Source: Nitrospira sp. (GTDB taxonomy: Bacteria > Nitrospirota > Nitrospiria > Nitrospirales > Nitrospiraceae). Taken from it: a DNA stretch of 64,000 bases. A model generated the notes under the pieces. It was not told the DNA's origin. It saw only the letters and a program-made list of their open reading frames with translations, and did not search any database. The stretch spans positions 1-64,000 of the forward strand of contig JACOEL010000019.1 of the NCBI GenBank assembly GCA_024998625.1. The letters run 5' to 3'. Within the stretch, counting starts at the first letter, position 1. The number at the start of each line of letters is the position of its first letter. Below, one piece after another: positions 1 through 64,000 of this stretch. Both the position numbers and the translations under genes were made by a program.

Positions 1-265
1 GATCGGTGGTCGCCAGATGTTCCAGGTACCCATCGAGCGCGTGATACACATATGTAAGAAACACATAGGTTCGAGCCGAGGGTGTCTCCCGCACCGCCGC
101 CTGACAAGCCTCTACCGCCTGACGGTAGTCTGCGGCTTTGAGGAACACCGCAGCCCGCTGAAGATGTGATGGCTGCTCCGCCGCAGTCGGCTGAGCCGGA
201 ACCACCCCCTGAACCGAAACCCACAAGCACAACCCGACCAACAGGAAGAGCCGGTTTCGTCGCAT
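1..265 (-). CDS. Exported TPR-like protein, N-terminal part (cut by window edge)
   Basis: An open frame runs from an ATG at 265 off the left edge of the window, giving 88 visible residues. The N-terminus is a clear signal peptide: MRRNR, a hydrophobic core LFLLVGLCLWVSV and a likely cleavage site after VVPA. The mature part, starting near QPTAAEQ, contains a helix pair of TPR type (RAAVFLKAADYRQAVEACQAAV, then a following helix around TYVFLTYVYHAL). It is the last visible gene of the minus-strand run that begins with the MBL-fold gene, 78 bases after lptD. A periplasmic tetratricopeptide scaffold is the likely role; the rest of the protein is outside the window, so no closer call is possible. 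Confidence 0.6.
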   Translation of the reverse strand, partial: MRRNRLFLLVGLCLWVSVQGVVPAQPTAAEQPSHLQRAAVFLKAADYRQAVEACQAAVRETPSARTYVFLTYVYHALDGYLEHLATTD

Positions 266-343
266 AAGGATACGCCTCCCCCACCATGTCCGCATCGCGC
301 TCCGGGCCATCCAATCTCGACCAGCCAGGCGAGATTTCTCGGC

Positions 344-2827
344 TCAATACCGACCCATCGACATCGATTGTACCGGCATTGGACTCAGGGATCTCCCATA
401 GGGGCCACCTGGTGCAGCCCAGGGCAAGCCGCGATCCCCAACCAGCAATGGACCCAAAATCGTGCGCGCCACGATCGTGCCGAAGTTCTCCGTCCATCCG
501 ATGCCGGTCATACTCAGCATGAAGGAGTAACTCTGGCGATCCGGGAACTGCAGGTAGTACAGCCCGAGCGACCAGCACTTGCACGGATTTTGATAAAGGG
601 CGACCACATCGTATTCCGGACTGCGGCCGCCTTTGACATCGTAATAGCCCTTGGCGCCGACGGTCCAGCCCCACGGCGTTCGGAATCCGCCGCCGGCGGT
701 GACGAACTGGATCTCCTCGGTGGGAGCATAGACTTCATTAAACGAGACCGGGTTCCAAATATCGCCGCGCCGGACCCGGTTGCCGTCACGACTGAACCGT
801 TGCCCGACCTCCACGTACCAATAGTTGGATTGCTGCACCCGAAGATCGGTATTCCACTGGCTGAACGTCCCCCGGTAGGGATCGAGAAAGGCATCGACCG
901 TGAGATACGAATTCGTCGGAGGCAACATCTGTCCGCCGGTCACATTCTTTCCAAGCGCTTCGTTGACGCCGGGTGGACGAAAAAATTCCGGCGCGGTATT
1001 GCCGATCACCGCTCGTATCCACAAGTCGGACATTTTTCTCCCCTGCACCTCCACCGTCGCCGGCTGCAAGGGCTGCGTGAGAGATCCCAGAAACGGTAGC
1101 ACCCCGGGAGTAAACTCCCGCGCGCGGGTCTGCACCCCGCCCAGGTGATAACTCTGCGCCAGGGTCAAGTCGAGCCAGTTGAACGATTGGCCGTTCACCT
1201 GTTGTTCAAGCAGCTTGGTCCGGAGGGAATAGGTCAGGAGGTTCTTCTTCGGAATGTCATCGACTTGATCGATCTGGGCGATCTGAGACTGGTTACTCCC
1301 CGGCACGTATTCATACATCACGCTGGGTTCGATCGTGTGCAGGAAACTCCCGCCGTCCCCCCCGGTATACCGGCGGCTCAGCCGGGAAGAGGCATCCATG
1401 GCCGCCCAAAACGTCTCGCGGTGGAGAGGACTGGCCTCCTGAATGCCGCGTGTATAATAGACTTCCTTGAATTTAAAATGCGGCGTCAGTCCGATCACAT
1501 GCCCGACATCGATCACATCGGTGGTGACGCCGGGCATAAAATCCATGCGATTCACCGCGAATCCCTGCTCGCGATAAAAATTCACAAAGTTACTGTCGAG
1601 GTTCATGAGCAGCGGCAGCCCGAACGCCGACGTATTCGGCAACACATAGCCGACCTCCGGGAGACGCTGGAACGTGTCGGGACCGCCGGAGTTCAACGGC
1701 TGGAGATACTGGCCCAGAAAATAGGCGCTGCCGTAGGGCAGGCGTTGCGTCGCCAGCAATGTGGATTCCCCGCTGGGCGAGGCCCGCTGCGCCCCTGAAT
1801 TGCTCAACTGTTGGAGATACTGTCGATCCGATACAAACGACGCCTGTCCTCGCACCAGGAGGGTGTCCGTCACCTGTTGAACATGCTGGCCGCTGATCAA
1901 GCCTCGCAAGCGCCGCTCATCCGAAGCGGTCTGATCGACGCCCGACACATTCGGCAGCTTCGTCTGCTGCAGAAAGCTGGCGAACCACTGCCCGCTCGAC
2001 CGCCGGTCCAGGTAATAGCGATAGGTCAAATCGCTTCCGTACCCGAGATTCGAATAATACGAGGGTGCGATCGTCAAGTCCTGGCTGTGGTTGATGGCCC
2101 AGAAATAGCCCTGCTGGTAGTGCAGCCCGAACCGGTTGTCGTAGCCGGGCGTGGGAATGAGAAACCCGCTGTGACGATTGCTGAGCGGATAGGTCAGGGT
2201 CGGCACAGGGATGATGGGCGTATCCCGCATGCAGAGCCACGCCCGCTTCATCCCGATACTCTCGCCCGTGTTCACATCGAGATCGTCAAACTTGAATCGC
2301 CAGGCCGGCACTTCGCCGTCCTTGGCGTCACAATTCGTGAACGTCCCCTCTTTGATGCGATAGTGATCCTCTGACAGCCTCCGGATGCTGCGACCGGTAA
2401 AAAACGAGTTGCTCGGCCGGATATACATCGACCCATGGGTGATGACTCCGGCTTCAGTATTCACGTTCAACTCCAGCCGCTCCGATTTCAGATCGGAACT
2501 CGGGTCGAAGAAATGCACATGCCCGGTCGCCACTAAGGTCCCAGGCAGCGAATTGATCGTGACATGATCGGCCGTGAGCCGAAACGAGTCTTGCGTCACC
2601 ACCACCGACCCGTCCGCCTCGTACACCTCCTGCTCCTGAAGATGGTCGATACGTTCAGCCGTCACGGTGAGTGGCTGGTTGCTCGGTGAGGCGGTGGTCA
2701 CCGTTGATTGCGCCGAGACGAATTCGACCAGCAGCAACACACTGAGGAGGAGAGAGAGGAGAGCAATCCGGAACGGACAACCAGTCGCCCGACGCCGCAT
2801 GGAAGCCGAGTAGCGGTCTGGCCCCAT
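344..2827 (-). CDS. lptD: LPS-assembly protein LptD
   Basis: About 827 residues with a signal peptide (hydrophobic run IALLSLLLSVLLLVEFV ending in SAQ), then an OstA/LptA-like jellyroll domain (roughly residues 50-170: TAERIDHLQEQEVYEADGSV, ADHVTIN) and a long C-terminal beta-barrel domain (roughly 280-800). LptD is the outer-membrane pore that inserts lipopolysaccharide, working with lipoprotein LptE. The ATG at 2827 lies one base after the folC stop (TGAGATGG), which suggests translational coupling; a GTG at 2836 and a second ATG at 2800 are alternatives, and 2800 gives a tidier signal peptide. Length and layout fit the family. No lptE is seen nearby. Confidence 0.9.
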   Translation of the reverse strand: MGPDRYSASMRRRATGCPFRIALLSLLLSVLLLVEFVSAQSTVTTASPSNQPLTVTAERIDHLQEQEVYEADGSVVVTQDSFRLTADHVTINSLPGTLVATGHVHFFDPSSDLKSERLELNVNTEAGVITHGSMYIRPSNSFFTGRSIRRLSEDHYRIKEGTFTNCDAKDGEVPAWRFKFDDLDVNTGESIGMKRAWLCMRDTPIIPVPTLTYPLSNRHSGFLIPTPGYDNRFGLHYQQGYFWAINHSQDLTIAPSYYSNLGYGSDLTYRYYLDRRSSGQWFASFLQQTKLPNVSGVDQTASDERRLRGLISGQHVQQVTDTLLVRGQASFVSDRQYLQQLSNSGAQRASPSGESTLLATQRLPYGSAYFLGQYLQPLNSGGPDTFQRLPEVGYVLPNTSAFGLPLLMNLDSNFVNFYREQGFAVNRMDFMPGVTTDVIDVGHVIGLTPHFKFKEVYYTRGIQEASPLHRETFWAAMDASSRLSRRYTGGDGGSFLHTIEPSVMYEYVPGSNQSQIAQIDQVDDIPKKNLLTYSLRTKLLEQQVNGQSFNWLDLTLAQSYHLGGVQTRAREFTPGVLPFLGSLTQPLQPATVEVQGRKMSDLWIRAVIGNTAPEFFRPPGVNEALGKNVTGGQMLPPTNSYLTVDAFLDPYRGTFSQWNTDLRVQQSNYWYVEVGQRFSRDGNRVRRGDIWNPVSFNEVYAPTEEIQFVTAGGGFRTPWGWTVGAKGYYDVKGGRSPEYDVVALYQNPCKCWSLGLYYLQFPDRQSYSFMLSMTGIGWTENFGTIVARTILGPLLVGDRGLPWAAPGGPYGRSLSPMPVQSMSMGRY

Positions 2828-2828
2828 C

Positions 2829-4133
2829 TCAACCACGAACAGGTGAGAGGGAACACCCTCGGAGAAGGGCCTTGATCTCGCCGACCAGCATCAAGGAGCC
2901 CGTGACACAAATCAGATCGGACGGAGCGGCGGATCGCTTCGCGGCAGCCAGCGCATCGGCGGGGGTGGCCGCAACCTGGGCGGACGGCGCACAGTCTTGC
3001 AGGAGCGTGCGCAATTCCGAGCCGGTGGATGCACGCGGCAGATCCGCCTGTGTCAGGATCAACGCATCCACCTGGGGCAATAGCGGCGCAAGGAATTCGC
3101 GTGGATGTTTGTCGCGCATCATCCCTACGATCAGGCTGATTCGCGCCTCGGGCCGGCCACGCCGCCACTCGGCGAGATACTCGGCCAGCACAGCCGCAGC
3201 AGCGGGATTGTGCGCCCCATCCACCATAATCGTCGGCGACTCGGCGACAGTTTCCAACCGACCTTCCCATGCGACATGCTGCAATCCCTTCCGCACTGCC
3301 GTCTCGGACACGCCTAACCCGCGCTCGCGAGCGAGTTCGATCAAGGCCAGCGCGCAGGCGATATTGTCCAGCTGAAACCGTCCCTGGAGCGGGCAGGAAA
3401 GATGCTCGTAGTGCGAAGACCTGCCGGCATACCGGCAATCAGCCGTTGAATAGCCGTCACACTGAAACTCGCGCTCCAAACAATATACGGGAGCCTCCAC
3501 CTCCGATGCGCGCTGTTCAATGACCCGGCGAGTCGAGGGCTCGATGCGACCAAGCACGACCGGCACGGCTGGTTTCACAATGCCCGCCTTCTCGAATGCG
3601 ATCGCCTCCAACGTGGACCCGAGATAAGCCTCATGGTCCAAGCCGATCGTCGTAATGGCGCAGGCCAGCGGCGCCACCACATTGGTGGCGTCGAACCGTC
3701 CGCCCAACCCCACTTCAAGCACCGCCACATCCACCTGACAATCTGCAAAATAGCGGAACGCCAGCGCCGTAGTGAACTCAAAAAACGTCGGCGCAAGATC
3801 GGGCGCGGCGGTACCCCGTAAGGTCTCGACCAGTCTGCTGACCGTCTCCTCTGGAATCATCACACCGTTGACACGGATACGTTCACGGAAGTCGATCAGA
3901 TGCGGCGACGTATAGAGCCCGACCCGATAGCCGGCAGCCTGCAAGATGGCCGCAGTCATCGCCGCTGTGGAGCCTTTCCCGTTCGTCCCGCCGATGTGGA
4001 GCACCGGATAGCGACGATGCGGCTCCCCCACCCTGGTAAGCAGGGCGCGGATCGTCTCCAATCCCAACTTGATGCCGTGTTGCTGCAGGCCATAGAGAAA
4101 TTGAACGGTGGCGGAATAGGTCATTGTGGTCAT
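2829..4133 (-). CDS. folC: Bifunctional folylpolyglutamate synthase / dihydrofolate synthase
   Basis: This 434-residue Mur-ligase-type enzyme adds glutamate to dihydropteroate or folates in the cytoplasm. The ATP-binding loop GGTNGKGSTAAM sits near residues 48-59. Further family marks are TSPHLIDFRERIRVNG (substrate loop), FFEFTTALAFRYF, VLEVGLGGRFDATN (Mg/ATP site) and, in the C-terminal domain, MVDGAHNPAAA. Length is normal for FolC. It lies 19 bases downstream of accD and its stop abuts lptD, so it is part of the same minus-strand operon. The accD-folC pair is a common bacterial arrangement, which supports the call. Confidence 0.95.
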   Translation of the reverse strand: MTTMTYSATVQFLYGLQQHGIKLGLETIRALLTRVGEPHRRYPVLHIGGTNGKGSTAAMTAAILQAAGYRVGLYTSPHLIDFRERIRVNGVMIPEETVSRLVETLRGTAAPDLAPTFFEFTTALAFRYFADCQVDVAVLEVGLGGRFDATNVVAPLACAITTIGLDHEAYLGSTLEAIAFEKAGIVKPAVPVVLGRIEPSTRRVIEQRASEVEAPVYCLEREFQCDGYSTADCRYAGRSSHYEHLSCPLQGRFQLDNIACALALIELARERGLGVSETAVRKGLQHVAWEGRLETVAESPTIMVDGAHNPAAAAVLAEYLAEWRRGRPEARISLIVGMMRDKHPREFLAPLLPQVDALILTQADLPRASTGSELRTLLQDCAPSAQVAATPADALAAAKRSAAPSDLICVTGSLMLVGEIKALLRGCSLSPVRG

Positions 4134-4152
4134 TCGACGACGGTGGTCGAAA

Positions 4153-4989
4153 TTAGAAATGGCCGACCAGGGTACTGACCGCTTCCTTCAACTGTTTCCG
4201 TTCGACGATCATATCGATCATCCCGTGATCCAGCAAGAACTCGGCCCGTTGAAACTGATCCGGCAATTGCTGTTTGATGGTTTGCTCAATGACGCGCGGA
4301 CCGGCAAACCCGATCAGAGCCTTCGGCTCGGCAATAATGACGTCTCCCAGCATCGCAATGCTCGCGGTCACTCCGCCGAACGTCGGGTCCGCCAGGATCG
4401 AGATGAACGGCACCTTGGCTTCTCCCAACTTCGCCACCGCTGCGGACGTTTTGGCCATCTGCATGAGGGACAGGATACCCTCCTGCATGCGGGCGCCGCC
4501 CGAAGCCGTCACGAGAATCAACGGCATGCGCCCTTCCAATGCCCGATCGACGGCGCGGCAGATCTTTTCACCGACGACCGATCCCATACTGCCGCCCATG
4601 AACCCGAAATCGAAGACGCACAGCGCCACCTTGCGCCCGTTGATCGCCCCCTGGCCGATGACCATGGCGTCTTTACGGCCGGTCTTTTCCTGCTGCGCCT
4701 TGATCCGGTCTTTATACGTGCGGGTATCCTGAAACTGGAGCGGGTCTTGCGGCTCCAGCTCGGCGTCCCACTCTTTAAAGGTCCCGAGATCGACCAGCAG
4801 ATTGATACGTTCAATCACCGAAATGGGAAAATGATAGTCGCACTTCGGACAGACCTTATTGTTCCGGTCTACCTCCTTGCGGTACACGATCTCCCGGCAG
4901 TGATTACACTTCAGCCACATCCCCTCCGCCACTTTGGAGCGTTTGGGGGGCTCTGCCTCATCGGTTTTGCCTTTTTTAAACCATGCCAT
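4153..4989 (-). CDS. accD: Acetyl-CoA carboxylase carboxyltransferase subunit beta
   Basis: The 278-residue beta subunit of the carboxyltransferase half of acetyl-CoA carboxylase, which with AccA transfers the carboxyl group from biotin to acetyl-CoA to make malonyl-CoA for fatty-acid synthesis. The N-terminal zinc ribbon is visible as CNHC followed by CPKC (about residues 28-50). The crotonase-like core carries [15 protein letters not shown] and [19 protein letters not shown], the acyl-CoA/biotin site. Length and motifs are standard. It follows the MBL-fold gene by 10 bases and precedes folC by 19, so all are probably one transcript. Confidence 0.96.
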
Positions 4990-4999
4990 CTATGCTCAC

Positions 5000-5788
5000 C
5001 TATAGTACAAGGGTTTGACCCTCTTCAAGCGCGGTCAAATGCGGAATACCCAGTTGCCCGAGCTCCTGCCGGATCTGGTCGCGAAACCGCGGCTTGAGAT
5101 GGTAGGCGTACACCGGCAACTCCGGCCGCGCCATCTTGGCAAATTCCTGTGCCAGCAGCGCCGGAGTCAGGTGTTTCGCCACATGTGCCAGCTCATCCAT
5201 CTCATTGGGAAACGAACTCTCGATAAACGCTGCCCGCAACCCGGTCACATCCTTCGCCGTCTGCCAGAGCGCGTCCGTTTGATAGGTATCACCGCTATAG
5301 AGCACCGTGTGCCCCCCCTCGCGAAGCAGGAACCCCACAGTCGGCACGACATGGTTGACACGAATCGGCGTCACACCCAGCCCGCACAACAGATCCTCTT
5401 GTCCCGCTCGAAGCGCGTGCGGCACAAAGACCGGTCTGAAGGGATCGGGTAGCCGGAAGAAATCAGGGTACACCGTTCCGTTAAAGATATGTGTGCGTAG
5501 CCCATCCAACACTTCAGGAATGGCCGCGATGACCACCGGCTCATCGATCTCACCGACGAGGTTATCGGCCAGCGTCGGCAATTCACGAATATGATCGAAA
5601 TGCAGATGGGTCAGCAGGACCACCCGGATGCGCCGCTGCTCATCGAGAAACAGGCGCGACCCGATCGTGCCGGCATCCACGAGCAGCTGGTTATTGACCA
5701 GAAAACCGCAGGTACCGCACTGGATCGGACCGTTCGCTCCCGGGACCAATTGCCCGGACCCATGACAGCCCAACACGCGGACATTCAT
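5000..5788 (-). CDS. MBL-fold metallohydrolase, class II cyclic-nucleotide phosphodiesterase type
   Basis: A 262-residue metallo-beta-lactamase-fold protein. The metal-binding signature THLHFDHIRELP (HxHxDH) is near residues 62-73, with a later Asp in YSGDTYQTDALW and a His in AYHLKPRF. The layout, with the motif early and FLLREGGHTVLYSGDTY in the middle, most resembles the class II cAMP phosphodiesterase or RNase Z-like branch. The true substrate cannot be read from sequence. It is the first gene of the minus-strand operon with accD, folC and lptD, 10 bases ahead of accD. Confidence 0.75.
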   Translation of the reverse strand: MNVRVLGCHGSGQLVPGANGPIQCGTCGFLVNNQLLVDAGTIGSRLFLDEQRRIRVVLLTHLHFDHIRELPTLADNLVGEIDEPVVIAAIPEVLDGLRTHIFNGTVYPDFFRLPDPFRPVFVPHALRAGQEDLLCGLGVTPIRVNHVVPTVGFLLREGGHTVLYSGDTYQTDALWQTAKDVTGLRAAFIESSFPNEMDELAHVAKHLTPALLAQEFAKMARPELPVYAYHLKPRFRDQIRQELGQLGIPHLTALEEGQTLVL

Positions 5789-5998
5789 GGCCCCGGATTC
5801 CCGGAACGTCCCTCGAACCCCGGCGCTCCCTCAGAAGCTTGTGGATGAGTCCTCCGCACTGCGCGGCAGAATAGCATACCTCTCGAAAAGGCGCACACAG
5901 ATTTGCACGGCCGGTGCCATGAGCCCCCCGCGCCGGGGGGTAGGGTACATCCCCAATCCGTTCCCGAATGCGACGGTGCTTTACCGTTCACAGATCGA

Positions 5999-6706
5999 CT
6001 AGGACCAGCCGCCGCCCAGCCCGATCCGGACCATCATGAGGAGTCCCAAACCGATACTGGCGAGACAGGCCAGGCCCTGCATCATCCAATAGGCGCGCGG
6101 ACCAACTGTGACAGCATAGACCACCGGCAGACTCAGTATCGCCCCGACGCCGACCATGCCGAGAATAGACCCTACGCCGAACACCACGATATAGCCCAGG
6201 CCTTGGCCGATTCCCGTCACCGTCGAGAGCACGATCAACATGAGCGCCGCGGAGCCGGCCAGCCCATGCGCCATTCCGATCAAAAGCGGCCGCAGCGATC
6301 CCTGATACCAATGTCCATGCGCGTGATCCGGCTGCAGATGGTGGCTATGTAGATGCACGTGCGGTTGTCCATCATGCTCATGCCGGTGGAGGTGCCATTG
6401 TTCCCGGTAGATCCGGCGGGCCAGCGAGAGGCCGAGCACCACCAGCATCACCCCGACGGCAAACTCAAACAGACTGGCAAGAGTCTCAGGAATCGTGAGG
6501 TTCAACGCCAGCAACAGGCTCCCGACACACAGCAACATCAGCGTGTGCCCCAGCCCCCAAAAGAATCCGATGGCCGTAGAGGCCTGGACCGTCGGACGCG
6601 CGGCCAATACCGTGGAGAGCGCGGCAAGATGATCCGCGTCCAGGGCATGACGCAGCCCCAGCACGAATCCGAGACTCAAAATGGTTAGGGTATGAGGATC
6701 GAACAT
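5999..6706 (-). CDS. Nickel/cobalt-type permease (NicO/UreH-like)
   Basis: A 235-residue membrane protein with about six hydrophobic segments. Helix I carries RHALDADH, the HX4DH signature of nickel/cobalt transporters. A cytoplasmic His-rich loop (WHLHRHEHDGQPHVHLHSHH, around residues 103-122) separates the two halves and is typical of metal permeases. The second half contains GMAHGLAGSAALMLIV, a repeat typical of UreH/NicO proteins. It probably moves Ni2+ or Co2+ across the inner membrane. It follows moaA by 60 bases on the same strand, so it may be co-transcribed with the moa genes, although its metal is not one used in that pathway. Confidence 0.78.
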   Translation of the reverse strand: MFDPHTLTILSLGFVLGLRHALDADHLAALSTVLAARPTVQASTAIGFFWGLGHTLMLLCVGSLLLALNLTIPETLASLFEFAVGVMLVVLGLSLARRIYREQWHLHRHEHDGQPHVHLHSHHLQPDHAHGHWYQGSLRPLLIGMAHGLAGSAALMLIVLSTVTGIGQGLGYIVVFGVGSILGMVGVGAILSLPVVYAVTVGPRAYWMMQGLACLASIGLGLLMMVRIGLGGGWS

Positions 6707-6766
6707 TCGCTGCTCCGGGAGAGGTGCCTCGACTGCCCCGGTAACAGGAACAGCATGAACTGACGG

Positions 6767-7819
6767 TCAGCCCCCTCGCGCATGCATTTCCAGGTGGGGA
6801 TCTTCGCGTAGACGGTTGATTTCGATGAGTTGTTGTTCCCGGAGGCCGAGCGCTTCGAGAGCCTTGCGCTCTTCGGCACCGCGATCCGCCCGCCCTTCCC
6901 AGGCAGCGGTAATCAACGATTTGATCTCGTCGCGGGAGCGACCCTGGCGCAACGGCGCCCGCAGGTCGAGGCCGTCCTTCGCATACAGGCAGAGATACCA
7001 CATGCCGTCCGCCGTGAGGCGGCTTCGATCGCAGGAACGGCAAAAGGGCGTGGTGGTGGACGGAATGATGCCGAAGCTGGTGCCGTCCGGTAAGCGGAAC
7101 CGCTCCGCCGGCGCAACACTGTTCTCGACGATGGGTGTGACTTCGCCATAGTGTCGGCCGATGTGCTCCAGCATCTCCGCCCGCGAAAGTACCTGGCTCA
7201 TGGACCAGTCCGTGGCCCCTCCCACATCCATGTACTCAATGAACCGGACCTCGCCGCCTACAGTTTTTCCGTACTCGATCAGATCGATGAGTTCATCGTC
7301 GTTGTACCCTTTGATGATGACCGTGTCGAATTTCAGCGAGGGAAACCCGGCCTGCACCACCGCCTTGATACCGTCGAACACCTGATGATGGAGATCTCGC
7401 TTGGTCAACGCGCGAAACCGGTCGGCCCGCAGGGTATCCAGACTGATCGTGACGCGATTCAACCCGGCAAACGACAGGTCGGCAGCCTGGTCCGCCATGA
7501 GCACGCCGTTGCTGGTGAGGGCGATCTCGGTAATCCGGCGATTCTCGGACAGTTGCCGGACAAACCGCGGCAAATCCCGACGCAACAATGGCTCCCCGCC
7601 CGTCAGCCGGACCTTGTCCACCCCCAGCTCCGTGAAGATCACCGTGAGTTGGGCCATCTCTTCAAAGGTCAGAATGGTATCGCGCGGCAACCAGGCATAA
7701 TCGTCTTCGGGCATACAATACTTACACCGAAGGTTGCAGCGATCGGTCACGGACAAACGCAGACTGCGAAGCGGGCGCCCTAACCGGTCGAAAATTGTGG
7801 GAGCAGGTGTATCGAGCAT
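6767..7819 (-). CDS. moaA: GTP 3',8-cyclase MoaA (radical SAM)
   Basis: A 350-residue radical SAM enzyme that starts molybdopterin synthesis by converting GTP to 3',8-cyclo-GTP, the substrate of MoaC. The N-terminal cluster motif CNLRCKYC is near residues 28-35, followed by VRLTGGEPLLRRDL (SAM-binding). The C-terminal [4Fe-4S] site is visible as CRSCDRSRLTADGMWYLCLY. The usual C-terminal Gly-Gly of MoaA is present, as the protein ends ARGG. It lies 65 bases after moaE in the operon moaC-moaD-moaE-moaA. Confidence 0.95.
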   Translation of the reverse strand: MLDTPAPTIFDRLGRPLRSLRLSVTDRCNLRCKYCMPEDDYAWLPRDTILTFEEMAQLTVIFTELGVDKVRLTGGEPLLRRDLPRFVRQLSENRRITEIALTSNGVLMADQAADLSFAGLNRVTISLDTLRADRFRALTKRDLHHQVFDGIKAVVQAGFPSLKFDTVIIKGYNDDELIDLIEYGKTVGGEVRFIEYMDVGGATDWSMSQVLSRAEMLEHIGRHYGEVTPIVENSVAPAERFRLPDGTSFGIIPSTTTPFCRSCDRSRLTADGMWYLCLYAKDGLDLRAPLRQGRSRDEIKSLITAAWEGRADRGAEERKALEALGLREQQLIEINRLREDPHLEMHARGG

Positions 7820-7884
7820 ATGCTGGTCCTAGTGACTCGAAGGCGCCGGCTTCTCCCCCCCCTGACAGCTTGCCCCTGACAGGG

Positions 7885-8358
7885 CTATGGGTGCTCCTCG
7901 ACCCACACCTCTCCTTCGGGGGTGCGTTCGAGTTTCCAAATCGGCGTAATTTGCTTCAGTTCGTCGATCGCCCACTGACAGGCACGGAAGGCCTCGGCGC
8001 GATGCTCTGCCGCGGCAATGATCAACACAATGTTCTCTCCGATCGTGAGCTCGCCGTACCGGTGCAAGACCAGCACTTCGATCACACCGAAATCTTTAAT
8101 AGCACGCTCTCGAATCTCCCGCAGCTTCTTCTGCGCCATGCCCTCGTAATGCTCGAAGGTGATGCCGTCCACATCCTTCCCCTTCGAGCGGTCACGGGCC
8201 GTACCCAGAAACATGGCAATGCCGCCGATCCGTTTGGAGCGTCGGCGTACCCGCTTGAGTTCCTCGTCGATCGAAAAATCTTCCCGTTGCACACGAACCA
8301 GCATCGCCTCGTCGTCGGTCGCGGGCTGGTCGGCTTTCGTGACCTGCTCAAGACTCAT
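7885..8358 (-). CDS. moaE: Molybdopterin synthase catalytic subunit MoaE
   Basis: A 157-residue MoaE. It pairs with MoaD to add two sulfurs to cyclic pyranopterin monophosphate. Family marks are GGIAMFLGTARDRSKGKDV, LEFEHYEGMA-type segment TFEHYEGMAQKKLREI, VLVLHRYGELTIGENIVLI and the C-terminal KQITPIWKLE. The start ATG overlaps the moaD stop by four bases (ATGA), and its ribosome-binding site AGGAG lies inside the last codons of moaD. The two subunits are therefore translationally coupled, as fits a 1:1 complex. Confidence 0.94.
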   Translation of the reverse strand: MSLEQVTKADQPATDDEAMLVRVQREDFSIDEELKRVRRRSKRIGGIAMFLGTARDRSKGKDVDGITFEHYEGMAQKKLREIRERAIKDFGVIEVLVLHRYGELTIGENIVLIIAAAEHRAEAFRACQWAIDELKQITPIWKLERTPEGEVWVEEHP

Positions 8359-8624
8359 CGCGTGCTCCTATGATTTCCACCCGCGAAGGGTGGCAATAAC
8401 GCAATTTCATCGCCGTCGTTCACTTCAAGCTCCTCGTGTGCGATCTCTTGATTGACCGACACCAGCACCTTTTTCTTCTGCAACAACTCACCGATCTTCG
8501 GATAGGCTGCATCGATCACCGACACCAGGTCCTTGACCCGTTTCCCGTCGTGCAGCGACAGCGACAGCGTCCCTTGGTTACCGGCCAGCATCTTGGTCAT
8601 GCCGAAAAGTTGTATCGTGACCAT
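8355..8624 (-). CDS. moaD: Molybdopterin synthase sulfur carrier subunit MoaD, with an unusual C-terminal tail
   Basis: An 89-residue ubiquitin-fold sulfur carrier. The start at 8624 lies two bases after the moaC stop (TGAGATG), with AGGAAGG just upstream; a longer frame to 8663 exists but lies within moaC. The conserved end LLPPFAGG is present, but the frame continues for six more residues (NHRSTR) before the stop. In MoaD the terminal glycine is adenylated by MoeB and becomes the thiocarboxylate, so it must be exposed. Either the tail is removed or this protein works differently. The tail codons also hold the moaE ribosome-binding site. Confidence 0.88.
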   Translation of the reverse strand: MVTIQLFGMTKMLAGNQGTLSLSLHDGKRVKDLVSVIDAAYPKIGELLQKKKVLVSVNQEIAHEELEVNDGDEIALLPPFAGGNHRSTR

Positions 8625-8625
8625 C

Positions 8626-9123
8626 TCAGCCGACCTTCCTGGTATAGAGGCCGGACTTCCCACCGGATTTCGTCAACAGGCAGATGTCGCCGAAGCTCAT
8701 GCCTCGATCCACCGCCTTGCACATATCATAGATCGTTAACGCGGCCACCGACGCGGCGGTCATGGCTTCCATTTCCACACCGGTCTGGCCGGTGGTCTTG
8801 GCCGTGGCGGTAATGGTGATCGCGCAACGCCCTTCCTGGTCGGGCTCGGTTGTTTCGGTGAAAGAAATATCGACGCTGGTCAGGAGGATGGGATGGCACA
8901 TGGGGATCAAATCCGGGGTCTTCTTCGCCCCCATCACCCCGGCGACCTGGGCGACGGCCAGCACATCGCCCTTGGCGATCTTCCCCTGTTGGATCTTTTC
9001 GAGGGTTTCGGGCTGAAGGAATACCGTGGCTTGCGCCGTCGCGAGACGCTCGGTGGAAGCCTTCGCCCCGACATCGACCATCCGTGCCCGCCCCGACTCG
9101 TTGAAATGCGTAAACTCGGCCAT
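8626..9123 (-). CDS. moaC: Cyclic pyranopterin monophosphate synthase MoaC
   Basis: A 165-residue MoaC, which converts 3',8-cyclo-GTP from MoaA into cyclic pyranopterin monophosphate. Visible family segments are [16 protein letters not shown] at the N-terminus, [29 protein letters not shown] (active-site His-Pro), and [23 protein letters not shown] in the C-terminal half. Length is normal. It is the first gene of the minus-strand moa operon; the 120 bases before it (9124-9243) separate it from the upstream beta-propeller gene and are where its promoter may lie. Confidence 0.95.
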
Positions 9124-9243
9124 TCTCTACGCCAAATCAGCTGGTTGCCGCGTGTGAACCGCCGAATTATAGGAGCCGGTGAAAATGGGAGTCAAGAAGG
9201 GAAGCGGGCGTCACGTGTGCCTGCGTTGAGCCCTCACCCCCGT

Positions 9244-10428
9244 TCACTTTGCAATGAGACTTGCGCGCAAGTCGGCCTGCCGGAAATGATTCGGCAGCAG
9301 CATGATGCAGTTCGGGTTGAACCCTGACGCTTTCAACGTGTCGATACTCCCCAGCACCGTCCCGCCCTTGGCCAGGTCAATCACGGTGATGGACCCGTCA
9401 CTCATGCCTTCCAGGTTGAGCAGGCTGTTTTGGACAAAGAGGTAGCGTTCATCGGGCGACAGCACACTATGGTGGGCGCCCTGGGCCGCGGGGATGGCCT
9501 GGAGAAACCGCGGGTGACTGGGATCGGAATTGTCGTACAGATTCACAAATCCCGGCTTCGCCGTCGTGACGAACAATCGGTCCCCCTTTGCATTGTAGAG
9601 CATCTCCAACGGCATGCCCTGTTGCCGAGGCCCGTAGTCGTCCACCTGCTGAAACGAAAACAATTGGCTCGCCGCATCCCAGGTGCCGGTCCACAAGGTT
9701 CCCTCCAACATGTTCGTGATCTGCACCACCGGCGGATTCGAAAAGGGCACGAACATCACCTCGACCGGGGCAGCCTTGGCCGGTGACGGTTTAGAGGACA
9801 CTTTGTGCGTCGAGAGCACCGCACCGGTACTCGCCTGCAACACCGTCACCGAGTCGCCCGCATCCGACATATCGGGCTTCACCGTGCTCGTAATCAACAC
9901 ACGGTCGATCCCGTTGTGAATCGCAATGCCGTGTGGATAGAGCACGGAGGCTCCCCCGCCGTCCGGCGTACGGACGGTCTTGATCGGCTTGTCCTTCACG
10001 GCATCGCCCATGATCACCGTGCTCGAGCCCATACAGGTCAGGTACCAAATCCGATTATCGTCCGATACCACCAGGTCTTCCAACACCTGGCAGTCTGGCA
10101 CATCAACGGCGCGGAGCCGATAGGGAAAGCGGGTGAGGTCCACGACGTGGAGGATGCTCTTGCCTAAGGCCGTGATGTAGGCTTTCGTCCGGTCGCGGTT
10201 GAAGAAAATATGGTGCGCGACAAGGTCCGGCGGAAGCGGAATCTCCATCAAGACCTTCCCGAAGTCCGACGACTCAGGATCGATGTCCATAATCGCGATC
10301 CCTTCCCGTCTGACCGATTGCTCTGGTTTGCTCTCATAGTTGAGCAGGGCCAGCAATTCCGCCAAGGCGGGCGCCGAACAGGAAAGAAGCAGCCCGAGGG
10401 TCAAGGAGAGGAGTCGGAAGCGTCTCAT
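9244..10428 (-). CDS. Exported beta-propeller protein (YncE/lactonase-like)
   Basis: A 394-residue protein with a signal peptide (LLSLTLGLLLSCSAPALA, cleavage near residue 23). The mature part is a series of beta-propeller-like blades, with short repeats such as AYITALGKSILHVVDL, RLFVTTAKPGFVNLYD, and YLFVQNSLLNLEGMSDGSITVIDL, each resembling YVTN/YncE blades. It should lie in the periplasm. The catalytic function, if any, is not readable; an electron-transfer, lactonase or binding role are all possible. It stands alone on the minus strand, upstream of moaC, with no clear operon partner. Confidence 0.7.
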   Translation of the reverse strand: MRRFRLLSLTLGLLLSCSAPALAELLALLNYESKPEQSVRREGIAIMDIDPESSDFGKVLMEIPLPPDLVAHHIFFNRDRTKAYITALGKSILHVVDLTRFPYRLRAVDVPDCQVLEDLVVSDDNRIWYLTCMGSSTVIMGDAVKDKPIKTVRTPDGGGASVLYPHGIAIHNGIDRVLITSTVKPDMSDAGDSVTVLQASTGAVLSTHKVSSKPSPAKAAPVEVMFVPFSNPPVVQITNMLEGTLWTGTWDAASQLFSFQQVDDYGPRQQGMPLEMLYNAKGDRLFVTTAKPGFVNLYDNSDPSHPRFLQAIPAAQGAHHSVLSPDERYLFVQNSLLNLEGMSDGSITVIDLAKGGTVLGSIDTLKASGFNPNCIMLLPNHFRQADLRASLIAK

Positions 10429-10721
10429 GATAGCCTCCTTCTGTGAGGGGGAATGCGTAAGAAAATACTCCTTTCACAAGATCCTCGCAATGGGGGAGCG
10501 CTGGAGCTGATCCCCTGCGCCGGGTTTCGGCCCCACCCCCTTAGCCCCCAGCCAGGATTTTTCACCAACATCCTACCGCGGAGTTCAACACTGAAGCCCG
10601 CGGTTCGAGAGGAGCAGACGACTAAGGAGGTCCTCCTGAAGAGTCCGGACTAGCCTTTCCCTCAAGCGGGATGTTATCCAGTGAAGAAACCGGTATTCTT
10701 CCGCCTCCACTAGAGACCGAC

Positions 10722-12080
10722 ATGAAGCCGACGCATCGCTGGATTCCACTGCCGCTCTACACACAAGTGCTCATTGCCGTGATCTGCGGCGGGCTTCTGG
10801 GCGCCATCTTCGGGCAAGAGCCTTATTGGGGCGGTCTACGCAATGCGCAGCTGGGCAAACTCGGCCTTTTCGTCGTCACCCTACTCAAGACGCTTGCCAT
10901 TCCGTTGATCTTTTTCGCGATCCTCGATGCGCTCATCCGCACCACCATTCCGCTGCGCCAGGGCGGCAAACTGCTGCTGATCTGCCTCGTGAACGTCTCC
11001 GTCGCCATGGCCATCGGCCTCGCGATCATGAACACCTGGCAGCCGGGACTGGCCTGGCAAGGCCGCGTCGATGCCCTGCTCCAACTGGTGCCGGGGACCA
11101 AGCCCTCCGCAACCGTGCTGGCCAACGTGCAGGCCGGGTCTCAAAGCCCGATCGAGTACCTCGCCTCCTATATTCCCCGCACCATCACCGATCCGTTCTC
11201 GAGCAACAACATCATCGGCGTCGTCCTCCTCGCGCTGGTGCTCGGCGCCACCCTGCGGATGGTCCGGAGCGAAAAGGACCAGATCACCGGGCTGGTCAAT
11301 GCCCTCGTGCGCGGCATCGAGTGGGTCTATGTCCGATTGGTGCAGATACTCGAATGGATCATCCTGGTGGTGCCGCTCGCCGTCTTCGGCGTCGTCGCGC
11401 AGGTCGTGGGCAAGGCCGGCATCGGCGTCTTTTCCGTGCTCTGGATCTTCCTCGTCGCCATGCTCGCAGGACTCGCTGCCCACGCGCTCCTCTATTATCC
11501 ACTCCTCGCCTGGCTGGTGGGAAAGAAGTCGCCGAAGGTTTACCTGGGCCAGGGGGCCGACGCCATCCTGACCGCCGTGTCCTGCAACAGCAGCCTCGCG
11601 ACCGTGCCGGTGACGCTCCAGTGCCTGCATCGCATGAACGTCTCGCCGCAATCGTCGCGCCTCGCAGCCTGCGTCGGGACGAACCTCAACAACGACGGCA
11701 TCACCCTCTATGAAGCCATGGCCGCCCTCTTTCTCGCGCAGGCGCTGGGCTTCGACCTGCCGATGGTGAAACAGGTGCTGATCGTGCTCGCCTCCATCAT
11801 TGCGGGGGCCGGCGTGGCGGGCATTCCCGAAGCCGGACTGATTGTCCTGCCGCTGGTGCTGGTGGCCGCGGGGCTCCCGGACCACGTCATCATTGCGGCT
11901 ATTCCCCTCATCATGACGGTGGATTGGATCATCGCCCGCGCCCGCTCTGGCGTGAACGTCATGAGCGATATGCTCGTCGCCATCCTGCTCGATGCCGGGC
12001 GCGTCGCGCCTGCCGCCGAACCGGCCACAATTCCTCGCCCGTCCGGCGTACACAATTCGGGAGAAGCGCAGATATCCTGA
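10722..12080 (+). CDS. Dicarboxylate/amino acid:cation symporter (DAACS family)
   Basis: About 452 residues with 8 or more hydrophobic segments and the re-entrant hairpins of the GltP/DctA family. Family segments include LLKTLAIPLIFFAILDALI, TAVSCNSSLATVPVTLQC (serine-rich hairpin HP1), CVGTNLNNDGITLYEAMAALF (the NMDGT-like motif, here TNLNNDGI) and SIIAGAGVAGIPEAGLIVLPLVL (HP2). It should import dicarboxylates or acidic amino acids with Na+ or H+. I chose the ATG at 10722 since the family begins with a short cytoplasmic lead (MKPTHRW) before helix 1; an in-frame ATG at 10671 would add 17 residues. It ends 12 bases from the convergent DUF445 gene. Confidence 0.88.
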   Translation: MKPTHRWIPLPLYTQVLIAVICGGLLGAIFGQEPYWGGLRNAQLGKLGLFVVTLLKTLAIPLIFFAILDALIRTTIPLRQGGKLLLICLVNVSVAMAIGLAIMNTWQPGLAWQGRVDALLQLVPGTKPSATVLANVQAGSQSPIEYLASYIPRTITDPFSSNNIIGVVLLALVLGATLRMVRSEKDQITGLVNALVRGIEWVYVRLVQILEWIILVVPLAVFGVVAQVVGKAGIGVFSVLWIFLVAMLAGLAAHALLYYPLLAWLVGKKSPKVYLGQGADAILTAVSCNSSLATVPVTLQCLHRMNVSPQSSRLAACVGTNLNNDGITLYEAMAALFLAQALGFDLPMVKQVLIVLASIIAGAGVAGIPEAGLIVLPLVLVAAGLPDHVIIAAIPLIMTVDWIIARARSGVNVMSDMLVAILLDAGRVAPAAEPATIPRPSGVHNSGEAQIS

Positions 12081-12092
12081 AGAGCGCAGTCC

Positions 12093-13364
12093 CTATTTAC
12101 CGCCCCCGATCAACAGGGCGAGGGCATGCAGGAGCAATCCCACCAGACCTCCGACGATCGTCCCGTTGATCCGAATGTACTGCAGGTCTTTGCCGACTTC
12201 CCGTTCGATGGTCTCCACCATCTGAGCCGGCGACCATTCCCTGACCGTGTTGGCCACCAACTCCCCGATCTTGTCGTTGTGCCTGGTGGCGAGTGCCTCG
12301 ACCAGCCCCTGCACCCCATCATGCAACATGGCGCGCAATACGGCGTCTTTCTGCAACGTGCGCCCCGCATCGGCCAGGGCGGCATCGAGATAGCCCCGAA
12401 TGTCGGAGAAATCCCGGCTCAAATCATCGAGCATCCATTGCTTGAGCTGGTGCCATGAATCGTCAAGGAACTGCAACAGCGTGTCGTACGCCAGCAGCTT
12501 CTCTTTGAGAGACGCCTCACGCCTCACGGCTTCGTCGGAATGCATGAGCCAGTCCGACAATTCGTGGAGCCACTCAATCGTCTTCCGCCGCATCGGATCG
12601 TGCGGGTCGTCCCGCATCGAGCGAAGCGTGTCGTAGACAGAATCCAGAACCTTGTGGGAGACAGGGTAGTCCAACTTCACGAAACTCAGCACGCGCGACC
12701 AGGGGAGTTTTTCAGCCACCGTCTTGCCCAAGGAATCTCTGTTGGCGTCCACATACTCGAGCACCGCCGACAGAATATCGTTCAGAAGGCGATCCCGTTG
12801 GTGGCTCCCGAGAAAGCCGGCGAGCATCTGTCCCGCAAGGGGGGCGACGCTCACGCCCCACATGACCTTGGTGGCAATGTCGCGAAACATCCTCTGCATC
12901 GCCGCATCTTCCGACGCGTTCAGCGCCCGAACGAGCAGCCTCGCGCATTCGTCACTCAGCGCACGCCTGCGTTCGGGAGCGAGGAGCACCTCGATCAATT
13001 CTTCAGGGATGCGCCAGGAGCCGACCAATCGGGCGATCCCCTCCGGCGTGACCAGCTTCCGTTGGGTGAGGCTGCCGATATTGGAGGCAATACGCTCGGT
13101 ATTCCCTGGGATGATGGCCGTGTGCGGGATCGGCAAGCCGAGGGGATGTCTGAACAACGCCGTCACCGCATACCAGTCCGCGAGCGCGCCCACCATCGCG
13201 GCCTCGGCAAAGGCTCGGAGCCATGCAAACAAGGGATACGCCTCTTGTTGAAGGAGGGCCGCGACGAACAACAGCGCCATGAACAACAGGAGGCCGGTTG
13301 CCAAGGCCCGCATGCGAAGATAGTCATCAGCCTTCGGCGGCAGGGTCTGGTCTGAGGCAGTCAC
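12093..13364 (-). CDS. DUF445 family membrane protein
   Basis: A 423-residue protein with a membrane hairpin near the N-terminus (GLLLFMALLFVAALL) followed by the family mark AEAAMVGALADWYAVTALFRHPLGLPIPHTAIIP, and a final C-terminal hydrophobic segment (GLVGLLLHALALLIGG). The long central region is helical. This matches the DUF445/YjiN family of inner-membrane proteins, which has no proven function. It converges on the DAACS symporter gene with only 12 bases between stop codons. Confidence 0.85.
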   Translation of the reverse strand: MTASDQTLPPKADDYLRMRALATGLLLFMALLFVAALLQQEAYPLFAWLRAFAEAAMVGALADWYAVTALFRHPLGLPIPHTAIIPGNTERIASNIGSLTQRKLVTPEGIARLVGSWRIPEELIEVLLAPERRRALSDECARLLVRALNASEDAAMQRMFRDIATKVMWGVSVAPLAGQMLAGFLGSHQRDRLLNDILSAVLEYVDANRDSLGKTVAEKLPWSRVLSFVKLDYPVSHKVLDSVYDTLRSMRDDPHDPMRRKTIEWLHELSDWLMHSDEAVRREASLKEKLLAYDTLLQFLDDSWHQLKQWMLDDLSRDFSDIRGYLDAALADAGRTLQKDAVLRAMLHDGVQGLVEALATRHNDKIGELVANTVREWSPAQMVETIEREVGKDLQYIRINGTIVGGLVGLLLHALALLIGGGK

Positions 13365-13615
13365 AGCTGTCCTCCTCTCTCACCTTGAACAGGACGATCG
13401 GTTCCGCGCATCTTCACATAGGCGCCGGGACCAAGCAGGTCGCGCCTGGTCACATATGACACCAGGCTTGAGACTCGCGCAACCGGGAGATCCCCATGCC
13501 TTGGATTGCATCCTGTTGCCTTCATCCTTCCACTTTTCTATAGTGGCGACACAAGCGCTCCGCGTCTGAGCCTTGTGACAGCCTTCCTGGTACGAACCAC
13601 CAAGGGGAGTACTCC

Positions 13616-14320
13616 ATGGCGAGTCAACATGAAACAGACCCGACCGTCGGTGCAAATGAGGCTGGTCTGTCTCCGCAAGCCCCGGCCCGTTCGGCTCAGG
13701 GGGACGGCAGTCACGGCCTGCCGCCGCTCCAATTACCCTCCGACGCCGAAAATAAGCAACTCCGGCTGAAACTGACGATTTTTTGGAGCGTGGTGATCGC
13801 GGCCATTGTTGCGGCCTTTGCGACCGGTTATCCCAGTTGGGAGAACTATATCGTTCAAGAGGCGGCAAAACGACAATTGCGCGCCTACATCGATGTGCGG
13901 CCCCGTGGGATCAATGCGATCGAGGAAGGTCTGGTGCCTCGCGTCCATGACATCTTTCACAATATCGGGCGGACTCCCGCGTATGACAACGGGTCGTTTT
14001 CAAGAATTCTTGTGACGGAGTACCCTCTGACGCGCCGGCTCGTCAACGACGAGTGCCGCCACGTCGCGCCGGATCCGAAGGCGGGGAAGTGGTTTATCGG
14101 CACGCCCAAGCGCCCAGGAATCGCGCGAGAAAGCCCCCTCACGGCTGCGGAGGTCGAGGGCATCAAAGGCGGCAGATCCGCGATCTATTTTCACGGTCGG
14201 GTCTGTTATCGGGACATTTTTAACGAGCCGCACCGCACCGACTTTTGCCTCTATTGGAAATGGGACGCCGGCCGGATCAGCCCGAGCCTCTCGTGCCCGC
14301 AAGGAAACAGTACCGGCTGA
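13616..14320 (+). CDS. Single-pass membrane protein of unknown function
   Basis: A 234-residue protein that I do not recognise by name. After a polar N-terminal 50 residues there is one membrane segment (IFWSVVIAAIVAAFATGYPS), then a mostly soluble domain beginning RQLRAYIDVRPRGI. The pattern of RAYIDV, a conserved-looking HNIGRTPAYD and a C-terminal YFHGRVCYRDIF...CLYW resembles a group of short membrane-anchored proteins common in Proteobacteria. It stands alone between DUF445 (divergent, 250 bases away) and the accessory cluster. The domain is probably periplasmic, but direction is not certain. Confidence 0.6.
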   Translation: MASQHETDPTVGANEAGLSPQAPARSAQGDGSHGLPPLQLPSDAENKQLRLKLTIFWSVVIAAIVAAFATGYPSWENYIVQEAAKRQLRAYIDVRPRGINAIEEGLVPRVHDIFHNIGRTPAYDNGSFSRILVTEYPLTRRLVNDECRHVAPDPKAGKWFIGTPKRPGIARESPLTAAEVEGIKGGRSAIYFHGRVCYRDIFNEPHRTDFCLYWKWDAGRISPSLSCPQGNSTG

Positions 14321-14675
14321 TCCCGCGTTCTCGGACGGAGCCGGTGGTGTGAGAGCCGGCCTGGACGCGATGCGTCGGCGATCGGCGGCGATGCGCGTTC
14401 GATGAAGGAAGCGGAGGGGCCGACCCGGTCTCACCTCGAGGCTGTCCGAAATACCCGCCAACACCGGCATCGACAACGCTGCCGCGTACCTTCGACCGCA
14501 GATCGTCGACCTCGCCGCGAATGGCTTTCAGGGCGCACCATTCGACATCGATTTCCCCGGCCGTCCACACGCCCAGATGTCGGAACACCTGGATCGGCGG
14601 ACACCAGCCCCGCACCGCCTGTTGTTGGAAACACCCAGCGACCGCAGCGAGAAGCAGGAAAAACCGCCGAGCCAC
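14277..14675 (-). CDS. Possible small lipoprotein (doubtful)
   Basis: A GTG-started frame of about 132 residues begins VARRFFLLLAAVAGCFQQ, which looks like a lipoprotein signal with lipobox AVAGC. The middle (QVFRHLGVWTAGEIDVEWCALKAIRGEVDDL) reads like a real protein, but the C-terminal third is rich in Arg, Ser and Gly and overlaps the end of the upstream plus-strand gene by 44 bases. There is no clear ribosome-binding site. It may be a real lipoprotein, a decayed one, or chance. Confidence 0.3.
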   Translation of the reverse strand: MARRFFLLLAAVAGCFQQQAVRGWCPPIQVFRHLGVWTAGEIDVEWCALKAIRGEVDDLRSKVRGSVVDAGVGGYFGQPRGETGSAPPLPSSNAHRRRSPTHRVQAGSHTTGSVRERGISRYCFLAGTRGSG

Positions 14676-14830
14676 GAACGCCGGGGCCGAGTCCCACCAA
14701 GGCGCTGAAGTGGCATTGGCTTCCAGCGTCCGCTCGAGCTCCCATTCATGCTCCACTGCCCTGAGGCCCGATACGCGGCCGGAATAATCAGCCGTGTCCT
14801 ACATTCTCCACATCACGTGGAAACGTTAAG

Positions 14831-14879
14831 GCGTGATCTTTTCGATCTGCGCATTGTCACATCGATAGATCGATCACGC
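14831..14879. promoter_or_regulatory. Candidate enhancer (UAS) for the sigma-54 promoter
   Basis: Two inverted half-sites, GCGTGATC (14831-14838) and GATCACGC (14872-14879), are spaced about four helical turns apart, with a nested palindrome ATCGAT-AG-ATCGAT (14861-14874). They lie 86-134 bases upstream of the -24 element at 14965, the usual place for an activator site. A CCAC-N5-GTGG palindrome at 14808-14820 is nearby. The rest of the 14321-14830 interval holds no gene I trust other than the doubtful lipoprotein frame. Confidence 0.35.
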
Positions 14880-14964
14880 GAATCCCCCTTCGCCTGACGT
14901 TGCTTGATGTCGTGAGAAAACGAAGTGGGCTTCGCGGGACTCCTTCAAATCCCCAAGAAATATC

Positions 14965-14980
14965 TGGCACTGGGTTTGCG
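14965..14980 (+). promoter_or_regulatory. Sigma-54 (-24/-12) promoter for the envelope/exoprotein cluster
   Basis: The sequence TGGCACTGGGTTTGCG matches the RpoN consensus TGGCAC-N5-TTGC: TGGCAC at 14965-14970 and TTGC at 14976-14979, with the GG and GC dinucleotides at the required spacing. The expected transcription start is about 14991, leaving a 5' leader of about 56 bases to the ATG at 15047, which has a strong ribosome-binding site (AAGGAGGGAG). A sigma-54 activator gene lies at the far end of the cluster, which supports the call. Confidence 0.7.
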
Positions 14981-15046
14981 ATAGCGAATACGCATTCAAT
15001 GTTGAGACGCCCACCACCGGTCGTCCATTCAAGGAGGGAGTACACC

Positions 15047-15751
15047 ATGCATGATCTCGATCGCACGCAAATGGAAACTGGGGACAGTGAATACTTCGAA
15101 GGTGAAGCATTCGAGTATCAAGAGACCGGAGACGCCTATGAAGGAGAGGCTGAATATGGGGAGGCGTATGAGATGGCGACGGCGGCCGCGAGTCCCTTTC
15201 AAGAACAGGAGGAGATGGAGTTTGCCGCCGAGTTGCTGGAAGTGACCAGCGAAGGAGAACTCGATCAGTTCCTTGGAAAGCTCATTCGCCGAGCGTCGAG
15301 GAAAGTTGGAGGATTCATCAAGAGTCCGGTCGGCCAGGCCTTGGGTGGGTATCTCAAAGGAGCCATCAAGAAAGCGTTGCCCTTTGCCGGCGCGCTGGGC
15401 GGATTCGTCGGTGGCCCGGCAGGCGCGGCTCTTGGCAATCGCCTGGCGCCAATGGCGGGCCGCCTGCTCGGCCTGGAGCTCGAAGGGCTGAGCCAAGAAG
15501 ACCAGGAGTATGAAGCCGCACGGCAATTAGTACGGTTAGCCGGCGCCGCGACGAGTCAAGCCGCGACGGCTTCTCCAGCCGCACCTCCGCAGGCCGTGGC
15601 CCAGAATGCGGTAGCGACGGCCGCGCAAGGCTATGCACCGGGCATGCTGAAGGGCGCGACGCCGTCCGGGACGAGGATGATGCCTGGTCGCCGCGGTAAA
15701 GGCGGGCGTTGGATCCGTCGCGGGGGCGTCATCATTCTGTTTGGAGTCTGA
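15047..15751 (+). CDS. Acidic-tailed Gly/Ala-rich protein, first gene of the F-E-A-E-P-F cluster
   Basis: A 234-residue protein of unknown function; the start at 15047 is fixed by AAGGAGGGAG at 15031-15040 (a longer frame from 14900 would include the sigma-54 promoter). The first 60 residues are very acidic and aromatic: EYFEGEAFEYQETG, then repeats like AYEGEAEYGEAYE, ending in a segment MEFAAELLEV. The middle is a basic, Gly-rich amphipathic stretch (GGFIKSPVGQALGGYLKGAIKKALPF, GALGGFVGGPAGAALGN) that resembles membrane-inserting peptides. The C-terminus is Ala-rich then basic (RRGKGGRWIRRGG). The protein ends two bases before the next gene. Its N-terminal acidic repeats are related in style to the F-E-A-E-P-F tags of genes 19120, 19850 and 21816. 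Confidence 0.7.
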   Translation: MHDLDRTQMETGDSEYFEGEAFEYQETGDAYEGEAEYGEAYEMATAAASPFQEQEEMEFAAELLEVTSEGELDQFLGKLIRRASRKVGGFIKSPVGQALGGYLKGAIKKALPFAGALGGFVGGPAGAALGNRLAPMAGRLLGLELEGLSQEDQEYEAARQLVRLAGAATSQAATASPAAPPQAVAQNAVATAAQGYAPGMLKGATPSGTRMMPGRRGKGGRWIRRGGVIILFGV

Positions 15752-15753
15752 AC

Positions 15754-17061
15754 ATGATTCCTCAAGCGATGGCAGCGGCGACGTTACTCCATGAAGCACA
15801 GGGGCTGCTCGGCCGGCTGGACCGCGTCAGGCCGTTCGCGTTGAGCGTGCCCATGGTATCCGCAGCCGGCGCGCCCCAGGCGCATGGCGCAATCGAGCAC
15901 TACGTGGCGGAAGGACGCCGGCAACTTCGGGGCATGATTCAAGCCTATATCCGCTGGCTCGGCGGTCCACTGGGACGCCTGGTCCCGCCGGCCGAGATGA
16001 ATCGGCGTTTCGTGTTCCTCCGGATGCGGTTCAATGCGTTATTATCCGACTTCGATATTTTTGCGGATGTGTTGACGCAGCGAAGCGAGCATGGCCTCGG
16101 GGTCTTGCTGGCAGGGCTGGACGCCTTCGCAGCCGATGCGTTGGCGATACCTGGCGCATTCTACAAGTCTCCGCCTGTCATCTGTTACTTGGACCGAGGC
16201 CCGGGGGCCGCCATTCGTCGAGCGCGCACCAGACTTCCGGGCGGGAGAGAGAATCCGGTAGCCATTATTCGGGTCCCCAGGGAGCGGATGGTCGGCAGCG
16301 GCATTGCCTCATCCCTTGTGCATGAAGTCGGTCACCAGGCGGCGAACATGCTGAATCTCGTCGCATCTCTGAAGATCATTCTCAAAGGCCTTCAACGGAC
16401 AGGGGGAACCATGCGCCTCGCGTGGACGCTCTGGGAACGCTGGATCTCGGAAATCGTCGCGGATCTCTGGTCGGTCGCGATGGTCGGGATTTCGTCGTCG
16501 CTAGGGTTGATGGGTGTGGTCAGCCTGCCGCGTTCCTTTGTATTCCGAGTTGCGCTGAACGATCCGCATCCGGTTCCCTGGATTCGCGTCAAGCTGAGCT
16601 GTGCCATGGGGCGGGCCCTGTATCCGGACCCTCAGTGGGATAGTGTCGCGAAGGTGTGGGAAGCATTCTATCCGACGACCGGCCTCGAAGCAGCCGGACG
16701 AAGGCTCCTGGCGATTCTGGAATCCACGATACCGAGCTTCGTCGATATTCTGCTGAATCATCGACCGAAGTTACTGCGAGGCAATTCATTGAAAGAAGCC
16801 TTGCCCGTCAACGAACGGCAACCGGCGCAACTGCGAAGGCTGTGGCAGGTGTGGCGGACAGAGGCGGCGCACATGCAAAGGGCCAGGCCGTCGCTCGTGT
16901 TTGCCGTACTGGGCCAGGCGAAGGTCGATGGACTGCTGGAGGCGGACCGAGAGAGCCGCATGGTCGGCGAGTTCTTGAAGCATTGGGCACTGGCACGTGG
17001 GCTGTGGTCGCTCGTGCCGTGCGACCAAAAGGTGCGGCCGGGGGTCTCAATCCTATACTGA
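15754..17061 (+). CDS. Putative gluzincin-type zinc metallopeptidase
   Basis: A 435-residue protein that I cannot place in a named family. The zinc motif HEVGH is at residues 190-194 (LVHEVGHQAANML), and a second motif ISEIVADLW puts Glu233 and Asp237 about 40 residues later, the ExxxD pattern of gluzincins. There is no signal peptide. The start at 15754, two bases after the previous stop and behind TTTGGAG, replaces a longer frame from 15709. The pair with 15047 looks co-translated. The regions around the site (ENPVAIIRVPRERM, RSFVFRVALNDPHPVPWIRVKLSCAMGRALYPD) are well formed, so the gene looks intact. Confidence 0.65.
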   Translation: MIPQAMAAATLLHEAQGLLGRLDRVRPFALSVPMVSAAGAPQAHGAIEHYVAEGRRQLRGMIQAYIRWLGGPLGRLVPPAEMNRRFVFLRMRFNALLSDFDIFADVLTQRSEHGLGVLLAGLDAFAADALAIPGAFYKSPPVICYLDRGPGAAIRRARTRLPGGRENPVAIIRVPRERMVGSGIASSLVHEVGHQAANMLNLVASLKIILKGLQRTGGTMRLAWTLWERWISEIVADLWSVAMVGISSSLGLMGVVSLPRSFVFRVALNDPHPVPWIRVKLSCAMGRALYPDPQWDSVAKVWEAFYPTTGLEAAGRRLLAILESTIPSFVDILLNHRPKLLRGNSLKEALPVNERQPAQLRRLWQVWRTEAAHMQRARPSLVFAVLGQAKVDGLLEADRESRMVGEFLKHWALARGLWSLVPCDQKVRPGVSILY

Positions 17062-17088
17062 ATCCGTCTTAAAAGGAGGCGCACACAC

Positions 17089-18999
17089 ATGGTCAATAGA
17101 AGAGAAGTAACACCAACAATCAGTGTTGATAACAAACAGACAGAGGTGGAAGAGGGCACGATCGTCAATTTATACATTGCTGATTTATATCAGCAATCGA
17201 GCACCCCGCCATCGCACCTCAGTCTCGATTTTAAGGCGCCCTTTCAAAGCGTGGTGCCTAGACTTGGCGAACTGTCTTGGGAGGAGAAGATACTGGTAGT
17301 TCCCTGGGACACAACCGACTTGAGTCCAGGGCTGTATAGTATTGCGTCCGCACAGGTGCACTTGGGCAAGAGCGAGGGACTAGCGGGGCAGTCAATAAAG
17401 GTTATTCCTGCAACGGATACTCTTGACCCGGCCTCAACTGGAACTCAACTAAATCCTCCAACGGTCAAAGTCAAAAAGCGAAGTCTCTCTCACGGGGATA
17501 ATGTACCCGTGACCATGCGCCGAACCGCGCAGATCGTTTCCAACGATCTGCCGTTGTGGCTCGTGATCAAGGGAAGCTCAGAAGCGTTATCCTTCGACAA
17601 TTACAAGAACCACATGGACTTGGTGCTGTGTGGCGTCCCGTTTCCGGGGGCGAAGAAGATCACCAAGGGTCCGGAGGCCACCAAGGAAGCATGCGCTGAT
17701 CTAAAGGGCAAACGGTTTCTCCCTTTTACCGATTCGGATGCATACCGCCTGCTTAAAGTTGCCACCGAAGCTTTCGTGATGACCAACTGCGGGGTGGCGC
17801 TTGGGGATTATGATTTCACGCAAGACGATACCGCCGAATTGCTCAGACGGGTCGAGGTCAGCGTTTCACGGCAGGAGTTGGGAACTATCTGGAAGGCCTA
17901 TCTGAAAAATGTGAATGGAACCCCAGATCTGCTTCTCCCCTATTTCCAGATCATCCAGCAGAAATTTCCAGATATCGCTCTCAAGGAAGATATCTTCTTC
18001 GACTACTGCCGCGTCTCGGATGACGAGGCGGATAGCTCTAAGAGAAGGTGCTACGGGCTTCTCAGAAAGAAACTCCAGGAGCCGTGCCTGCTTGAGCTTA
18101 TCTGGTCCTATTGGCAGGAAGAAGGCATGTTGGTGCAGACCGTGGGAGCCATTACCCAGCGTTTCCAGAACAAGAGAAGCGCGTCAGGTCAAGATCCCCT
18201 GGCCAATCTGGAGACCGATCCGCTGCGTCCGCTGAATAATCTCTTATGGGGCTACGTCCAGGACGAGATCCATCGTCTCACGGTGGTTCGCCGCGCCTAT
18301 GAGTACGATCATCACTACGGATTGCGGATATTCGGAAAGGCCATCCCCGAATTTCGTCCGGCGGATAGTCGCTCGAAATTCATCGAAGCGTTCCACAATC
18401 TCCTGAATCTCTGCACGAAGTTCTACAAGGGCGATGATGACACGACCGTCATCGCAGACGGCTTCCCAGTGCTCAATGCATTGAGAGATGTGCATCTCTT
18501 GTTGTCGGAAGGCGCCCACAATCAATTCGGTGATTTGCCGGCTACTGCGCGAACCGAGATGCTGATGCAGCAGTGGATGTTGGCACGTCCGGAGTTCCTC
18601 CAGTTTCTCCCGACACGCACCATGGTCGCCTATCCAGAGCCGTGGATGGACCGGGTAGATGCCATGAAGAAGCTCCAGGGATGGACTGACATCAATGTGC
18701 TGCACTTTAGAAACCTGGCCATGTTCGGAGAGCAGGTCCTCTTGTCGATCCGATATGGCGCGTGGGCCGACACATACGACCCCAAGCAGGCTGCGGGCTG
18801 GGCACGGTTCTGGCGAGCCGAGGTCCAGGGCTATGTGCATGCGTACCGTGCGGTCACAGGCGTCGATCTCAGCACCGACGTGGCGGGTAAGGTGGACATC
18901 ACCTTGCCGGCCGTCCATCTGCGTAATCGGTTGCTGAGCCAGACGCGGACTCCGCAAGAGCAGAACACGCTGACGATACCGCGCTCGCGCGTGAGTTAG
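17089..18999 (+). CDS. Large protein of unknown function in the exoprotein cluster
   Basis: A 636-residue protein with no family I recognise and no signal peptide. AAAAGGAGG at 17072-17080 fixes the start at 17089. Residues 1-120 look like a beta-rich domain (TISVDNKQTEVEEGTIVNLYIADLY, LGKSEGLAGQSIKVIPATD); the rest is mainly helical, with PLRPLNNLLWGYVQDEIHRLTVVRRAYEYDHHYGL near the middle (about residues 383-417). The first 120 codons are visibly richer in A+T than the rest of the gene and its neighbours, so the N-terminal domain may have been added by transfer. It lies 28 bases after the metallopeptidase gene. Confidence 0.6.
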   Translation: MVNRREVTPTISVDNKQTEVEEGTIVNLYIADLYQQSSTPPSHLSLDFKAPFQSVVPRLGELSWEEKILVVPWDTTDLSPGLYSIASAQVHLGKSEGLAGQSIKVIPATDTLDPASTGTQLNPPTVKVKKRSLSHGDNVPVTMRRTAQIVSNDLPLWLVIKGSSEALSFDNYKNHMDLVLCGVPFPGAKKITKGPEATKEACADLKGKRFLPFTDSDAYRLLKVATEAFVMTNCGVALGDYDFTQDDTAELLRRVEVSVSRQELGTIWKAYLKNVNGTPDLLLPYFQIIQQKFPDIALKEDIFFDYCRVSDDEADSSKRRCYGLLRKKLQEPCLLELIWSYWQEEGMLVQTVGAITQRFQNKRSASGQDPLANLETDPLRPLNNLLWGYVQDEIHRLTVVRRAYEYDHHYGLRIFGKAIPEFRPADSRSKFIEAFHNLLNLCTKFYKGDDDTTVIADGFPVLNALRDVHLLLSEGAHNQFGDLPATARTEMLMQQWMLARPEFLQFLPTRTMVAYPEPWMDRVDAMKKLQGWTDINVLHFRNLAMFGEQVLLSIRYGAWADTYDPKQAAGWARFWRAEVQGYVHAYRAVTGVDLSTDVAGKVDITLPAVHLRNRLLSQTRTPQEQNTLTIPRSRVS

Positions 19000-19119
19000 C
19001 CCTGCAAGGACCGGTTCAATCGGGCGGCGTTGAGAGCGACTGTTGCCGCCCGATTTTGACTGAGGCACCGTTGGACGAGGTCACCGAAGGTGGCGGGATC
19101 TCGGGAGAAGGAGCGCGAT

Positions 19120-19815
19120 ATGAGACCGTCATTTACATTTGAAGCCGAGCCGTTTGGCGCCTTTGGGGAAGAGGGGGAACTTGAACGATCCAGGGTGCGC
19201 CGTCCTGCCGTGAGACGGCGTCCCCTGAAGATTCGTCCGCCAACGGCGAAAACCCCAAAGCGGCCGTGGCCTTCGAAACTGCCAACGCTTCCCGGGCGGA
19301 GGCCGCCGGTCATGGTGTTTCCCCCGCCGTTCCGTGGCGTGCGAACCCCGCCATGGCCACCGGCTGAAGATCAGCCATCGACGGAACCTGCCTCTCCAAC
19401 GCCGGAACCCACATCATCGGCCGGAGGAACCGGCGGCGATACGGCCGCATCTGCACCAGCGGAGACCTGCCGGCCGCCGACGGTGCTGCACAACTTTGGA
19501 GCCGGCAGCGCACAGCTACAACCGGGCCACCACGCCACGCTGGCGCGGTTAGCCGACAGTCTGAAGCGATCACCGGCATCGGACTTGGTGTTGACCATTG
19601 AAGGGCATACGGACGGATCGCCGGGAGAAGGCTCGAGGCGATCCCTGGCGCTTCAACGCGCGCTGGCGGTGGCGAAGTTTCTCGCGGATCGCGGCTTGGA
19701 CATTGAGACCGTCACCCGGTCGTTTCACGGTAGTCAACCCGTCGCCTCCGATGCGACGGCGGAGGGGCGACAACGTAATAGGCGGGTCGCAATCCGGATC
19801 TGTCAACGACAATGA
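19120..19815 (+). CDS. OmpA-like domain protein with F-E-A-E-P-F N-terminal tag
   Basis: A 231-residue protein. The first residues are MRPSFTFEAEPFGAFGEEGE, the tag shared with genes 19850 and 21816. A basic, Pro-rich linker follows (residues 25-115). The C-terminal OmpA/MotB-type domain begins HNFGAGSAQLQPGHHATLARLADSL and continues with LTIEGHTDGSPGE, RSLALQRALAVAKFLADRGLD and RQRNRRVAI, where the Asp and Arg that bind meso-diaminopimelate are present. It should bind peptidoglycan but it has no signal peptide of normal type, so the tag may direct export. The start at 19120 has GAAGGAG seven bases before; the frame from 19090 is less likely. Confidence 0.75.
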   Translation: MRPSFTFEAEPFGAFGEEGELERSRVRRPAVRRRPLKIRPPTAKTPKRPWPSKLPTLPGRRPPVMVFPPPFRGVRTPPWPPAEDQPSTEPASPTPEPTSSAGGTGGDTAASAPAETCRPPTVLHNFGAGSAQLQPGHHATLARLADSLKRSPASDLVLTIEGHTDGSPGEGSRRSLALQRALAVAKFLADRGLDIETVTRSFHGSQPVASDATAEGRQRNRRVAIRICQRQ

Positions 19816-19849
19816 CACCATCTGTCGATAGACAACGATGAGATGAATC

Positions 19850-20527
19850 ATGCGGTATGCACTCGCATTCGAAGCGGAGCCATTTGAGATTCAGCCGAAG
19901 GGTGGTGAATTCACTCCGACACCTGTGGAACGCAGCGGCGGAGGCCGCATCAAGGACAAACGTGCTCCCAATCCCACCGATGTCGTGACTGTGGCGGGAT
20001 ACCAGAAGCGTCGGGTTCCATTACATCGTCTGGCCGCCGAGGCCTGGCGCGCGCTGGTCGCAGTGGCGCGTGCCGACGGGATCGCAGCGCCGCTTCTGTT
20101 GCCGATGTCGGGGTTCCGGGATCCGAAGCGGCAAGAACAAATTTGGCGCAAAGCCCTGGTGAGATACGGATCACCACAAGCAGCGCGCAAGTGGGTCGCC
20201 CCACCTGGCACGAGCGCGCACCAAAGCGGGCGGGCGATTGATTTCTATATCGGACTGGCCATTTCGAGCAAGAATGCCGCAAGGATGAGAAATCTGCCGG
20301 CCTATCGTTGGCTGGTGAAGAATGCCGAGCGGTTTGGCTTCTACCCATACGAACGCGAGCCGTGGCACTGGGAATACAACCCACCGGCAACACGCGAAGC
20401 TGAGCTTGCGGCTGAGACATACGAAGAAGAATGGCAAGGGGCCGAGGTCTATGAGGATGAAGGAGTTGGGGAGACATTTGAAACCTGGGAGACGGGAAGT
20501 TGTCCGACGTGTGGGCACAGCATGTAA
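19850..20527 (+). CDS. VanY-like D-alanyl-D-alanine carboxypeptidase with F-E-A-E-P-F tag
   Basis: A 225-residue protein. It opens MRYALAFEAEPFEIQPKGGEF, then a linker, then a peptidase M15B (VanY) domain: LPMSGFRDPKRQEQIW near residue 84, GTSAHQSGRAIDF at about residues 120-132 (zinc His and Asp) and EPWHWEYN near residue 173 (catalytic Glu/His). These enzymes trim D-Ala from peptidoglycan stems. The C-terminal 45 residues are acidic with repeated ETYEE and YEDEGVGETFETWETG, then a zinc-ribbon-like end, CPTCGHSM. It lies 34 bases after the OmpA-like gene. Peptidoglycan is the common substrate of the pair. Confidence 0.78.
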   Translation: MRYALAFEAEPFEIQPKGGEFTPTPVERSGGGRIKDKRAPNPTDVVTVAGYQKRRVPLHRLAAEAWRALVAVARADGIAAPLLLPMSGFRDPKRQEQIWRKALVRYGSPQAARKWVAPPGTSAHQSGRAIDFYIGLAISSKNAARMRNLPAYRWLVKNAERFGFYPYEREPWHWEYNPPATREAELAAETYEEEWQGAEVYEDEGVGETFETWETGSCPTCGHSM

Positions 20528-20575
20528 GGGCCACGTGCGCCGCGCAGGTGGTCGACCATCGTAGCGAGGATCGCC

Positions 20576-21460
20576 ATGAGATGCCGGTGTGGACAATTAG
20601 CACAGGGAGCAAGAGCGCTGCCTCCCTCAGCGGCAGCGACGGAATGGGAACTCAAGGGAGCATCGAGCGAGACGTCCGCCCCGCGCTTGCTCAAGCAGGA
20701 AACGCAACCTCCCGCGCAATCCTTGTATGTGAATATTTCGCTCGGCACAGAAAGCCCGGCGCGGCCAATGACTGGCATCTTTCTACCGTCAGGCTATCGA
20801 CCACAGATCCAGGCGGACCTGATTCTCTACCTCCACGGGTACAAGTTGTATGGCTACAACTCACGGATGAGCATTGACTCCTATTGGAACAAAGCACGCG
20901 TACCCTATTTTCCGCTTCGAGAGGGACTGAACGACGCCGGGAAAAATGTCATTCTTGTGGCCCCTACGTTGGGCCCCAAATCTCAAGCCGGGTGGCTGCT
21001 GAGACCCAATGGCTTAGATCGCTATCTCGATCGGGTCTTGCTCGCCCTCATGAGCCACGGGCCGTACAAGGGGATCCCCCAATCGCCAAGGATCGGGAAC
21101 ATTGTTCTGGCCTGCCATTCCGGCGGCGGGAGTCCCATGCGCCGGCTAGCGCTCAGCACGCAACGGTATGCCCCTCATATCCGCGAGTGCTGGGGATTCG
21201 ATTGTCTCTACAACGGCGGCGATCCAGATCTCTGGGCAACGTGGGCTTCTCAAGACCCACGAAGACGGCTGTATATGTATTACCTGCGCAGCACCGAGCG
21301 GTTGTCCAAGAAACTCCAAGCCAAGAACCTGCCGAATGTGGTCGTGCGGCAATCGTCACGAGGGCATAACTGGGTGCCGATCAATCATTGGAAAGAGCGG
21401 ATAAAAAACGCGACCGCTTTTCACAACTCTTCGGAGTCGACCGTGCCCTTTTCCGAATAG
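20576..21460 (+). CDS. Putative alpha/beta-hydrolase fold protein of the exoprotein cluster
   Basis: A 294-residue protein. Hydrolase-fold marks are LILYLHGYKLYGYN (strand and oxyanion loop), NVILVAPTLGP, and the nucleophile elbow ACHSGGGSPMRRLAL, where Ser lies in the pattern C-H-S-G-G; a late His in SSRGHNWVPINHW could complete a triad. The first residues MRCRCGQLAQGA are Cys-rich and recall the CPTCG end of the preceding gene, which may mean a split or shared zinc-binding piece. No signal peptide is seen. The substrate is unknown: an esterase or a peptide amidase are equally possible. Confidence 0.55.
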   Translation: MRCRCGQLAQGARALPPSAAATEWELKGASSETSAPRLLKQETQPPAQSLYVNISLGTESPARPMTGIFLPSGYRPQIQADLILYLHGYKLYGYNSRMSIDSYWNKARVPYFPLREGLNDAGKNVILVAPTLGPKSQAGWLLRPNGLDRYLDRVLLALMSHGPYKGIPQSPRIGNIVLACHSGGGSPMRRLALSTQRYAPHIRECWGFDCLYNGGDPDLWATWASQDPRRRLYMYYLRSTERLSKKLQAKNLPNVVVRQSSRGHNWVPINHWKERIKNATAFHNSSESTVPFSE

Positions 21461-21639
21461 GAGACCATATATTGACCAGACCACCAATCTCAGAGCACGA
21501 CTTCTGCATCATCTCTGGTGCACCGAGCATTTGGATGTGCATACAGGGAGTTATCAAATGTTCATCGGCACACGGCTACATGCAACGAGGCCGGAGCTGA
21601 GAGCGGAGGACAGTCGAATGACCGCTGTTCTGAGGCTGC

Positions 21640-21739
21640 GCTGTCATCCCTGCTGAACAAGCTCCTTGGCCTCCAACTGACCGTGGACGGCACTTACGGC
21701 TTTGCCATCCGCAGCTCAAAAAACGAGATGGACTGCTAG
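21640..21739 (+). pseudogene. Remnant of a peptidoglycan-binding (PG_binding_1) domain gene
   Basis: The 355-base gap 21461-21815 has no full gene. Within it the plus strand encodes SLLNKLLGLQLTVDGTYGFAIRSS, which matches the core of peptidoglycan-binding modules (pattern LN.LLGL.L.VDG..G..TRS), before a stop at 21739. Nothing upstream in the frame looks like the rest of such a protein. I read it as the leftover of a further cluster member that also bound peptidoglycan. This rests on one short motif. Confidence 0.4.
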
Positions 21740-21815
21740 ACACTGCCATCTTTGGACCTAGTACCGGACATACACTCATGCTCATGCAGCAATGGCGAGC
21801 ACAACGGAGGTCGAT

Positions 21816-22865
21816 ATGTCTCTAACACCCATATTTGAAGCCGAGCCATTCGAGTTTGCTTGGGAAAAGTATGAGGCTCATTCTGAATTTGAAGCGGGGA
21901 CTCATCCAACCTTAGGCCCTGGACGTCGCATACCCCGTCAAGGCGAAATCACGGACCTCGAAACGCCAATCACTGCCTATCATCCCTCGCTGGGACCTGG
22001 GCGGCGTATCCCACGTACCGCAGCAGAGATCGAAAGCGAACAAGAGATAATCGGGCTGGACGAACGCAAGCTTGTTATGACCACCAAAGACGTGCCCTTT
22101 CGTTGGATCTGCGCGCTTGACCTCCTCTTCCCTGATCCAGACGATCCGGCGGCATATCTAGCATTCATCGGCTCAGGCACGTTGATCAGCCCACGTCATG
22201 TGCTAACCGCAGGACATTGCCTCTACGCCCGGATTACAGGCTCGGCGGGAACGCGGGCAGTTGTCCAGGTCGAGCGAACGCGTGTCCGCCCCGGTCGCAA
22301 CGGCAGTCAATCCCCATTCGGGCTCGCCATATCCGGTGCCGTGCATTACTCCGCTAACTGGCGCGCCTCGCGAGATTTTCGCTTCGACTATGGTCTGATC
22401 ACCTTGAGCGGGGATATTGGCTCGAAGAAAATGTCGGCATTAGATGGCAATCACTTAGGATATTGGGGCAGTCGTTCTCACGGCAGCGGCACGCGGATCC
22501 ATCCCAAGGAGCGCGATTTCTTGCAGGGGAAGCCCGTCAATATCTCGGGGTATCCAGCCGACAAGCCGTTGGGCACCCAATGGCGGTCTTACGGAACTGT
22601 GACGAATTCGCGACCAGTGGCCGGTCCCCAGCTTATCTACTACGACTTAGACACCTGTGGTGGCCATAGCGGTAGTCCCGTCTGGCTGCGCTCACAACAA
22701 TTCCGAAACTTGGTTGCCATCCACACCGGACCGTGCGTCACCAACACGGACTGCCAAGCGGTCGCAGGCCCACCATGTTTTCCAGGCGGACAGCGATTTT
22801 CAACGAATCGCGGTGTGCTCATTACTGCCGGTGTGTTGAGCGATATCAATCGGTGGATGGCGTAG
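21816..22865 (+). CDS. Trypsin-like serine protease with F-E-A-E-P-F tag
   Basis: A 349-residue protein starting MSLTPIFEAEPFEFAW. The start at 21816 has GGAGG at 21806-21810; the frame from 21792 is less likely. After the tag there are two copies of a short repeat, HPTLGPGRRIPR and HPSLGPGRRIPR (about 35 residues apart). The protease domain follows: LTAGHC (His134), RFDYGLI (Asp191) and GGHSGSPVW (Ser285), the triad of the S1 (V8-like) family. It should act outside the cytoplasm. The repeats may be a cleavable propeptide or a docking piece. It lies after the remnant of the peptidoglycan-binding gene. Confidence 0.8.
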   Translation: MSLTPIFEAEPFEFAWEKYEAHSEFEAGTHPTLGPGRRIPRQGEITDLETPITAYHPSLGPGRRIPRTAAEIESEQEIIGLDERKLVMTTKDVPFRWICALDLLFPDPDDPAAYLAFIGSGTLISPRHVLTAGHCLYARITGSAGTRAVVQVERTRVRPGRNGSQSPFGLAISGAVHYSANWRASRDFRFDYGLITLSGDIGSKKMSALDGNHLGYWGSRSHGSGTRIHPKERDFLQGKPVNISGYPADKPLGTQWRSYGTVTNSRPVAGPQLIYYDLDTCGGHSGSPVWLRSQQFRNLVAIHTGPCVTNTDCQAVAGPPCFPGGQRFSTNRGVLITAGVLSDINRWMA

Positions 22866-22998
22866 AGGGACAGCTAGAGCACAGTTTGAAGCCCAAATCC
22901 GGCGGTATCGGCATTCGGTTCCTAGAGGAGTCGACGGACTGGCCGCTCATGCCGCGCCACAGGACGGCACCGCCGAACTTCTAGAATGGGGACTCCCC

Positions 22999-23835
22999 AT
23001 GATCATCGATTGCCATTGCCACGCGGGAGCGGGAGACGGACTGACCGGTCCATGGGATACCCGCGCGCCCTTGGATAAATATATGCGACGGGCTGCTCGC
23101 GCTGGGATCAACTGCACTGTGCTGCTGGCGGCGTTTCATTCCGACTACCGCCGGGCGAATCGTGAAGTGGCTCGCATTGTCGCAAGCCGTCCCGAGCGCT
23201 TCTATGCTTTCGCCTTCGTGCATGCGGAGCGGGACCGTGGCCGTATCCATTCGATGGTCTATGAGGCAGTGCATCGATTCGGGTTTATCGGAATCAAGGT
23301 CCACCGTCATGATGCCCGGATCACGCGGGAAATCTGTGAGGTGGCGCGGGCCTTCCGTCTGCCCGTGCTCTATGACGTAATGGGCGAGGTGTCTGTCTGC
23401 GAGCTACTGGCGCAAGAATACTCTGATGTGAATTTCATCATTCCGCATCTCGGTAGCTTCGCCGATGATTGGCGGGCGCAATCGGCATTGATCGATCATC
23501 TGGCCCGGCATCCCAATATCTATACCGACACAGCCGGGGTGCGGCGGTTCGATTTGCTTGAGCAGGCCGTGAAACGAGCGGGCGCTAAAAAAGTACTGTT
23601 CGGGTCCGATGGGCCCTGGCTTCATCCCGGCGTTGAGCTTGCCAAAATCTACGCGCTGCGTTTGCCTGACAGTGAAGAAGCCCTCATGTTGAGTCGCAAC
23701 TTTCTGAGACTGATCTCATCCATCCGCCGGTATCCTGTGCGATCTACTGGTGTCGCCAGCCGTGCTCCCGACGGGATTGGCGTCTCCAGCGAGGTCCACG
23801 ATCCCTGGGCCGGTGAGCAATTTGCTTGCTGCTGA
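22999..23835 (+). CDS. Amidohydrolase (TIM-barrel metal hydrolase)
   Basis: A 278-residue protein of the amidohydrolase 2 type. Metal-binding residues are visible as DCHCH near the N-terminus, KVHRHD in the middle, IPHLGSF and FGSDGPW toward the C-terminus, the last carrying the catalytic Asp. The true substrate is not readable; relatives include decarboxylases and lactonases. The final 35 residues (SSIRRYPVRSTGV to the end) do not look like the family and may be a new C-terminal extension or a frameshifted end. It is the last plus-strand gene before the convergent sigma-54 activator and lacks the tag, so its membership in the system is uncertain. Confidence 0.68.
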   Translation: MIIDCHCHAGAGDGLTGPWDTRAPLDKYMRRAARAGINCTVLLAAFHSDYRRANREVARIVASRPERFYAFAFVHAERDRGRIHSMVYEAVHRFGFIGIKVHRHDARITREICEVARAFRLPVLYDVMGEVSVCELLAQEYSDVNFIIPHLGSFADDWRAQSALIDHLARHPNIYTDTAGVRRFDLLEQAVKRAGAKKVLFGSDGPWLHPGVELAKIYALRLPDSEEALMLSRNFLRLISSIRRYPVRSTGVASRAPDGIGVSSEVHDPWAGEQFACC

Positions 23836-24076
23836 CCTGACGGTGATGAATGCCAGCTCGTTCCCTGCAAGATCAAGGACTACGCTGAAACATCCTATGG
23901 CGACACGATCGAGCTTCCTCACCCGTCTGGGAGCGAGGCCCAACAGCTCGCCTATGGTGCGGAGTCCCTTCACGGCGGATGTGTAGTGTTTCCCGTGAAA
24001 CAATCCAGATGGCTGGACTTCCGAGGAGCACCAGCGAGAGGTGCCTTGTTGCTGAGCCGAGGCATCGGCATCTGTT

Positions 24077-25453
24077 TCAGCAATGGAATTGCCCGTTGGG
24101 AAAGCGGCCCGCAGCCTGGCGCAGTTGTAATGCGCGATCAGTCACCCTTAATCGAGCCGCGGCACGTTGCAGACTGCCCTGTTCGTCTCCTATCGCAATG
24201 CGTACCGCAACATTCTCTGCCATCCGTCCGATGTCCTTCAGGCCGAACCCCCGTGCGATGGCGTTACGAATGCAGCGTTCGAACTCTTGATTAGACCATT
24301 CCCGCTGTTCTTCAACGGCCTCCGGTCGTTCCCCCTCCGGTAGGCAGCCAGCCGAAATAGGTCCAACTCCCGCATAATGGCTCATGATTCTCATGGTCAG
24401 TTGTTTCAACTCCCGTATGTTGCCCGGATATGCCCGGAGCGTGAGATATTCCTTCATCGTCTCGTCGAACTCGGGTGGATCCCGGTCAGGCACCAGTGAC
24501 CGTATGAAATGACGAGCCAGTGGAAGAATGTCGTCGTCCCGCTCACGTAACGGCGGTATGGTGAACAGATCGCCCGCGAGCCGGTAGTACAGATCACTAC
24601 GGAAACGACCCTTCCCAATGTCTTGCTTCAGGTTCCGATTGGTCGCGCAGATCAAACGGAACTCGCTGCGATGCCAGGTGTTGCCCCCCACTCGCTTATA
24701 GGAATGTTCTTGAATCGCGCGAAGCAACTGCCCTTGTAAGCCCAGGGGGAGCTCTCCCACCTCGTCCAAAAACAAGGTGCCGCCATTGGCTCGTGAAAAG
24801 GCGCCGTCCCGCGCGGTGATCGCTCCAGTGAACGCCCCTCGCTCATGGCCGAAGAACTCACTGCCTGAAAGCTCAGGGACGACCGTTGTGCAATCGAGGA
24901 CAATCAAATCACCTTTGTTCGCGCGCTGGTCCAGAGAATGAATGAGGCGCGCGGCAAGTTCCTTCCCAGTCCCGCTCTCTCCCGTCAGGAGGATCGTCGA
25001 ATCGGTGAAGTACGCAGCCTCCACCAGCTGCCGGAGTACGTTCAATGCTGCTGGGCTTCGGCATACCAATGTGTCTCGAACCTCTGAAGCTGTGACCAGC
25101 TGATCGATAGTTTTCCATCGCGCCAGTCGTGCCGCGACTGCGTGCGCAGTCCGATCCGGATCCTCCCAGCCTAGGACATCGCAGGCGCCAGCCCTTAAGA
25201 GCTTCCAAACAATTGATTGCGACAAGCCTCCTGGTAGAAGGCTGATGGCGATAATCCTGTGAAGCCCAGCTTCCCGCGCATCTTGTAGAAAGTTCTGCAG
25301 ATCGGGGTCACAGTCTTGGAATATGACTAGGCCGGGTCCGGATGGAAGATGCTGCAGGGGGCATAGCTCAACGCCTGCTCGCTGAAACGCATCAAGGAAG
25401 TTGTGGGCAACCTTAGAAGTGCCGCCACCAAAAAAGCGGTGCCACCCACGCAT
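24077..25453 (-). CDS. Sigma-54-dependent transcriptional activator (NtrC-like, degenerate receiver)
   Basis: A 458-residue enhancer-binding protein. Residues 1-130 resemble a receiver domain in layout but lack a clear phospho-acceptor Asp, so activation may not be by phosphorylation. The AAA+ domain has Walker A LLTGESGTGKE near residue 155, the sigma-54 contact loop GAFTGA near 205, Walker B GGTLFLDEVGELP and the sensor region ATNRNLKQDIGKGRFRSDLYYRLAGDLFTIPPLRER. A Fis-type HTH ends the protein (SLQRAAARLRVTDRALQLRQAAG). It converges on the amidohydrolase gene and is the natural activator for the sigma-54 promoter at 14965. Confidence 0.87.
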   Translation of the reverse strand: MRGWHRFFGGGTSKVAHNFLDAFQRAGVELCPLQHLPSGPGLVIFQDCDPDLQNFLQDAREAGLHRIIAISLLPGGLSQSIVWKLLRAGACDVLGWEDPDRTAHAVAARLARWKTIDQLVTASEVRDTLVCRSPAALNVLRQLVEAAYFTDSTILLTGESGTGKELAARLIHSLDQRANKGDLIVLDCTTVVPELSGSEFFGHERGAFTGAITARDGAFSRANGGTLFLDEVGELPLGLQGQLLRAIQEHSYKRVGGNTWHRSEFRLICATNRNLKQDIGKGRFRSDLYYRLAGDLFTIPPLRERDDDILPLARHFIRSLVPDRDPPEFDETMKEYLTLRAYPGNIRELKQLTMRIMSHYAGVGPISAGCLPEGERPEAVEEQREWSNQEFERCIRNAIARGFGLKDIGRMAENVAVRIAIGDEQGSLQRAAARLRVTDRALQLRQAAGRFPNGQFHC

Positions 25454-26124
25454 GTCGGACCCTCCTGCGTGCGGGCTGGATACATATCTGCAAAATATGG
25501 GCGGGCTGAAATCCTACTGCCTCATGCGTGCTTCGATGTAGAATCGCATCGCTGCGGCCATACGATACGAAGCATTCGGTCTGATGTCCTTCCTCTCTAG
25601 ATTCTCGAATCTCTTACTCTCTGGATATAGCCAGAACCTCGTCAGGATCTGCCCCATCGGACAACTCGTGCCTTTTTAGGCAGTTCACCTTGGCAGCGAT
25701 AGAGACGACGGCAAGATCGAGACGTGACACGATAATTTCCCAGTTTCTTCTGGAAGAGATGACCGATCTTGGACGAGGTGTTGATGGCCTGTCACGCTGT
25801 CTTCCAGCATCACGACCAAAACCGTCTTCGCCTTACGTGCCACACTGTAGTCGGGGTGGGCAACAACCTTGCCACAAGTGAGCTGCCCGTATCCTGGGCA
25901 CGCAAATCAACATAGTGTGCGATCACTTTTGTGCAGAACAATATATTGAGCTGCTTGACGGCTTCTGGCGAGATACTGTGCTACACACTGTATCTCTTCA
26001 GATAGCTGCGCTGAATCTGAATTGATACACTAAATGCAGAGAGGTGATCTTCCGAGGAAATCTCTGATTTATTATCCTCGGGAGTTCCGTTCTGGCTGGG
26101 CCAGCACCGCTGAGGAGGCCCACC
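25454..26124. other. Non-coding interval before the activator gene and a transposase scrap
   Basis: This 671-base interval is A+T-richer than its surroundings. I see no convincing gene on either strand; the frames at 25403-25600 and 25690-25881 lack protein-like composition. It should hold the promoter of the activator gene (minus strand, with CAGGAGGGT as its ribosome-binding site). No sigma-54 promoter is visible here. Confidence 0.4.
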
Positions 26125-26300
26125 GTGCAGCAACAGCTCCTTGCGGAAGCTCCATTCAAAAACTATCGTCAGCCTCCCGCCTCGAGCGGTTCCTGGACCA
26201 GATAGCCCACGTGATTCCGTGGGACGGTCTGGCGGGAGTCATCGCGCCGTACGATCCCAAGACCGCGGGAGCCGGACGTCCGCTTGTGTCGTTGCATCCC
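26125..26300 (+). pseudogene. IS5-type transposase, N-terminal remnant with frameshift
   Basis: A GTG at 26125 with a good ribosome-binding site (TGAGGAGGCC) opens VQQQLLAEAPFKNYRQP, typical of the start of IS5-family transposases. The frame then shifts: in the next frame LERFLDQIAHVIPWDGLAGVIAPYDPK continues the same family (compare RxxFLxxMDxIIPWxxLxxxIxPhYPK). After about 26300 nothing more of the enzyme is seen. No terminal inverted repeats remain. It is a dead scrap of an insertion sequence. Confidence 0.65.
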
Positions 26301-26487
26301 CAGGGCTGGATGACCCCCCGGACTCACCGGGTCTTATCCCTGGCGAATGCTCAGTCCCCCGGATGTGCGTCGGTCCAGAGTCCATCCGGATCGCCCTTCA
26401 CTTCGTCTTTCACCCCGATGCAATCGCCACCAAGGATCGAGTAGAGTGTACCGGGAATACATCGGTGCCTCATGACCTGGAGGAATA

Positions 26488-26808
26488 ATGGCGAGATCGA
26501 GACGACCGGAATTGGAGAAAGATAACCCGACCGCTCCGCAGCTCTATGTCGGGCCTCGGAGAAGAAGCGCCCTGTCCCGTAGGGACTTGGCATTACGTCC
26601 ACCTGCGCCGGACGGAATGGCGGCAGCAATGCAGACGTTGATGTCGGCAGCGGAAGAGTTCGTGAACGGCGTGCCCTATGTGCAGGAGTTGGACAAGGAG
26701 CGGAACGCCCTGTTGGAGGCGATCACGCAGGCGCAGACCCTGTTGTCGGCCGAGCACGTGTCTGTCACGCGACCGGCGAAGAAGAAGCAGGAACGGCAGG
26801 CGCGTTAG
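26488..26808 (+). CDS. Small protein of unknown function
   Basis: A 106-residue protein with an Arg/Pro-rich N-terminus and a helical C-terminal half (FVNGVPYVQELDKERNALLEAITQAQTLL) that could form a coiled coil. It is unlike any family I know. The start is preceded by CTGGAGGAATA. Its stop overlaps the stop of the convergent sensor kinase gene by two bases. The composition and the close spacing make it look real. Confidence 0.45.
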   Translation: MARSRRPELEKDNPTAPQLYVGPRRRSALSRRDLALRPPAPDGMAAAMQTLMSAAEEFVNGVPYVQELDKERNALLEAITQAQTLLSAEHVSVTRPAKKKQERQAR

Positions 26809-28250
26809 TTCACTGGATGGCCTTCAGGCGGGCGGCCAAGGGGCAAGCGGATCGTAAATTCCGCCCCTTTTCCAGGCTGAGTCTCGACGGAGACCGTTCC
26901 CCCGTGCGCCTCGACGATACCCTTTACAATAGCCAGCCCTAAGCCTGTCCCTCCGGACTCCCGCGCCCTGGCCTTGTCCGCCCGATAAAACCGGTCGAAG
27001 AGGAACGGCACATGTTCCGCCTCGATTCCGGGGCCTGTGTCCCGGACCGCAATCTCAAGAAATCCATCGGAACAGCGGAGACGAACCGTGACCGAGCCGC
27101 CGGGCGGCGTATACTTCAGGCTATTGTCCAATAGATTGATCAAGGCCTGTTTCAACCACTGCGCGTCCGCCGAAATCGTGGGTACGGGCACCACATCGAG
27201 GGCAAGTGAAATCCGGCGGTCATCGGCCAGCAGCTTCAGCTCGATGATCAGTTCATGAAGCAGGGGTTCCAGTTCGAGCGGAGCGAGTTGCAACGGCGGC
27301 CGATCGCCGGTGACTTTGGTGAGCGTCAACAGGGACCTCGCCAGCGCGATCAGTTTCTCCACCTGTTCCAGGTTCCCGATGAGTGCTTCACGATACTCGT
27401 CGGTAGATCTGGCCTTTTGAAGCGTGACTTCCAGATTCCCCTGCAACACGGTCAGCGGCGTCTGCATTTCGTGAGCGGCGTAATCGACAAACCGGCGCTG
27501 GCTCTCGCAGCTTTTCTGGAACCGGTCCATCATGGCGTTAAAGGTCTGTGTCAGCCGGTGGAATTCTTGAAACGGAGAATCGAGAGATAGTCGCTCGCCC
27601 AGGTCTGCCTCCGACATGGTTTCCGCTCGCCGGCTCAAGAGACCGATCGGCGTCAGGACCGTTCGCGCGATCCATGCGCTGCCGGCCCAGGCCACGACGA
27701 TGACAAGGCCCGAGCCGAGCGCCAACAGGATCGCAAGCCCCTTCAGCGTTTCCTGCGAAAAGTGAAGCGACTCCTCCGCCTGCAACATATACCGGACCTG
27801 GCCGCTCCTGGGCACGGGGATCGAGACGCGACGCACAGGAGAACCTTCGCGCAGCCGCACCATATCGAAAACGGTCTGGCCCTGCTTGACCTGTTCGAGG
27901 AGGGAAGCCGACACGGGAGGCCGAGGCACCACATCGGACCCCTTCCACAGCAGCTGTCCGTCGATCGACAAGATCCGGACACTATGCGCAGCCTCCCGGA
28001 GTTCATGTTGCTCTTCCTGACTGCGGCCTTTCTCTCCCAAGACGACCAGCTCGTCCCCGGCCCCGCGGATCACATCCGGACGCTGTTCGATAATACGGCC
28101 CAATGTTTCCGCAAGTTCAAGCAGGCGCCCATCGACATAACGACTCAGCAGCGTCTCGCCGCCGACATAAATCAGCGCCGAAAACCCGAGGAGCAGCCCT
28201 CCCATCAGGATCAGCGCCGTCCGGCGGATCAGGCGTCCCAGTGAATTCAC
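26805..28250 (-). CDS. Sensor histidine kinase, HAMP-containing
   Basis: A 481-residue two-component sensor. Layout: membrane segment 1 (residues about 11-30, ALILMGGLLLGFSALIYVG), periplasmic sensor of about 140 residues, membrane segment 2 (about 170-192, LAILLALGSGLVIVVAW), a HAMP linker (TPIGLLSRRAETMSEADLGERL), the phospho-acceptor motif DYAAHEMQTPL with His near 260, and an ATPase domain with NLLDNSLKYTPPGG, DTGPGIEAEHVPFLFDRFYR and GGTGLGLAIVKGI. Its start overlaps the response regulator stop by four bases, so the two form an operon. The signal sensed is not known. Confidence 0.92.
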   Translation of the reverse strand: MNSLGRLIRRTALILMGGLLLGFSALIYVGGETLLSRYVDGRLLELAETLGRIIEQRPDVIRGAGDELVVLGEKGRSQEEQHELREAAHSVRILSIDGQLLWKGSDVVPRPPVSASLLEQVKQGQTVFDMVRLREGSPVRRVSIPVPRSGQVRYMLQAEESLHFSQETLKGLAILLALGSGLVIVVAWAGSAWIARTVLTPIGLLSRRAETMSEADLGERLSLDSPFQEFHRLTQTFNAMMDRFQKSCESQRRFVDYAAHEMQTPLTVLQGNLEVTLQKARSTDEYREALIGNLEQVEKLIALARSLLTLTKVTGDRPPLQLAPLELEPLLHELIIELKLLADDRRISLALDVVPVPTISADAQWLKQALINLLDNSLKYTPPGGSVTVRLRCSDGFLEIAVRDTGPGIEAEHVPFLFDRFYRADKARARESGGTGLGLAIVKGIVEAHGGTVSVETQPGKGAEFTIRLPLGRPPEGHPVN

Positions 28251-28930
28251 CGTCCGGCGTCCTCATCTTCCAGCATATAGCCGGCCCCCCGCACGGTCGT
28301 GATCAACGCGGGGGAAAAGTCGCGATCCATCTTCGCCCGCAACGACCGGATATGCGCATCCACGATATTCGTCATCGGGTCATAACTGATATCCCACACG
28401 TGCTCGATGATGGCGGTCCTGGTCAGCACACGATTCTTGTTCCGCAAGAGAAATTCGAGCAGTGCGTACTCCTTGTTCGTCAGCGCGATTTCATTGCCGC
28501 TCCTGCACACCCGGTGAGTCGCCGGATCCAGCTCCAGGTCGGCAGCCGTCAGCCGGGCCTGCAGTTGAGGCCCGCCCCGCCGCAACAGGGCTCTCGCTCT
28601 CGCCAGGAGTTCTGCGAAGGCAAACGGCTTCGTCAGATAATCATCGGCGCCCAGGTCCAAACCCGAGACCTTGTCCTGCACCGTATCGCGTGCGGTCAAC
28701 AGCAAGACAGGCGCCGTCACGCCCGTGCTGCGCAGACGACGACAGAGTGAAAGACCATCGAGCACAGGCAGCATGATATCCAGGATGATGAGATCGTACG
28801 GATTCGCGATACCGAGTTCGAACCCCTGCTCGCCCTGGCAGGCGACGTCCACCGCATAGCGCTCTTCCTTCAGGCCCTTTCGGATGAATTGCGCCAGATC
28901 AGCATCATCTTCGACGAGAAGAATGCGCAT
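28247..28930 (-). CDS. OmpR-family response regulator
   Basis: A 227-residue regulator starting MRILLVEDDADLAQ; the frame from 29017 is an extension of low quality. The receiver domain carries EDD near residue 7, the phospho-acceptor Asp in LIILDIMLPVLDG, and Lys in YLTKPFAFAEL. The C-terminal winged helix contains LTNKEYALLEFLLRNKNRVLTRTAIIEHVWDI and the DNA-recognition end VRGAGYMLED. It is the first gene of the pair with the sensor kinase. Confidence 0.93.
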   Translation of the reverse strand: MRILLVEDDADLAQFIRKGLKEERYAVDVACQGEQGFELGIANPYDLIILDIMLPVLDGLSLCRRLRSTGVTAPVLLLTARDTVQDKVSGLDLGADDYLTKPFAFAELLARARALLRRGGPQLQARLTAADLELDPATHRVCRSGNEIALTNKEYALLEFLLRNKNRVLTRTAIIEHVWDISYDPMTNIVDAHIRSLRAKMDRDFSPALITTVRGAGYMLEDEDAGR

Positions 28931-29172
28931 ACCGATACATGCTCCATCGAACGATCGAAGGGTGAAGAAACCAGTAGACTGCGATCTTCCCGTGGCCGGG
29001 CCAATCGTCATCATCATACTAATACATTAGCCCGCCTCGATTCGATCAACGAGAAAGAAGAGGAAGAAAAGAAGCTCGGACGAGCAGGCAGGCGCACCTG
29101 AATGCTGGAACCAGGAACTCAGATGGTGCCCGACGACCGGAGGAAGCTCAACCGCTCATCTGCCCGCCGTCT

Positions 29173-29838
29173 TCAATAGGGCGACGCGGCGATAGAGCGC
29201 TCGTGAGCAGTGTCGGCTTTCGCGCTCGTGACAACACGCAAGTGCGGCACAACGCGTTCGGGGATCCCCATCCCGATCGTACTCCATTCGTAGACCGTCT
29301 CGTGCGCGCGCGCGATCTTTTCCACGGCCTGCGGCTCGTTCTGCCACCGCAGCAGGTCCAAGCAAGGAATGACCGCTTGCCAATTCAAGTCAGGCACCTG
29401 TTTGAGTTGCTCCGCGGACGTCGCGATCAAGGCCAACTCTTTAAATTCACGATAGACTCTGATTACTTCGGGAGCGTCCAGAGAATCGTACACGGTCGAG
29501 ACGATCGGAATCGGGCTACGACGCATCAGCGGCAAACAGGATAATCCTGAGTGAATATGGATGAGGTCGAAGGACGGCAGCGTCGCGAACGCTTTCTCCA
29601 ATGCCAACATGGCCAATGCCTCGGCAAGATAGCGCTTCGGAGCAGGATAGGCTCGCATGGAGAGCGGAGCAACGGGGACCAACTCACAGGCTGTTTTGCT
29701 GTCCCCACTGGCAAACAGCAACACTTCATGTCCCAGCCGGGTCAATTGGTTCGTCAAGTGGAAGATCATCCTGCCTTGCGGGTCCTGACTCTCGAATGAA
29801 ACCTTTTCCAGAAACGGGCTGATGTGAGCAATCCGCAT
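29173..29838 (-). CDS. Short GT4-type glycosyltransferase-like protein
   Basis: A 221-residue protein beginning MRIAHISPFLEKV, with AAGGGGAAAC upstream of 29838; a longer frame to 30108 has poor composition. It matches only the N-terminal Rossmann half of GT4 enzymes (TNQLTRLGHEVLLFASGDS, FDLIHIHSG, PIVSTVYDSLD). The C-terminal nucleotide-sugar-binding half with its EXE motif is missing, and the last residues look unrelated (VTSAKADTAHERS). It may be a truncated pseudogene or a protein that works with a partner. Confidence 0.6.
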   Translation of the reverse strand: MRIAHISPFLEKVSFESQDPQGRMIFHLTNQLTRLGHEVLLFASGDSKTACELVPVAPLSMRAYPAPKRYLAEALAMLALEKAFATLPSFDLIHIHSGLSCLPLMRRSPIPIVSTVYDSLDAPEVIRVYREFKELALIATSAEQLKQVPDLNWQAVIPCLDLLRWQNEPQAVEKIARAHETVYEWSTIGMGIPERVVPHLRVVTSAKADTAHERSIAASPY

Positions 29839-30129
29839 GGTCTGTTTCCCCTTGTCCGGTCCAGTCCGAGACCTGCCCTGCAGACTTGCCTCCAGCGGCG
29901 CAAGCGAGTGATCGACAAGGCAGCGACGGTCGCTGTAACGAATGTGTGATTTGAAGGAGCCGTGCAGGCAGCCGAATGAGCCACCCGCTCTATGTTTCAA
30001 CGAGAAGGTACAACGGCGATCATGAAAATTCGGCGAAGAGGGGGTGAAGTCATCATGAAGCGATCCCGCGACACCGAACACGTGTAGGTCGCGCGATCGA
30101 ACCAGCAAGCGGTGCTATAGAAACAGAAC

Positions 30130-30157
30130 GGGGGCGGCCACCTGCGTGGCTGCCCCC
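30130..30157 (-). terminator. Rho-independent terminator after the Tim44-like gene
   Basis: On the minus strand a 12-bp stem with a four-base loop (GGGGGCAGCCAC, GCAG, GTGGCCGCCCCC, one mismatched pair) is followed by GTTCTGTTTCT, a U-rich tail. It lies about 50 bases after the stop codon of the Tim44-like gene. Confidence 0.75.
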
Positions 30158-30205
30158 GTAACCAACCATCTCACACTGTCCCCTTCGGGACCGCTCGGCA
30201 GGATC

Positions 30206-31240
30206 CTACGCGACCTGCTGAATCGCAGACAACAGCCACTTGCCGTGTTGATATCGCATAAAGGTCCAGACCTCGGTCGTCTCGATCGGCTTCTCCGCAC
30301 TACCCTCGATGAGGTAACCGGCGTCGCCCGGGGCCTTCGACAAGGACACGGTATAGTCCCGGGCACTCCAATGCAGGCTCACCGTCGCGTACTGCACCGT
30401 ATTTTCAACCCACGACTCCCGAACCTCAGCTTGGAGCAGCACCACATCTTCCACACGGTTCGCCTGATCCTGGCTGGTCAGTTCGGCCAGGCCGGTACTG
30501 AAATACTCCAGCATCTCCGGCGTCACGAGGCGGCGCAGTGCGGACAGATCCTGCTTCCCCCAGGCGGTTTGGATATCGGTCAGCGATTGCTGAAAGGCCG
30601 CCTTGTCGGCTGAAGTGATCTCGCTATCGATCGTAGCCGTTCGAAGTGTCGACACGGGCAAATCAGCCAACAGCGAGCCGCTCACCGCGCGGCTCCGCAT
30701 GATACCCGAGAAATCAGGCGCCACCGCAGGCTTACGCGAGCGCAGATAGAAAAACCATGCCCCCGCTCCCATGAGCAACAGCAAAATGAACATTCCACTC
30801 GAACCGGACGCTCCGGCCTGACCGTTTTCCCCGACGGGTTCACCCGCTTCGTTCGCGCGCGCGCTGCTGTCGGTCGCCCCGAACAGCATATGACCGATCC
30901 ATGATCCGGCCAGACCGCCGGCGATACCAGCTAACAGGGGATTGCGCTGAATCCACGATGGCTGCGCAGCAGGCGTCGGCCTGGCCGTCGAGGCCGGTCC
31001 GCTGGCTACGGAAGACGGCGGGCTGGTGGCTTGCCTGGCGGTCGTGGATTGTTCGATCGGCTTCGCGCCGTTGTCTTGATAGGTGCGCGAACCACGGCTG
31101 CCCATGCTGCCGGATGAACCACTGCTGCGCCCACTGGAGAACCCTCCGCCTGATCCCCCTCGCGCCTTCGCAAAAGAAATCGTCGGCACGCCGACGAGAG
31201 ACAACACAAGACATGCAGCCATCAATTTAGTTGTATTCAA
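30206..31240 (-). CDS. Tim44-like domain membrane protein
   Basis: A 344-residue protein. It has a signal peptide (LMAACLVLSLVGVPTISFA), then a Gly/Ser-rich stretch (GGSGGGFSSGRSSGSSGS), a Pro/Thr/Ala linker, a Gly-rich hydrophobic patch (LLAGIAGGLAGSWIGHMLF), one membrane segment (GMFILLLLMGAGAWFFYLRS) and a C-terminal Tim44/MBA1-like domain (FQQSLTDIQTAWGKQDLSALRRLVTPEMLEYFS). Bacterial Tim44-like proteins of this layout are membrane-anchored and of unproven function. It is a single gene with its own terminator. Confidence 0.83.
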   Translation of the reverse strand: MNTTKLMAACLVLSLVGVPTISFAKARGGSGGGFSSGRSSGSSGSMGSRGSRTYQDNGAKPIEQSTTARQATSPPSSVASGPASTARPTPAAQPSWIQRNPLLAGIAGGLAGSWIGHMLFGATDSSARANEAGEPVGENGQAGASGSSGMFILLLLMGAGAWFFYLRSRKPAVAPDFSGIMRSRAVSGSLLADLPVSTLRTATIDSEITSADKAAFQQSLTDIQTAWGKQDLSALRRLVTPEMLEYFSTGLAELTSQDQANRVEDVVLLQAEVRESWVENTVQYATVSLHWSARDYTVSLSKAPGDAGYLIEGSAEKPIETTEVWTFMRYQHGKWLLSAIQQVA

Positions 31241-31444
31241 GCGATACGTCCTTTCTCTTGAACGAAAGAATCAGTCCGGAACCAGAGGTTATCCTAACAG
31301 CAATGCCGGAAGAAAACCTAGATTTCGTCCCCGGCTCGAAGCGAATCGCATCGCGGTCGGCTTCCTTGTAAGATAGCCTGACCGTATCAGGCCCAAGCCG
31401 TCGTCTCCGGGAGCAGTCCGGAGCTCGACTTGAAAGGAGTCGTC

Positions 31445-31594
31445 GTGAAACAGGGGTATCGTTTGATCGTGGTGGATAAAGACGGTGTATTGGTGTCGGA
31501 ATTCCAACTGACCGAACAGGCATTGGCCGCGCCGGAGGCGTTCGTCGCAGCAGTCAGAGAATCGGTCGAAGCCATCGAAGAAGCGGAGCCGTGA
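31445..31594 (+). CDS. Small protein, 49 residues, GTG start
   Basis: A frame too short for most gene finders. GTG at 31445 is preceded by GAAAGGAG at a good distance. The product (VKQGYRLIVVDKDGVLVSEF, then QLTEQALAAPEAFVAAVRES) has a beta-strand start and an acidic helical end, ending EAIEEAEP. Codon use is like that of neighbours. The function is unknown. It lies alone between the Tim44-like gene (divergent) and the HipA-like gene. The interval 31595-31834 after it holds no other gene. Confidence 0.5.
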   Translation: MKQGYRLIVVDKDGVLVSEFQLTEQALAAPEAFVAAVRESVEAIEEAEP

Positions 31595-31834
31595 GAGCTG
31601 AAGCAGCGTGATCATCTGACGATACAAACCTCGATCATTCTCTCGCCTCCCATATAACCCTCCCCCACCCGGCCTGCACCCAGTGCGAAATGTACGTGTT
31701 CCCTATTCGCGCGGGGGACACCTCGAACATAAGCCGCATGATACGTCCGCCTCGCAGGACCGGGCGCCAATAGTAAACTATAATTTTCTCGATCGCTTAT
31801 AGCGCCTATTTCAGTCCACTATATTACGCTGCCC

Positions 31835-32896
31835 TTGAGGACAGACACTATTGTCAGCCAGTCCGGACCGCCGCCATTTTTTGACAATCTGGTGGCCGAG
31901 GGCTGGCTCCAGGAAGCCCAGACGCGGCTGCTGGGAAAGCGCCGGGCCACGCGCTTCGAACTGCTGCTGGCCTTCGGCCAGGATTGTGCGGGCGCCGCCT
32001 CCATCATCGATCCCGATCCAGAACGCCGGGACGCTGCCCGCCCGGACGATCCGATGGATATCGCGGTCATGTCGGGAAGAGCGTCGCTCTCCGGCATTCA
32101 GCCCAAACTGGCCCTGGTCCGACGGGACGGACAATTCCGTCCCGCGCGAACGGATGAACTCAGCACCCATATCGCCAAGTTTCCCTTGCCGCGGCACGGC
32201 GATCTGACGGCCAACGAATATCTGACCACGCAGGCGTTGCAGGCGTTTCTGCCCGGTGACGAGATTGTCGATCTGCACATGGGCCACGTTGCCGGACTCG
32301 AAGAGCCGGCCCTGATCATCACACGCTTCGACCGAACCAACGACGGACAACGCATTCATTTCGAGGAATTCAACCAGCTGCTCGGCTATCCGTCCCACGC
32401 CAAATACGAGGGCAGTCACAAAAGCATGGCGGATTTCATCCGGCAGACGCCCGGTTGCCTGCCGGCCGAGGTGTACCGGCTCTACCTGCGCATTCTTGCC
32501 GGCTTTCTCCTTGGGAATACCGATATGCACCTGAAAAATTTCGCCATGTTTCACACCGAGGCGGGACTGCGCCTGACACCCGCCTATGACGCGGTATCGG
32601 CGATGTTATACGGGTACAACACCATCGCGTTGTCGATAGGCGGCAGCGCGCACATTCCCATCAGCGAGATCAAGCCACGAACGCTCATCCGTCTGGGTGA
32701 AGAGTTCGGGTTATCGAAGCCGGCCATGGCCATGGCCGCCGGGTATCTAGAACAGCGACGGAAAGCGGCCAGGAATGCGATTGTCGAAAGCACAACCGGC
32801 ACCGCGGAATTGCGGGATGCCATTATCACCTTCATGGAACCACGATGGAACGGAACCTTCGCCTTGATTGGCCACGCCTTGTCGAAGAAGCCGTAA
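31835..32896 (+). CDS. HipA-like Ser/Thr kinase toxin, lacking the usual N-terminal subdomain
   Basis: A 353-residue HipA-family protein. Kinase marks are LSGIQPKLAL (Gly-rich loop), HIAKFP, ANEYLTTQ, ITRFDR, GNTDMHLKNFAM (catalytic Asp and Asn) and PAYDAVSAM (metal-binding Asp). The protein starts at the PPPFFDNLVAEGW segment that in full HipA follows an N-terminal subdomain of some 50-100 residues, so that subdomain is absent. The start is a TTG at 31835 with no clear ribosome-binding site; TATAAT lies 50 bases upstream (31779-31784). The frame is closed upstream by a stop at 31781. The gene overlaps a following HTH gene by 52 bases. It resembles the HipT part of a HipBST system, but no HipS gene is seen. 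Confidence 0.8.
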   Translation: MRTDTIVSQSGPPPFFDNLVAEGWLQEAQTRLLGKRRATRFELLLAFGQDCAGAASIIDPDPERRDAARPDDPMDIAVMSGRASLSGIQPKLALVRRDGQFRPARTDELSTHIAKFPLPRHGDLTANEYLTTQALQAFLPGDEIVDLHMGHVAGLEEPALIITRFDRTNDGQRIHFEEFNQLLGYPSHAKYEGSHKSMADFIRQTPGCLPAEVYRLYLRILAGFLLGNTDMHLKNFAMFHTEAGLRLTPAYDAVSAMLYGYNTIALSIGGSAHIPISEIKPRTLIRLGEEFGLSKPAMAMAAGYLEQRRKAARNAIVESTTGTAELRDAIITFMEPRWNGTFALIGHALSKKP

Positions 32897-33045
32897 AGCG
32901 GCGCAAGGAACAGAAGTTGACGCAAAAGACATTGGCCGTCCTCGCGGGCGTCAGCGGGCCGACCGTGAATGCGTTTGAGCAGCAACGAACGAGCATCACA
33001 CTGGAATCGGCATTGAAGATTTTCAGATGCCTCGGAATGGCCTAG
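32845..33045 (+). CDS. Xre-type HTH protein, likely antitoxin of the HipA-like kinase
   Basis: A 66-residue protein with a helix-turn-helix of Xre/HipB type (QKTLAVLAGVSGPTVNAFEQQRTSITLESALKIFRCLG). It starts inside the kinase gene and overlaps it by 52 bases, so the two are co-translated. The order, toxin then HTH, is the reverse of the usual hipB-hipA order. HipB-like proteins bind operators and neutralise the kinase. The call as antitoxin rests on context. Confidence 0.75.
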   Translation: MERNLRLDWPRLVEEAVKRRKEQKLTQKTLAVLAGVSGPTVNAFEQQRTSITLESALKIFRCLGMA

Positions 33046-33120
33046 CCCGCAGGCAGCGTCGGGATCGCTCAAGCGTTCTGGTATAGGATCACGTCCATCG
33101 TTAGGACCTGGGAGACCCAT

Positions 33121-33324
33121 ATGGAATACCCCATCGTCATCGAGCCAGACCTCGAAGCCGGAGGTTATGTCGTCTCCTGTCCGACATTAAAAGGAGGCGT
33201 GTCACAAGGCGAGACCGAAGAGGAAGCCTTGGAGAACATCAAGGATGCCATCAAGACCTACCTCGAAAGCATCGAGGATTTGAAACGCCTCAAGAAGGTG
33301 CGCACCGTCGAAGTCAGCCTATGA
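33121..33324 (+). CDS. hicB: HicB-type antitoxin, copy 1
   Basis: A 67-residue HicB-like protein: MEYPIVIEPDLEAGGYVVSC, then PTLKGGVSQGETEEEALENI and a helical end. HicB forms the antitoxin of HicAB modules and folds like a degenerate RNase H. It is followed, overlapping by four bases (ATGA), by a frame whose first codons (MTKLSQVSPER) look like the start of HicA, but it degrades after ten residues. The toxin is therefore lost. A second copy with about 90% of residues the same lies at 39243, beyond the CRISPR array and the cas4-cas1/cas2 genes. Confidence 0.82.
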   Translation: MEYPIVIEPDLEAGGYVVSCPTLKGGVSQGETEEEALENIKDAIKTYLESIEDLKRLKKVRTVEVSL

Positions 33325-33409
33325 CCAAGCTGTCACAGGTCTCTCCTGAACGGAGTTCTGGCTGCTCCGGTTGGACCCGTTGCACGGCGCGACCCACTCG
33401 CCTCCTGTC

Positions 33410-33602
33410 TCAACTCAACTGCCGCTTCACCCGTGCCAGCGGCACCGTGCGCTTCCGACCCTCCGCTTTTTTCGTCTCGCGGAGCTCCAGCAAGTCTTCC
33501 ATCTCTTCCAGACGTTCCTTGAGCGACAGGAACTCTTCATACGGCAACACCGCGAATTGCTTTTTTCCCGTCTTTGATCAAAATCTCCGGATGTAACGTC
33601 AT
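33410..33602 (-). pseudogene. Frameshifted Phd/YefM-like antitoxin
   Basis: The minus strand from 33602 opens MTLHPEILIKDGKK and then hits a stop soon after an A6 run (GGGAAAAAAG). Reading one base on, the frame continues QFAVLPYEEFLSLKERLEE, MEDLLELRETKKAEGRK and ends RVKRQLS at 33410, a complete antitoxin of Phd/YefM style. One extra A in the run explains it. It may be a true pseudogene, a sequencing slip, or use transcript slippage. A GTG-started scrap after AGGAGG follows it but no toxin is recognised. Confidence 0.6.
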
Positions 33603-33737
33603 CAAGTCTCCTCATCGTCAACGATAGGCTTCCTCGCGAAGATCTGATCAATTTACGTTTGCGCTGAGAAATTTGTCTACGGGTTGCTCAATGAGCGTAA
33701 CCAGTATCGGAAGGAGATCATCGGGATGCGCCCCAGC

Positions 33738-33827
33738 CGGTTCATCCCCACTCGCGCGGGGAACACGCGCGCGGGGAGTCCCAGGTCGATGAAGAACTGG
33801 CTTCATCCCCACTCGCGCGGGGAACAC
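33738..33827 (-). CRISPR. Two-repeat relic of a type I-E CRISPR array
   Basis: Two 29-base repeats lie at 33738-33766 and 33799-33827, differing in the first three bases and otherwise identical (core TTCATCCCCACTCGCGCGG, then GGAACAC), with a 32-base spacer between them. Length, spacing and sequence match type I-E repeats; the sense strand is minus (GTGTTCCCCGCG...). The next 32 bases (33828-33859) could be a second spacer but no third repeat follows; phage-like sequence begins instead. No type I-E cas genes are in the window, so the relic is probably inactive. Confidence 0.85.
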
Positions 33828-33843
33828 GCGCCACGGCGGACGG

Positions 33844-34940
33844 GTGGTTGGCGTCGTGACTTTGACAAATGCCTCCCGTGGTGGGATATTCACGCCATCA
33901 CGCTCGACCGTACAGCTTCTCGAAAAGAGGTTCGGCGATGCCATCAGAGAAACATTCGGAGTCGAGCCTTCAGCCCTTACGGCTCCAGAAGCCGGCTACC
34001 TCAGCAACTTCCGGGATGCTGACGACCTCCGAGCGCGAGCAGCTCGCGCAGAAGAACATCGAAATCGACGCCTTGCTACAAAAGGCCTATCCCAACGTCA
34101 AGATCCTGAGGTAGCGGACCAGTCTGCCCCTTCCGATGAGTCGTCCGCTCCGTCGCCTCCCTCGTCGACACCCACCGATCTCGGTTCACCACAACGCGAG
34201 ACACCAGAGGGTGATGCGACTGTCGCGACGCCGCGCCGCGTGCCGCGCGCCTCTCTCAAGCAGTTGACCGATCTTGAGCGCCAAGGTCGAGAGGTGGCCG
34301 ATGCCTTCCTGGCGGCTGTCGATCATGCCGCGTCCAAGCCCCTCCCCACTCGTCCGCGTATTCCTGTCGCGCCGATTCTTGGAGGTCCGTCCAAGACCTT
34401 ATCGATCAGATGGCGACCGAAATTACGGACCGTCTGACGCCGTTCATGAAAGCTGTGCGCTATGCCCAGGATCAGCGCGGCACGCAGACGCTCAAACCTG
34501 GCAAGGACCCGGCGCTCCTCGCACGATTGTACATGGGGGTGAACGCCAAGCTCGATGATGTGTTTGAGTACGGCATGATCGATGCCCAGCTGCAACGCGC
34601 CACTCCCGGAGGGCTCAAGTGGTTACTCGGTCCGCTCGATCCCCAAGCCCTGGAGGCGGAGATTCAGGAAGTCGCGAGCCTCATGATTGCCGAACGGACG
34701 ATGGAAAAGTCTCGCCAGCTCGAGCGAGATCGAATCAGCGGCATTGGCGCTGGAATTGAATCAGATGTCTCTGTAGCTAGGGCGAGACTGGCTGAACTCA
34801 AGCAAGACCCTGCGAAGTATGCCCGCTTGCAGGATGCGGCCTCCCGGTACCGACAATGGGCCGATGCCAACCTCCGCTACCTGGTGGACAAGGGCCGCTT
34901 GTCAGCAGAACAGTACGTTTCAATCCTCGCCCGTCACTAA
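33844..34940 (+). pseudogene. Broken phage-like structural or polyvalent protein gene
   Basis: Two plus-strand frames run one after the other: 33844-34437 and, in another frame, 34410-34940. The second, read from its upstream codons, begins VQDLIDQMATEITDRLTPFMKAVRYAQD and ends LRYLVDKGRLSAEQYVSILAR. The first ends with helical text (LKQLTDLERQGREVADAFLAAVDHAA) that fits the same protein, so a frameshift near 34380-34395 is likely. A third frame, ending at 34114, may be another piece. The style (long helical, Glu/Gln-rich) is that of large phage virion or polyvalent proteins. It sits between the type I-E relic and the type I-G array. Confidence 0.5.
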
Positions 34941-34989
34941 GGACGGGCGCTATGGCCTGCAACACTTTCTTCGCCTGCCTGGTCTCGAC

Positions 34990-36919
34990 GCTTCAATGGG
35001 GCCACGGCATCTGAGCCGTGGAATCCGGATGTGGTGGATGCCTCATTCGTGGGATTCAAGTTGCTTCAATGGGGCCACGGCATCTGAGCCGTGGAATCAC
35101 GTCGCCAGCGTGATCGAACAAGCCACATGAATAAATGCTTCAATGGGGCCACGGCATCTGAGCCGTGGAATCCCGATGTGCGCGGCGAAGAATTCGTGCT
35201 CGATGGTCGGGGCTTCAATGGGGCCACGGCATCTGAGCCGTGGAATCGCAGCCGATCGCGCTCAAAAACTGGGGCGTCTCCGGCTTCAATGGGGCCACGG
35301 CATCTGAGCCGTGGAATCGTGAAGGTCGAGAACTACCGCATCGTGGAGGAACTGCTTCAATGGGGCCACGGCATCTGAGCCGTGGAATCATCGTGACCGG
35401 CGCTTTTCTCGGCGAGGGGATAGGCGCTTCAATGGGGCCACGGCATCTGAGCCGTGGAATCCCGATGGGCGACCGATTCCATCCGACAACAGAAGCGCAC
35501 GCTTCAATGGGGCCACGGCATCTGAGCCGTGGAATCAGAAGGCTGATACGAGTGGAGATCATCTCTATGACGAGCTTCAATGGGGCCACGGCATCTGAGC
35601 CGTGGAATCCGGACAGCATCGAGGGGTTTGACGCCGCGCTGCTCGCTTCAATGGGGCCACGGCATCTGAGCCGTGGAATCTCGACCGCCCCGAGCCGGCC
35701 GCCGTCAGCTCGTTCTCGACGCTTCAATGGGGCCACGGCATCTGAGCCGTGGAATCCGCCTCGCGTCGTCCATCGTCGCCTCCGTCTTAGTCGCTTCAAT
35801 GGGGCCACGGCATCTGAGCCGTGGAATCACGGCTATTATCTGGGGTTCGCCGGCGCGACGGTGAGGCTTCAATGGGGCCACGGCATCTGAGCCGTGGAAT
35901 CTGGGATTGCGCCGTGCTGGATGAATCCCATCGGATCGCTTCAATGGGGCCACGGCATCTGAGCCGTGGAATCCGTGTTCAGGTCGCTGCAGGACGCCAC
36001 GATCCAGGGGCTTCAATGGGGCCACGGCATCTGAGCCGTGGAATCAGCCTATGGGAACGACCAACGTCACCAATCCTCTCGTGGCTTCAATGGGGCCACG
36101 GCATCTGAGCCGTGGAATCATCGAAGTTCAGGATGGCGACGGACACATTGCCACGGCTTCAATGGGGCCACGGCATCTGAGCCGTGGAATCCACGCACGG
36201 CCAGAAAGATGTCGGTGTAATGCGGCTTGCTTCAATGGGGCCACGGCATCTGAGCCGTGGAATCGCCTGTTCGCTGGCCGCCTCGTCCTTCACGGAGTGC
36301 GCTTCAATGGGGCCACGGCATCTGAGCCGTGGAATCGACGGCCCGCTGATGGAGCGCACCTCGCCCACGGTCGTGCTTCAATGGGGCCACGGCATCTGAG
36401 CCGTGGAATCTTGAACGACGCCAGCGCGGACTACCGGGAGCCACGTGGCTTCAATGGGGCCACGGCATCTGAGCCGTGGAATCAGCTCGCCAACAGCACG
36501 GTCAGCGGCAACATCGGCACGCTTCAATGGGGCCACGGCATCTGAGCCGTGGAATCAGTCCCGGCGCCTGGCTGTACCAGGCTTGCTGCAGCTGGCTTCA
36601 ATGGGGCCACGGCATCTGAGCCGTGGAATCGATTGGTGACGTTGGTCGTTCCCATAGGCTCCTACGCGCTTCAATGGGGCCACGGCATCTGAGCCGTGGA
36701 ATCGATCCCGAGCGTCGCTGAGGCGGTGCCGAGCTCTTGGCTTCAATGGGGCCACGGCATCTGAGCCGTGGAATCTCCCAGGCCTGCGCCACCCGCGTCC
36801 GCTTCACCCACGCTTCAATGGGGCCACGGCATCTGAGCCGTGGAATCTGGCCGTTATGGCACCGACCAATGGCCAGGATGGGCGCTTCAATGGGGCCACG
36901 GCATCTGAGCCGTGGAATC
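34990..36919 (-). CRISPR. Type I-G (I-U) CRISPR array, 27 repeats and 26 spacers
   Basis: Twenty-seven copies of a 36-base repeat (plus strand GCTTCAATGGGGCCACGGC followed by ATCTGAGCCGTGGAATC), all seemingly identical, alternate with spacers of 35-40 bases. The repeat holds a 7-bp stem, CCACGGC-ATCTGA-GCCGTGG. On the minus strand the repeat ends ATTGAAGC, typical of an 8-base crRNA handle, so transcription runs leftward, away from cas2, and new spacers should enter at the right end near 36919. Spacers at 36046-36083 and 36631-36667 share 30 bases in opposite orientation. First repeat 34990-35025, last 36884-36919. Confidence 0.98.
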
Positions 36920-37131
36920 AGCTCCCGGCCAAGTGGCCGTCGGCATTGGTCTTTTGGCGCATGTTTCGAGCGCCTCGCTCAATCAAGCACAAAATTCGTT
37001 CTCCGCTGATGGGACACCTCCTTGTTGTAATCGTTCATACTCATTTCTCCCGATTCACATCAATTATCAGCCGCGAGCGCTGCCGGGGGTTTTTCCATCA
37101 CCAGAGCGCTCGCGCAGTTCATCAGCAGAAT
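36920..37131 (-). promoter_or_regulatory. Probable leader of the CRISPR array
   Basis: This 212-base interval separates the cas2 stop from the first repeat and is the only place for a leader if transcription is leftward. It is richer in A+T than the cas genes around its middle (36985-37075). A perfect 10-bp inverted repeat, CGCGAGCGCT (37072-37081) and AGCGCTCGCG (37105-37114), lies 17-60 bases after the cas2 stop; it lacks a U-run, so it is not a normal terminator. Confidence 0.6.
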
Positions 37132-37422
37132 TCACATGACGCGAGCCCGTCGCTCTTCCCATTCGGCCTTGATGCCCATGGACTCGATCCGCTTGACCGG
37201 GTGGCTCTCCGTCGGTCCCAGATCGATAATGAGCACCTGATCTTCTCGCTGATCGATGATTTCCGTCAAGGCGGCCTTCATTCGCACCAGATCAATATCC
37301 GGCAGATCACATTGAAACACGGAAAATTGGAGATGCGCTCCGAAGCCTTTCATGGTCTTAAACACGCGCCGCAAACGCTTGGCATCACAGATATCGTAGG
37401 TGACCAGGTAGTGGCGACGCAT
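37132..37422 (-). CDS. cas2: CRISPR integrase subunit Cas2
   Basis: A 96-residue Cas2. It begins MRRHYLVTYDICDAKRLRRVF, the first beta strand with the family Asp in YDI, followed by KGFGAHLQFSVFQCDL and DQVLIIDLG. Cas2 dimers bridge two Cas1 dimers in the spacer-insertion complex. The gene is three bases after cas4-cas1, and its stop faces the array leader. Confidence 0.95.
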   Translation of the reverse strand: MRRHYLVTYDICDAKRLRRVFKTMKGFGAHLQFSVFQCDLPDIDLVRMKAALTEIIDQREDQVLIIDLGPTESHPVKRIESMGIKAEWEERRARVM

Positions 37423-37425
37423 GTC

Positions 37426-39126
37426 TTACCTTGTGGTAAACGGAGGCAGTTCAGGAATTTCTCCGAGTAAATAACGTCCCAGCAACCGGGCCTGCACTTC
37501 CAGCACTCGGCGGTAACTGATCTGATATCCGAACACCGGGTGGGTAATCTCCTGGCCCATGCGCCGCTCGTAGGTTTCGATCAAGCGACGGCGGCCCTCC
37601 GGCGTGAGCGTGACTGATCCCATGCGTTCAAACCAATCGCTCTGCTGAATCTCGCCGTTGTTGATAGCGGTCAGGACAGCGGAATCGGCAATGAGCGGAC
37701 GGAATTCTTCCATCATGTCGAGTGCCAAGGCCGGTCGCCCGTAGCGCGGTTGGTGATAAAAACCCAAATAAGGATCGAGCCCCACGCTCTGCAGGGTGAC
37801 GGTCCACTCGCGCGCCAGCATGGAATAGAGCAGCGACAGCATGGCATTGACTGGGTCACGTGGCGGGCGGCGATTGCGCCCGTCGAAATCGAAACGTGCC
37901 CCAGGCTCGGCCTCTTTCAACATGCCAGAGAATTCTGAAAAATACCGGCGTGCCGCTGTGCCTTCCACGCCCAGGAGTGACTCCAGGGATTCAGTGACAC
38001 CGGCGTGGGTCTGATCATTTTTCAGATCCTGAATGACCGTGTCCGGCGCCGCCCGGTGATTACGCCGCAGCAACGTACGACAGTTGGCAATCTTAGCCTG
38101 CACGAATCGCCTCGCGAGTTGCAGACAGCGTTCACGATCTGCCGCAACTGCGTATTGCCTCCGTCGAAGCTCCACATGTTTGTGCAGCAAGCCGGTCGTC
38201 ATGCCGTAGAACCAACCGCCGCTGGAACAGTACACCAGCGGAATATTGCGCTTGCAGAGTTCCTGTACCACCTGCGTGCTCACCTGCACCGCGCCGTACA
38301 GCACAACTTGCGACGTTTCGACCAGCCTGGCTTCGCCGATCACGTCATCGTGATCTTTGACCTTCAAGCACTCCCCGTCTTTGCCCAGCTTCGCGCCGGG
38401 TGTCTGGATATAGAGCGGCAAGGCATCGTCGTTGGTGGGGATGAGCTTTCGAAGCACCGGCATGTCGTCATTGTGCGGTTGCCGTAACCAGCCAACCTCG
38501 TCCGGCAGACAGAGGCCTACGAGCGAGCAACGCGGGCACTTGGGGCTGTCTACCAAGGGCGGCGGCGCAATCGTTGCCTGCGTCATTGTCCGCATGCCGT
38601 CGAGGAGTTCCTGCGTCCGCGTAACCAACTCATCGTCGAACGGCACTTCCACTCGCTCGCGCGAGCCGACAAAGTAGAGCACTCCGCGCTCGCAGGTGAA
38701 GCCTTGTTCACGAAGCAACAACCCCTGCACACAGAGTTGTACCCTTTCCGGTTCCCACGCGCCTTGCGCCGTATGCGGCCGCTTGCCGCGCTTGTAGTCC
38801 ACTGGAACGACCGCCTGGCCCTCGCCTTCGACGAGGTCGATCTTGGCCGTCACACCGAGGCCCTCCGAAGACAACCAGACGGAGCGTTGATGGATCGTGG
38901 TTTCTCCCGACTCCTGACTCTCAGTCTGTCTCGATTTCCGGACCGGTGCCTGGTCCACGCGCCGGTGGTGAAATCGCCCCTCGGTGGTTTCCGCGTTGTC
39001 GGCGAACTCCCCGTCTACCCACTCGAAGTAGGCCAGACGTGGGCAGTAGGCACACTCGTTGACCATCCGGGCGGGGAGCAACGGGATGTCGCCCCCCGTG
39101 GATGGCCCCTGTGATTCAGTGTCCAT
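37426..39126 (-). CDS. cas4-cas1: Cas4-Cas1 fusion protein
   Basis: A 566-residue fusion typical of type I-G (I-U). Residues 1-215 are Cas4, a RecB-type nuclease with an iron-sulfur site (NECAYCPRLAYFEW near the N-terminus and CPRCSLVGLC near residues 198-207), an Asp/Glu-Lys core (VDLVEGEGQAVVPVDYKRGK). Residues about 245-566 are Cas1: VVLYGAVQVSTQVVQELCKR, SLLGVEGTAARRYFSEF (metal Glu), GFYHQPRYGRPALALDMMEEFRP (His and Asp). Cas4 selects PAM-bearing ends; Cas1 inserts them. It is followed by cas2. The fusion rather than separate genes fixes the subtype. Confidence 0.96.
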   Translation of the reverse strand: MDTESQGPSTGGDIPLLPARMVNECAYCPRLAYFEWVDGEFADNAETTEGRFHHRRVDQAPVRKSRQTESQESGETTIHQRSVWLSSEGLGVTAKIDLVEGEGQAVVPVDYKRGKRPHTAQGAWEPERVQLCVQGLLLREQGFTCERGVLYFVGSRERVEVPFDDELVTRTQELLDGMRTMTQATIAPPPLVDSPKCPRCSLVGLCLPDEVGWLRQPHNDDMPVLRKLIPTNDDALPLYIQTPGAKLGKDGECLKVKDHDDVIGEARLVETSQVVLYGAVQVSTQVVQELCKRNIPLVYCSSGGWFYGMTTGLLHKHVELRRRQYAVAADRERCLQLARRFVQAKIANCRTLLRRNHRAAPDTVIQDLKNDQTHAGVTESLESLLGVEGTAARRYFSEFSGMLKEAEPGARFDFDGRNRRPPRDPVNAMLSLLYSMLAREWTVTLQSVGLDPYLGFYHQPRYGRPALALDMMEEFRPLIADSAVLTAINNGEIQQSDWFERMGSVTLTPEGRRRLIETYERRMGQEITHPVFGYQISYRRVLEVQARLLGRYLLGEIPELPPFTTR

Positions 39127-39242
39127 AACACCCCTATCGGTCAGAGGTCTGGAAATATTCAGTTGTCAAAGAACCGTCAACGCCTGAAGAGATCAGACGT
39201 TCTGTTATAAGGAATGCCATTGTCAGAATTCGGGAGGCCCAC

Positions 39243-39446
39243 ATGGAATATCCGATCGTCATCGAACCAGACCTCGAGGCCGGCGGTTATGTCGTGTCCT
39301 GTCCGACCTTGAAAGGATGCATTTCACAAGGCGAGACCGAAGAGGAAGCCTTGGAGAACATCAAGGATGCTATCAAAACCTACCTCGAAAGCATCGAGGA
39401 TCTGAAGCGCCTCAAAAAGTTACGCACTGTCGAAGTCAGCGTATGA
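39243..39446 (+). CDS. hicB: HicB-type antitoxin, copy 2
   Basis: A 67-residue HicB-like protein nearly identical to the one at 33121, with changes such as KGCISQGE for KGGVSQGE. It lies on the plus strand between the divergent cas4-cas1 gene and the end of the large helicase gene. A 22-codon frame follows at 39443-39511 (MTKLPQILEAAEI, ending FKELL), overlapping the stop by four bases as hicA would, but it is too short to be HicA. The same short start follows copy 1. Both copies and their flanks form imperfect direct repeats of about 230 bases. Confidence 0.8.
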   Translation: MEYPIVIEPDLEAGGYVVSCPTLKGCISQGETEEEALENIKDAIKTYLESIEDLKRLKKLRTVEVSV

Positions 39447-39560
39447 CGAAGCTGCCGCAGATTCTGGAAGCCGCAGAGATCCCGGCAGACCGGTTCAAAG
39501 AGCTGCTCTGAAAATTTTCCCCTACGCCTTATAGGGTCCGTCCGCACACTCTCATGGCCG

Positions 39561-39640
39561 CTGCGCGCCATGTATTCCCGGGCGGGCATCCCAGGGTACT
39601 GGATCGTCAATCCCGCCGATTGCTGTCTGGGGGTGACTCA
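39561..39640 (+). pseudogene. Uma2-like (DUF820) nuclease remnant
   Basis: The plus strand reads MYSRAGIPGYWIVNPADCC, which matches the core of Uma2-family PD-(D/E)XK proteins (pattern YxRAGIPEYWIVN). Nothing else of the family is seen before or after. The interval 39512-39708 is otherwise empty and separates hicB copy 2 from the helicase stop. A short decayed remnant is the best reading. Confidence 0.45.
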
Positions 39641-39708
39641 ACGCATACTCATCGCTCATCACAGTTAGAACTTGCTCCCTCTACGAGTCATACGTAACTC
39701 CGGCCGTT

Positions 39709-42700
39709 CTACGCTTGCGGCGGCTCGCGCCTTTGGGAAGAGCAAGCGGCCAGCTGTTTGTTGATAGACCGTTCCAGTTTCTCGGTTTCCCGTTCTGGGT
39801 CGATCCACCAGTCCGTTGACCATACCCGATGCAGCGTCCAGCCCAGACCTTCCAGAACGAATTGACGTAATCGATCCCGGTCACGTGCAGTGGGCAACGA
39901 GTGGTATGTCGCCCCGTCGCACTCAACGCCCAGAAGATATTTTCCCTGCTCGTGCGGATGAACGACGGCCATGTCGATCCGGTAGCCGGAACAGCCGACC
40001 TGCGGATGCACGGTCCAGCCTTTGCTACGCAAGGCGCGGATAATCTCGGTTTCCAGCGGACTCTCAGGCTCCAGACCTGTCGGTAGAACCTGCTCTACGA
40101 TGGCGCGTGGACCTTTGATAGCGAATTCGAGGTAATTTTTCAGATCGGTGACGCCTGCCGAGCGGGTTTTCGATAGATCGATGTCGTCGGGCCGGATGGA
40201 ACTGAAGATCGTCACGCCGGTCCGTGCCCTGGTGATTGCGACGTTCAACCGGCGCTGTCCGCCTTCCTGGTTTATCGGGCCGAAATTCATGGCCATTTTC
40301 CCTGCAGCGTCTTTCCCATAAGTAATCGAGAACAGGATGAGATCGCGCTCGTCACCCTGCACGTTCTCGAGGTTCTTGATGAACAGCCGTTCCGATCCAT
40401 GCTCCGCGATGCGCTGCTCAATCTCGGGATGCTTGCGCAATTCCTCGTCCAGCAGCGTTTCGATGAGTCGCTGCTGAGTCTGGTTGAACGTCACCACCCC
40501 CATCGTCAGTTTTCGCCGCGACTCATCAGAAAAGTGCGCGACGATTTCTTTCACGATGGCGTCGGCTTCGGCCCGGTTCGTACGGGCGGCGCCCCGATCG
40601 TAAATACCGCCCACCAGATTCAGTTTCACCGCCAGGTCATTCGTAACGGGGGACGGAAAAGTGATCAATCTGGAATCATAGTAGCGGTGGTTCGAAAACG
40701 TGATCAGGCTTTCGTGGCGACTGCGATAGTGCCATTCCAGCCGTATGGCCGGGAGTCCGGCCCCCAGGCATTCATCCAGTATGCTTTCCAGATCCTGGAC
40801 CGGTGCGTCTTCTTCATTACCCAGAGCGGTATTTTCGGCATCGTCTGCCCGATTGAAAAAGTTGGTGGGAGGAAGTTGCTTGGGATCGCCCACCACGATG
40901 AGTTGCTTGCCGCGCGCGATGGCGCCGACCGCGTCCCAGACAGGAATCTGGGACGCTTCGTCGAACACCACCACGTCGAAGTTCGAATGCGCAGCGTCCA
41001 GGTATTGCGCGACCGAGAGCGGCGACATGAGCAGGCACGGTTTGAGCCTTGGAAGCAAGTTGGGAATGCGGTGGACCAGTTGCCGCACCGGCAGGTGCGC
41101 TCGCTGCTTTGCCAGCTCGCGCAACACAAGGGCCATTTCCTGGTCGGGTCTTTGCCCCGCCTGCTGCCGTGGCACCTTTCCCGCCAGGACTGCCACGATA
41201 TATTGCTCGGTAAGTTTCTGGAACCGTTCGTCGGCCTGCCGGAACTCGAGGATTTTCCGGTCGTGATCGGCGCTCGCGAAATTGCGCAGGGCCGGTTCGC
41301 GGTCAATCACGGCCTTTAACCACCAGCTCTGGTAAGAATACTCGGCATAGGCATAGAGATCCTGGGAAGATGTCCGGTCCTCCTCCAGAGCCCGAACGAC
41401 AGCTTCCAGTCCAGCAGACAGAGCCTGTCCACGCAACTGCCTCCACCGGCACCACAACCTCAGCCAGCGACGGAACGAGATCCATCCGCTCATAATTGCT
41501 TTTATCCGGCTGGGCAGCCCCGCGACGGTAGGTCCTTCTGCCAACGCCTGCCCGGCACATGAAAGTTCAGCGACGGTTGCGATCTGATTCTTGAAGGCAT
41601 GCCAGGCATCGCGGAATGCAGTCAGGCTACCGCTGACCGTGCCTGTAGGAAGAAGCAGGTTACGCTGTTCGCTGACTAGCGTGCGCAACTGCTTGGTCAT
41701 AGCGACCATGGTAGTCTGGTCGTCACCATTCGCGAACCGTCCAATCGCTTCCTCGAAGCGGCTTCCCCATTGCTCGTACCGCTGCACTGCCGCCCAGTCT
41801 GTGTCCGTGCCTTTGTATTCGGAGTCCAGTAGTTCGAGGCATTGGATCTCGGAAGACTTCATTGCCTGATCTTCAATATTCAACCCGCGCAGGGCTTCAA
41901 GCAGGGCTGGCATTTCTTCCGCTGCCGGTCGCTTTTGATCGATGGTATAGAGCGCCAGGCAACCGGCTACAGCTCGCTGTGCGAACCATCGCTGTGGCCA
42001 CCAGGTGGCGGACGCCACCCTCCAGTCCTTCGTCAACTGCTCGCCGTTGGCCGCGGAGATCTCCGGCTTGAATTTGCCAGCCAACTGACGCCAATGAGCC
42101 TGCTGACGTTCTCCATGTTCGCGAATGATCTGCATGCGGGCACGAACGGCTGTGTTCCCACCGTGGACGGCGAATCCTTTGGGTACTTGCGGTGCCTGCA
42201 GCAGAACGTCGATCAGTCCGTCGACGGCGTCCAGCAAGGTCGCCGAAGGCGCATCCAGCTTGATGCCCAGTACCGGAGCAATGGCAACGGCGACTGCCTG
42301 AAGTCGGTCAGTCGCTGCCTCCAGGGTTGCTGCCTCCTTGAGGAGGCGTTCTTCCCAAGCGTTTGTCCACTCGGTGTGCCACACCAGGGAAAGAGGGTGA
42401 TTGCCGAGGCTGCCCAGCTCGCTCACGACTGACTGCATGGTCCGCACCGTGTCGCGGATTCGGTCGAGCGCTTCCTCGTCATGCGTGTCGGGATCCGCCC
42501 ACGGCATGCGGGCCGGCCTCCACTCGCGATACCGGATTGCGGTGTCAGTTGCCCCTCGCACGGTCAATCCGTTGCGATACCGCTTGTGTAGCGCCCGCAC
42601 GAAATCATTCAGGTCGGCGCGCAGCCTACCGACGCGTTCCGCCTCGCGCTTCCAGCCAGATGCCGTCTGACCTTGCGCGGCATCCATTGCCGCCCGCAAC

Positions 42701-45000
42701 TGGGCAAGGACCTCGATCTTGCGCGCCTTGGCCGAATGTAGCTCGAGGCAGAACGGGCCCAGACCGATGTTCTTCAGACGGCGCTCCACGACATCGAGGG
42801 CTGCCATCTTCTCCGATACGAACAACACCGTCTTGCCATGCCCTAGAAAGTGCGCGATCAGATTGGTAATGGTCTGCGACTTCCCCGTGCCGGGTGGTCC
42901 CTCCAGCGCGAAGTCGTGCCCCGCACCGGCGCGGCTAAGCGCATTCAGTTGTGAGGAGTCGGCGAGCAGCGGCGCAAGCAGGCTCTCCGGCGCGTGCCGT
43001 TCGTCGAGGTCTTCACGCTGGGATAGATCTTCACGGATTCCGATCGATTCCCGCAGCCGCTCGATGAGGTGATCAACCACCCGGTTCTGCTTGAGCTGCG
43101 CGGTGCGGTCCTGCAGATCCTTCCACATCAGGTACTTCGTGAAGGAGAAGATGCCGAGGTAGACGTCTTCCTTCACTTCCCATCGAGGAATTTCCTTCAC
43201 CGCGAGGCGGAAGATCTGCCAGATTTTCTTCACATCCACGCCGTTTCCATCTGTCGGCAGAGGATCGAGCCCCCTCAACGTCAACTGGAAATTCTCACGC
43301 AGTAACTGGACCAGGGTCGGATTGACAATGGTTTCGTCGTCGTGCCGCTTAATGGTATAGCCCGTTCGCACCGACTGGCGCGTGAGCGTGACCGGCACCA
43401 GCAGGATCGGGGCGAGATGAGTTTTCTCCGCCCGCTCGTCCTCGGCCCAGCGCAGAAATCCCAGCGCCAGGTAAAGCGTGTTGGCGCCGCCTTCCTCCAA
43501 TCCGAGCCGTGCAGCGCTGTAGATCTCATAGAGTCGTGAATCGAGGACCTTGGGTTCGACGGCGGCGAGCAGTTCCTTCTGCTGCATCGCTTGCTTCGCG
43601 GCGGCCTCGACGGGGTCCTCTCCGGTGCGCTTTGCGGCGACGGCAGCGACACGCGGATCGTCGCCCTGCATGATCTGCAGCAGAGGACGGAACTTCCATT
43701 CCTGTCCGTCGGCGAGGGCGTCTTCCAGGTGCGCCGGGTCCGGCACCCGCAACGGCAGCATGATCTTCGTCGGTTTGAAATTGATCAGGCGGTTGCGCAG
43801 CGTAAGATCGAGCAGTTTCGATTTCCAGCGGGCGAGCCGCCCTTCCGGCGTTTCCGGACGCGCGTTCTCATCGAGCAGGAACGCCTCGCCGTCCAAAGGC
43901 GGCAGCGCCGGCGACGGCTCGATTCCTCGATCATCAACCTGTCCCACCATCTTTTCCTCTGGCGCCGCCGCCTCGACTTTGCTCGGCAGCGGCCTCACCT
44001 GTTCGATGCGTGCGCGCTTGACATCGATTGCAAACAGGAATTCACCTTCCTCCTGCAGGTGCTCCAGCCCGAGCTCGCAGGCCGCGCGCAACGAAGGCCT
44101 TGGCTGGTGGGTCAACACTGTGGTTTCGAACGCAATCAGCTCGCCACTGGCCACCCGCTTGCGCACCGCCTGACCATCGTCGAACGTCGGCGTCGGAAAC
44201 GTCGTGTTGATCAGCCAACAGCCGACCCACGCGTGCCCCTTCTTGATCAGAACGACCGGGTTGAGGCCGGCCTGTTCGAGGCAGGAAGCAAGCAGCATGG
44301 CGAGGTCCATGCAGGTCGCGATGCCGCCCGAGAACACCCGGTCCGGCGTGCGGATCTTCTGGCCGTCATTGGTGAACGAGGCCGGCGGCTCGCTGTAATG
44401 CAGACCAGAGGCTCCGATCGCGCTATAGAGCGCTGAGATCTGCGCCCACACGTCCTCGCGGTTCTTCGACTGGTAGCCGTTCATTGAACGACCGCCGCCA
44501 GCCTTGGCCAGCAGCTCACCGGCCTGGAAGATCATGCGGTCGACGGCTGGATTGTTCGGAAGGGAAAACGCTGCCAGTAATTCAGGCAAGGCACGGGCAC
44601 CGGCCCATTGATCGTAGGCCAGCACGTCCACCGGGTGATCGGTGCGGGCAAGCTCCACTCCCGCCGAACTGACCCGGATGATCACACGGCCGCGCTCAGC
44701 CTCGTTCAGCTCCGCAAGATACTGATGCCGGAACTTCAGGTCCAGCGAATCGACACGCCGCGTTTCCTTCGAGTCCAGACGCTCGAACTGCAGACGCATC
44801 GCATCTGCGAATTCGGGCTCGCAGCACACAGAGATTTCGACATCGCGCAGCGGCTCATCGGCAGCATTGGTGATACTCAGGCTGCGGAGGAGAGGGACGT
44901 TGTTCTGATAGGAGGCGTAGCTGACCGTTGGGTCAGCGAAGATCTGGATGACGGCCGGGGCCTGAGTAGGCTCAGCTCTGTCGGTTGTCCCGTCGTTCAT
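39709..45000 (-). CDS. DUF4011 / SF1 helicase / Vsr-like endonuclease defence protein
   Basis: A 1763-residue protein. Layout: N-terminal region with a transglutaminase-like Cys segment (SGGIATCMDLAMLLASCLE near residue 230, GHAWVGCWL near 255); a DUF4011-type part from about 385 (ARWKSKLLDLTLRNRLINF); an SF1 helicase with Walker A EGPPGTGKSQTITNL near 700, Walker B VVFDEASQIPVWDAVGAI and GDPKQLPPTNFF near 1345-1375, and the C-terminal helicase motifs (ENVQGDERDLILFS, LNVAITRAR); last, an MTES_1575/Vsr-like nuclease (YRIDMAVVHP, LLGVECDGATYHSLPTARDRDRLR). This order matches defence proteins such as Hhe. It lies 35 bases after csb2 on the same strand, within the cas run. No HEPN partner is seen. 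Confidence 0.86.
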   Translation of the reverse strand: MNDGTTDRAEPTQAPAVIQIFADPTVSYASYQNNVPLLRSLSITNAADEPLRDVEISVCCEPEFADAMRLQFERLDSKETRRVDSLDLKFRHQYLAELNEAERGRVIIRVSSAGVELARTDHPVDVLAYDQWAGARALPELLAAFSLPNNPAVDRMIFQAGELLAKAGGGRSMNGYQSKNREDVWAQISALYSAIGASGLHYSEPPASFTNDGQKIRTPDRVFSGGIATCMDLAMLLASCLEQAGLNPVVLIKKGHAWVGCWLINTTFPTPTFDDGQAVRKRVASGELIAFETTVLTHQPRPSLRAACELGLEHLQEEGEFLFAIDVKRARIEQVRPLPSKVEAAAPEEKMVGQVDDRGIEPSPALPPLDGEAFLLDENARPETPEGRLARWKSKLLDLTLRNRLINFKPTKIMLPLRVPDPAHLEDALADGQEWKFRPLLQIMQGDDPRVAAVAAKRTGEDPVEAAAKQAMQQKELLAAVEPKVLDSRLYEIYSAARLGLEEGGANTLYLALGFLRWAEDERAEKTHLAPILLVPVTLTRQSVRTGYTIKRHDDETIVNPTLVQLLRENFQLTLRGLDPLPTDGNGVDVKKIWQIFRLAVKEIPRWEVKEDVYLGIFSFTKYLMWKDLQDRTAQLKQNRVVDHLIERLRESIGIREDLSQREDLDERHAPESLLAPLLADSSQLNALSRAGAGHDFALEGPPGTGKSQTITNLIAHFLGHGKTVLFVSEKMAALDVVERRLKNIGLGPFCLELHSAKARKIEVLAQLRAAMDAAQGQTASGWKREAERVGRLRADLNDFVRALHKRYRNGLTVRGATDTAIRYREWRPARMPWADPDTHDEEALDRIRDTVRTMQSVVSELGSLGNHPLSLVWHTEWTNAWEERLLKEAATLEAATDRLQAVAVAIAPVLGIKLDAPSATLLDAVDGLIDVLLQAPQVPKGFAVHGGNTAVRARMQIIREHGERQQAHWRQLAGKFKPEISAANGEQLTKDWRVASATWWPQRWFAQRAVAGCLALYTIDQKRPAAEEMPALLEALRGLNIEDQAMKSSEIQCLELLDSEYKGTDTDWAAVQRYEQWGSRFEEAIGRFANGDDQTTMVAMTKQLRTLVSEQRNLLLPTGTVSGSLTAFRDAWHAFKNQIATVAELSCAGQALAEGPTVAGLPSRIKAIMSGWISFRRWLRLWCRWRQLRGQALSAGLEAVVRALEEDRTSSQDLYAYAEYSYQSWWLKAVIDREPALRNFASADHDRKILEFRQADERFQKLTEQYIVAVLAGKVPRQQAGQRPDQEMALVLRELAKQRAHLPVRQLVHRIPNLLPRLKPCLLMSPLSVAQYLDAAHSNFDVVVFDEASQIPVWDAVGAIARGKQLIVVGDPKQLPPTNFFNRADDAENTALGNEEDAPVQDLESILDECLGAGLPAIRLEWHYRSRHESLITFSNHRYYDSRLITFPSPVTNDLAVKLNLVGGIYDRGAARTNRAEADAIVKEIVAHFSDESRRKLTMGVVTFNQTQQRLIETLLDEELRKHPEIEQRIAEHGSERLFIKNLENVQGDERDLILFSITYGKDAAGKMAMNFGPINQEGGQRRLNVAITRARTGVTIFSSIRPDDIDLSKTRSAGVTDLKNYLEFAIKGPRAIVEQVLPTGLEPESPLETEIIRALRSKGWTVHPQVGCSGYRIDMAVVHPHEQGKYLLGVECDGATYHSLPTARDRDRLRQFVLEGLGWTLHRVWSTDWWIDPERETEKLERSINKQLAACSSQRREPPQA

Positions 45001-45035
45001 ATGCCTTCCCTGCGGTTTTGTTCTATTTCAAGTCT

Positions 45036-46640
45036 TTATGTGCCATCTGCTACCGGAACGAACTGACCGAGGCCGAAGTGGGAAGAATGGCCCAACGCAA
45101 TAGGGCCACGGACAGGGTTAGGGAAGATCAGTCGAAACGACCCGGCCAGGCGACGGCCTCCGTCGTCTGTCGCTTTGCGACGAAAACGTTGGAATTGAAT
45201 AGGGCGCCACTGTCCGCGAATCCTGAACACGTGGTTCTCATCCCATAGCGGCTCAACAATCACCGCCGATGTTCCCTCTATTACGAGGTCATGCCGTAAG
45301 GAAGCCAGCTGCGCATGAAGATCATCCTGAAGGAACGTGGCACGAGCCTCAGGTGAGCCCAGGTCAACCCGATCCCGTCCCCTTGTTTTGGCGTAGCGGG
45401 TAGCAAGATAGGGTGTCGATGATACCCATATCCTCGACGTTGGCAACGGACCTGGGACATACTCGTTAGATGTCCCCATCCCCAACAGCAGGAGGCGAAG
45501 CAAATGACGCTCTTCACCCTCCCAGCCCATCTTTAATTCTCTAAGGCGGTCGAGTGCACGCCGCTCATCTGGACCAAAACCTGCCGCAGCATAAACCGTA
45601 AGATGGTCCAGACGGCCGTCCCCATCTTCATCAGTCGGTAAATAATAAGCATGGCGGTGGTTGATTAACCGTTGCCCTTGCTGGTCTTTTCCAGACAAGA
45701 CATCGGACCGCCCTCGAATGCCATTCTGCTCTGTCAATCGACCATGAATGCCCATCAACGTACGTCTTGCAGCCTCCGCCACAGACAGGGTGTCAGTAAC
45801 CAGCGGCAGCACGATTGAGTCGAGGGAGTAGCGGATAATTTGAATACGTTGGCGATGAGCTGTTGGTCTCAGCCGTGCCTTGGGTTCGATCTTGAAGCAA
45901 TCACGGGGACGGGTGTAGGGCACCCAGCGCGAACCAGGCGGGTCAGACCATCGTTCTTTGTGCAATTGAAGGGTCTCCATGCAGAGATTCCACGCAGGGT
46001 CATAGATGGTGGAGCGCTCCTCTACGGTTTGCTTGTTTTTCCCGCGCCCAGCCGTTTCCCTCGTGACGGTGACGACGGAGTCATCGGCAAAGGCGCTCGT
46101 GGGATCAGGACAAAGCAATCTGACAATCTCGTGTTTGGCGGGCGCGTCGCCTTGAAGCCGACGACACATCTGCCCTTTGGTATTGCCTGTTGTATCTTCA
46201 AGATCGGCCTCACACCACGACTCGGACCTTCCAAGTGTATTGAGATTACGAAGGAGGTTAGTCAGCACACTGCGTTGCTCATCATCGAGTATTGCATTCG
46301 GCCATTGGACGCGAAGCGCCGCATCACGGGGGATAGCAACGAAGGTATCAAAGACGAGTGTACGGTCTTCTGGTCCTTTCTTGAACCATGGCATGAAATG
46401 GCGAGTATGGCCTGTTGAAGCAGGAGGCAGAAGAAATTCAGGCGGCTGGGCTAGAGAACGAAGGATCGGCGCGACCCGCTGCTCGGGCAGTTCGTGTAAC
46501 GTGCGCTTCCACACAGCCACAAGCGCGCGCAGAAGCCGCCAGGGTGAAGGAGGCCATTCAACCGCGCCTTCATTGACGTGTCGTCCCCACGGTGTCGCGT
46601 GATAGCGACCTGCAAGAAACTTAATAGATATTGTGATCAT
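45036..46640 (-). CDS. csb2: Type I-G Cas5-Cas6 fusion, Csb2
   Basis: A 534-residue Csb2 (GSU0054 family). The N-terminal part starts MITISIKFLAGRYHATPWGRHVNEGAVEWPPSP, the family start, followed by WRLLRALVAVWKR. The C-terminal part contains the Cas6-like end with QFVPVADG and Gly-rich segments. Csb2 combines the Cas5 role (binding the crRNA 5' handle) and Cas6 (cutting pre-crRNA). Its start overlaps the csb1 stop by four bases. Confidence 0.92.
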   Translation of the reverse strand: MITISIKFLAGRYHATPWGRHVNEGAVEWPPSPWRLLRALVAVWKRTLHELPEQRVAPILRSLAQPPEFLLPPASTGHTRHFMPWFKKGPEDRTLVFDTFVAIPRDAALRVQWPNAILDDEQRSVLTNLLRNLNTLGRSESWCEADLEDTTGNTKGQMCRRLQGDAPAKHEIVRLLCPDPTSAFADDSVVTVTRETAGRGKNKQTVEERSTIYDPAWNLCMETLQLHKERWSDPPGSRWVPYTRPRDCFKIEPKARLRPTAHRQRIQIIRYSLDSIVLPLVTDTLSVAEAARRTLMGIHGRLTEQNGIRGRSDVLSGKDQQGQRLINHRHAYYLPTDEDGDGRLDHLTVYAAAGFGPDERRALDRLRELKMGWEGEERHLLRLLLLGMGTSNEYVPGPLPTSRIWVSSTPYLATRYAKTRGRDRVDLGSPEARATFLQDDLHAQLASLRHDLVIEGTSAVIVEPLWDENHVFRIRGQWRPIQFQRFRRKATDDGGRRLAGSFRLIFPNPVRGPIALGHSSHFGLGQFVPVADGT

Positions 46641-47656
46641 TCGTTCTCGCCTTCATCGTCTGCCGTATTTTCATCGACAGATTCGTCTTCGCCCTGGTCC
46701 TTCTTAGCCCTGGATTTTTTGTTCTCAGGCTTCCATTCGACGTTCGTGACGGAGGGGGCGGCAAACAGAGGCTTGCACGTCGTGATCAGCCTCTTACATT
46801 CATTAAGAAGAGCCTTCTCGTCGGCAATCACAAACTCCTTTGGCCGTGTGACTGTCAAATCACCATCCACTTCTAGGTCACATGCCGTGCGCAAACGCAG
46901 CCCAGTGGAGAGAAAACGGCGGACCTTAAAAAGCGAAAGGGCGATCAGAAGATTGGTCGCATCAGCGCTCAGACCGTGGCCGCGGAGCAACGCTAGGTCA
47001 AGGTTGAAGTATGCCTTGATCTCCTTGGCAACAAATTCAGTGCGATGAAAAGGAACGTTTCCTTCTCCCCCTTTCAGGTCCGGTTGGACAATATTATTTT
47101 TCACACCTCCGCTCTCAGCAACTAGGACATCGCGTGCTTCAACAAACCCAGAGAGGGCTCTTGTCACGCGCAGACGTCCTCCGATTTCCTCCAAAAAGCA
47201 GCCATGAATAAGGCTGTTCGGATCGTACTTAAACAGACTCGAATGAAACCTTTGCCAATCAACGCGACCATCTTTTTCGTACCTGATTTCATTCGCAAAT
47301 CTGTCATGAAAATTTCTCGCATACTCTGAGTTGATGCGATGCGCTTCCAACAGCGAGTTACTCAGTTGTCCATTGTTAGCGGCAATAATCTTGAGATATG
47401 GGAGTCCCTGCAGGTCTGAGATGAGGTCTTGCACGGCAGTCTCCCAACAAGCCAGCTCCATCCGGTTGGCGACGGACTGGACGGATTCGACCAAAAGCAT
47501 CTCAGTCCCATCTGGAAGTGTGTAGCGCGCTGGGCCGAGATCGGCAAAGCCTGTCGGCTGGAAACGATGCCCCTGAATGGGCTTGAGCCTTGCTTCCATG
47601 AGCAAGCGCGGAGCATCTTGAAGCGTTTCATAGTCGATCTTCCATTCTGTCGCCAT
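46637..47656 (-). CDS. csb1: Type I-G Cas7 backbone subunit, Csb1
   Basis: A 339-residue Csb1 (Cas7u). The ribosome-binding site GGAGGGAC is too near the first ATG (47662) and at a good distance from 47656, so I choose MATEWKIDYE. Family text includes LKPIQGHRFQPTGFADLGPARY, LLVESVQSVANRMELACW and THRINSEYARNF-like stretch EAHRINSEYARNF. The C-terminus is acidic. Csb1 copies coat the crRNA in the Cascade complex. It lies 22 bases after csx17. Confidence 0.93.
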   Translation of the reverse strand: MATEWKIDYETLQDAPRLLMEARLKPIQGHRFQPTGFADLGPARYTLPDGTEMLLVESVQSVANRMELACWETAVQDLISDLQGLPYLKIIAANNGQLSNSLLEAHRINSEYARNFHDRFANEIRYEKDGRVDWQRFHSSLFKYDPNSLIHGCFLEEIGGRLRVTRALSGFVEARDVLVAESGGVKNNIVQPDLKGGEGNVPFHRTEFVAKEIKAYFNLDLALLRGHGLSADATNLLIALSLFKVRRFLSTGLRLRTACDLEVDGDLTVTRPKEFVIADEKALLNECKRLITTCKPLFAAPSVTNVEWKPENKKSRAKKDQGEDESVDENTADDEGENE

Positions 47657-47678
47657 CACCATGTCCCTCCTTCAACAG

Positions 47679-50189
47679 TCATTCGTACACTGGTATTAAT
47701 CTCTTCACCTTGGTCTCATCACCATAAACGATGAGCCGAACCAATTGATTCACGGCCTCGTCAGTAATCGGGATGAGGAGCGCCGCTGCCAGCCGCCGCA
47801 AGTCCAGCCCAGCAATACCCATACGATCCAATTCTCGCCAATCATCGTCACGAACACGATGACCACGAATCGGCTTCGGCATCGGGGCGAGGCCAGAAGC
47901 ACGGAGACGTCGTATGGCAATGATGCACGCTTCGCCTAGCCGTCCCGCGCGAAGCAAAGGCAGGATGGATGATTCGGGGCGGATGATAACCCCTCCTGTT
48001 TCGTTGCGTCGCAGTAAACGAGCGAACAGGGTCCCATCAGTCTGTTGCTCCACGAAAAGCGGTCGAGGCAGAAAGAGCAGTTTCAATAATGCGTAGGCCC
48101 GCACCACTAACGCGTCATCTGTTCTTTGACGAACTTGGTTCCGATGGCCTCGGTCCTCCATCAACATCAGTCCCCACAGCAAATCGCTGATACGTTGGTG
48201 ATCGAGTTCGCCGGCGAGGAAAGCCTCAACTATGTCCAACGATACCGCGAGGCGGGAAGTTAGAGGGAGTTGCGTACACCCAGATCTTTGACCATCCATC
48301 ATCCGCCGTTGGAGAACATCAGCCAGATTGATTGCTAAGTCGCCGGCGTTCCAGACGACAGCACGGTCCCTTTCGGCCCAAGCGCGGCAGCGCTTCTTCC
48401 AATCTACGGATTCGAGGTTAGCCCGGAACGGGCCGATTTTCACTTCTGGGTCATGAATGGAAACCAGTGCACACGCAGCGGCGAACTCTGCCGAACCGTC
48501 ATCGGCTGCGCGCATCCATTCTGAAGATAATTGCGAGATCGGATTTACAGACTTTCTTTTAAACTGTCCTTGCGTAACGGCAAGCTCCCGCTCAGCCTGT
48601 CCAAGAGCGATGATAATTTCTTGAAAGAGTCGAGGCCCGCCGTACTTGCAGAACTCAAAAATAGCCGAGTCAATGCCGTTGAGCGTCAAAAGAATACGCT
48701 TCGGAGCTTCCTCCTTGTCACGACCCCGAGCACACTTCCACCGAAAATCACCCATCCAGCGGTCAATCTGACGAAGAAGATGGACTTCAGAGCGTCCGAT
48801 AACCTCGAACCGCCCTAGTGGGGCCGCAAAAAAGGCCTTACCACTACGTTTCAGGAATCCAACTCGATTGAATCTCACGATCCCGCGATCGACACCAAGC
48901 TCAGCCACGGCACGGGCAAAATCCGTTCCGTCTCGCGCAGCCCTGCCCGACACTTGTGCTCGTCCTTCGCCAAAGAGCTGGCGAAGCTCGCCGGTGCTGG
49001 TCGGACGTGCCCAGAGGGGAAGCCACACTTCGCCGCGAGACTCGGCTTCATCTTTGGTTGCCGCTGAATCGAACCCTGAAGCCACGGAATGAACCGTGAA
49101 GGGAAATGAAGCGCGAGAATTGCTGACATCGCCAAAGCGTCGAACAACAGCCCCAGCCAGCAATAGAGCCCCTTCCATCATTAAGACGAAATCCCATATA
49201 TTGTCCGTCGAATCACCCTCCATGCCTTGCGTCGCATTTGGCCCACCTGCACGGCCTGGCGCGAACTGGCCCACACTGCCCTTATCAAATGTGGCCGGAG
49301 TTGCAAACAAGGACTGTTTCAACAAAACAACTGACTTGTTATCTATTGCATTTTTCTTATGAAGACCTAGCGCGACGATTCTCTGCATGAAGTTTTGCGT
49401 GAAATCAAGCCGCCCATCATTCCCTCCTGTGCCAAGTAAAGGCGCAAAACCTTGTCCGTCTTGCCGTAACACCATCGCCGCATCCATCCAGGTGACAACT
49501 TCATTGGGCAGCTCTCGCCGATATCGTCGAATAAGGCGTACCTTGTCTTCGTCCTTCGGTTTATCCCCAACGTTTTCTTCTTTGATGATCTTATGGACAA
49601 TCTGGATCGTCTTCGCGTAAAGATCGACCCGTAGCGTTCGACTCTTGCCCAATTCCTCAACTGCCTTCTTATTATCTTTCTTAAAGAAACCAGAGCCTCC
49701 TGCCCAGGGCGCCACAATGGGCGTTGGCTTGTATTCTTCTAGGAAGAATTTCGTTAATGCATTGCGCTTGGCTTCTTCACTGGCTGCCCCTTCGAATAGC
49801 TTTGGTGCCCGCAGCCAGAACACGTCGTTCCTCCACCAACCTCTGGCATCTTTGTCCTTCTGTTCGCTGAGCAACCGTAGGATGCCCAGTGCCTTGAGAT
49901 AGGCCATCAACGGCTCCGGTGTACAGCCTTTCAGCTCCATGTCATGAGCGGCATCGCCATTTCCATACTCAGCTTGAGGTTCTTTTACACTCACACCTTG
50001 CAGAGGTTCGCCGTACTCACCTGACGGTGCTGCACCTAACACTTGCGCTATGTCCTGCATTTCCTCGATGGCGAGCAGGATTTTTTCCAATGGCAATTGT
50101 GCCCAGCGACGAAGCTGTTCGCGGCGCGAGCCCTCGAAGCTGGTCACGCGCCAGTCGAATTCTGGGGTGTGTGGTTTATTTTCCTCCAT
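47679..50189 (-). CDS. csx17: Type I-G large subunit Csx17 (Cas8g)
   Basis: An 836-residue Csx17. Family text includes LKGCTPEPLMAYLKALGILRLLSEQ (N-terminal), PTPIVAPWAGGSGFF, NPISQLSSEWMRAADDGSAEFAAACALVS and, near the end, MEDRGHRNQVRQRTDDALVVRAYALLKLLFLPRPL. It is the large subunit of the I-G effector, in the place Cas8 holds in other subtypes, and should take part in PAM recognition. Its start overlaps the end of the nucleotidyltransferase gene by 14 bases. Confidence 0.92.
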   Translation of the reverse strand: MEENKPHTPEFDWRVTSFEGSRREQLRRWAQLPLEKILLAIEEMQDIAQVLGAAPSGEYGEPLQGVSVKEPQAEYGNGDAAHDMELKGCTPEPLMAYLKALGILRLLSEQKDKDARGWWRNDVFWLRAPKLFEGAASEEAKRNALTKFFLEEYKPTPIVAPWAGGSGFFKKDNKKAVEELGKSRTLRVDLYAKTIQIVHKIIKEENVGDKPKDEDKVRLIRRYRRELPNEVVTWMDAAMVLRQDGQGFAPLLGTGGNDGRLDFTQNFMQRIVALGLHKKNAIDNKSVVLLKQSLFATPATFDKGSVGQFAPGRAGGPNATQGMEGDSTDNIWDFVLMMEGALLLAGAVVRRFGDVSNSRASFPFTVHSVASGFDSAATKDEAESRGEVWLPLWARPTSTGELRQLFGEGRAQVSGRAARDGTDFARAVAELGVDRGIVRFNRVGFLKRSGKAFFAAPLGRFEVIGRSEVHLLRQIDRWMGDFRWKCARGRDKEEAPKRILLTLNGIDSAIFEFCKYGGPRLFQEIIIALGQAERELAVTQGQFKRKSVNPISQLSSEWMRAADDGSAEFAAACALVSIHDPEVKIGPFRANLESVDWKKRCRAWAERDRAVVWNAGDLAINLADVLQRRMMDGQRSGCTQLPLTSRLAVSLDIVEAFLAGELDHQRISDLLWGLMLMEDRGHRNQVRQRTDDALVVRAYALLKLLFLPRPLFVEQQTDGTLFARLLRRNETGGVIIRPESSILPLLRAGRLGEACIIAIRRLRASGLAPMPKPIRGHRVRDDDWRELDRMGIAGLDLRRLAAALLIPITDEAVNQLVRLIVYGDETKVKRLIPVYE

Positions 50190-50685
50190 CGTCTTCCAAC
50201 CTCATACGCAAGTGTTCGATATCGATCCTGTCCTGCTCCCGTCCTGCCACTTCTTTCATCTTAATCAGCGTGGGAATGCTGACGAACCGAACATCGATGG
50301 CCCCATACAGCGGCTTAATCAATGCGTTGGCATACTCCTCCTCAAACGGAAACGGCTCATGTACGAATATGTCAATCGATGTTTCTCGGTGTTGATCGCT
50401 CCAGAGCTGCAATACCTGCATGTTCTTGTCGCGTATCCACCCTTCACGCGTGACTGGATCGGCAAACTGTTCGGCCGTAACCGGCGCCAGCGGTTTATAG
50501 CCAAGTGTCCCCAGCGCGGTAAAAACCCGTTTGACATTGTCCGGTACCAACTGAATGACAAAGTCGGCATCCTTGGTAAAGCGCAGAAAACCATGGGCGT
50601 TCACCGCGAGTCCTCCGGCAATCAGATAACGTACACCGGCCTCGTTGAGTGCACGGACAATGGCTTCGAAGCTGGCTAGCTTCAC
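50176..50685 (-). CDS. Minimal nucleotidyltransferase inside the cas operon
   Basis: A 169-residue nucleotidyltransferase-fold protein. The catalytic strand-turn is AGGLAVNAHGFLRFTKDADFVI (residues about 23-44), with Gly-Gly and the DxD pair (KDADF); a third Asp is in TSIDIFVHEPF near 107. The pattern fits DUF6036/MNT-AbiEii-like transferases, which move an AMP or other nucleotide onto a target. It overlaps cas3 by four bases and csx17 by 14, so it is coupled to both. It is not a standard type I-G gene; no HEPN or AbiEi partner is seen. Confidence 0.82.
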   Translation of the reverse strand: MKLASFEAIVRALNEAGVRYLIAGGLAVNAHGFLRFTKDADFVIQLVPDNVKRVFTALGTLGYKPLAPVTAEQFADPVTREGWIRDKNMQVLQLWSDQHRETSIDIFVHEPFPFEEEYANALIKPLYGAIDVRFVSIPTLIKMKEVAGREQDRIDIEHLRMRLEDDGGK

Positions 50686-53270
50686 GATGCTACCTCCCGT
50701 TTTCCGTGCGGAGATACTGGGTCATGCTGTTTCGCCACTGCTCTCTGTTCCGCATCTCGACTGGCCCTCATATCCGCTGCCCGAAGGATGGCTTCAAGAT
50801 AGGCCAGCCGGAAGGGGCCAAGCGTGTCACGTAAACCGATCATGCGCTCAGCCCATGAAGGTAACCCGTGGAACGGCTCCTCCTCGCACAACCCCAACTC
50901 CATCGGCTCCAGTGAGAGCCTAACAGCTGGCGCAATTACCTCAATACCATTTCCACCTAGGTTTGCAGCAGGAAGCTCATCATCGTCCCATATTCCTCTA
51001 GCAAAACGGCGATTGCTATCTGGACGCTTTTCATTTGGTAGCGAACGGATAGACAGGCGCACCTTCCCATGATGTGAGGCGACGAGATAGGCAACAATGT
51101 CACGTAGTTCGCTGGGAATCTTGTCATTCCGTGGATCGAGGACTGACAGCGCAGAGGCAAGTTCATGGCGAAAGTGCCGACGGTCGTACTTCTTCCATTG
51201 TCCTGGCGCCTTTGCCCAAAATTTTTCAGGATCTGGTGAACCATCGGGCAATGCCTTTCTGAAGACTTCATGCGCCTTTCCTCTATCATGCCAACGCGCC
51301 GCAAGACGAAGTGGTTTTCCTTCGTTCAGTTGTTCGGCTAGCGCGTCCAAGATGTCTTCCACTTCCTGGCAAAGTTCATCCGTATGCTTTGCAATGGTTT
51401 GCCAGACACCGATGTGAGAGAGCGGGTCATTGTCCGTGGCATCTTGGGCATCGCCGCTTGCCTCTACCAGCGACGGAATCGGAACAACTATGGTATTGCT
51501 ATCCGGATGCCAACCCCTTTCCGTCGAATATCCTCTGGCCTTGGCCTGAATCAGAAAGACGTGTCCTGGTGCGACTTTTCCTGCATCGACCTTTTCCCAT
51601 TTTTTATCAAGGAAGTTCCATCGCCAAACCTGACCCATGTGTTTTCTTACGAAGTCTTGGAATTCTTCGATCGGGACGGGACACAATTCATCACGCCGAG
51701 GTGCAGGCTCAGGTTCTTTATCGTCCAACTCATTAGGCGTCTTGTCATAGTCCCGCCAAAAGACGCGCACATCACTTTTCTCGACATCGCGAATGAAACG
51801 ATCGATGTCAATGTCGTTTCCCGCAAGATCCGGCGTGGTGTCAAAGAGATCGATCAGATCCTTGCGGCGTATCACATGCGTGTGTTCAAAGCGTAACGGC
51901 AATGATTGATCGCGTAGAGTTCTCAACCCCACGTCAGACAGTTCTTTCTCGGACAGTTTTTCTAACTGTTCGGCTGCGGTCTTCAGATCCATCAGGTCAT
52001 AGGGGGCAACCACCTTTTCTGCGCCCGAACCCTTCGTCGGCATGGTAATCCAGTGGACCGCGGCACGATCGTTTTCTGCCCCACGTCTATTACATCTGCC
52101 GAATCGCTGGACCAGCGATGCCCATGGGGCCAACTCCGTAAACAAAGTCGTCGCACTGACATCCACGCCGGCCTCAATCACCTGCGTGCTGACGACGATC
52201 GTTCCCGGCTCGTCGGACTTGATCTCCGCAAGTGCTTTGTCCACCTGCTTCTTGCGGTCTCCTGGCCTGAAACGCGAGTGCAGCAGTACGATACGGGGAC
52301 TGGATTCTTTGCCAGCATCCTTGTACAAATCTTCGAGCTTTCCAACCAACGCGCAGGCCCGCTTCACCGTATTGACGATGACGATCGTCCGCGTACCGGG
52401 TTTATGTATGTGGGCCTTGTGAATCTCCTGGGCGAGTCCTGACTCATCGCCCATGACTGCCTTTGTCTTCACCAGCGGCTTCCTGGCCCGCCAACGATCT
52501 TCCAAAGCTTGGCGAGCCTTCTGATTCTGCCCGGAATTGTTCATCTCTTGCTCAAAATCGAATGCTATCTGCTGCGCCTCATCGAGAAACGGCACAAAGT
52601 CCACGGTCTTGAGCCACTCTCTTCGCAGCGTCGCGGACATCCATACACTTCGACAACCATGGCCGTTCTTGGCTCTATCCGAATCCTTGTCTGGGAGCAA
52701 ACGCCGGAACGCTTCAAGCTGTGTAGTGGTTGCCAGTCCCGTCCCCATCAACTGAATCTCGTCAAACACCCATAGGCAATCCGTGTTGAGCAACCCAAAT
52801 TTAACCGGCCAGCGGGACCGAGTAGCGGCATAGCCACGATTGAGCGCGCGTGAGAGCAACATATCCTGAGTCCCAATAATGATCTGATCGCACTCGGGAT
52901 AAATGTCCCAATCTTCTTCGTCTTCTCCACCCATGAGAATATGGATATTAAGCGGATGTGTCATTTCTTTGGGATAGTGTTTCTCCAGTTCGGCGATCCA
53001 TTTATTTGCTTCACTGGCTGTCTGTTCAACTAACACTCGCATGGGCAAGCAGTACACCAACCGCCTAGGGGTTGCCTTCCTAACTTTCACTTCACCAAAC
53101 CGCCTCCTCCACAGCCACCCCAGCACTGCCATCGCGGTCTTCCCCATCCCCGTCGGCACATCCACAAGCTCAGGTAGCTCCGGTTCACAGGCGAAGCGAA
53201 TCTGGAATGGGTAGGGTTCATTCCCCGTGGCGCGTGCGAACCAGTTTGCAAACTGATGGATTTCACTCAT
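50682..53270 (-). CDS. cas3: Type I-G Cas3 helicase-nuclease with C-terminal HD domain
   Basis: An 862-residue Cas3. The SF2 helicase part comes first: Walker A DVPTGMGKTAMAVLGWLW near residues 38-52, DEIQLMGTG near 168, VNTVKRACALV and QVIEAGVDVSATTLFTELAPWASLVQRFGRCNRRG (motif VI). The HD nuclease comes last, with LAARWHDRGKAHEVFRKALPD near 655-675 and LVASHHGKVRLSIRSLP. HD after helicase, the reverse of the common order, is the mark of I-G Cas3. It is the first cas gene of the operon, and its stop overlaps the nucleotidyltransferase start (four bases). Confidence 0.95.
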   Translation of the reverse strand: MSEIHQFANWFARATGNEPYPFQIRFACEPELPELVDVPTGMGKTAMAVLGWLWRRRFGEVKVRKATPRRLVYCLPMRVLVEQTASEANKWIAELEKHYPKEMTHPLNIHILMGGEDEEDWDIYPECDQIIIGTQDMLLSRALNRGYAATRSRWPVKFGLLNTDCLWVFDEIQLMGTGLATTTQLEAFRRLLPDKDSDRAKNGHGCRSVWMSATLRREWLKTVDFVPFLDEAQQIAFDFEQEMNNSGQNQKARQALEDRWRARKPLVKTKAVMGDESGLAQEIHKAHIHKPGTRTIVIVNTVKRACALVGKLEDLYKDAGKESSPRIVLLHSRFRPGDRKKQVDKALAEIKSDEPGTIVVSTQVIEAGVDVSATTLFTELAPWASLVQRFGRCNRRGAENDRAAVHWITMPTKGSGAEKVVAPYDLMDLKTAAEQLEKLSEKELSDVGLRTLRDQSLPLRFEHTHVIRRKDLIDLFDTTPDLAGNDIDIDRFIRDVEKSDVRVFWRDYDKTPNELDDKEPEPAPRRDELCPVPIEEFQDFVRKHMGQVWRWNFLDKKWEKVDAGKVAPGHVFLIQAKARGYSTERGWHPDSNTIVVPIPSLVEASGDAQDATDNDPLSHIGVWQTIAKHTDELCQEVEDILDALAEQLNEGKPLRLAARWHDRGKAHEVFRKALPDGSPDPEKFWAKAPGQWKKYDRRHFRHELASALSVLDPRNDKIPSELRDIVAYLVASHHGKVRLSIRSLPNEKRPDSNRRFARGIWDDDELPAANLGGNGIEVIAPAVRLSLEPMELGLCEEEPFHGLPSWAERMIGLRDTLGPFRLAYLEAILRAADMRASRDAEQRAVAKQHDPVSPHGKREVAS

Positions 53271-53313
53271 TCGACTGTTCCTTTCAGTCAGGTCACTCGC
53301 CCTTAGTGCTCCT

Positions 53314-53547
53314 TCACACCGCCTCCCGCTTCTTCAAAAACGTGGCATCATCCATCGCAGGCATACGCCTGAGTATGCAGACGATCCTGGGTTTCTGGCT
53401 AAGTGCTGCATCAGGCAACTCGGTGCGCTTCCGTGTCTTTGTTTCCTCCGCCGCAACCAATGGCCTAAGCGGCTGCACGGTCGCCAGCATGGCCATCGCC
53501 ACGATTGTCTTGCCGAGACTTCTCCGGTTGAGTTCTCGTGATGACAT
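53314..53547 (-). CDS. Small exported protein upstream of cas3
   Basis: A 77-residue protein starting MSSRELNRRSLGKTIVAMAM at 53547, with a strong ribosome-binding site (GAAAGGAGG) upstream. NRRSLGKTIVAMAMLATV followed by PLVAAEE looks like a signal peptide, perhaps of Tat type given the Arg-Arg. The rest is basic and has CILRRMPAMDDATFLKKREAV at the end. The function is unknown. It is 43 bases before cas3 on the same strand, so it may share its transcript. Confidence 0.55.
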   Translation of the reverse strand: MSSRELNRRSLGKTIVAMAMLATVQPLRPLVAAEETKTRKRTELPDAALSQKPRIVCILRRMPAMDDATFLKKREAV

Positions 53548-53613
53548 GAACGTGCGCCTCCTTTCAGTTGCCAACTCTGCCCGCACTCGCCGTTACTGCC
53601 CTGACTTCGACTC

Positions 53614-53883
53614 TTATCCATATGGCGGATCTGCCCTGCCAACGACATAGTGCGAACCATCAGGATCGACCTGCCGTTCTGGCCGCAGTACCAGTACGGC
53701 GATGCAATGGTCAGCTTCGCGATGCCGGATGAATTCTTCTTCCGTCAAAGCCAGGTGCACATCTCGATCGCACTCGGGGCAGTGTCGAACTCCTTCCTCT
53801 GCGGTCGGCTGGAGACGGTCCCACCGTCGAGGGCACTTAAACGAAAACCGGCAACTGATCCGAGCTTCTTCATTCCAACTCAT
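53614..53883 (-). CDS. Small Cys-rich zinc-binding-like protein
   Basis: An 89-residue protein starting MSWNEEARISCRFSFKCPRR at 53883, behind GGGAGAACAC; the frame continues upstream to 54093 without protein-like text. It has the pattern KCPRRWDRLQPT, VRHCPECDRDVHLALTEEEF, and ADHCIAVLV, four or more Cys and His that probably bind a metal. Short proteins with the same C-P-x-x-W-x-x-L / RHCxxCxRDV pattern are widespread and unnamed. It is 66 bases upstream of the exported small protein and the cas operon. Confidence 0.62.
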   Translation of the reverse strand: MSWNEEARISCRFSFKCPRRWDRLQPTAEEGVRHCPECDRDVHLALTEEEFIRHREADHCIAVLVLRPERQVDPDGSHYVVGRADPPYG

Positions 53884-54164
53884 CGTGTTCTCCCAACGCC
53901 GCCGCACTGTAGCAAGGATAGGGATAGTCGTCATCGGAGAATATCGACAAAACGAACTAGGTCTATACCTAGGGCCTGCCTGCTCATCCCACCTGAACCG
54001 CGCACCCTGCACCGTGTTCCGTCGGGTTCGGGCCTCGTTCGAAATTATGCATGAATGCTCCTGACTCGCACCGTGACCCGAACAACGCGTCACGACCTTC
54101 CCCCTCGACTATCCGCCATACCCCATCAGCTCTTCATCGTGGCACCCCGACCCTACCACTGCGG

Positions 54165-54183
54165 TGTGACATCCGGGGTCACA
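54165..54183. promoter_or_regulatory. Operator-like palindrome between divergent units
   Basis: TGTGAC-N7-GTCACA is a 6-bp inverted repeat in the 482-base interval 53884-54365 between the small genes ahead of cas3 (minus) and the metacaspase (plus). Its half-sites resemble those of CRP/FNR-type regulators, but the spacing is wider. Nearby are a run of nine C (54258-54266) and a TTGACA at 54273-54278, which could be a -35 element of a plus-strand promoter. No gene is seen in the rest of the interval. Confidence 0.35.
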
Positions 54184-54365
54184 GTTTGGGGTGATGTTGG
54201 TTTTTTTCTCACGACAGGATGTTCCCCTCCCGCCGCGCGTTCAAATACCAGCATTTACCCCCCCCCACTCCGTTGACAGATTTCTTCGTAACGATTACCG
54301 TACCGCCATCTTTTTGATCATCGAACGTTTTATACTCACCCATCTCGCCCGCCAAGGAGGTACGT

Positions 54366-55277
54366 ATGGCAAAGACCACGTCGTCATCCAGCAGCACACC
54401 GAAGGGCCTCTCCCTGCACATCGGCCTGAACGCCGTGAGCCCTGCCGCATACGGTGGTTGGAGCGGCGAACTCGCGGCCTGTGAATTCGATGCCAAGGAC
54501 ATGGCGGCGATCGCCAAATCACGCGGCATGAAATCCACCGTGCTGCTGACCAAGCAGGGCACGCGGGCGAAGATGCTGGCCGCGATGCGCAAGGCCGCGA
54601 AGCAGTTGAAGAAGGGCGATCTCTTTTTTCTGACCTATTCGGGTCACGGCGGCCAGGTGCCCGACGTCACGGGCGAGGAAGCGGACAAGAAGGACGAAAC
54701 CTGGTGTCTGTACGACGGCCAATTGATCGACGACGAGTTGTATTTCGAATTGAGTCGTTTTGCGAGCGGCGTACGGATTCTGGTGCTCTCAGACAGTTGC
54801 CATAGCGGCACCGTCACCCGAGCCACGCCCCCGCAATTCGACGGGACCCGGCCAGCCGGGCGCTCGAAGATGATGCCGTTCTCCGTCGGCCTTCGCACCT
54901 ATCGCGAGCACCAGACGTTTTACGACAAGCTACAACAGGACGTGGCCAAGGCCGCCGGCAAGGCCGCGGCGGCGGACCCGGACAGCATGCTTGCGCAACT
55001 GGCCGTCAGCCCGCGGCTGACCGCCATCGCCAAGCAGTTCAAGCCGTCCGTGATCCTGATCTCCGGCTGCCAGGACAACCAGACCTCTCTGGACGGCGAA
55101 CAGAACGGGGCGTTCACCGAACAGTTGCTGAAGGTCTGGAACCACGGGAACTACAACGGGAACTACGCCAAGTTCCACGCCGCGATCAAAGCGGGATTGC
55201 CGGCCAGCCAGACGCCGAATCTGTTCACTCTCGGGGCAGCCGCGCGTTTTGTGCGCCAGCGACCCTTCAACGTCTAA
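54366..55277 (+). CDS. Metacaspase-type cysteine peptidase (caspase fold, C14)
   Basis: A 303-residue caspase-fold protein. The catalytic His is in [12 protein letters not shown] (near residue 97) and the Cys in [11 protein letters not shown] (near 146). The N-terminus has a Ser-rich lead then [22 protein letters not shown] ends the fold. There is no signal peptide, so it acts in the cytoplasm. Start 54366 is behind AAGGAGG. Bacterial metacaspases cut after Arg or Lys and some serve in cell suicide on infection. It is divergent from the genes ahead of cas3. The next gene, for an exported protein, follows by 41 bases. Confidence 0.85.
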
Positions 55278-55318
55278 CGACAACGACCGCCGTGCCCCAT
55301 TATCCGGAGGATAGGGAC

Positions 55319-55837
55319 ATGAACAGCAAGCGTCTTGTCGGCATGGCAGTGATGGTCATGGGGCTGGTCTTGTCCGACGCCATTGAAGCGGCGGACCTGA
55401 CGGGCGCATGGAAAGGGCTGCTCAGCAGCGCCGACGGCAGTCAGGCTGAAGTGCAGATCGATTTCAGCCCGCAGGGCTTTCCCCTCTATTCATACACCAA
55501 CAATAAGGGGCTGACGCGACAGGTGGAGTTGTCGCAGGTCGGTCAAACCGTGGAATACGTCCCGCCGGGAGGCGGCGTGCAACGGATGGTCGTGGAGCGC
55601 GTCGAGCAGGGGCCAGGGCGATTGTCGGTCGGGATCGTCGGTTCCTTCGAGCGGGCAAGCCAGGGCTATCTGGATCAGCGACAGGAAGCGGCGCTGTTCG
55701 AGTATGCCCTCGTCCCCGGCGGCCTGAAGATGCGGGTGACCACCAGTTCGACCTCTCACTTCGGCGACAAGGACTTGCTGGTCGGAGGCGATCCGGACGC
55801 CGTTGTCGCGGAGGGGGTCCTACAGAAGCTGCGTTGA
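55319..55837 (+). CDS. Exported protein of unknown function after the metacaspase
   Basis: A 172-residue protein starting MNSKRLVGMAVMVMGLVLSD at 55319, behind CCGGAGGATAG. The signal peptide ends AIEAA. The mature part begins DLTGAWKGLLSSADG and is beta-rich (AEVQIDFSPQGFPLYSYTNN, LVVERV-like segment MVVERVEQG), recalling small lipocalin-like or DUF-type periplasmic proteins. I cannot name a family. It probably forms an operon with the metacaspase, 41 bases upstream. Confidence 0.6.
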   Translation: MNSKRLVGMAVMVMGLVLSDAIEAADLTGAWKGLLSSADGSQAEVQIDFSPQGFPLYSYTNNKGLTRQVELSQVGQTVEYVPPGGGVQRMVVERVEQGPGRLSVGIVGSFERASQGYLDQRQEAALFEYALVPGGLKMRVTTSSTSHFGDKDLLVGGDPDAVVAEGVLQKLR

Positions 55838-55858
55838 CGCGGCGCGCACGAAACCGGA

Positions 55859-55957
55859 TCAGCGGCCCTTCTTCGCGTTTTTCTCAGCGCGTTTTTCCAT
55901 CATCGTCTTCGCCGGCTTCTTCTTGGTCGCCTTTTTCTGTTGCATACCCTTCGCCAT
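55859..55957 (-). CDS. Small Lys-rich basic protein, 32 residues
   Basis: A very short gene on the minus strand, starting at 55957 behind a strong ribosome-binding site (GGGAGGTGGGGT). The product MAKGMQQKKATKKKPAKTMM, then EKRAEKNAKKGR, is nearly all Lys, Ala and Met and should bind nucleic acids. Similar short Lys-rich products occur in other bacteria. It converges on the exported-protein gene. Confidence 0.6.
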   Translation of the reverse strand: MAKGMQQKKATKKKPAKTMMEKRAEKNAKKGR

Positions 55958-56051
55958 ACCCCACCTCCCGTGTTAAATGAATACGCCCCGTGAATGTCGG
56001 GGATGCACGTTCTTACACGCAATCCGGACAAAATGGAATAGGTGCGATCCC

Positions 56052-56291
56052 ATGGCAGACCCCTCGCACGTGTCTTTCTCCGACTCGCTCACCTTGGCGC
56101 GACGCACCGCCTTCTATGAACGGCACCAGCGCATCGCGGTGGTGATGATCCTGCTCGTCTTCCTGCTCCCGTTCTTCGGCGTCTATGTGCGCGGGGTACT
56201 CGGCGCCGCGGCGGGCGTGATGGTGTCGGTCTTGTGTTATTACCTCACGCCCTACCTGGTGCTCACACTCGGCGGCCGGGCAGACCGCTAG
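56052..56291 (+). CDS. Small two-helix membrane protein
   Basis: A 79-residue protein starting MADPSHVSFSDSL at 56052. Two membrane segments are visible (IAVVMILLVFLLPFFGVYV and GVLGAAAGVMVSVLCYYLTPYLVLTL) with a short basic end. A longer frame from 55977 adds 25 residues but with poorer text. The function is unknown. Confidence 0.55.
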   Translation: MADPSHVSFSDSLTLARRTAFYERHQRIAVVMILLVFLLPFFGVYVRGVLGAAAGVMVSVLCYYLTPYLVLTLGGRADR

Positions 56292-56411
56292 CCCCGCACG
56301 GGTACCACTACCGGAACGGCTGCAGAAATTCTGTCTTTGCTATTCCGATCAGCCCACCTGCCATACAATGCCTGCTGTACGTGAGCTGGTTCACGACAGG
56401 AGGGATCTGGA

Positions 56412-56897
56412 ATGTTTCTGCCCGCGCGATTGTTCGGCTCGAAAAACCGTCGCACTCCCCTGCCACTGACTCCACGCCGGCTTGCCGGGCAATCCGTGGA
56501 CGAACAGCTCCGGCGCCTCCAGTCGGCATGGGGCGATGTCCTCTCGTTGCCGATGTGTCTCGGCGCTTTGGCTCTGTATGAATGGTGGCGCTGGTTGTTC
56601 TCCATCCCCTCGAATCCCTTGCTTCTCACCATCGTGGCCGCCGTCGCCATTCATGCCACCTGGCGGCGCCGCGCAGTCTATAAAGCCGAATTGAGGTTGC
56701 TGCGCCTCGGTCGCGGCGATGAAGCGACCGTCGCCCAAGCGGCAGCGCTGCTGCGATTGACCGCCGCTCGCCTTGTGCAGCACATTTCGAACATCCGTAT
56801 CCCCTCAACGATTCTGTCCCCGATCCGCCGTGCGCTCTCGCCGGCGAATGGACTCGCCAAACGTCTCGCGACGGCATTCATGAATAATCCGGGGTAG
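56412..56897 (+). CDS. Membrane protein of unknown function
   Basis: A 161-residue protein starting MFLPARLFG behind GACAGGAGGGATCT. After a basic lead and an amphipathic helix, there are one or two membrane segments (SLPMCLGALALYEWWRWLF, PLLLTIVAAVAIHATW), then a helical, Ala/Leu/Arg-rich C-terminal half (LRLLRLGRGDEATVAQAAALLRLTAARLV). No family is recognised. Confidence 0.5.
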   Translation: MFLPARLFGSKNRRTPLPLTPRRLAGQSVDEQLRRLQSAWGDVLSLPMCLGALALYEWWRWLFSIPSNPLLLTIVAAVAIHATWRRRAVYKAELRLLRLGRGDEATVAQAAALLRLTAARLVQHISNIRIPSTILSPIRRALSPANGLAKRLATAFMNNPG

Positions 56898-57004
56898 TCC
56901 CCGCGAGGGACGTTTGACGTTTCACGCTTGACGCTCATCCTGCCCGGGAGGGCCCGCCCCCGTCTTGCTTGACAGTCCGAAAGCCCATCCACGACAATGC
57001 CGCC

Positions 57005-57934
57005 ATGGCATCGCGCATCATCATTGAACGCCTGGAGTGTTATGGCCGCTGCGGCGTCACGGAAGAGGAACGCCGCCAACCGCAGTTGATCGCGATCGAT
57101 GTCGAGCTGGAAGCGGCGGTCGAGGCCGCCGGACTCTCGGATCGCCTCGATGAGACGATCGATTATGCCCGGGTCGCGGAACGTCTCGTGGCGCTCAGTG
57201 GCTCGTTGACCTGCCGGCTCCTGGAAACCCTCGCGGAGCAGCTGGCCGGAATGCTCTTCGCTGAATTCCCGGTCGACCGGGTGCAGCTCTGGATCCGCAA
57301 ACTCCACGCACCGTTGGCGATGGTCGCCGGTTCAGTCGGTGTGCGCTTCGAACGGACTCGCACCGTGCAGCAGGCAGGACCGGGCCCCGCGCCGTTCCTG
57401 ACACAGCAGCTTGGGCGCCTCCCGAAAGGCCGGGTCCTGGATGTCGCGGCGGGCCGTGGACGCAATACCCTGCATCTGCTGTCCCACGGCATGGAAGTCG
57501 AAGCCGTCGATCGAGACAGTCTCGCGCTGGCGGCGCTGAAAGAGGCCGCCGAGGAGCGGCGCCTCTCCGGCCTCACGACGCGGGTGCTGGATTTGGAAGA
57601 AAAGCCCGACCACCCCCCGAGCCTGGGCCGGGAATGTTATGATGCCATCGTCGTCTTTTTTTACCTGCATCGTCCCCTCTTTCCCGTGCTGATGGACGCG
57701 CTGAAACCGAACGGCATCTTGATCTACGAAACCTTCAGCATCGAGAATTACTTCCGTCACCAGCATCCGCGCCGATGGGAATTCTGTCTGGCGCAGAACG
57801 AACTCCTCCGATTGACCGCCCCGCTTCGCGTGCTCCATTACGACGAGGGCGAACATGACGGGGGCCATGGCAGCGGGCCATGCTACACCGCGCGCTTGGT
57901 CGCGCAGAAAGCGGGGCCTGAACGACCACGATGA
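57005..57934 (+). CDS. folB: Dihydroneopterin aldolase fused to a SAM-dependent methyltransferase
   Basis: A 309-residue fusion. Residues 1-120 are FolB: IIIERLECYGRCGVTEEERRQPQ, DRLDETIDYARVAERLV, LETLAEQLAGMLF and WIRKLHAPLAMVAGSVGV (Lys of the active site). Residues about 130-309 are a class I methyltransferase: LPKGRVLDVAAGRGRNTLHLLSHGMEVEAVDRDSLAL (SAM loop), YDAIVVFFYLHRPLFPVLMDALKPNGILIYETFS, ending CYTARLVAQ. The start at 57005 (MASRIIIER) is better than 56969. It overlaps the next gene by four bases. FolB makes 6-hydroxymethyl-dihydropterin for folate; the methyltransferase has no clear part in that. Confidence 0.8.
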   Translation: MASRIIIERLECYGRCGVTEEERRQPQLIAIDVELEAAVEAAGLSDRLDETIDYARVAERLVALSGSLTCRLLETLAEQLAGMLFAEFPVDRVQLWIRKLHAPLAMVAGSVGVRFERTRTVQQAGPGPAPFLTQQLGRLPKGRVLDVAAGRGRNTLHLLSHGMEVEAVDRDSLALAALKEAAEERRLSGLTTRVLDLEEKPDHPPSLGRECYDAIVVFFYLHRPLFPVLMDALKPNGILIYETFSIENYFRHQHPRRWEFCLAQNELLRLTAPLRVLHYDEGEHDGGHGSGPCYTARLVAQKAGPERPR

Positions 57935-58779
57935 GTCGCATCGACCTTCACCTCCATACCACCCATTCGGACGGCAGCTTTTCCACCCGCGACGTGCTGG
58001 CCTTTGCCAAGCAGGCCGGCGTGACGGCGCTCGCGATCACCGACCACGACATTGTCGAGGGGATTGCGGAAGCCACGGCCATCGGGGCCGAACTCGGTAT
58101 CGAAGTCGTCCCCGGCGTCGAAATCAGCTCGCGCCTCGGCGAGAGCGAACTCCATATCCTCGGCTATTTCCTGAACTGGACCGATCCGCTCCTGGCCCAA
58201 CGTCTCAGCACCTTGCGGGACAGCCGCCATACGCGCAATCCGAGGATCGTCCAACGCCTCAACGAGCTGGGTATCCCGATCACCTATGAGGAAGTGCGGG
58301 CACTGGCCGGCACCGAATCGGTGGGCCGCCCCCACATTGCCCGGCTCTTGATGGAGAAGCAATTCGTCACCTCGGCCAAGGAAGCCTTCGATCGCTATCT
58401 GGCAAACGGCCGCCCGGCCTTTGTCGAGCGTGAGTTGCCGGAACCAGCCGAGGCAGTGCAATGGATTCGTGAGGCCGGCGGCGTACCGGTGCTCGCGCAT
58501 CCCACCTGGGTCAGAACGTCGGCGGACGGGTTGCGCACCCTGGTCCGCGACCTGAAAGCCGCCGGACTGGGAGGCATCGAAGTGCACTACAGCACCCATA
58601 CACCCAGCCAAACCACTGAGTACCTTGAGCTGGCCAAGCAGTGCGACCTCCTCGTCACCGGGGGAAGCGATTTCCACGGAGTCACCAAACCGGACATCGA
58701 GGTCGGCATCGGCCGGGGTCAGCTGAAGGTGTCCGAGAAACTGCTCGATCCGCTCAGAAAAGCCGCGACCTCGAACTGA
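57931..58779 (+). CDS. PHP-domain phosphoesterase (RNase AM/YciV type)
   Basis: A 282-residue PHP protein. Metal-binding marks are DLHLHTTHSDGSF near the N-terminus, ALAITDHDIVEGI, VVPGVEISS, and later AHPTWVRTS and TGGSDFHG. It fits the YciV/TrpH-type phosphoesterases that remove nucleotides or phosphates from short nucleic acids. It overlaps the FolB-methyltransferase gene by four bases, so it is co-translated with it. Confidence 0.85.
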   Translation: MSRIDLHLHTTHSDGSFSTRDVLAFAKQAGVTALAITDHDIVEGIAEATAIGAELGIEVVPGVEISSRLGESELHILGYFLNWTDPLLAQRLSTLRDSRHTRNPRIVQRLNELGIPITYEEVRALAGTESVGRPHIARLLMEKQFVTSAKEAFDRYLANGRPAFVERELPEPAEAVQWIREAGGVPVLAHPTWVRTSADGLRTLVRDLKAAGLGGIEVHYSTHTPSQTTEYLELAKQCDLLVTGGSDFHGVTKPDIEVGIGRGQLKVSEKLLDPLRKAATSN

Positions 58780-58924
58780 TCTTCCGGCGGGAACCCAACA
58801 ATCACCGCATCGCCTTCTTCGGGACCGCTCACTCCCCGGTCTCCCGAGTGCACTATTCCCTCGTTTCGTTGACACTCCCGGACCTTCCGTTACACTGGGA
58901 CACAACCACGCACGACTCCAACAC

Positions 58925-60334
58925 ATGACCACATCCTGGGGCTGGATCGGCCCATATTTGATCGTCATCATCCTTGCGATTATGGTGGGCCCGCTCTTGG
59001 CCACCCTTCCGCTGTTCACGCACACGTTCCTCCCGCCGTTACGCATGAACGCCGCGCAGGCTGTACGGCTGATCGCCGACGGGATCTGTCTGTTGATGAT
59101 CTGGCTCACCGCCGCCCGGGCCAGGCAGGATCTGCGCGACAACGGCAAGGGCCAAACTTTTTTCCGCGCGATTCTGTTTCCCTCCGCGCTCCTCCTGATC
59201 GTCCTCGTGGCCACTCGCGCCTATGAGACCCACGGGGTTCCGGTGCTCGGCCCCCCCAAGCAACCGCTCTACAACTGGCTGATCACCGGCGGACTGATCG
59301 GCGCGGCCATCTGGCTGACGTTCGCCTGGGTTCGTCATGCCGACGCGTTGACCCAGGCCTTCACCGGTCGTCCACGCCGTCGTACGGTTGAGGAGGAAGA
59401 GACGCCGGCAGAGGCGAGCGGAGAGACCCGCTCGACCGCCGACGCGGTCACTCCCAACCAGGCCCGTGCAGCCGGCACGGTGATCGTCCGCAATGGTGCC
59501 GCCGTTCCGGAGACGCTGGGCCGCTATCAGGTCGTCAGGGAACTCGGTCGTGGCGCCATGGGCGTCGTCTACCTGGGCAAAGACCCGACGATCCAACGCC
59601 ACGTCGCCATCAAAACCATGCGGCTGGACGATATCGCTCACGAGGAAGAGCTCAAAGAATTCCGGGACCGCTTCTTTCGCGAAGCCGAATCGACCGGACG
59701 GCTCTCACACCCCAGTATCGTCACCGTCTATGACGCCGGTGAGCAGGAGGGTCTCGCCTATATCGCCATGGAATACCTCGAGGGCACCCTGCTCAGCTGC
59801 TATTGCCAGAAATCCACGATCCTGCCGGCCAAGCAGGCCCTGCAGATCGTGGCGACGGTCGCCGATGCCCTGGACTATGCACACAGCCAAGGGGTCGTCC
59901 ATCGCGACGTGAAGCCACCGAACATCATGATTCTGAAACAACGCCTCGTGAAGGTGATGGATTTCGGCATCGCCAAGATGGCCAGCGGGTCGAAGACCCA
60001 GACCAGCATGATTCTGGGCACGCCGCGCTACATGTCGCCCGAGCAGGCGACGGGGAAAGATGTGGACGGCCGGTCCGATATATTTTCCCTCGGCATCGTG
60101 CTCTTTGAATTGTTGACCGGCGAACGTCCGTTCAACGCGGAGAACATGCCGGCGCTCGTCACGCGCATCGCCAAGGCGCCGCATGCCCCGCTGCTCAAAT
60201 ACCGTCGCGATCTTCCCAGCAGGGTCCAGGCCATCCTCGATCGCGCGCTCCAGAAAGAAATCCCGAATCGATACCGACACGCCAGCGATATGGCGCAGGA
60301 CCTCCGTGACGTGTTTCAGGTGATGCCGAGATAG
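58925..60334 (+). CDS. Membrane-anchored Ser/Thr protein kinase
   Basis: A 469-residue kinase whose domain order is membrane first, kinase last. The N-terminal 145 residues hold about four membrane segments (GPYLIVIILAIMVGPLLATL, LIADGICLLMIWLTAA, AILFPSALLLIVLVAT, LITGGLIGAAIWLTFAWV). The kinase domain starts near residue 200: LGRGAMGVVYLGKD, VAIKTM, VVHRDVKPPNIMIL, KVMDFGIAKM, GTPRYMSPEQATG. It is of PknB/Hanks type. It is the first of three genes with a PP2C phosphatase (8 bases after) and an FHA protein. Confidence 0.9.
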   Translation: MTTSWGWIGPYLIVIILAIMVGPLLATLPLFTHTFLPPLRMNAAQAVRLIADGICLLMIWLTAARARQDLRDNGKGQTFFRAILFPSALLLIVLVATRAYETHGVPVLGPPKQPLYNWLITGGLIGAAIWLTFAWVRHADALTQAFTGRPRRRTVEEEETPAEASGETRSTADAVTPNQARAAGTVIVRNGAAVPETLGRYQVVRELGRGAMGVVYLGKDPTIQRHVAIKTMRLDDIAHEEELKEFRDRFFREAESTGRLSHPSIVTVYDAGEQEGLAYIAMEYLEGTLLSCYCQKSTILPAKQALQIVATVADALDYAHSQGVVHRDVKPPNIMILKQRLVKVMDFGIAKMASGSKTQTSMILGTPRYMSPEQATGKDVDGRSDIFSLGIVLFELLTGERPFNAENMPALVTRIAKAPHAPLLKYRRDLPSRVQAILDRALQKEIPNRYRHASDMAQDLRDVFQVMPR

Positions 60335-60342
60335 GCCCGACC

Positions 60343-61179
60343 ATGCACTCCTTGCACGTCACACATGGAGCGACCTCCGACGTCGGGTTGACCCGCGCGC
60401 ACAACGAAGACCGCTTTCATGCCGATCCTTCCGCCGGTCTGTTCCTGATCTGCGACGGAATGGGCGGCCACCGTGCAGGTGAAGTCGCCAGTAGCCGCGT
60501 CATCGACATCATTCCCCGCCACCTGGCGGAGGCCGAGGCCGACCCGTCTCTCCCCCTGATCGGCGCCGTACGACCGGAGTTCTCCTCAGCCACCAACCGG
60601 CTGGCGAGCGCCGTCCGGCTGGCCAATCACAAGGTGCATCAGGAGGCGGCGCGGCATGCCGAATACGCCGGCATGGGCACCACGGTCGTGGCGGCCTGGC
60701 TGGTCGGGCCGATCCTCTCGATCGCCCATGTGGGCGACAGCCGCCTCTATTTGATCCGCGGCGATGCGCTGCAACTCCTGACGGCAGACCATTCTCTGGT
60801 CCAGGAGCAGGTGCAGTCCGGCCTCCTGACCGCCCATGACGCGACACGCGCGCCGCACAAGCATGTGTTGACCCGCGCCGTCGGCGTGCATCCTCTGGTG
60901 GAAGTCGAGCTGGGAGAGCTCCCCGTTTTGGACGGCGATATGTTCCTCCTCTGCTCCGACGGCCTGACCGCCGGCGTTTCGACCGAGACGATCCTCCGCG
61001 TCGTACAGGAGTCTTCCGATCCACAGACCGTCTCCGACCGTCTCATCGCCCTGTCGAATGCCGCCGGGGGCACCGACAATACGACCGTCATCCTGGCGAT
61101 GCTCAGGCACCGCAAGCCGGGCATGTGGCATCGCATGTGCGCACAGTTGTTCGCCACACCGACCACCGAATCATCCTAA
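60343..61179 (+). CDS. PP2C-type Ser/Thr protein phosphatase
   Basis: A 278-residue PPM-family phosphatase. It carries SDVGLTRAHNEDRFHADPSAGLFLICDGMGGHRAGEVAS (metal-binding Asp), GMGTTVVAAWL, IAHVGDSRLYLIRGD, LTADHSLVQEQV and LLCSDGLTAGV, then GGTDNTTVILAML (last metal Asp). It should reverse the kinase encoded eight bases upstream. Length and motifs are normal. Confidence 0.93.
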   Translation: MHSLHVTHGATSDVGLTRAHNEDRFHADPSAGLFLICDGMGGHRAGEVASSRVIDIIPRHLAEAEADPSLPLIGAVRPEFSSATNRLASAVRLANHKVHQEAARHAEYAGMGTTVVAAWLVGPILSIAHVGDSRLYLIRGDALQLLTADHSLVQEQVQSGLLTAHDATRAPHKHVLTRAVGVHPLVEVELGELPVLDGDMFLLCSDGLTAGVSTETILRVVQESSDPQTVSDRLIALSNAAGGTDNTTVILAMLRHRKPGMWHRMCAQLFATPTTESS

Positions 61180-61188
61180 GGAGCGACC

Positions 61189-61920
61189 ATGTCCCAGCAC
61201 CACCCCGCATCACCTACGCTCCTCGTGAAAGCGCCGCAGGGCGGCACACGAGAACTCGAGGTCTCGCGCACGCCGTTCACGATCGGGCGGACGCACGACA
61301 ACGATCTCTGCCTGGAAGACCTCGCTGTCTCCGCCCACCATGCGCGGATCGTCCAGGTGCAGCAAGTGCTGTTTCTCGAAGATCTGACCAGCACCAACGG
61401 CACATTCGTGAACGAGCTGAAAATCGACCGGCGACAACTGCGTGACGCAGACAGCATTCGTCTTGGCACACACCGGTTGATTTTTCGGGAGGCGTACCCG
61501 ATCACAGCGGAAACGGCCGGCACCGGCGAGAGCCTGATCACCGACCACACGATGGTGGTGTCGCGTCCGATGGGCGGCGAGCGTCCGCCGGCGGAACAGA
61601 AAATCGGTATGGTGGAGATTCTCTCGGGAAAGAGCGGGCACGCACAGTATTACCTGACGAAACACGTGTCGCTGATCGGCGCGCAGGACGACGCCGTGAT
61701 CACATTGACCGGGTGGTTTGCGCCGAAAACAGCCGCGACGATCAGTCGACGCGGCGAGGGATACGTGGTGAGCCAGACCGAGAGCGGAAAACGTATCCTG
61801 GTGAACGGCCGTCACATTCAGGGGGAACACGCGCTTCGCAACGGAGACGTGGTGGAAGTGGCCGGTCTCACCATGCGCTTTCTGCTGCGCGACCCGAAGG
61901 GGAGTCTCGTCGCGGGTTAG
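61189..61920 (+). CDS. FHA-domain protein with two FHA-like modules
   Basis: A 243-residue protein. The first FHA domain (residues about 20-105) has FTIGRTHDNDLCLEDLAVSAHHARI and LTSTNGTFVNELKI, the phosphothreonine-binding residues. A second, more diverged module spans about 135-235 (VSLIGAQDDAVITLTGW, then IQGEHALRNGDVVEVAGLTMRF). FHA domains bind phosphothreonine, so this protein is likely a kinase target or scaffold. Its TAG stop is the first three bases of the fold-back element. Confidence 0.88.
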   Translation: MSQHHPASPTLLVKAPQGGTRELEVSRTPFTIGRTHDNDLCLEDLAVSAHHARIVQVQQVLFLEDLTSTNGTFVNELKIDRRQLRDADSIRLGTHRLIFREAYPITAETAGTGESLITDHTMVVSRPMGGERPPAEQKIGMVEILSGKSGHAQYYLTKHVSLIGAQDDAVITLTGWFAPKTAATISRRGEGYVVSQTESGKRILVNGRHIQGEHALRNGDVVEVAGLTMRFLLRDPKGSLVAG

Positions 61921-62132
61921 CCCGCATTATTCACGAGAGTCCGTCACGAAACCACGGAGACGCCTTGCGAGACGGGCGCGTGGAGCCTCTCGGGGCCGAG
62001 GCATACTTGAACCAGTATGGTGAGGCCCCGAGGGGCGAGCCCGCCCGCTTGGGTGCGAGCATCTCGCAGCCAAGCTTGTCACAGCGGCGTGTCGGTGGTT
62101 GCAGTAGGAGTCCTCGTGAATAATGCGGGCTA
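61918..62132. mobile_element. 215-bp fold-back (MITE-like) element with perfect 20-bp terminal inverted repeats
   Basis: The ends are perfect inverted repeats, TAGCCCGCATTATTCACGAG at 61918-61937 and its reverse complement at 62113-62132. Inside, further paired segments match with mismatches: AACCACGGAGACGCC with GGCGTGTCGGTGGTT, and CTCGGGGCC...CATACT with AGTATGGTGAGGCCCCGAG; a smaller hairpin lies in GCTTGGGTGCGAG-CAT-CTCGCAGCCAAGC. The whole can fold into one long stem. It encodes no protein. Its first and last three bases give the TAG stop codons of both convergent neighbours. Confidence 0.75.
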
Positions 62133-62741
62133 GTTGAGCAACCGACCCCGTTTCGGCAGGAGTTGAAAACACTGGTCCGAGACTTCCTGGGCATGCGATT
62201 CCAGACACTGCACCATCGCCCCGCCGCCTAGCGGCACCTCCCGACAAAACTGCCTTCGGTCCGCCTCACAAGCCGTACGCAGCTGTTGCATCGCCTCTTT
62301 CATTCGCACGAGCCGTTCCCGCAACATCGGCCGGCATGGGGCGGAGAGTTGCGCCGCCTTGCGTTGCAGACAGGCGCGCCGCTCCCCTTCCTCCTCGGGA
62401 CACAGCGCCTCGATTTCGAGGTCGCATTTCAGATCCCGCCCGAACGGCGCGCGTACAGGCTCAGTCGGAGGATGTTCCCGGGCTTCGGTTTGTACGATTG
62501 GCGCCGGCTCCCGCACCACCACCGGTTGCGAAACCGACTCCGGTGTCGGCTGGGCCGGAACACCGATATGTACCGGGGAAGAAGATGTCGCAGGCTGCGG
62601 CGGGGAGGAAACCGGTGTCGGTTCGGGGGCCAGGTCGCTCTGCGGCAGCGTATAGAGCACCAGACTCCAGACCGCGCCCAACACCGCACAACTGAGGACT
62701 GTCACGATTACGATGGACCCGAGTCGGGATGGGCCAGCCAA
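62130..62741 (-). CDS. Membrane-anchored Cys-rich repeat protein
   Basis: A 203-residue protein with one membrane segment near the N-terminus (SIVIVTVLSCAVLGAVWSLVLY), a Pro/Ser/Thr-rich linker (residues 35-100), and a C-terminal domain with two Cys-rich repeats: KCDLEIEALCPEE, ACLQRKAAQLSAPC and ACEADRRQFCREVPLGGGAMVQCLESH, VSDQCFQLL. The pattern resembles the Cys-rich FGFR (GLG1) repeat. The stop TAG is the end of the fold-back element, so the last residues were likely set by it. Confidence 0.7.
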   Translation of the reverse strand: MAGPSRLGSIVIVTVLSCAVLGAVWSLVLYTLPQSDLAPEPTPVSSPPQPATSSSPVHIGVPAQPTPESVSQPVVVREPAPIVQTEAREHPPTEPVRAPFGRDLKCDLEIEALCPEEEGERRACLQRKAAQLSAPCRPMLRERLVRMKEAMQQLRTACEADRRQFCREVPLGGGAMVQCLESHAQEVSDQCFQLLPKRGRLLN

Positions 62742-62862
62742 GGAGCTCCTACTGGATATGAGATCGATCCTGCTTGATCAGCGGGATGTGGGAAGCGGCT
62801 TCCCATGGCCCGTTCGACACGTGCGACGGTGCGGCACGCCTAGGATTATCCGGCAACCGCCC

Positions 62863-63876
62863 TCAGTTGTCAGGCGCTTCGACGATGTGGTTCTCGAAGC
62901 GGGTGCACCCTTCGGCCAACAATCGATTGGTTAGCATTTCCCCCGGCCATTCGATCGGGAGGTCGGCCGTGAACACCCATACGTCGGGCGACGTCCACAC
63001 GGGACCGTGGTCTTCCGGCAACTCCGGATCGAAGAGATCGGTCCAGACCGGCATGTACACGCCGTTGCCACATTGCGTGTGCAGGTGGACGATCGTGCGC
63101 GCCCGTACCATGGGGTCTAAATCCCGCCAGACTGCGGCGGTTTCGTCGGCCAACCGGTGCAATCGCACCGCATTCTGCGCGTCGAACAAGGCATAGGATG
63201 CGTAGACCGGCACCTCCAGGGTGTCCGGGGCCAGCGCCAGCTCGGCGCATTGCGCGACCAGACCTTCCAGCAGCGCCCGACGCTCCGGTTCCTCCAGGGA
63301 ATCGGGCAGGCCCGGATCAGGCATGCCGATCAATTGAAAGAACAGGAACGCGGTGTTTTCGACCGGCGGATACAGGCGCGACGCAATCGCCTGAGTGCGC
63401 TGAGAATCCGCGATGCTCACGAGATGTTCGTTCAACGTCTGGAGGGTCAACCCTTCGAGGGTCGCGTCGGTCAGGAGACGGGGTTCCACCCGCACGACCG
63501 CGCCGGCCGGAATCTGCAAATGTCGATGCAGCAGATCCGCCGTCGCGACGGGGTCGATCTTCAACCCAAGCGGCTGGCCCAAGTTGGCTTGAAGCGGCAA
63601 CTCCAACGCGGCCATCAAGGCATAGGCACCCTTGTCGTCATCCGGCCCGTCCATGATGACGGCGCACGAGGCCTCCGCCACCAAATCAAACATCCATTCG
63701 GCCATCTCCTCGTCAAGCGCCGCCAGAACGGTCAACAGATCCTGCTCGCGTCCCTGCTCGATAAACGCTTGCAGGGTATCGATCGCGGCATCCGTGTCCC
63801 CGTGGTCGTGGCGACGGGCGTTGATCAAGTGAATCAAATCCCTCGTCAGCGGATCCGGTCGTGACCAACTCAACAT
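62863..63876 (-). CDS. Protein of unknown function, 337 residues
   Basis: A 337-residue soluble, acidic protein starting MLSWSRPDPLTRDLIHLINARR. It has helical text in the first 100 residues and mixed structure later (TCGNGVYMPVWTDLFDPELPEDHGPVWTSPDVWVFTADLPIEWPGEML-like ending), but no family motif that I recognise. Codon use is like its neighbours. It stands alone, separated by 121 bases from the Cys-rich protein gene and by 124 bases of apparently empty sequence from the window edge. Confidence 0.6.
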   Translation of the reverse strand: MLSWSRPDPLTRDLIHLINARRHDHGDTDAAIDTLQAFIEQGREQDLLTVLAALDEEMAEWMFDLVAEASCAVIMDGPDDDKGAYALMAALELPLQANLGQPLGLKIDPVATADLLHRHLQIPAGAVVRVEPRLLTDATLEGLTLQTLNEHLVSIADSQRTQAIASRLYPPVENTAFLFFQLIGMPDPGLPDSLEEPERRALLEGLVAQCAELALAPDTLEVPVYASYALFDAQNAVRLHRLADETAAVWRDLDPMVRARTIVHLHTQCGNGVYMPVWTDLFDPELPEDHGPVWTSPDVWVFTADLPIEWPGEMLTNRLLAEGCTRFENHIVEAPDN

Positions 63877-64000
63877 GGCCGGCCTCCCATGTCGATGCGA
63901 CGTCTTGCTGAATGGTCTGTGTTCATCCTGTCGTCCATGTTGCCAAACTTTCCAGAACGTGGCAAGCGCGAATGCGGTTCTTCATCGATCTCACCGGGGG

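What the first reader, a model, noticed from the sequence alone, without database searches (positions are those of the whole stretch)
14965..23835. Exoprotein cluster sharing an F-E-A-E-P-F N-terminal tag, under sigma-54 control
Three adjacent genes with unrelated catalytic folds begin with the same motif: FTFEAEPFGAF (OmpA-like, 19120), LAFEAEPFEIQ (VanY-like peptidase, 19850) and PIFEAEPFEFA (trypsin-like protease, 21816). The first gene (15047) has related acidic/aromatic repeats (EYFEGEAFEYQ). None of these has a normal signal peptide, yet OmpA-like, VanY and PG-binding modules act on the cell wall outside the cytoplasm. A shared tag on unrelated domains suggests a common sorting, loading or partner-binding signal of an export system. 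A zincin-like protease, a large unknown protein and an alpha/beta hydrolase lie among them. I know of no named system with this set.
Basis: partly seen in the sequence, partly recalled or inferred. Interest (0 to 1): 0.85.

Follow-up and report, generated by a model that had tools for sequence, protein, structure and literature searches.

The report
Tagged wall-enzyme locus, swappable payloads
A bacterial gene cluster, found in distantly related environmental bacteria, puts the same short N-terminal tag on otherwise unrelated wall-cutting, protein-cutting and DNA-cutting enzymes and keeps them next to three protein families that the databases do not recognise, which points to an undescribed way of handling or delivering proteins.

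Summary
Three adjacent window genes with unrelated domains (OmpA, VanY/M15, trypsin) carry F-E-A-E-P-F at residues 7-12, without signal peptides. Their DNA similarity is confined to the tag, so they are not recent duplicates. A -24/-12 sigma-54 site lies exactly at 14965.

The tag is not confined to this genome. Variants (F-x-x-E-P-F) occur 6-9 residues from the start of cargo proteins in Rhizobium and other genomes, always beside the same core: A (acidic/aromatic N-terminus, glycine zipper, C-terminal RWxRRGxxI), B (zincin HEVGHQ...EIxAD) and C. No core family has a significant Pfam, NCBIfam, PADLOC or PDB match. An AONS-like enzyme, an amidohydrolase and a sigma-54 activator are usual companions. 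A never occurred without B in 788 genomes.

Cargo is mostly peptidoglycan-directed, plus proteases, GIY-YIG nucleases and hydrolases. One tagged family has 66-84% identical N-modules carrying exchanged C-terminal domains, as in polymorphic toxins. Immunity genes are absent; contractile injection genes do not co-occur.

Best reading: a sigma-54-controlled polymorphic exoprotein system whose tag is a docking or delivery signal read by the A-B-C core. Export is not shown; lysis-release is the main rival.

The parts
14965..14980 (+). Candidate sigma-54 (-24/-12) promoter TGGCACTGGGTTTGCG
   Evidence: Only + strand site with 2 or fewer mismatches in the window; comparable sites upstream of gene A in L002 (1 mismatch), L040 (0), L041 (1), L038 (2)
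15047..15751 (+). A: acidic/aromatic FExExF N-terminus, glycine-zipper segment, C-terminal RWxRRGxxI motif; core
   Evidence: Alignment of 16 homologues; found only in B-bearing loci
15754..17061 (+). B: zincin-type protein (HEVGHQ ... EIVAD); core
   Evidence: H190, E191, H194, E233, D237 invariant in 14-17 homologues; AF2 model pLDDT 82
17089..18999 (+). C: large protein with conserved helical C-terminal domain and variable N-terminus; core
   Evidence: 11 homologues at 41-55% identity; distant syntenic counterpart
19120..19815 (+). Tagged cargo 1: MRPSFTFEAEPF + Pro-rich linker + OmpA domain
19138..19155 (+). FEAEPF tag of cargo 1
19850..20527 (+). Tagged cargo 2: MRYALAFEAEPF + VanY (M15) + acidic tail ending CPTCG
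   Evidence: M15 cargo also in L041 and L042
19868..19885 (+). FEAEPF tag of cargo 2
20576..21460 (+). Alpha/beta hydrolase (GHSGGG-type), untagged; a homologous domain is fused inside the tagged L002 cargo
21518..21739 (+). Decayed peptidoglycan-binding remnant (SLLNKLLGLQLTVDGTYG...)
21816..22865 (+). Tagged cargo 3: MSLTPIFEAEPF + trypsin-like protease
   Evidence: relatives in L011, L001, L039, L045, L046
21834..21851 (+). FEAEPF tag of cargo 3
22999..23835 (+). F: amidohydrolase (PF04909), recurrent member of the unit
24077..25453 (-). G: sigma-54 enhancer-binding activator (GAFTGA present), recurrent member of the unit
   Evidence: PF00158 E=5e-55; homologues in the clusters

Best explanation
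The locus is a sigma-54-switched, horizontally spread polymorphic exoprotein system. G, with RpoN, turns on the operon from the site at 14965 (inferred from the site and the adjacent activator). The operon makes core proteins A, B and C plus variable cargo enzymes without signal peptides, mostly peptidoglycan-binding or wall-cleaving, with proteases, nucleases and hydrolases. The N-terminal F-E-x-E-P-F tag, a single-copy version of the acidic/aromatic repeats at the N-terminus of A, is a docking signal that brings cargo to the same A-B-C assembly (inferred from strict association, position and domain swapping). The zincin B most likely matures or releases the clients, and the glycine-zipper part of A most likely inserts into a membrane (both inferred from motifs only). 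The cargo then acts on a cell envelope, the producer's or a neighbour's.
For: Tag specific to the cluster: 7/60 versus 0/168 ORFs; 37-genome pattern search. Tags sit 6-9 residues from the start on OmpA, M15, trypsin, PGB+DUF2272+hydrolase+glucosaminidase (L002), PGB+muramidase+amidase (L088), PGB+GIY-YIG-like and PGB+A-module proteins. N-module/C-domain exchange: 66-84% identical N-modules with mostly unrelated C-parts; L088's N-module is nearest L039 (83%) while its C-part matches L010. A-module fused to tag+PGB+OmpA in L038 and to an NlpC/P60-like peptidase in L044. A in 11 of 788 genomes, always in a B-bearing locus. Sigma-54 site and activator; RpoN in all 15 genomes tested. No signal peptides.
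Against: No recognisable translocon, and export was not observed. C could not be modelled (pLDDT 43) and B has no clear fold match. No tag was found in the Paraburkholderia locus L004, and the alpha/beta hydrolase in the window carries none. The most divergent clusters (L042-L047) use other acidic N-terminal motifs rather than FExEPF. The glycine-zipper segment is only mildly hydrophobic (1.29 over 19 residues).
Confidence: 0.5

Rival explanations
1. A controlled self-lysis cassette: A acts like a holin, and the tagged wall hydrolases, assembled on A through the tag, act like endolysins. Lysis releases the proteases, nucleases and hydrolases.
For: Cargo is rich in endolysin-type domains (M15, muramidase, amidase, glucosaminidase, NlpC/P60, PG_binding; PHROG endolysin hits). 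No immunity genes, which self-lysis does not need. No translocon. Tight sigma-54 switch.
Against: A has no strongly hydrophobic helix. No tagged cargo in L004 and no wall-enzyme domain in the L040 candidate. Not found in viral contigs or phage records. Does not explain the conserved zincin B and protein C.
Confidence: 0.2
2. The tag is a leader-like recognition site for enzymes of the cluster (B, the AONS-like D, amidohydrolase F) that cleave or modify the clients, rather than a delivery signal.
For: A peptidase, a PLP enzyme and an amidohydrolase recur beside the tagged genes; short conserved leader in otherwise unrelated proteins.
Against: D is absent in the window and F is not found in some loci (L040, L041) although tags or acidic N-termini persist; no modification-enzyme family known for such leaders was matched.
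Confidence: 0.1
3. An intracellular anti-phage or abortive-infection locus in which the cargo acts on the producer's own cell.
For: Proteases, caspase, nuclease and hydrolase domains; a CRISPR-Cas locus lies 12 kb away; activator resembles the AAA-HTH part of RtcR/PspF models.
Against: No PADLOC model is matched by A, B or C. Most cargo binds or cleaves peptidoglycan, which is outside the cytoplasm.
Confidence: 0.07
4. Cargo for a contractile injection system (eCIS or T6SS) loaded through the N-terminal tag.
For: eCIS effectors use N-terminal loading peptides (PMC11495950); OmpA-type payloads are known in PVC systems (PMC3482391).
Against: The baseplate family PF04965 is found in only 4 of 15 cluster genomes against 9 of 15 related genomes without the cluster; no tail genes near the core.
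Confidence: 0.03

Closest known systems
Polymorphic toxin systems (Zhang et al. 2012, PMC3482391)
   Same: Conserved N-terminal trafficking part with exchangeable C-terminal enzymatic domains; overlapping domain set (OmpA, peptidoglycan-binding, caspase, zincin, nucleases)
   Different: Short FExEPF tag, separate A-B-C core proteins, no immunity genes, no recognised secretion machine
PVC/eCIS effectors (PMC11495950, PMC3482391)
   Same: N-terminal loading signal on unrelated payloads; OmpA-type payloads; many lack immunity genes; a zincin-type HExxH protein is involved
   Different: No tail, sheath or baseplate genes in most cluster genomes; the zincin B is a separate protein, not a domain of the cargo
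PEP-CTERM/EpsH (exosortase) sorting system (PMC1569441)
   Same: A short shared motif on many unrelated proteins, sporadic distribution in environmental bacteria, sigma-54 promoter and activator
   Different: N-terminal acidic tag instead of a C-terminal PEP-TM-basic domain; no signal peptides; no exosortase in the cluster
Phage holin-endolysin lysis modules
   Same: Wall hydrolases without signal peptide next to a small glycine-rich, possibly membrane-active protein
   Different: Shared tag, zincin and C proteins, non-wall cargo; not found in phages

Membership tests
Polymorphic toxin system | Conserved N-terminal module with recombined C-terminal toxin domains | tested here: met
   Five tagged PGB proteins: N-modules 66-84% identical, C-parts unrelated in most pairs and exchanged between lineages
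Polymorphic toxin system | Adjacent immunity genes | tested here: not met
   Window gaps of 121, 35, 49, 356 (decayed PGB gene) and 134 bp leave no room for one after each cargo; none seen in the ORF lists of L038, L039, L088, L089 (ORFs of 100 aa or more)
Polymorphic toxin system | Delivery through a recognised secretion system | tested here: inconclusive
   No signal peptide, no contractile co-occurrence; other systems not tested
eCIS/PVC or T6SS effector | Contractile machinery in the same genome | tested here: not met
   PF04965 in 4 of 15 cluster genomes, 9 of 15 controls
PEP-CTERM/EpsH sorting | C-terminal Pro-Glu-Pro, TM helix and basic cluster on the sorted proteins | tested here: not met
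   C-termini read directly: none of the window cargo ends this way
Sec/Tat-exported exoproteins | N-terminal hydrophobic signal peptide | tested here: not met
   Hydropathy of first 40 residues at most 0.5 in tagged genes; no dedicated predictor was available
Holin-endolysin lysis module | Holin with transmembrane helices | tested here: inconclusive
   Glycine-zipper segment of A reaches only 1.29 over 19 residues
Holin-endolysin lysis module | Peptidoglycan hydrolase | tested here: met
   M15, muramidase, amidase, glucosaminidase cargo
Zincin (gluzincin-like) metallopeptidase (protein B) | HExxH plus downstream ExxxD | tested here: met
   H190, E191, H194, E233, D237 invariant across 14-17 homologues
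Zincin (gluzincin-like) metallopeptidase (protein B) | Zincin fold | tested here: inconclusive
   AF2 pLDDT 82; no significant PDB match by Foldseek or VIA-align
Sigma-54 regulated operon | -24/-12 promoter, GAFTGA activator, RpoN in the genome | tested here: met
   transcription itself not tested

The most novel reading that the evidence does not exclude
A previously undescribed protein-delivery system: core proteins A, B and C form a new apparatus, unrelated to any numbered secretion system, that recognises an N-terminal acidic/aromatic tag and delivers polymorphic envelope-targeting enzymes.
Probability: 0.4. Interest if true: 0.92.

Novelty: new variant of a known kind. Interest (0 to 1): 0.76.

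Why it matters
If the tag is a delivery or docking signal, it defines a new sorting code that can be searched for genome-wide, with three unassigned protein families as its likely readers. It would add a delivery or release route in planctomycetes, rhizobia and the window's own phylum, and explain how signal-less wall hydrolases and nucleases reach their targets. It is directly testable with tag fusions and single gene deletions.

Tried and rejected
AlphaFold2 of C with 13 sequences gave pLDDT 43, unusable. B gave a good model, but Foldseek found nothing significant and VIA-align only helical-bundle matches to residues 1-103; the expected zincin folds were not listed, which does not exclude them. 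PDB sequence searches with A, B and C gave nothing meaningful. Recent tandem duplication rejected: DNA similarity stops at the tag. eCIS/T6SS cargo rejected by co-occurrence. Phage origin: no relative of B in viral contigs or phage records. Literature searches for the motif letters and for the domain combination found no description; the library is open-access only. The first pattern search for FEAEPF found nothing because it fixed TTC for Phe; the degenerate pattern replaced it. The one genome-contig scan with a single protein returned only one locus.

Full report
Observation. The first gene (15047-15751) begins with the related acidic/aromatic repeats. The three genes share DNA similarity only over the tag itself, so the tag is conserved as protein and is not the trace of a recent duplication. 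No signal peptide is visible by hydropathy.

Is it more than chance? In 11 related loci, F-x-x-E-P-F near the start occurs in 7 of 60 ORFs inside the blocks and in none of 168 outside (p=7e-5; both sets are mechanical ORFs). The DNA pattern for F-E-x-E-P-F scanned over 37 genomes clusters only in the tagged loci of the window's genome (3 of 5 hits) and of G200 (4 of 5). Elsewhere there are 0-2 scattered hits per genome (3 in G148), mostly internal to or outside likely genes, at about the control rate.

Relatives. Homologues of the 15754 protein were found in Rhizobium, Ensifer and Paraburkholderia megaplasmids, a Gemmataceae genome, and sporadically in the window's phylum (7 of 396 genomes, one a fragment) and in the phylum of the Gemmataceae genome (10 of 392). 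The order is conserved: A, B, C, then a BioF/AONS-like PLP enzyme D (absent here), cargo genes, often a second A-type gene with a CxC motif, an M20 peptidase in some loci, amidohydrolase F, and a convergent sigma-54 activator G. Sporadic presence across distant phyla indicates horizontal spread (inference). A was found in 11 of 788 genomes, always in a locus with B (against 30, 31).

Core proteins. A combines an acidic, aromatic N-terminus, an AAELLEVxSExELDxFLG motif, a glycine-zipper segment and a C-terminal RWxRRGxxI motif. B has the invariant HEVGH...E...D residues of a zincin. C has a conserved helical C-terminal domain with a divergent, syntenic counterpart in other clusters. None has a significant match in Pfam, NCBIfam or PADLOC; PHROGs gave only weak hits for A; PDB sequence searches gave nothing meaningful.

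Cargo. Tagged or syntenic cargo carries OmpA, M15/VanY, trypsin, PG_binding_1, glucosaminidase+DUF2272+alpha/beta hydrolase, muramidase+amidase and GIY-YIG (L003 above the Pfam cut-off; L010, L039 and L088 by motif reading only). In more divergent clusters there are PhoD, NlpC/P60-like, caspase and subtilase proteins. L038 fuses tag, peptidoglycan-binding and OmpA parts to an A-module, linking cargo and A physically.

Domain swapping. Five proteins share a tagged N-module of about 165 residues at 66-84% identity but carry, in most pairs, unrelated C-terminal parts. L088's N-module is closest to L039 (83%) while its C-part matches L010's (local score 659, shuffled maximum 58). This is the pattern of polymorphic toxins: a constant delivery part and exchangeable payload.

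Regulation. TGGCACTGGGTTTGCG at 14965 is the only + strand site with two or fewer mismatches in the window. Comparable sites precede gene A in L002, L040 (perfect), L041 and L038, against an expected 0.018 such sites per 400 bp. G has the GAFTGA motif; RpoN is present in all 15 cluster genomes tested. L001, L003 and L011 showed no site with three or fewer mismatches.

Mechanism. Shown: strict association of tag, cargo and A-B-C; N-terminal position; domain swapping; no signal peptides; sigma-54 features. Inferred: the tag docks clients onto the same assembly as A; B processes or releases them; A reaches a membrane; the cargo acts on cell envelopes. Delivery (best) and lysis-release (main rival) are not separated by sequence. 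Known contractile machines are disfavoured by co-occurrence, and classical polymorphic toxins by the lack of immunity genes.

Comparison and novelty. It works like a polymorphic toxin system combined with a sorting tag, but it is not a member of either: immunity genes, a recognised secretion machine and the PEP-CTERM features are missing. I file it as a new variant of a known kind, with a 0.4 chance that the core is a categorically new delivery apparatus. The literature available here is open access only, and a described but unlisted system cannot be excluded. The identity of the window's organism was not given and was not established.

Noticed in passing
window 37426-53270, minus strand: Type I CRISPR-Cas locus: fused Cas4-Cas1, Cas_GSU0053, Cas3 with C-terminal HD domain, unassigned 534-aa and 836-aa ORFs, and a 1763-aa ORF (39709-45000) not examined.
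   Followed up: no
window 21518-21739: Decayed peptidoglycan-binding gene between the hydrolase and trypsin genes, suggesting cargo turnover.
   Followed up: partly
L043, L044, L047: Divergent clusters where large A-type proteins share the N-terminus GLERELELYMGEE; a caspase (L044, L047) and a subtilase (L047) lie next to them.
   Followed up: partly
L045 and L046: Another divergent B-bearing cluster with trypsin, DUF4438 and several unassigned proteins in conserved order.
   Followed up: no
L001:7791-9998: In the Gemmataceae genome gene A carries two tandem copies of the glycine-zipper module in one ORF.
   Followed up: no
window 26805-29017, minus strand: Histidine kinase and response regulator pair next to the sigma-54 activator; relation to the cluster not tested.
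   Followed up: no

Follow-up and report, generated by a model that had tools for sequence, protein, structure and literature searches.

Does a gene of 1763 codons that lies inside a type I-G CRISPR-Cas locus of Nitrospira belong to CRISPR interference, or is it a passenger there? In the window (the whole stretch of 64,000 nucleotides that was analysed), the minus strand carries cas3g, a nucleotidyltransferase ORF, cas8g, csb1, csb2, the gene in question, cas4-1, cas2 and a CRISPR array, in this order (Table 1). The gene (39709-45000), which starts with ATG and reads open over all its codons, sits between the type I-G effector genes and the cas4-1/cas2/array part. A sequence-only reading had placed it on the strand of csb2, 35 bases behind it and ending before cas4-1, and this placement holds, with a gap of exactly 35 bases. 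The 582 bp that separate it from cas4-1 contain a HicB-like ORF on the opposite strand, a Uma2 fragment and a boxA-like element. Elsewhere in the locus, the N-terminal extension of Cas8g (residues 1-80) is found separate from cas8g in other loci; positions 49950-50189 hold a small partner-like ORF, next after the nucleotidyltransferase ORF, as an in-frame fusion at the N-terminus of Cas8g. This pair occurs also in G398 and G427, with pieces in G206, G202 and G125. A plus-strand ORF at 54366-55277 has a weak caspase-like (EACC1-associated) match, at 32 bits versus a cut-off of 140.

Table 1. Features of the type I-G locus and domains of the inserted protein (res, residues of the respective protein)
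Feature	Positions	Strand	Basis
cas3g	50682..53270	-	TIGR02621
Nucleotidyltransferase ORF, between cas3g and cas8g	50176..50685	-	DUF6036/AbiEii-like, both below cut-off
cas8g / csx17, foreign N-terminal extension res 1-80	47679..50189	-	TIGR04113 matches res 85-820
csb1 / cas7g	46637..47662	-	TIGR02570
csb2 / cas5-6g	45036..46640	-	TIGR02165
Junction: csb2 3' tail and ProA-type upstream sequence	45001..45080	-	Comparison with L032, G206
ProA-family anti-phage gene, 1763 aa	39709..45000	-	NCBIfam NF058533 2128.8 bits; PADLOC PDC-S37 1264 bits
Ig-like beta-sandwich, res 20-130	44611..44943	-	AlphaFold model res 20-645
Transglutaminase-like (TGL) domain, res 128-336, C230/H256/E292	43993..44619	-	Domain model and structure matches
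DUF4011, res 395-567	43300..43818	-	Pfam PF13195 E 3e-46
SF1 helicase first part, Walker A GPPGTGKS 701-708	42601..43083	-	Pfam, alignment, solved relatives
SF1 helicase second part, Walker B FDEAS 1346-1350, Upf1/Sen1-like	40201..41043	-	Pfam, alignment, solved relatives
REase MTES_1575, Vsr-type nuclease, res 1650-1746	39763..40053	-	Pfam PF18741 E 5e-38
Uma2-like fragment	39567..39641	+	25 aa, 64% to G141 Uma2 ORF
HicB-like antitoxin ORF, relic or intact	39243..39446	+	PF15919 E 3e-12
boxA-like antitermination element before cas4-1	39156..39173	-	Motif comparison, 20 other loci
cas4-cas1 fusion (cas4-1)	37426..39126	-	NF049935
cas2	37132..37422	-	TIGR01573
CRISPR array, 27 repeats of 36 bp	34990..36919	-	Repeat count

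The family of the protein is clear. It exceeds the equivalog cut-off of NCBIfam NF058533, "anti-phage protein ProA", by more than 600 bits (2128.8 versus 1500), matching model positions 1-1716 of 1903, and PADLOC assigns it to PDC-S37. A DUF4011/helicase/Vsr-like domain order and a likeness to stand-alone anti-phage proteins had been read from the letters; Pfam (DUF4011, AAA_11/AAA_12, REase MTES_1575) and the ProA cut-off bear out both. The cut-off of Hhe (DUF4011-helicase-Vsr; NF042953) is missed at 914.6 versus 2000 bits, although helicase, DUF4011 and nuclease are in common. The window protein differs from ProA members of about 2000 aa, such as L041, in that Pfam does not find the C-terminal DUF3320 (model 1717-1903), a domain difference inside the family that is not part of the cut-off criterion, and it differs further by its location in a cas locus. 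As L036 is also without DUF3320 by Pfam, yet unlinked to type I-G within its flanks, the absence is not tied to CRISPR linkage. Among named relatives, the nearest to the gene come from Nitrospira MAGs (83-89%), which points to a host within the Nitrospiraceae. In 2013, a stand-alone defence protein was described that combines a transglutaminase, an SF1 helicase and a Vsr nuclease (PMC3710099). The giant HEPN-transglutaminase-SF1 helicase-Vsr-wHTH proteins (MTES_1575), which were proposed to function without modification genes (PMC3710099), combine TGL-like, helicase and nuclease parts in one chain as the window protein does, but have HEPN and wHTH/DUF3320 domains, neither of which Pfam finds in it. 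In the library searched, no paper on ProA itself was found; anti-phage activity of the window protein is predicted from the family name only.

An AlphaFold model of residues 20-645 (pLDDT 86) places an Ig-like sandwich before a transglutaminase-like domain. The former resembles transglutaminase C-terminal beta barrels and other Ig-like domains (Z of about 10). The TGL domain modelled alone (pLDDT 94) finds TGL-fold proteins in nearly all of the matches listed (Z 7-9.5), the best being PNGase 3esw, putative protease 3kd4 and TglA 9crn (Z 9.4-9.5), with a top match that is moderate (Z 9.5, rmsd 3.9 over 156). By these models, residues 128-336 are assigned to the transglutaminase-like superfamily fold; Pfam TGL matches are below cut-off. 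Cys230, His256 and Glu292 are kept in 75-76 of 76 aligned sequences, the Walker motifs and the nuclease residues E1650/D1676/E1693/D1695 are likewise conserved, and every one of these motif residues is intact in the window protein. Among solved structures, the helicase is related to Sen1, Upf1/Nam7 and SMUBP-2. Structure matches of the TGL domain also include Rad4/XPC proteins. The TGL domains of these are DNA-binding and not proteases, and hence a DNA-binding role is an alternative for the domain of the window protein; the conserved putative triad favours catalysis.

Flanking sequence was analysed for 80 relatives of ProA, drawn from Nitrospira, Beta-, Gamma- and Alphaproteobacteria and others. 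In 42 of them each flank reached 9.9 kb or more, and in 69 at least one flank reached 5 kb. A tblastn search with the window Cas proteins, which very divergent cas genes could escape, found an I-G gene in the flanks of none of the 80. At the TIGR02165 cut-off, csb2 was present in only 3 of 50 ProA genomes (two Nitrospira, one Methylobacter); in G108, ProA and the I-G genes are on different contigs. Nor did any of 20 related I-G adaptation modules contain an intact ProA. The suggestion that the protein is an added arm of CRISPR interference is thus unsupported, and the linkage survey proposed along with it turned up no intact csb2-ProA pair elsewhere, and a single junction remnant, in G206, among the 20 other loci. 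Recurrent linkage to cas genes across lineages, by which a Cas or ancillary protein would be recognized, was not found, and in the sequences compared linkage of ProA to type I-G is no family trait. Comparison of neighbouring gene families found no recurrent ProA partner gene beyond close-species synteny. ProA-like proteins are common on plasmids, where 69 records aligned over 80% or more of the query, all below 60% identity. Neither csb2 nor cas8g of the window type was matched there, so the plasmids have no bearing on linkage.

The position between csb2 and cas4-1 is itself informative. It was compared in 20 other loci (19 from Nitrospiraceae, and G181), 21 with the window, chosen by cas4-1 homologues of at least 65% identity. 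Cargo-free junctions from csb2 to cas4-1 measure 85 bp in G181, 121 bp in G097 and 147 bp in G398. Other loci hold MNT-HEPN pairs (G322, G141, G108, G139, G202) or MNT alone (G167), HicB-like ORFs on the other strand (G322, G108, G027, G121, G143, G427, G167, G454, G091) and Uma2-like ORFs (G141, G139, G244, G454), while the window holds ProA, the Uma2 fragment and HicB. By this comparison, the stretch from csb2 to a conserved rrn-type boxA is a variable slot whose passengers (MNT-HEPN, HicAB-like, Uma2, ProA) differ between genomes. The I-G locus of Thioalkalivibrio sulfidiphilus has five genes, including two toxin-antitoxin systems, between Csb2 and Cas4-1 (PMC9638904); since this cargo is at the same position, the slot is not restricted to Nitrospirota. 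It resembles the window in its inserted genes, but the cargo there includes an XPF-like gene and ProA is not named. A CRISPR-guarded toxin-antitoxin arrangement (CreTA-like) was considered for the window and rejected, as a search outside the array for ectopic repeat-like sequences, allowing up to 14 mismatches, found none. The slot of G322 (L123) shows a partial tandem duplication: a second boxA and a 41-aa cas4-1 head precede the intact cas4-1 by about 0.8 kb. In another Nitrospirota family, G047 (L176, 7493-11863, minus strand) encodes an SF1-helicase/MTES_1575 protein with a frame of 1457 codons, in which Pfam does not find DUF4011, between a type III-A effector with an array and cas2-cas1.

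The junction gives some indication of how ProA arrived. Compared with unlinked Nitrospira ProA copies, the window is similar at the DNA level over the gene and roughly the 37 bp that precede it, and the similarity ends near both gene ends; the 37 bp before the ATG are common to the unlinked ProA L032. In G206, from another genus, a csb2-like tail is joined to ProA codons 1-33, followed by unrelated sequence; the remnant matches the window over 171 bp at 85%, with the 80-bp junction in common. This remnant indicates that a second lineage once had the csb2-ProA adjacency and has since lost it. The simplest reading is that a single junction was formed, was spread by recombination and was later truncated in G206. 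Its presence in two genomes, each from a different genus, could mean that it was maintained for some time. Three members of the window's genus (G139, G143, G244) have the same adaptation module, at 91-93%, without ProA; that of G121 is at 96%, on a contig that ends 0.9 kb upstream. Closest relatives differ by module, with the window csb2 nearest to G454 (76%) and cas4-1 to G121 (96%). In many loci, divergent I-G effector modules have cas3g N-terminal pieces upstream and csb2 "HFGLGQF" tails downstream (L163 of G125, L131 of G206, L158 of G427, L153, L156 and L160), traces which suggest that effector modules were serially replaced in front of one stable adaptation block. The unlinked L033 ProA is preceded by a csb2-tail-like stretch with a 13-bp exact match (2 of 1000 shuffles); this copy may also have left an I-G locus, a match too short to claim it.

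Transcription bears on the question as well. The cas4-1 side starts with TTCTTTGACAACTGAATA, and the core motif is found upstream of cas4-1 in all 20 other loci. The exact 16-mer has only two copies in the window's genome and two in G244, the second of which lies 83 bp upstream of 16S rRNA; with this copy and the conserved core, the element is very probably a boxA. Such elements are known upstream of CRISPR arrays, as stated where PMC7862264 cites Stringer et al. 2020. Since boxA directly follows csb2 at the tight junctions, it is plausible that transcription of the effector operon reads through into cas4-1; cargo such as ProA inserts between csb2 and boxA. A scan of 17.6 kb for sigma-70 patterns, which are weak evidence for Nitrospira, gave only two candidate sites, fewer than shuffled sequence; one lies 420 bp upstream, inside csb2, and none is in the csb2-ProA junction. 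A TATAAC-like box before boxA was rejected as a conserved cas4-1 promoter: its occurrences, in 9 of 20 loci, are not independent because most of these share HicB upstream DNA. From the 35-bp gap and the common strand it is plausible that csb2 and ProA are on one transcript.

Our results suggest that ProA is in all likelihood an autonomous, single-gene anti-phage protein carried as cargo, in a type I-G locus whose variable slot has csb2 on one side and the boxA-cas4-1-cas2-array block on the other. A passenger is likelier than a new CRISPR part because nearly all ProA relatives lie elsewhere, without an I-G system. The common strand and the 35-bp gap count against this reading and, together with the position within the cas run, the junction relic in G206 and the different SF1-helicase/MTES_1575 protein next to the type III-A effector in G047, for a functional addition to type I-G that is recruited by the Cascade-like complex or acts on Cas3g products. 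Such a role is nevertheless very unlikely, as no relative among 80 is linked, csb2 is missing from 47 of 50 ProA genomes and 20 other adaptation modules manage without ProA. A more specific form of it, in which ProA made from the I-G operon would be a second effector on Cascade-opened or Cas3g-unwound DNA with the protease-like domain gating the nuclease, strikes us as fainter still.

It is somewhat easier to imagine, although still improbable, that two independent defences are deliberately co-expressed, ProA having gained the cas promoter as a backup layer. The short gap would fit, as would the 37 bp of ProA-type upstream sequence in which the scan sees no promoter-like site; yet consensus scans of this kind are weak for Nitrospira, and those 37 bp arrived with the gene. 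The HicB and Uma2 passengers lie on the opposite strand, so the slot needs no co-expression. Decay is a further explanation to which we give little credence, a shade less than to co-expression: ProA would be cargo without present function, as the fragmentary Uma2 neighbour, the loss in G206 and an interrupted ProA in L077 (stop at codon 882) might indicate. Its 1763 open codons and intact motifs speak against this, as does a pairwise dN/dS of 0.11 versus L033, a value that reflects mainly the time before insertion.

Recombination at the slot adds and removes defence and toxin-antitoxin genes and swaps effector modules, as the comparison of 21 loci shows. ProA probably works alone; read-through from csb2 may contribute to its transcription. 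Judging from its domains and the family name, the SF1 (Upf1-like) helicase would engage foreign DNA or replication intermediates and translocate, the C-terminal Vsr-type nuclease would cut the foreign DNA, and the transglutaminase-like cysteine domain might perform a protein-processing step, e.g., self-activation or cleavage of an effector. In a recombination-prone slot, a gene's place within a cas run is poor evidence of function, even where it follows an effector gene on the same strand after only 35 bp. The comparison also offers a testable picture of a fixed boxA-cas4-1-cas2-array block and interchangeable type I-G effector modules, with a cargo slot for toxin-antitoxin and defence genes between them.
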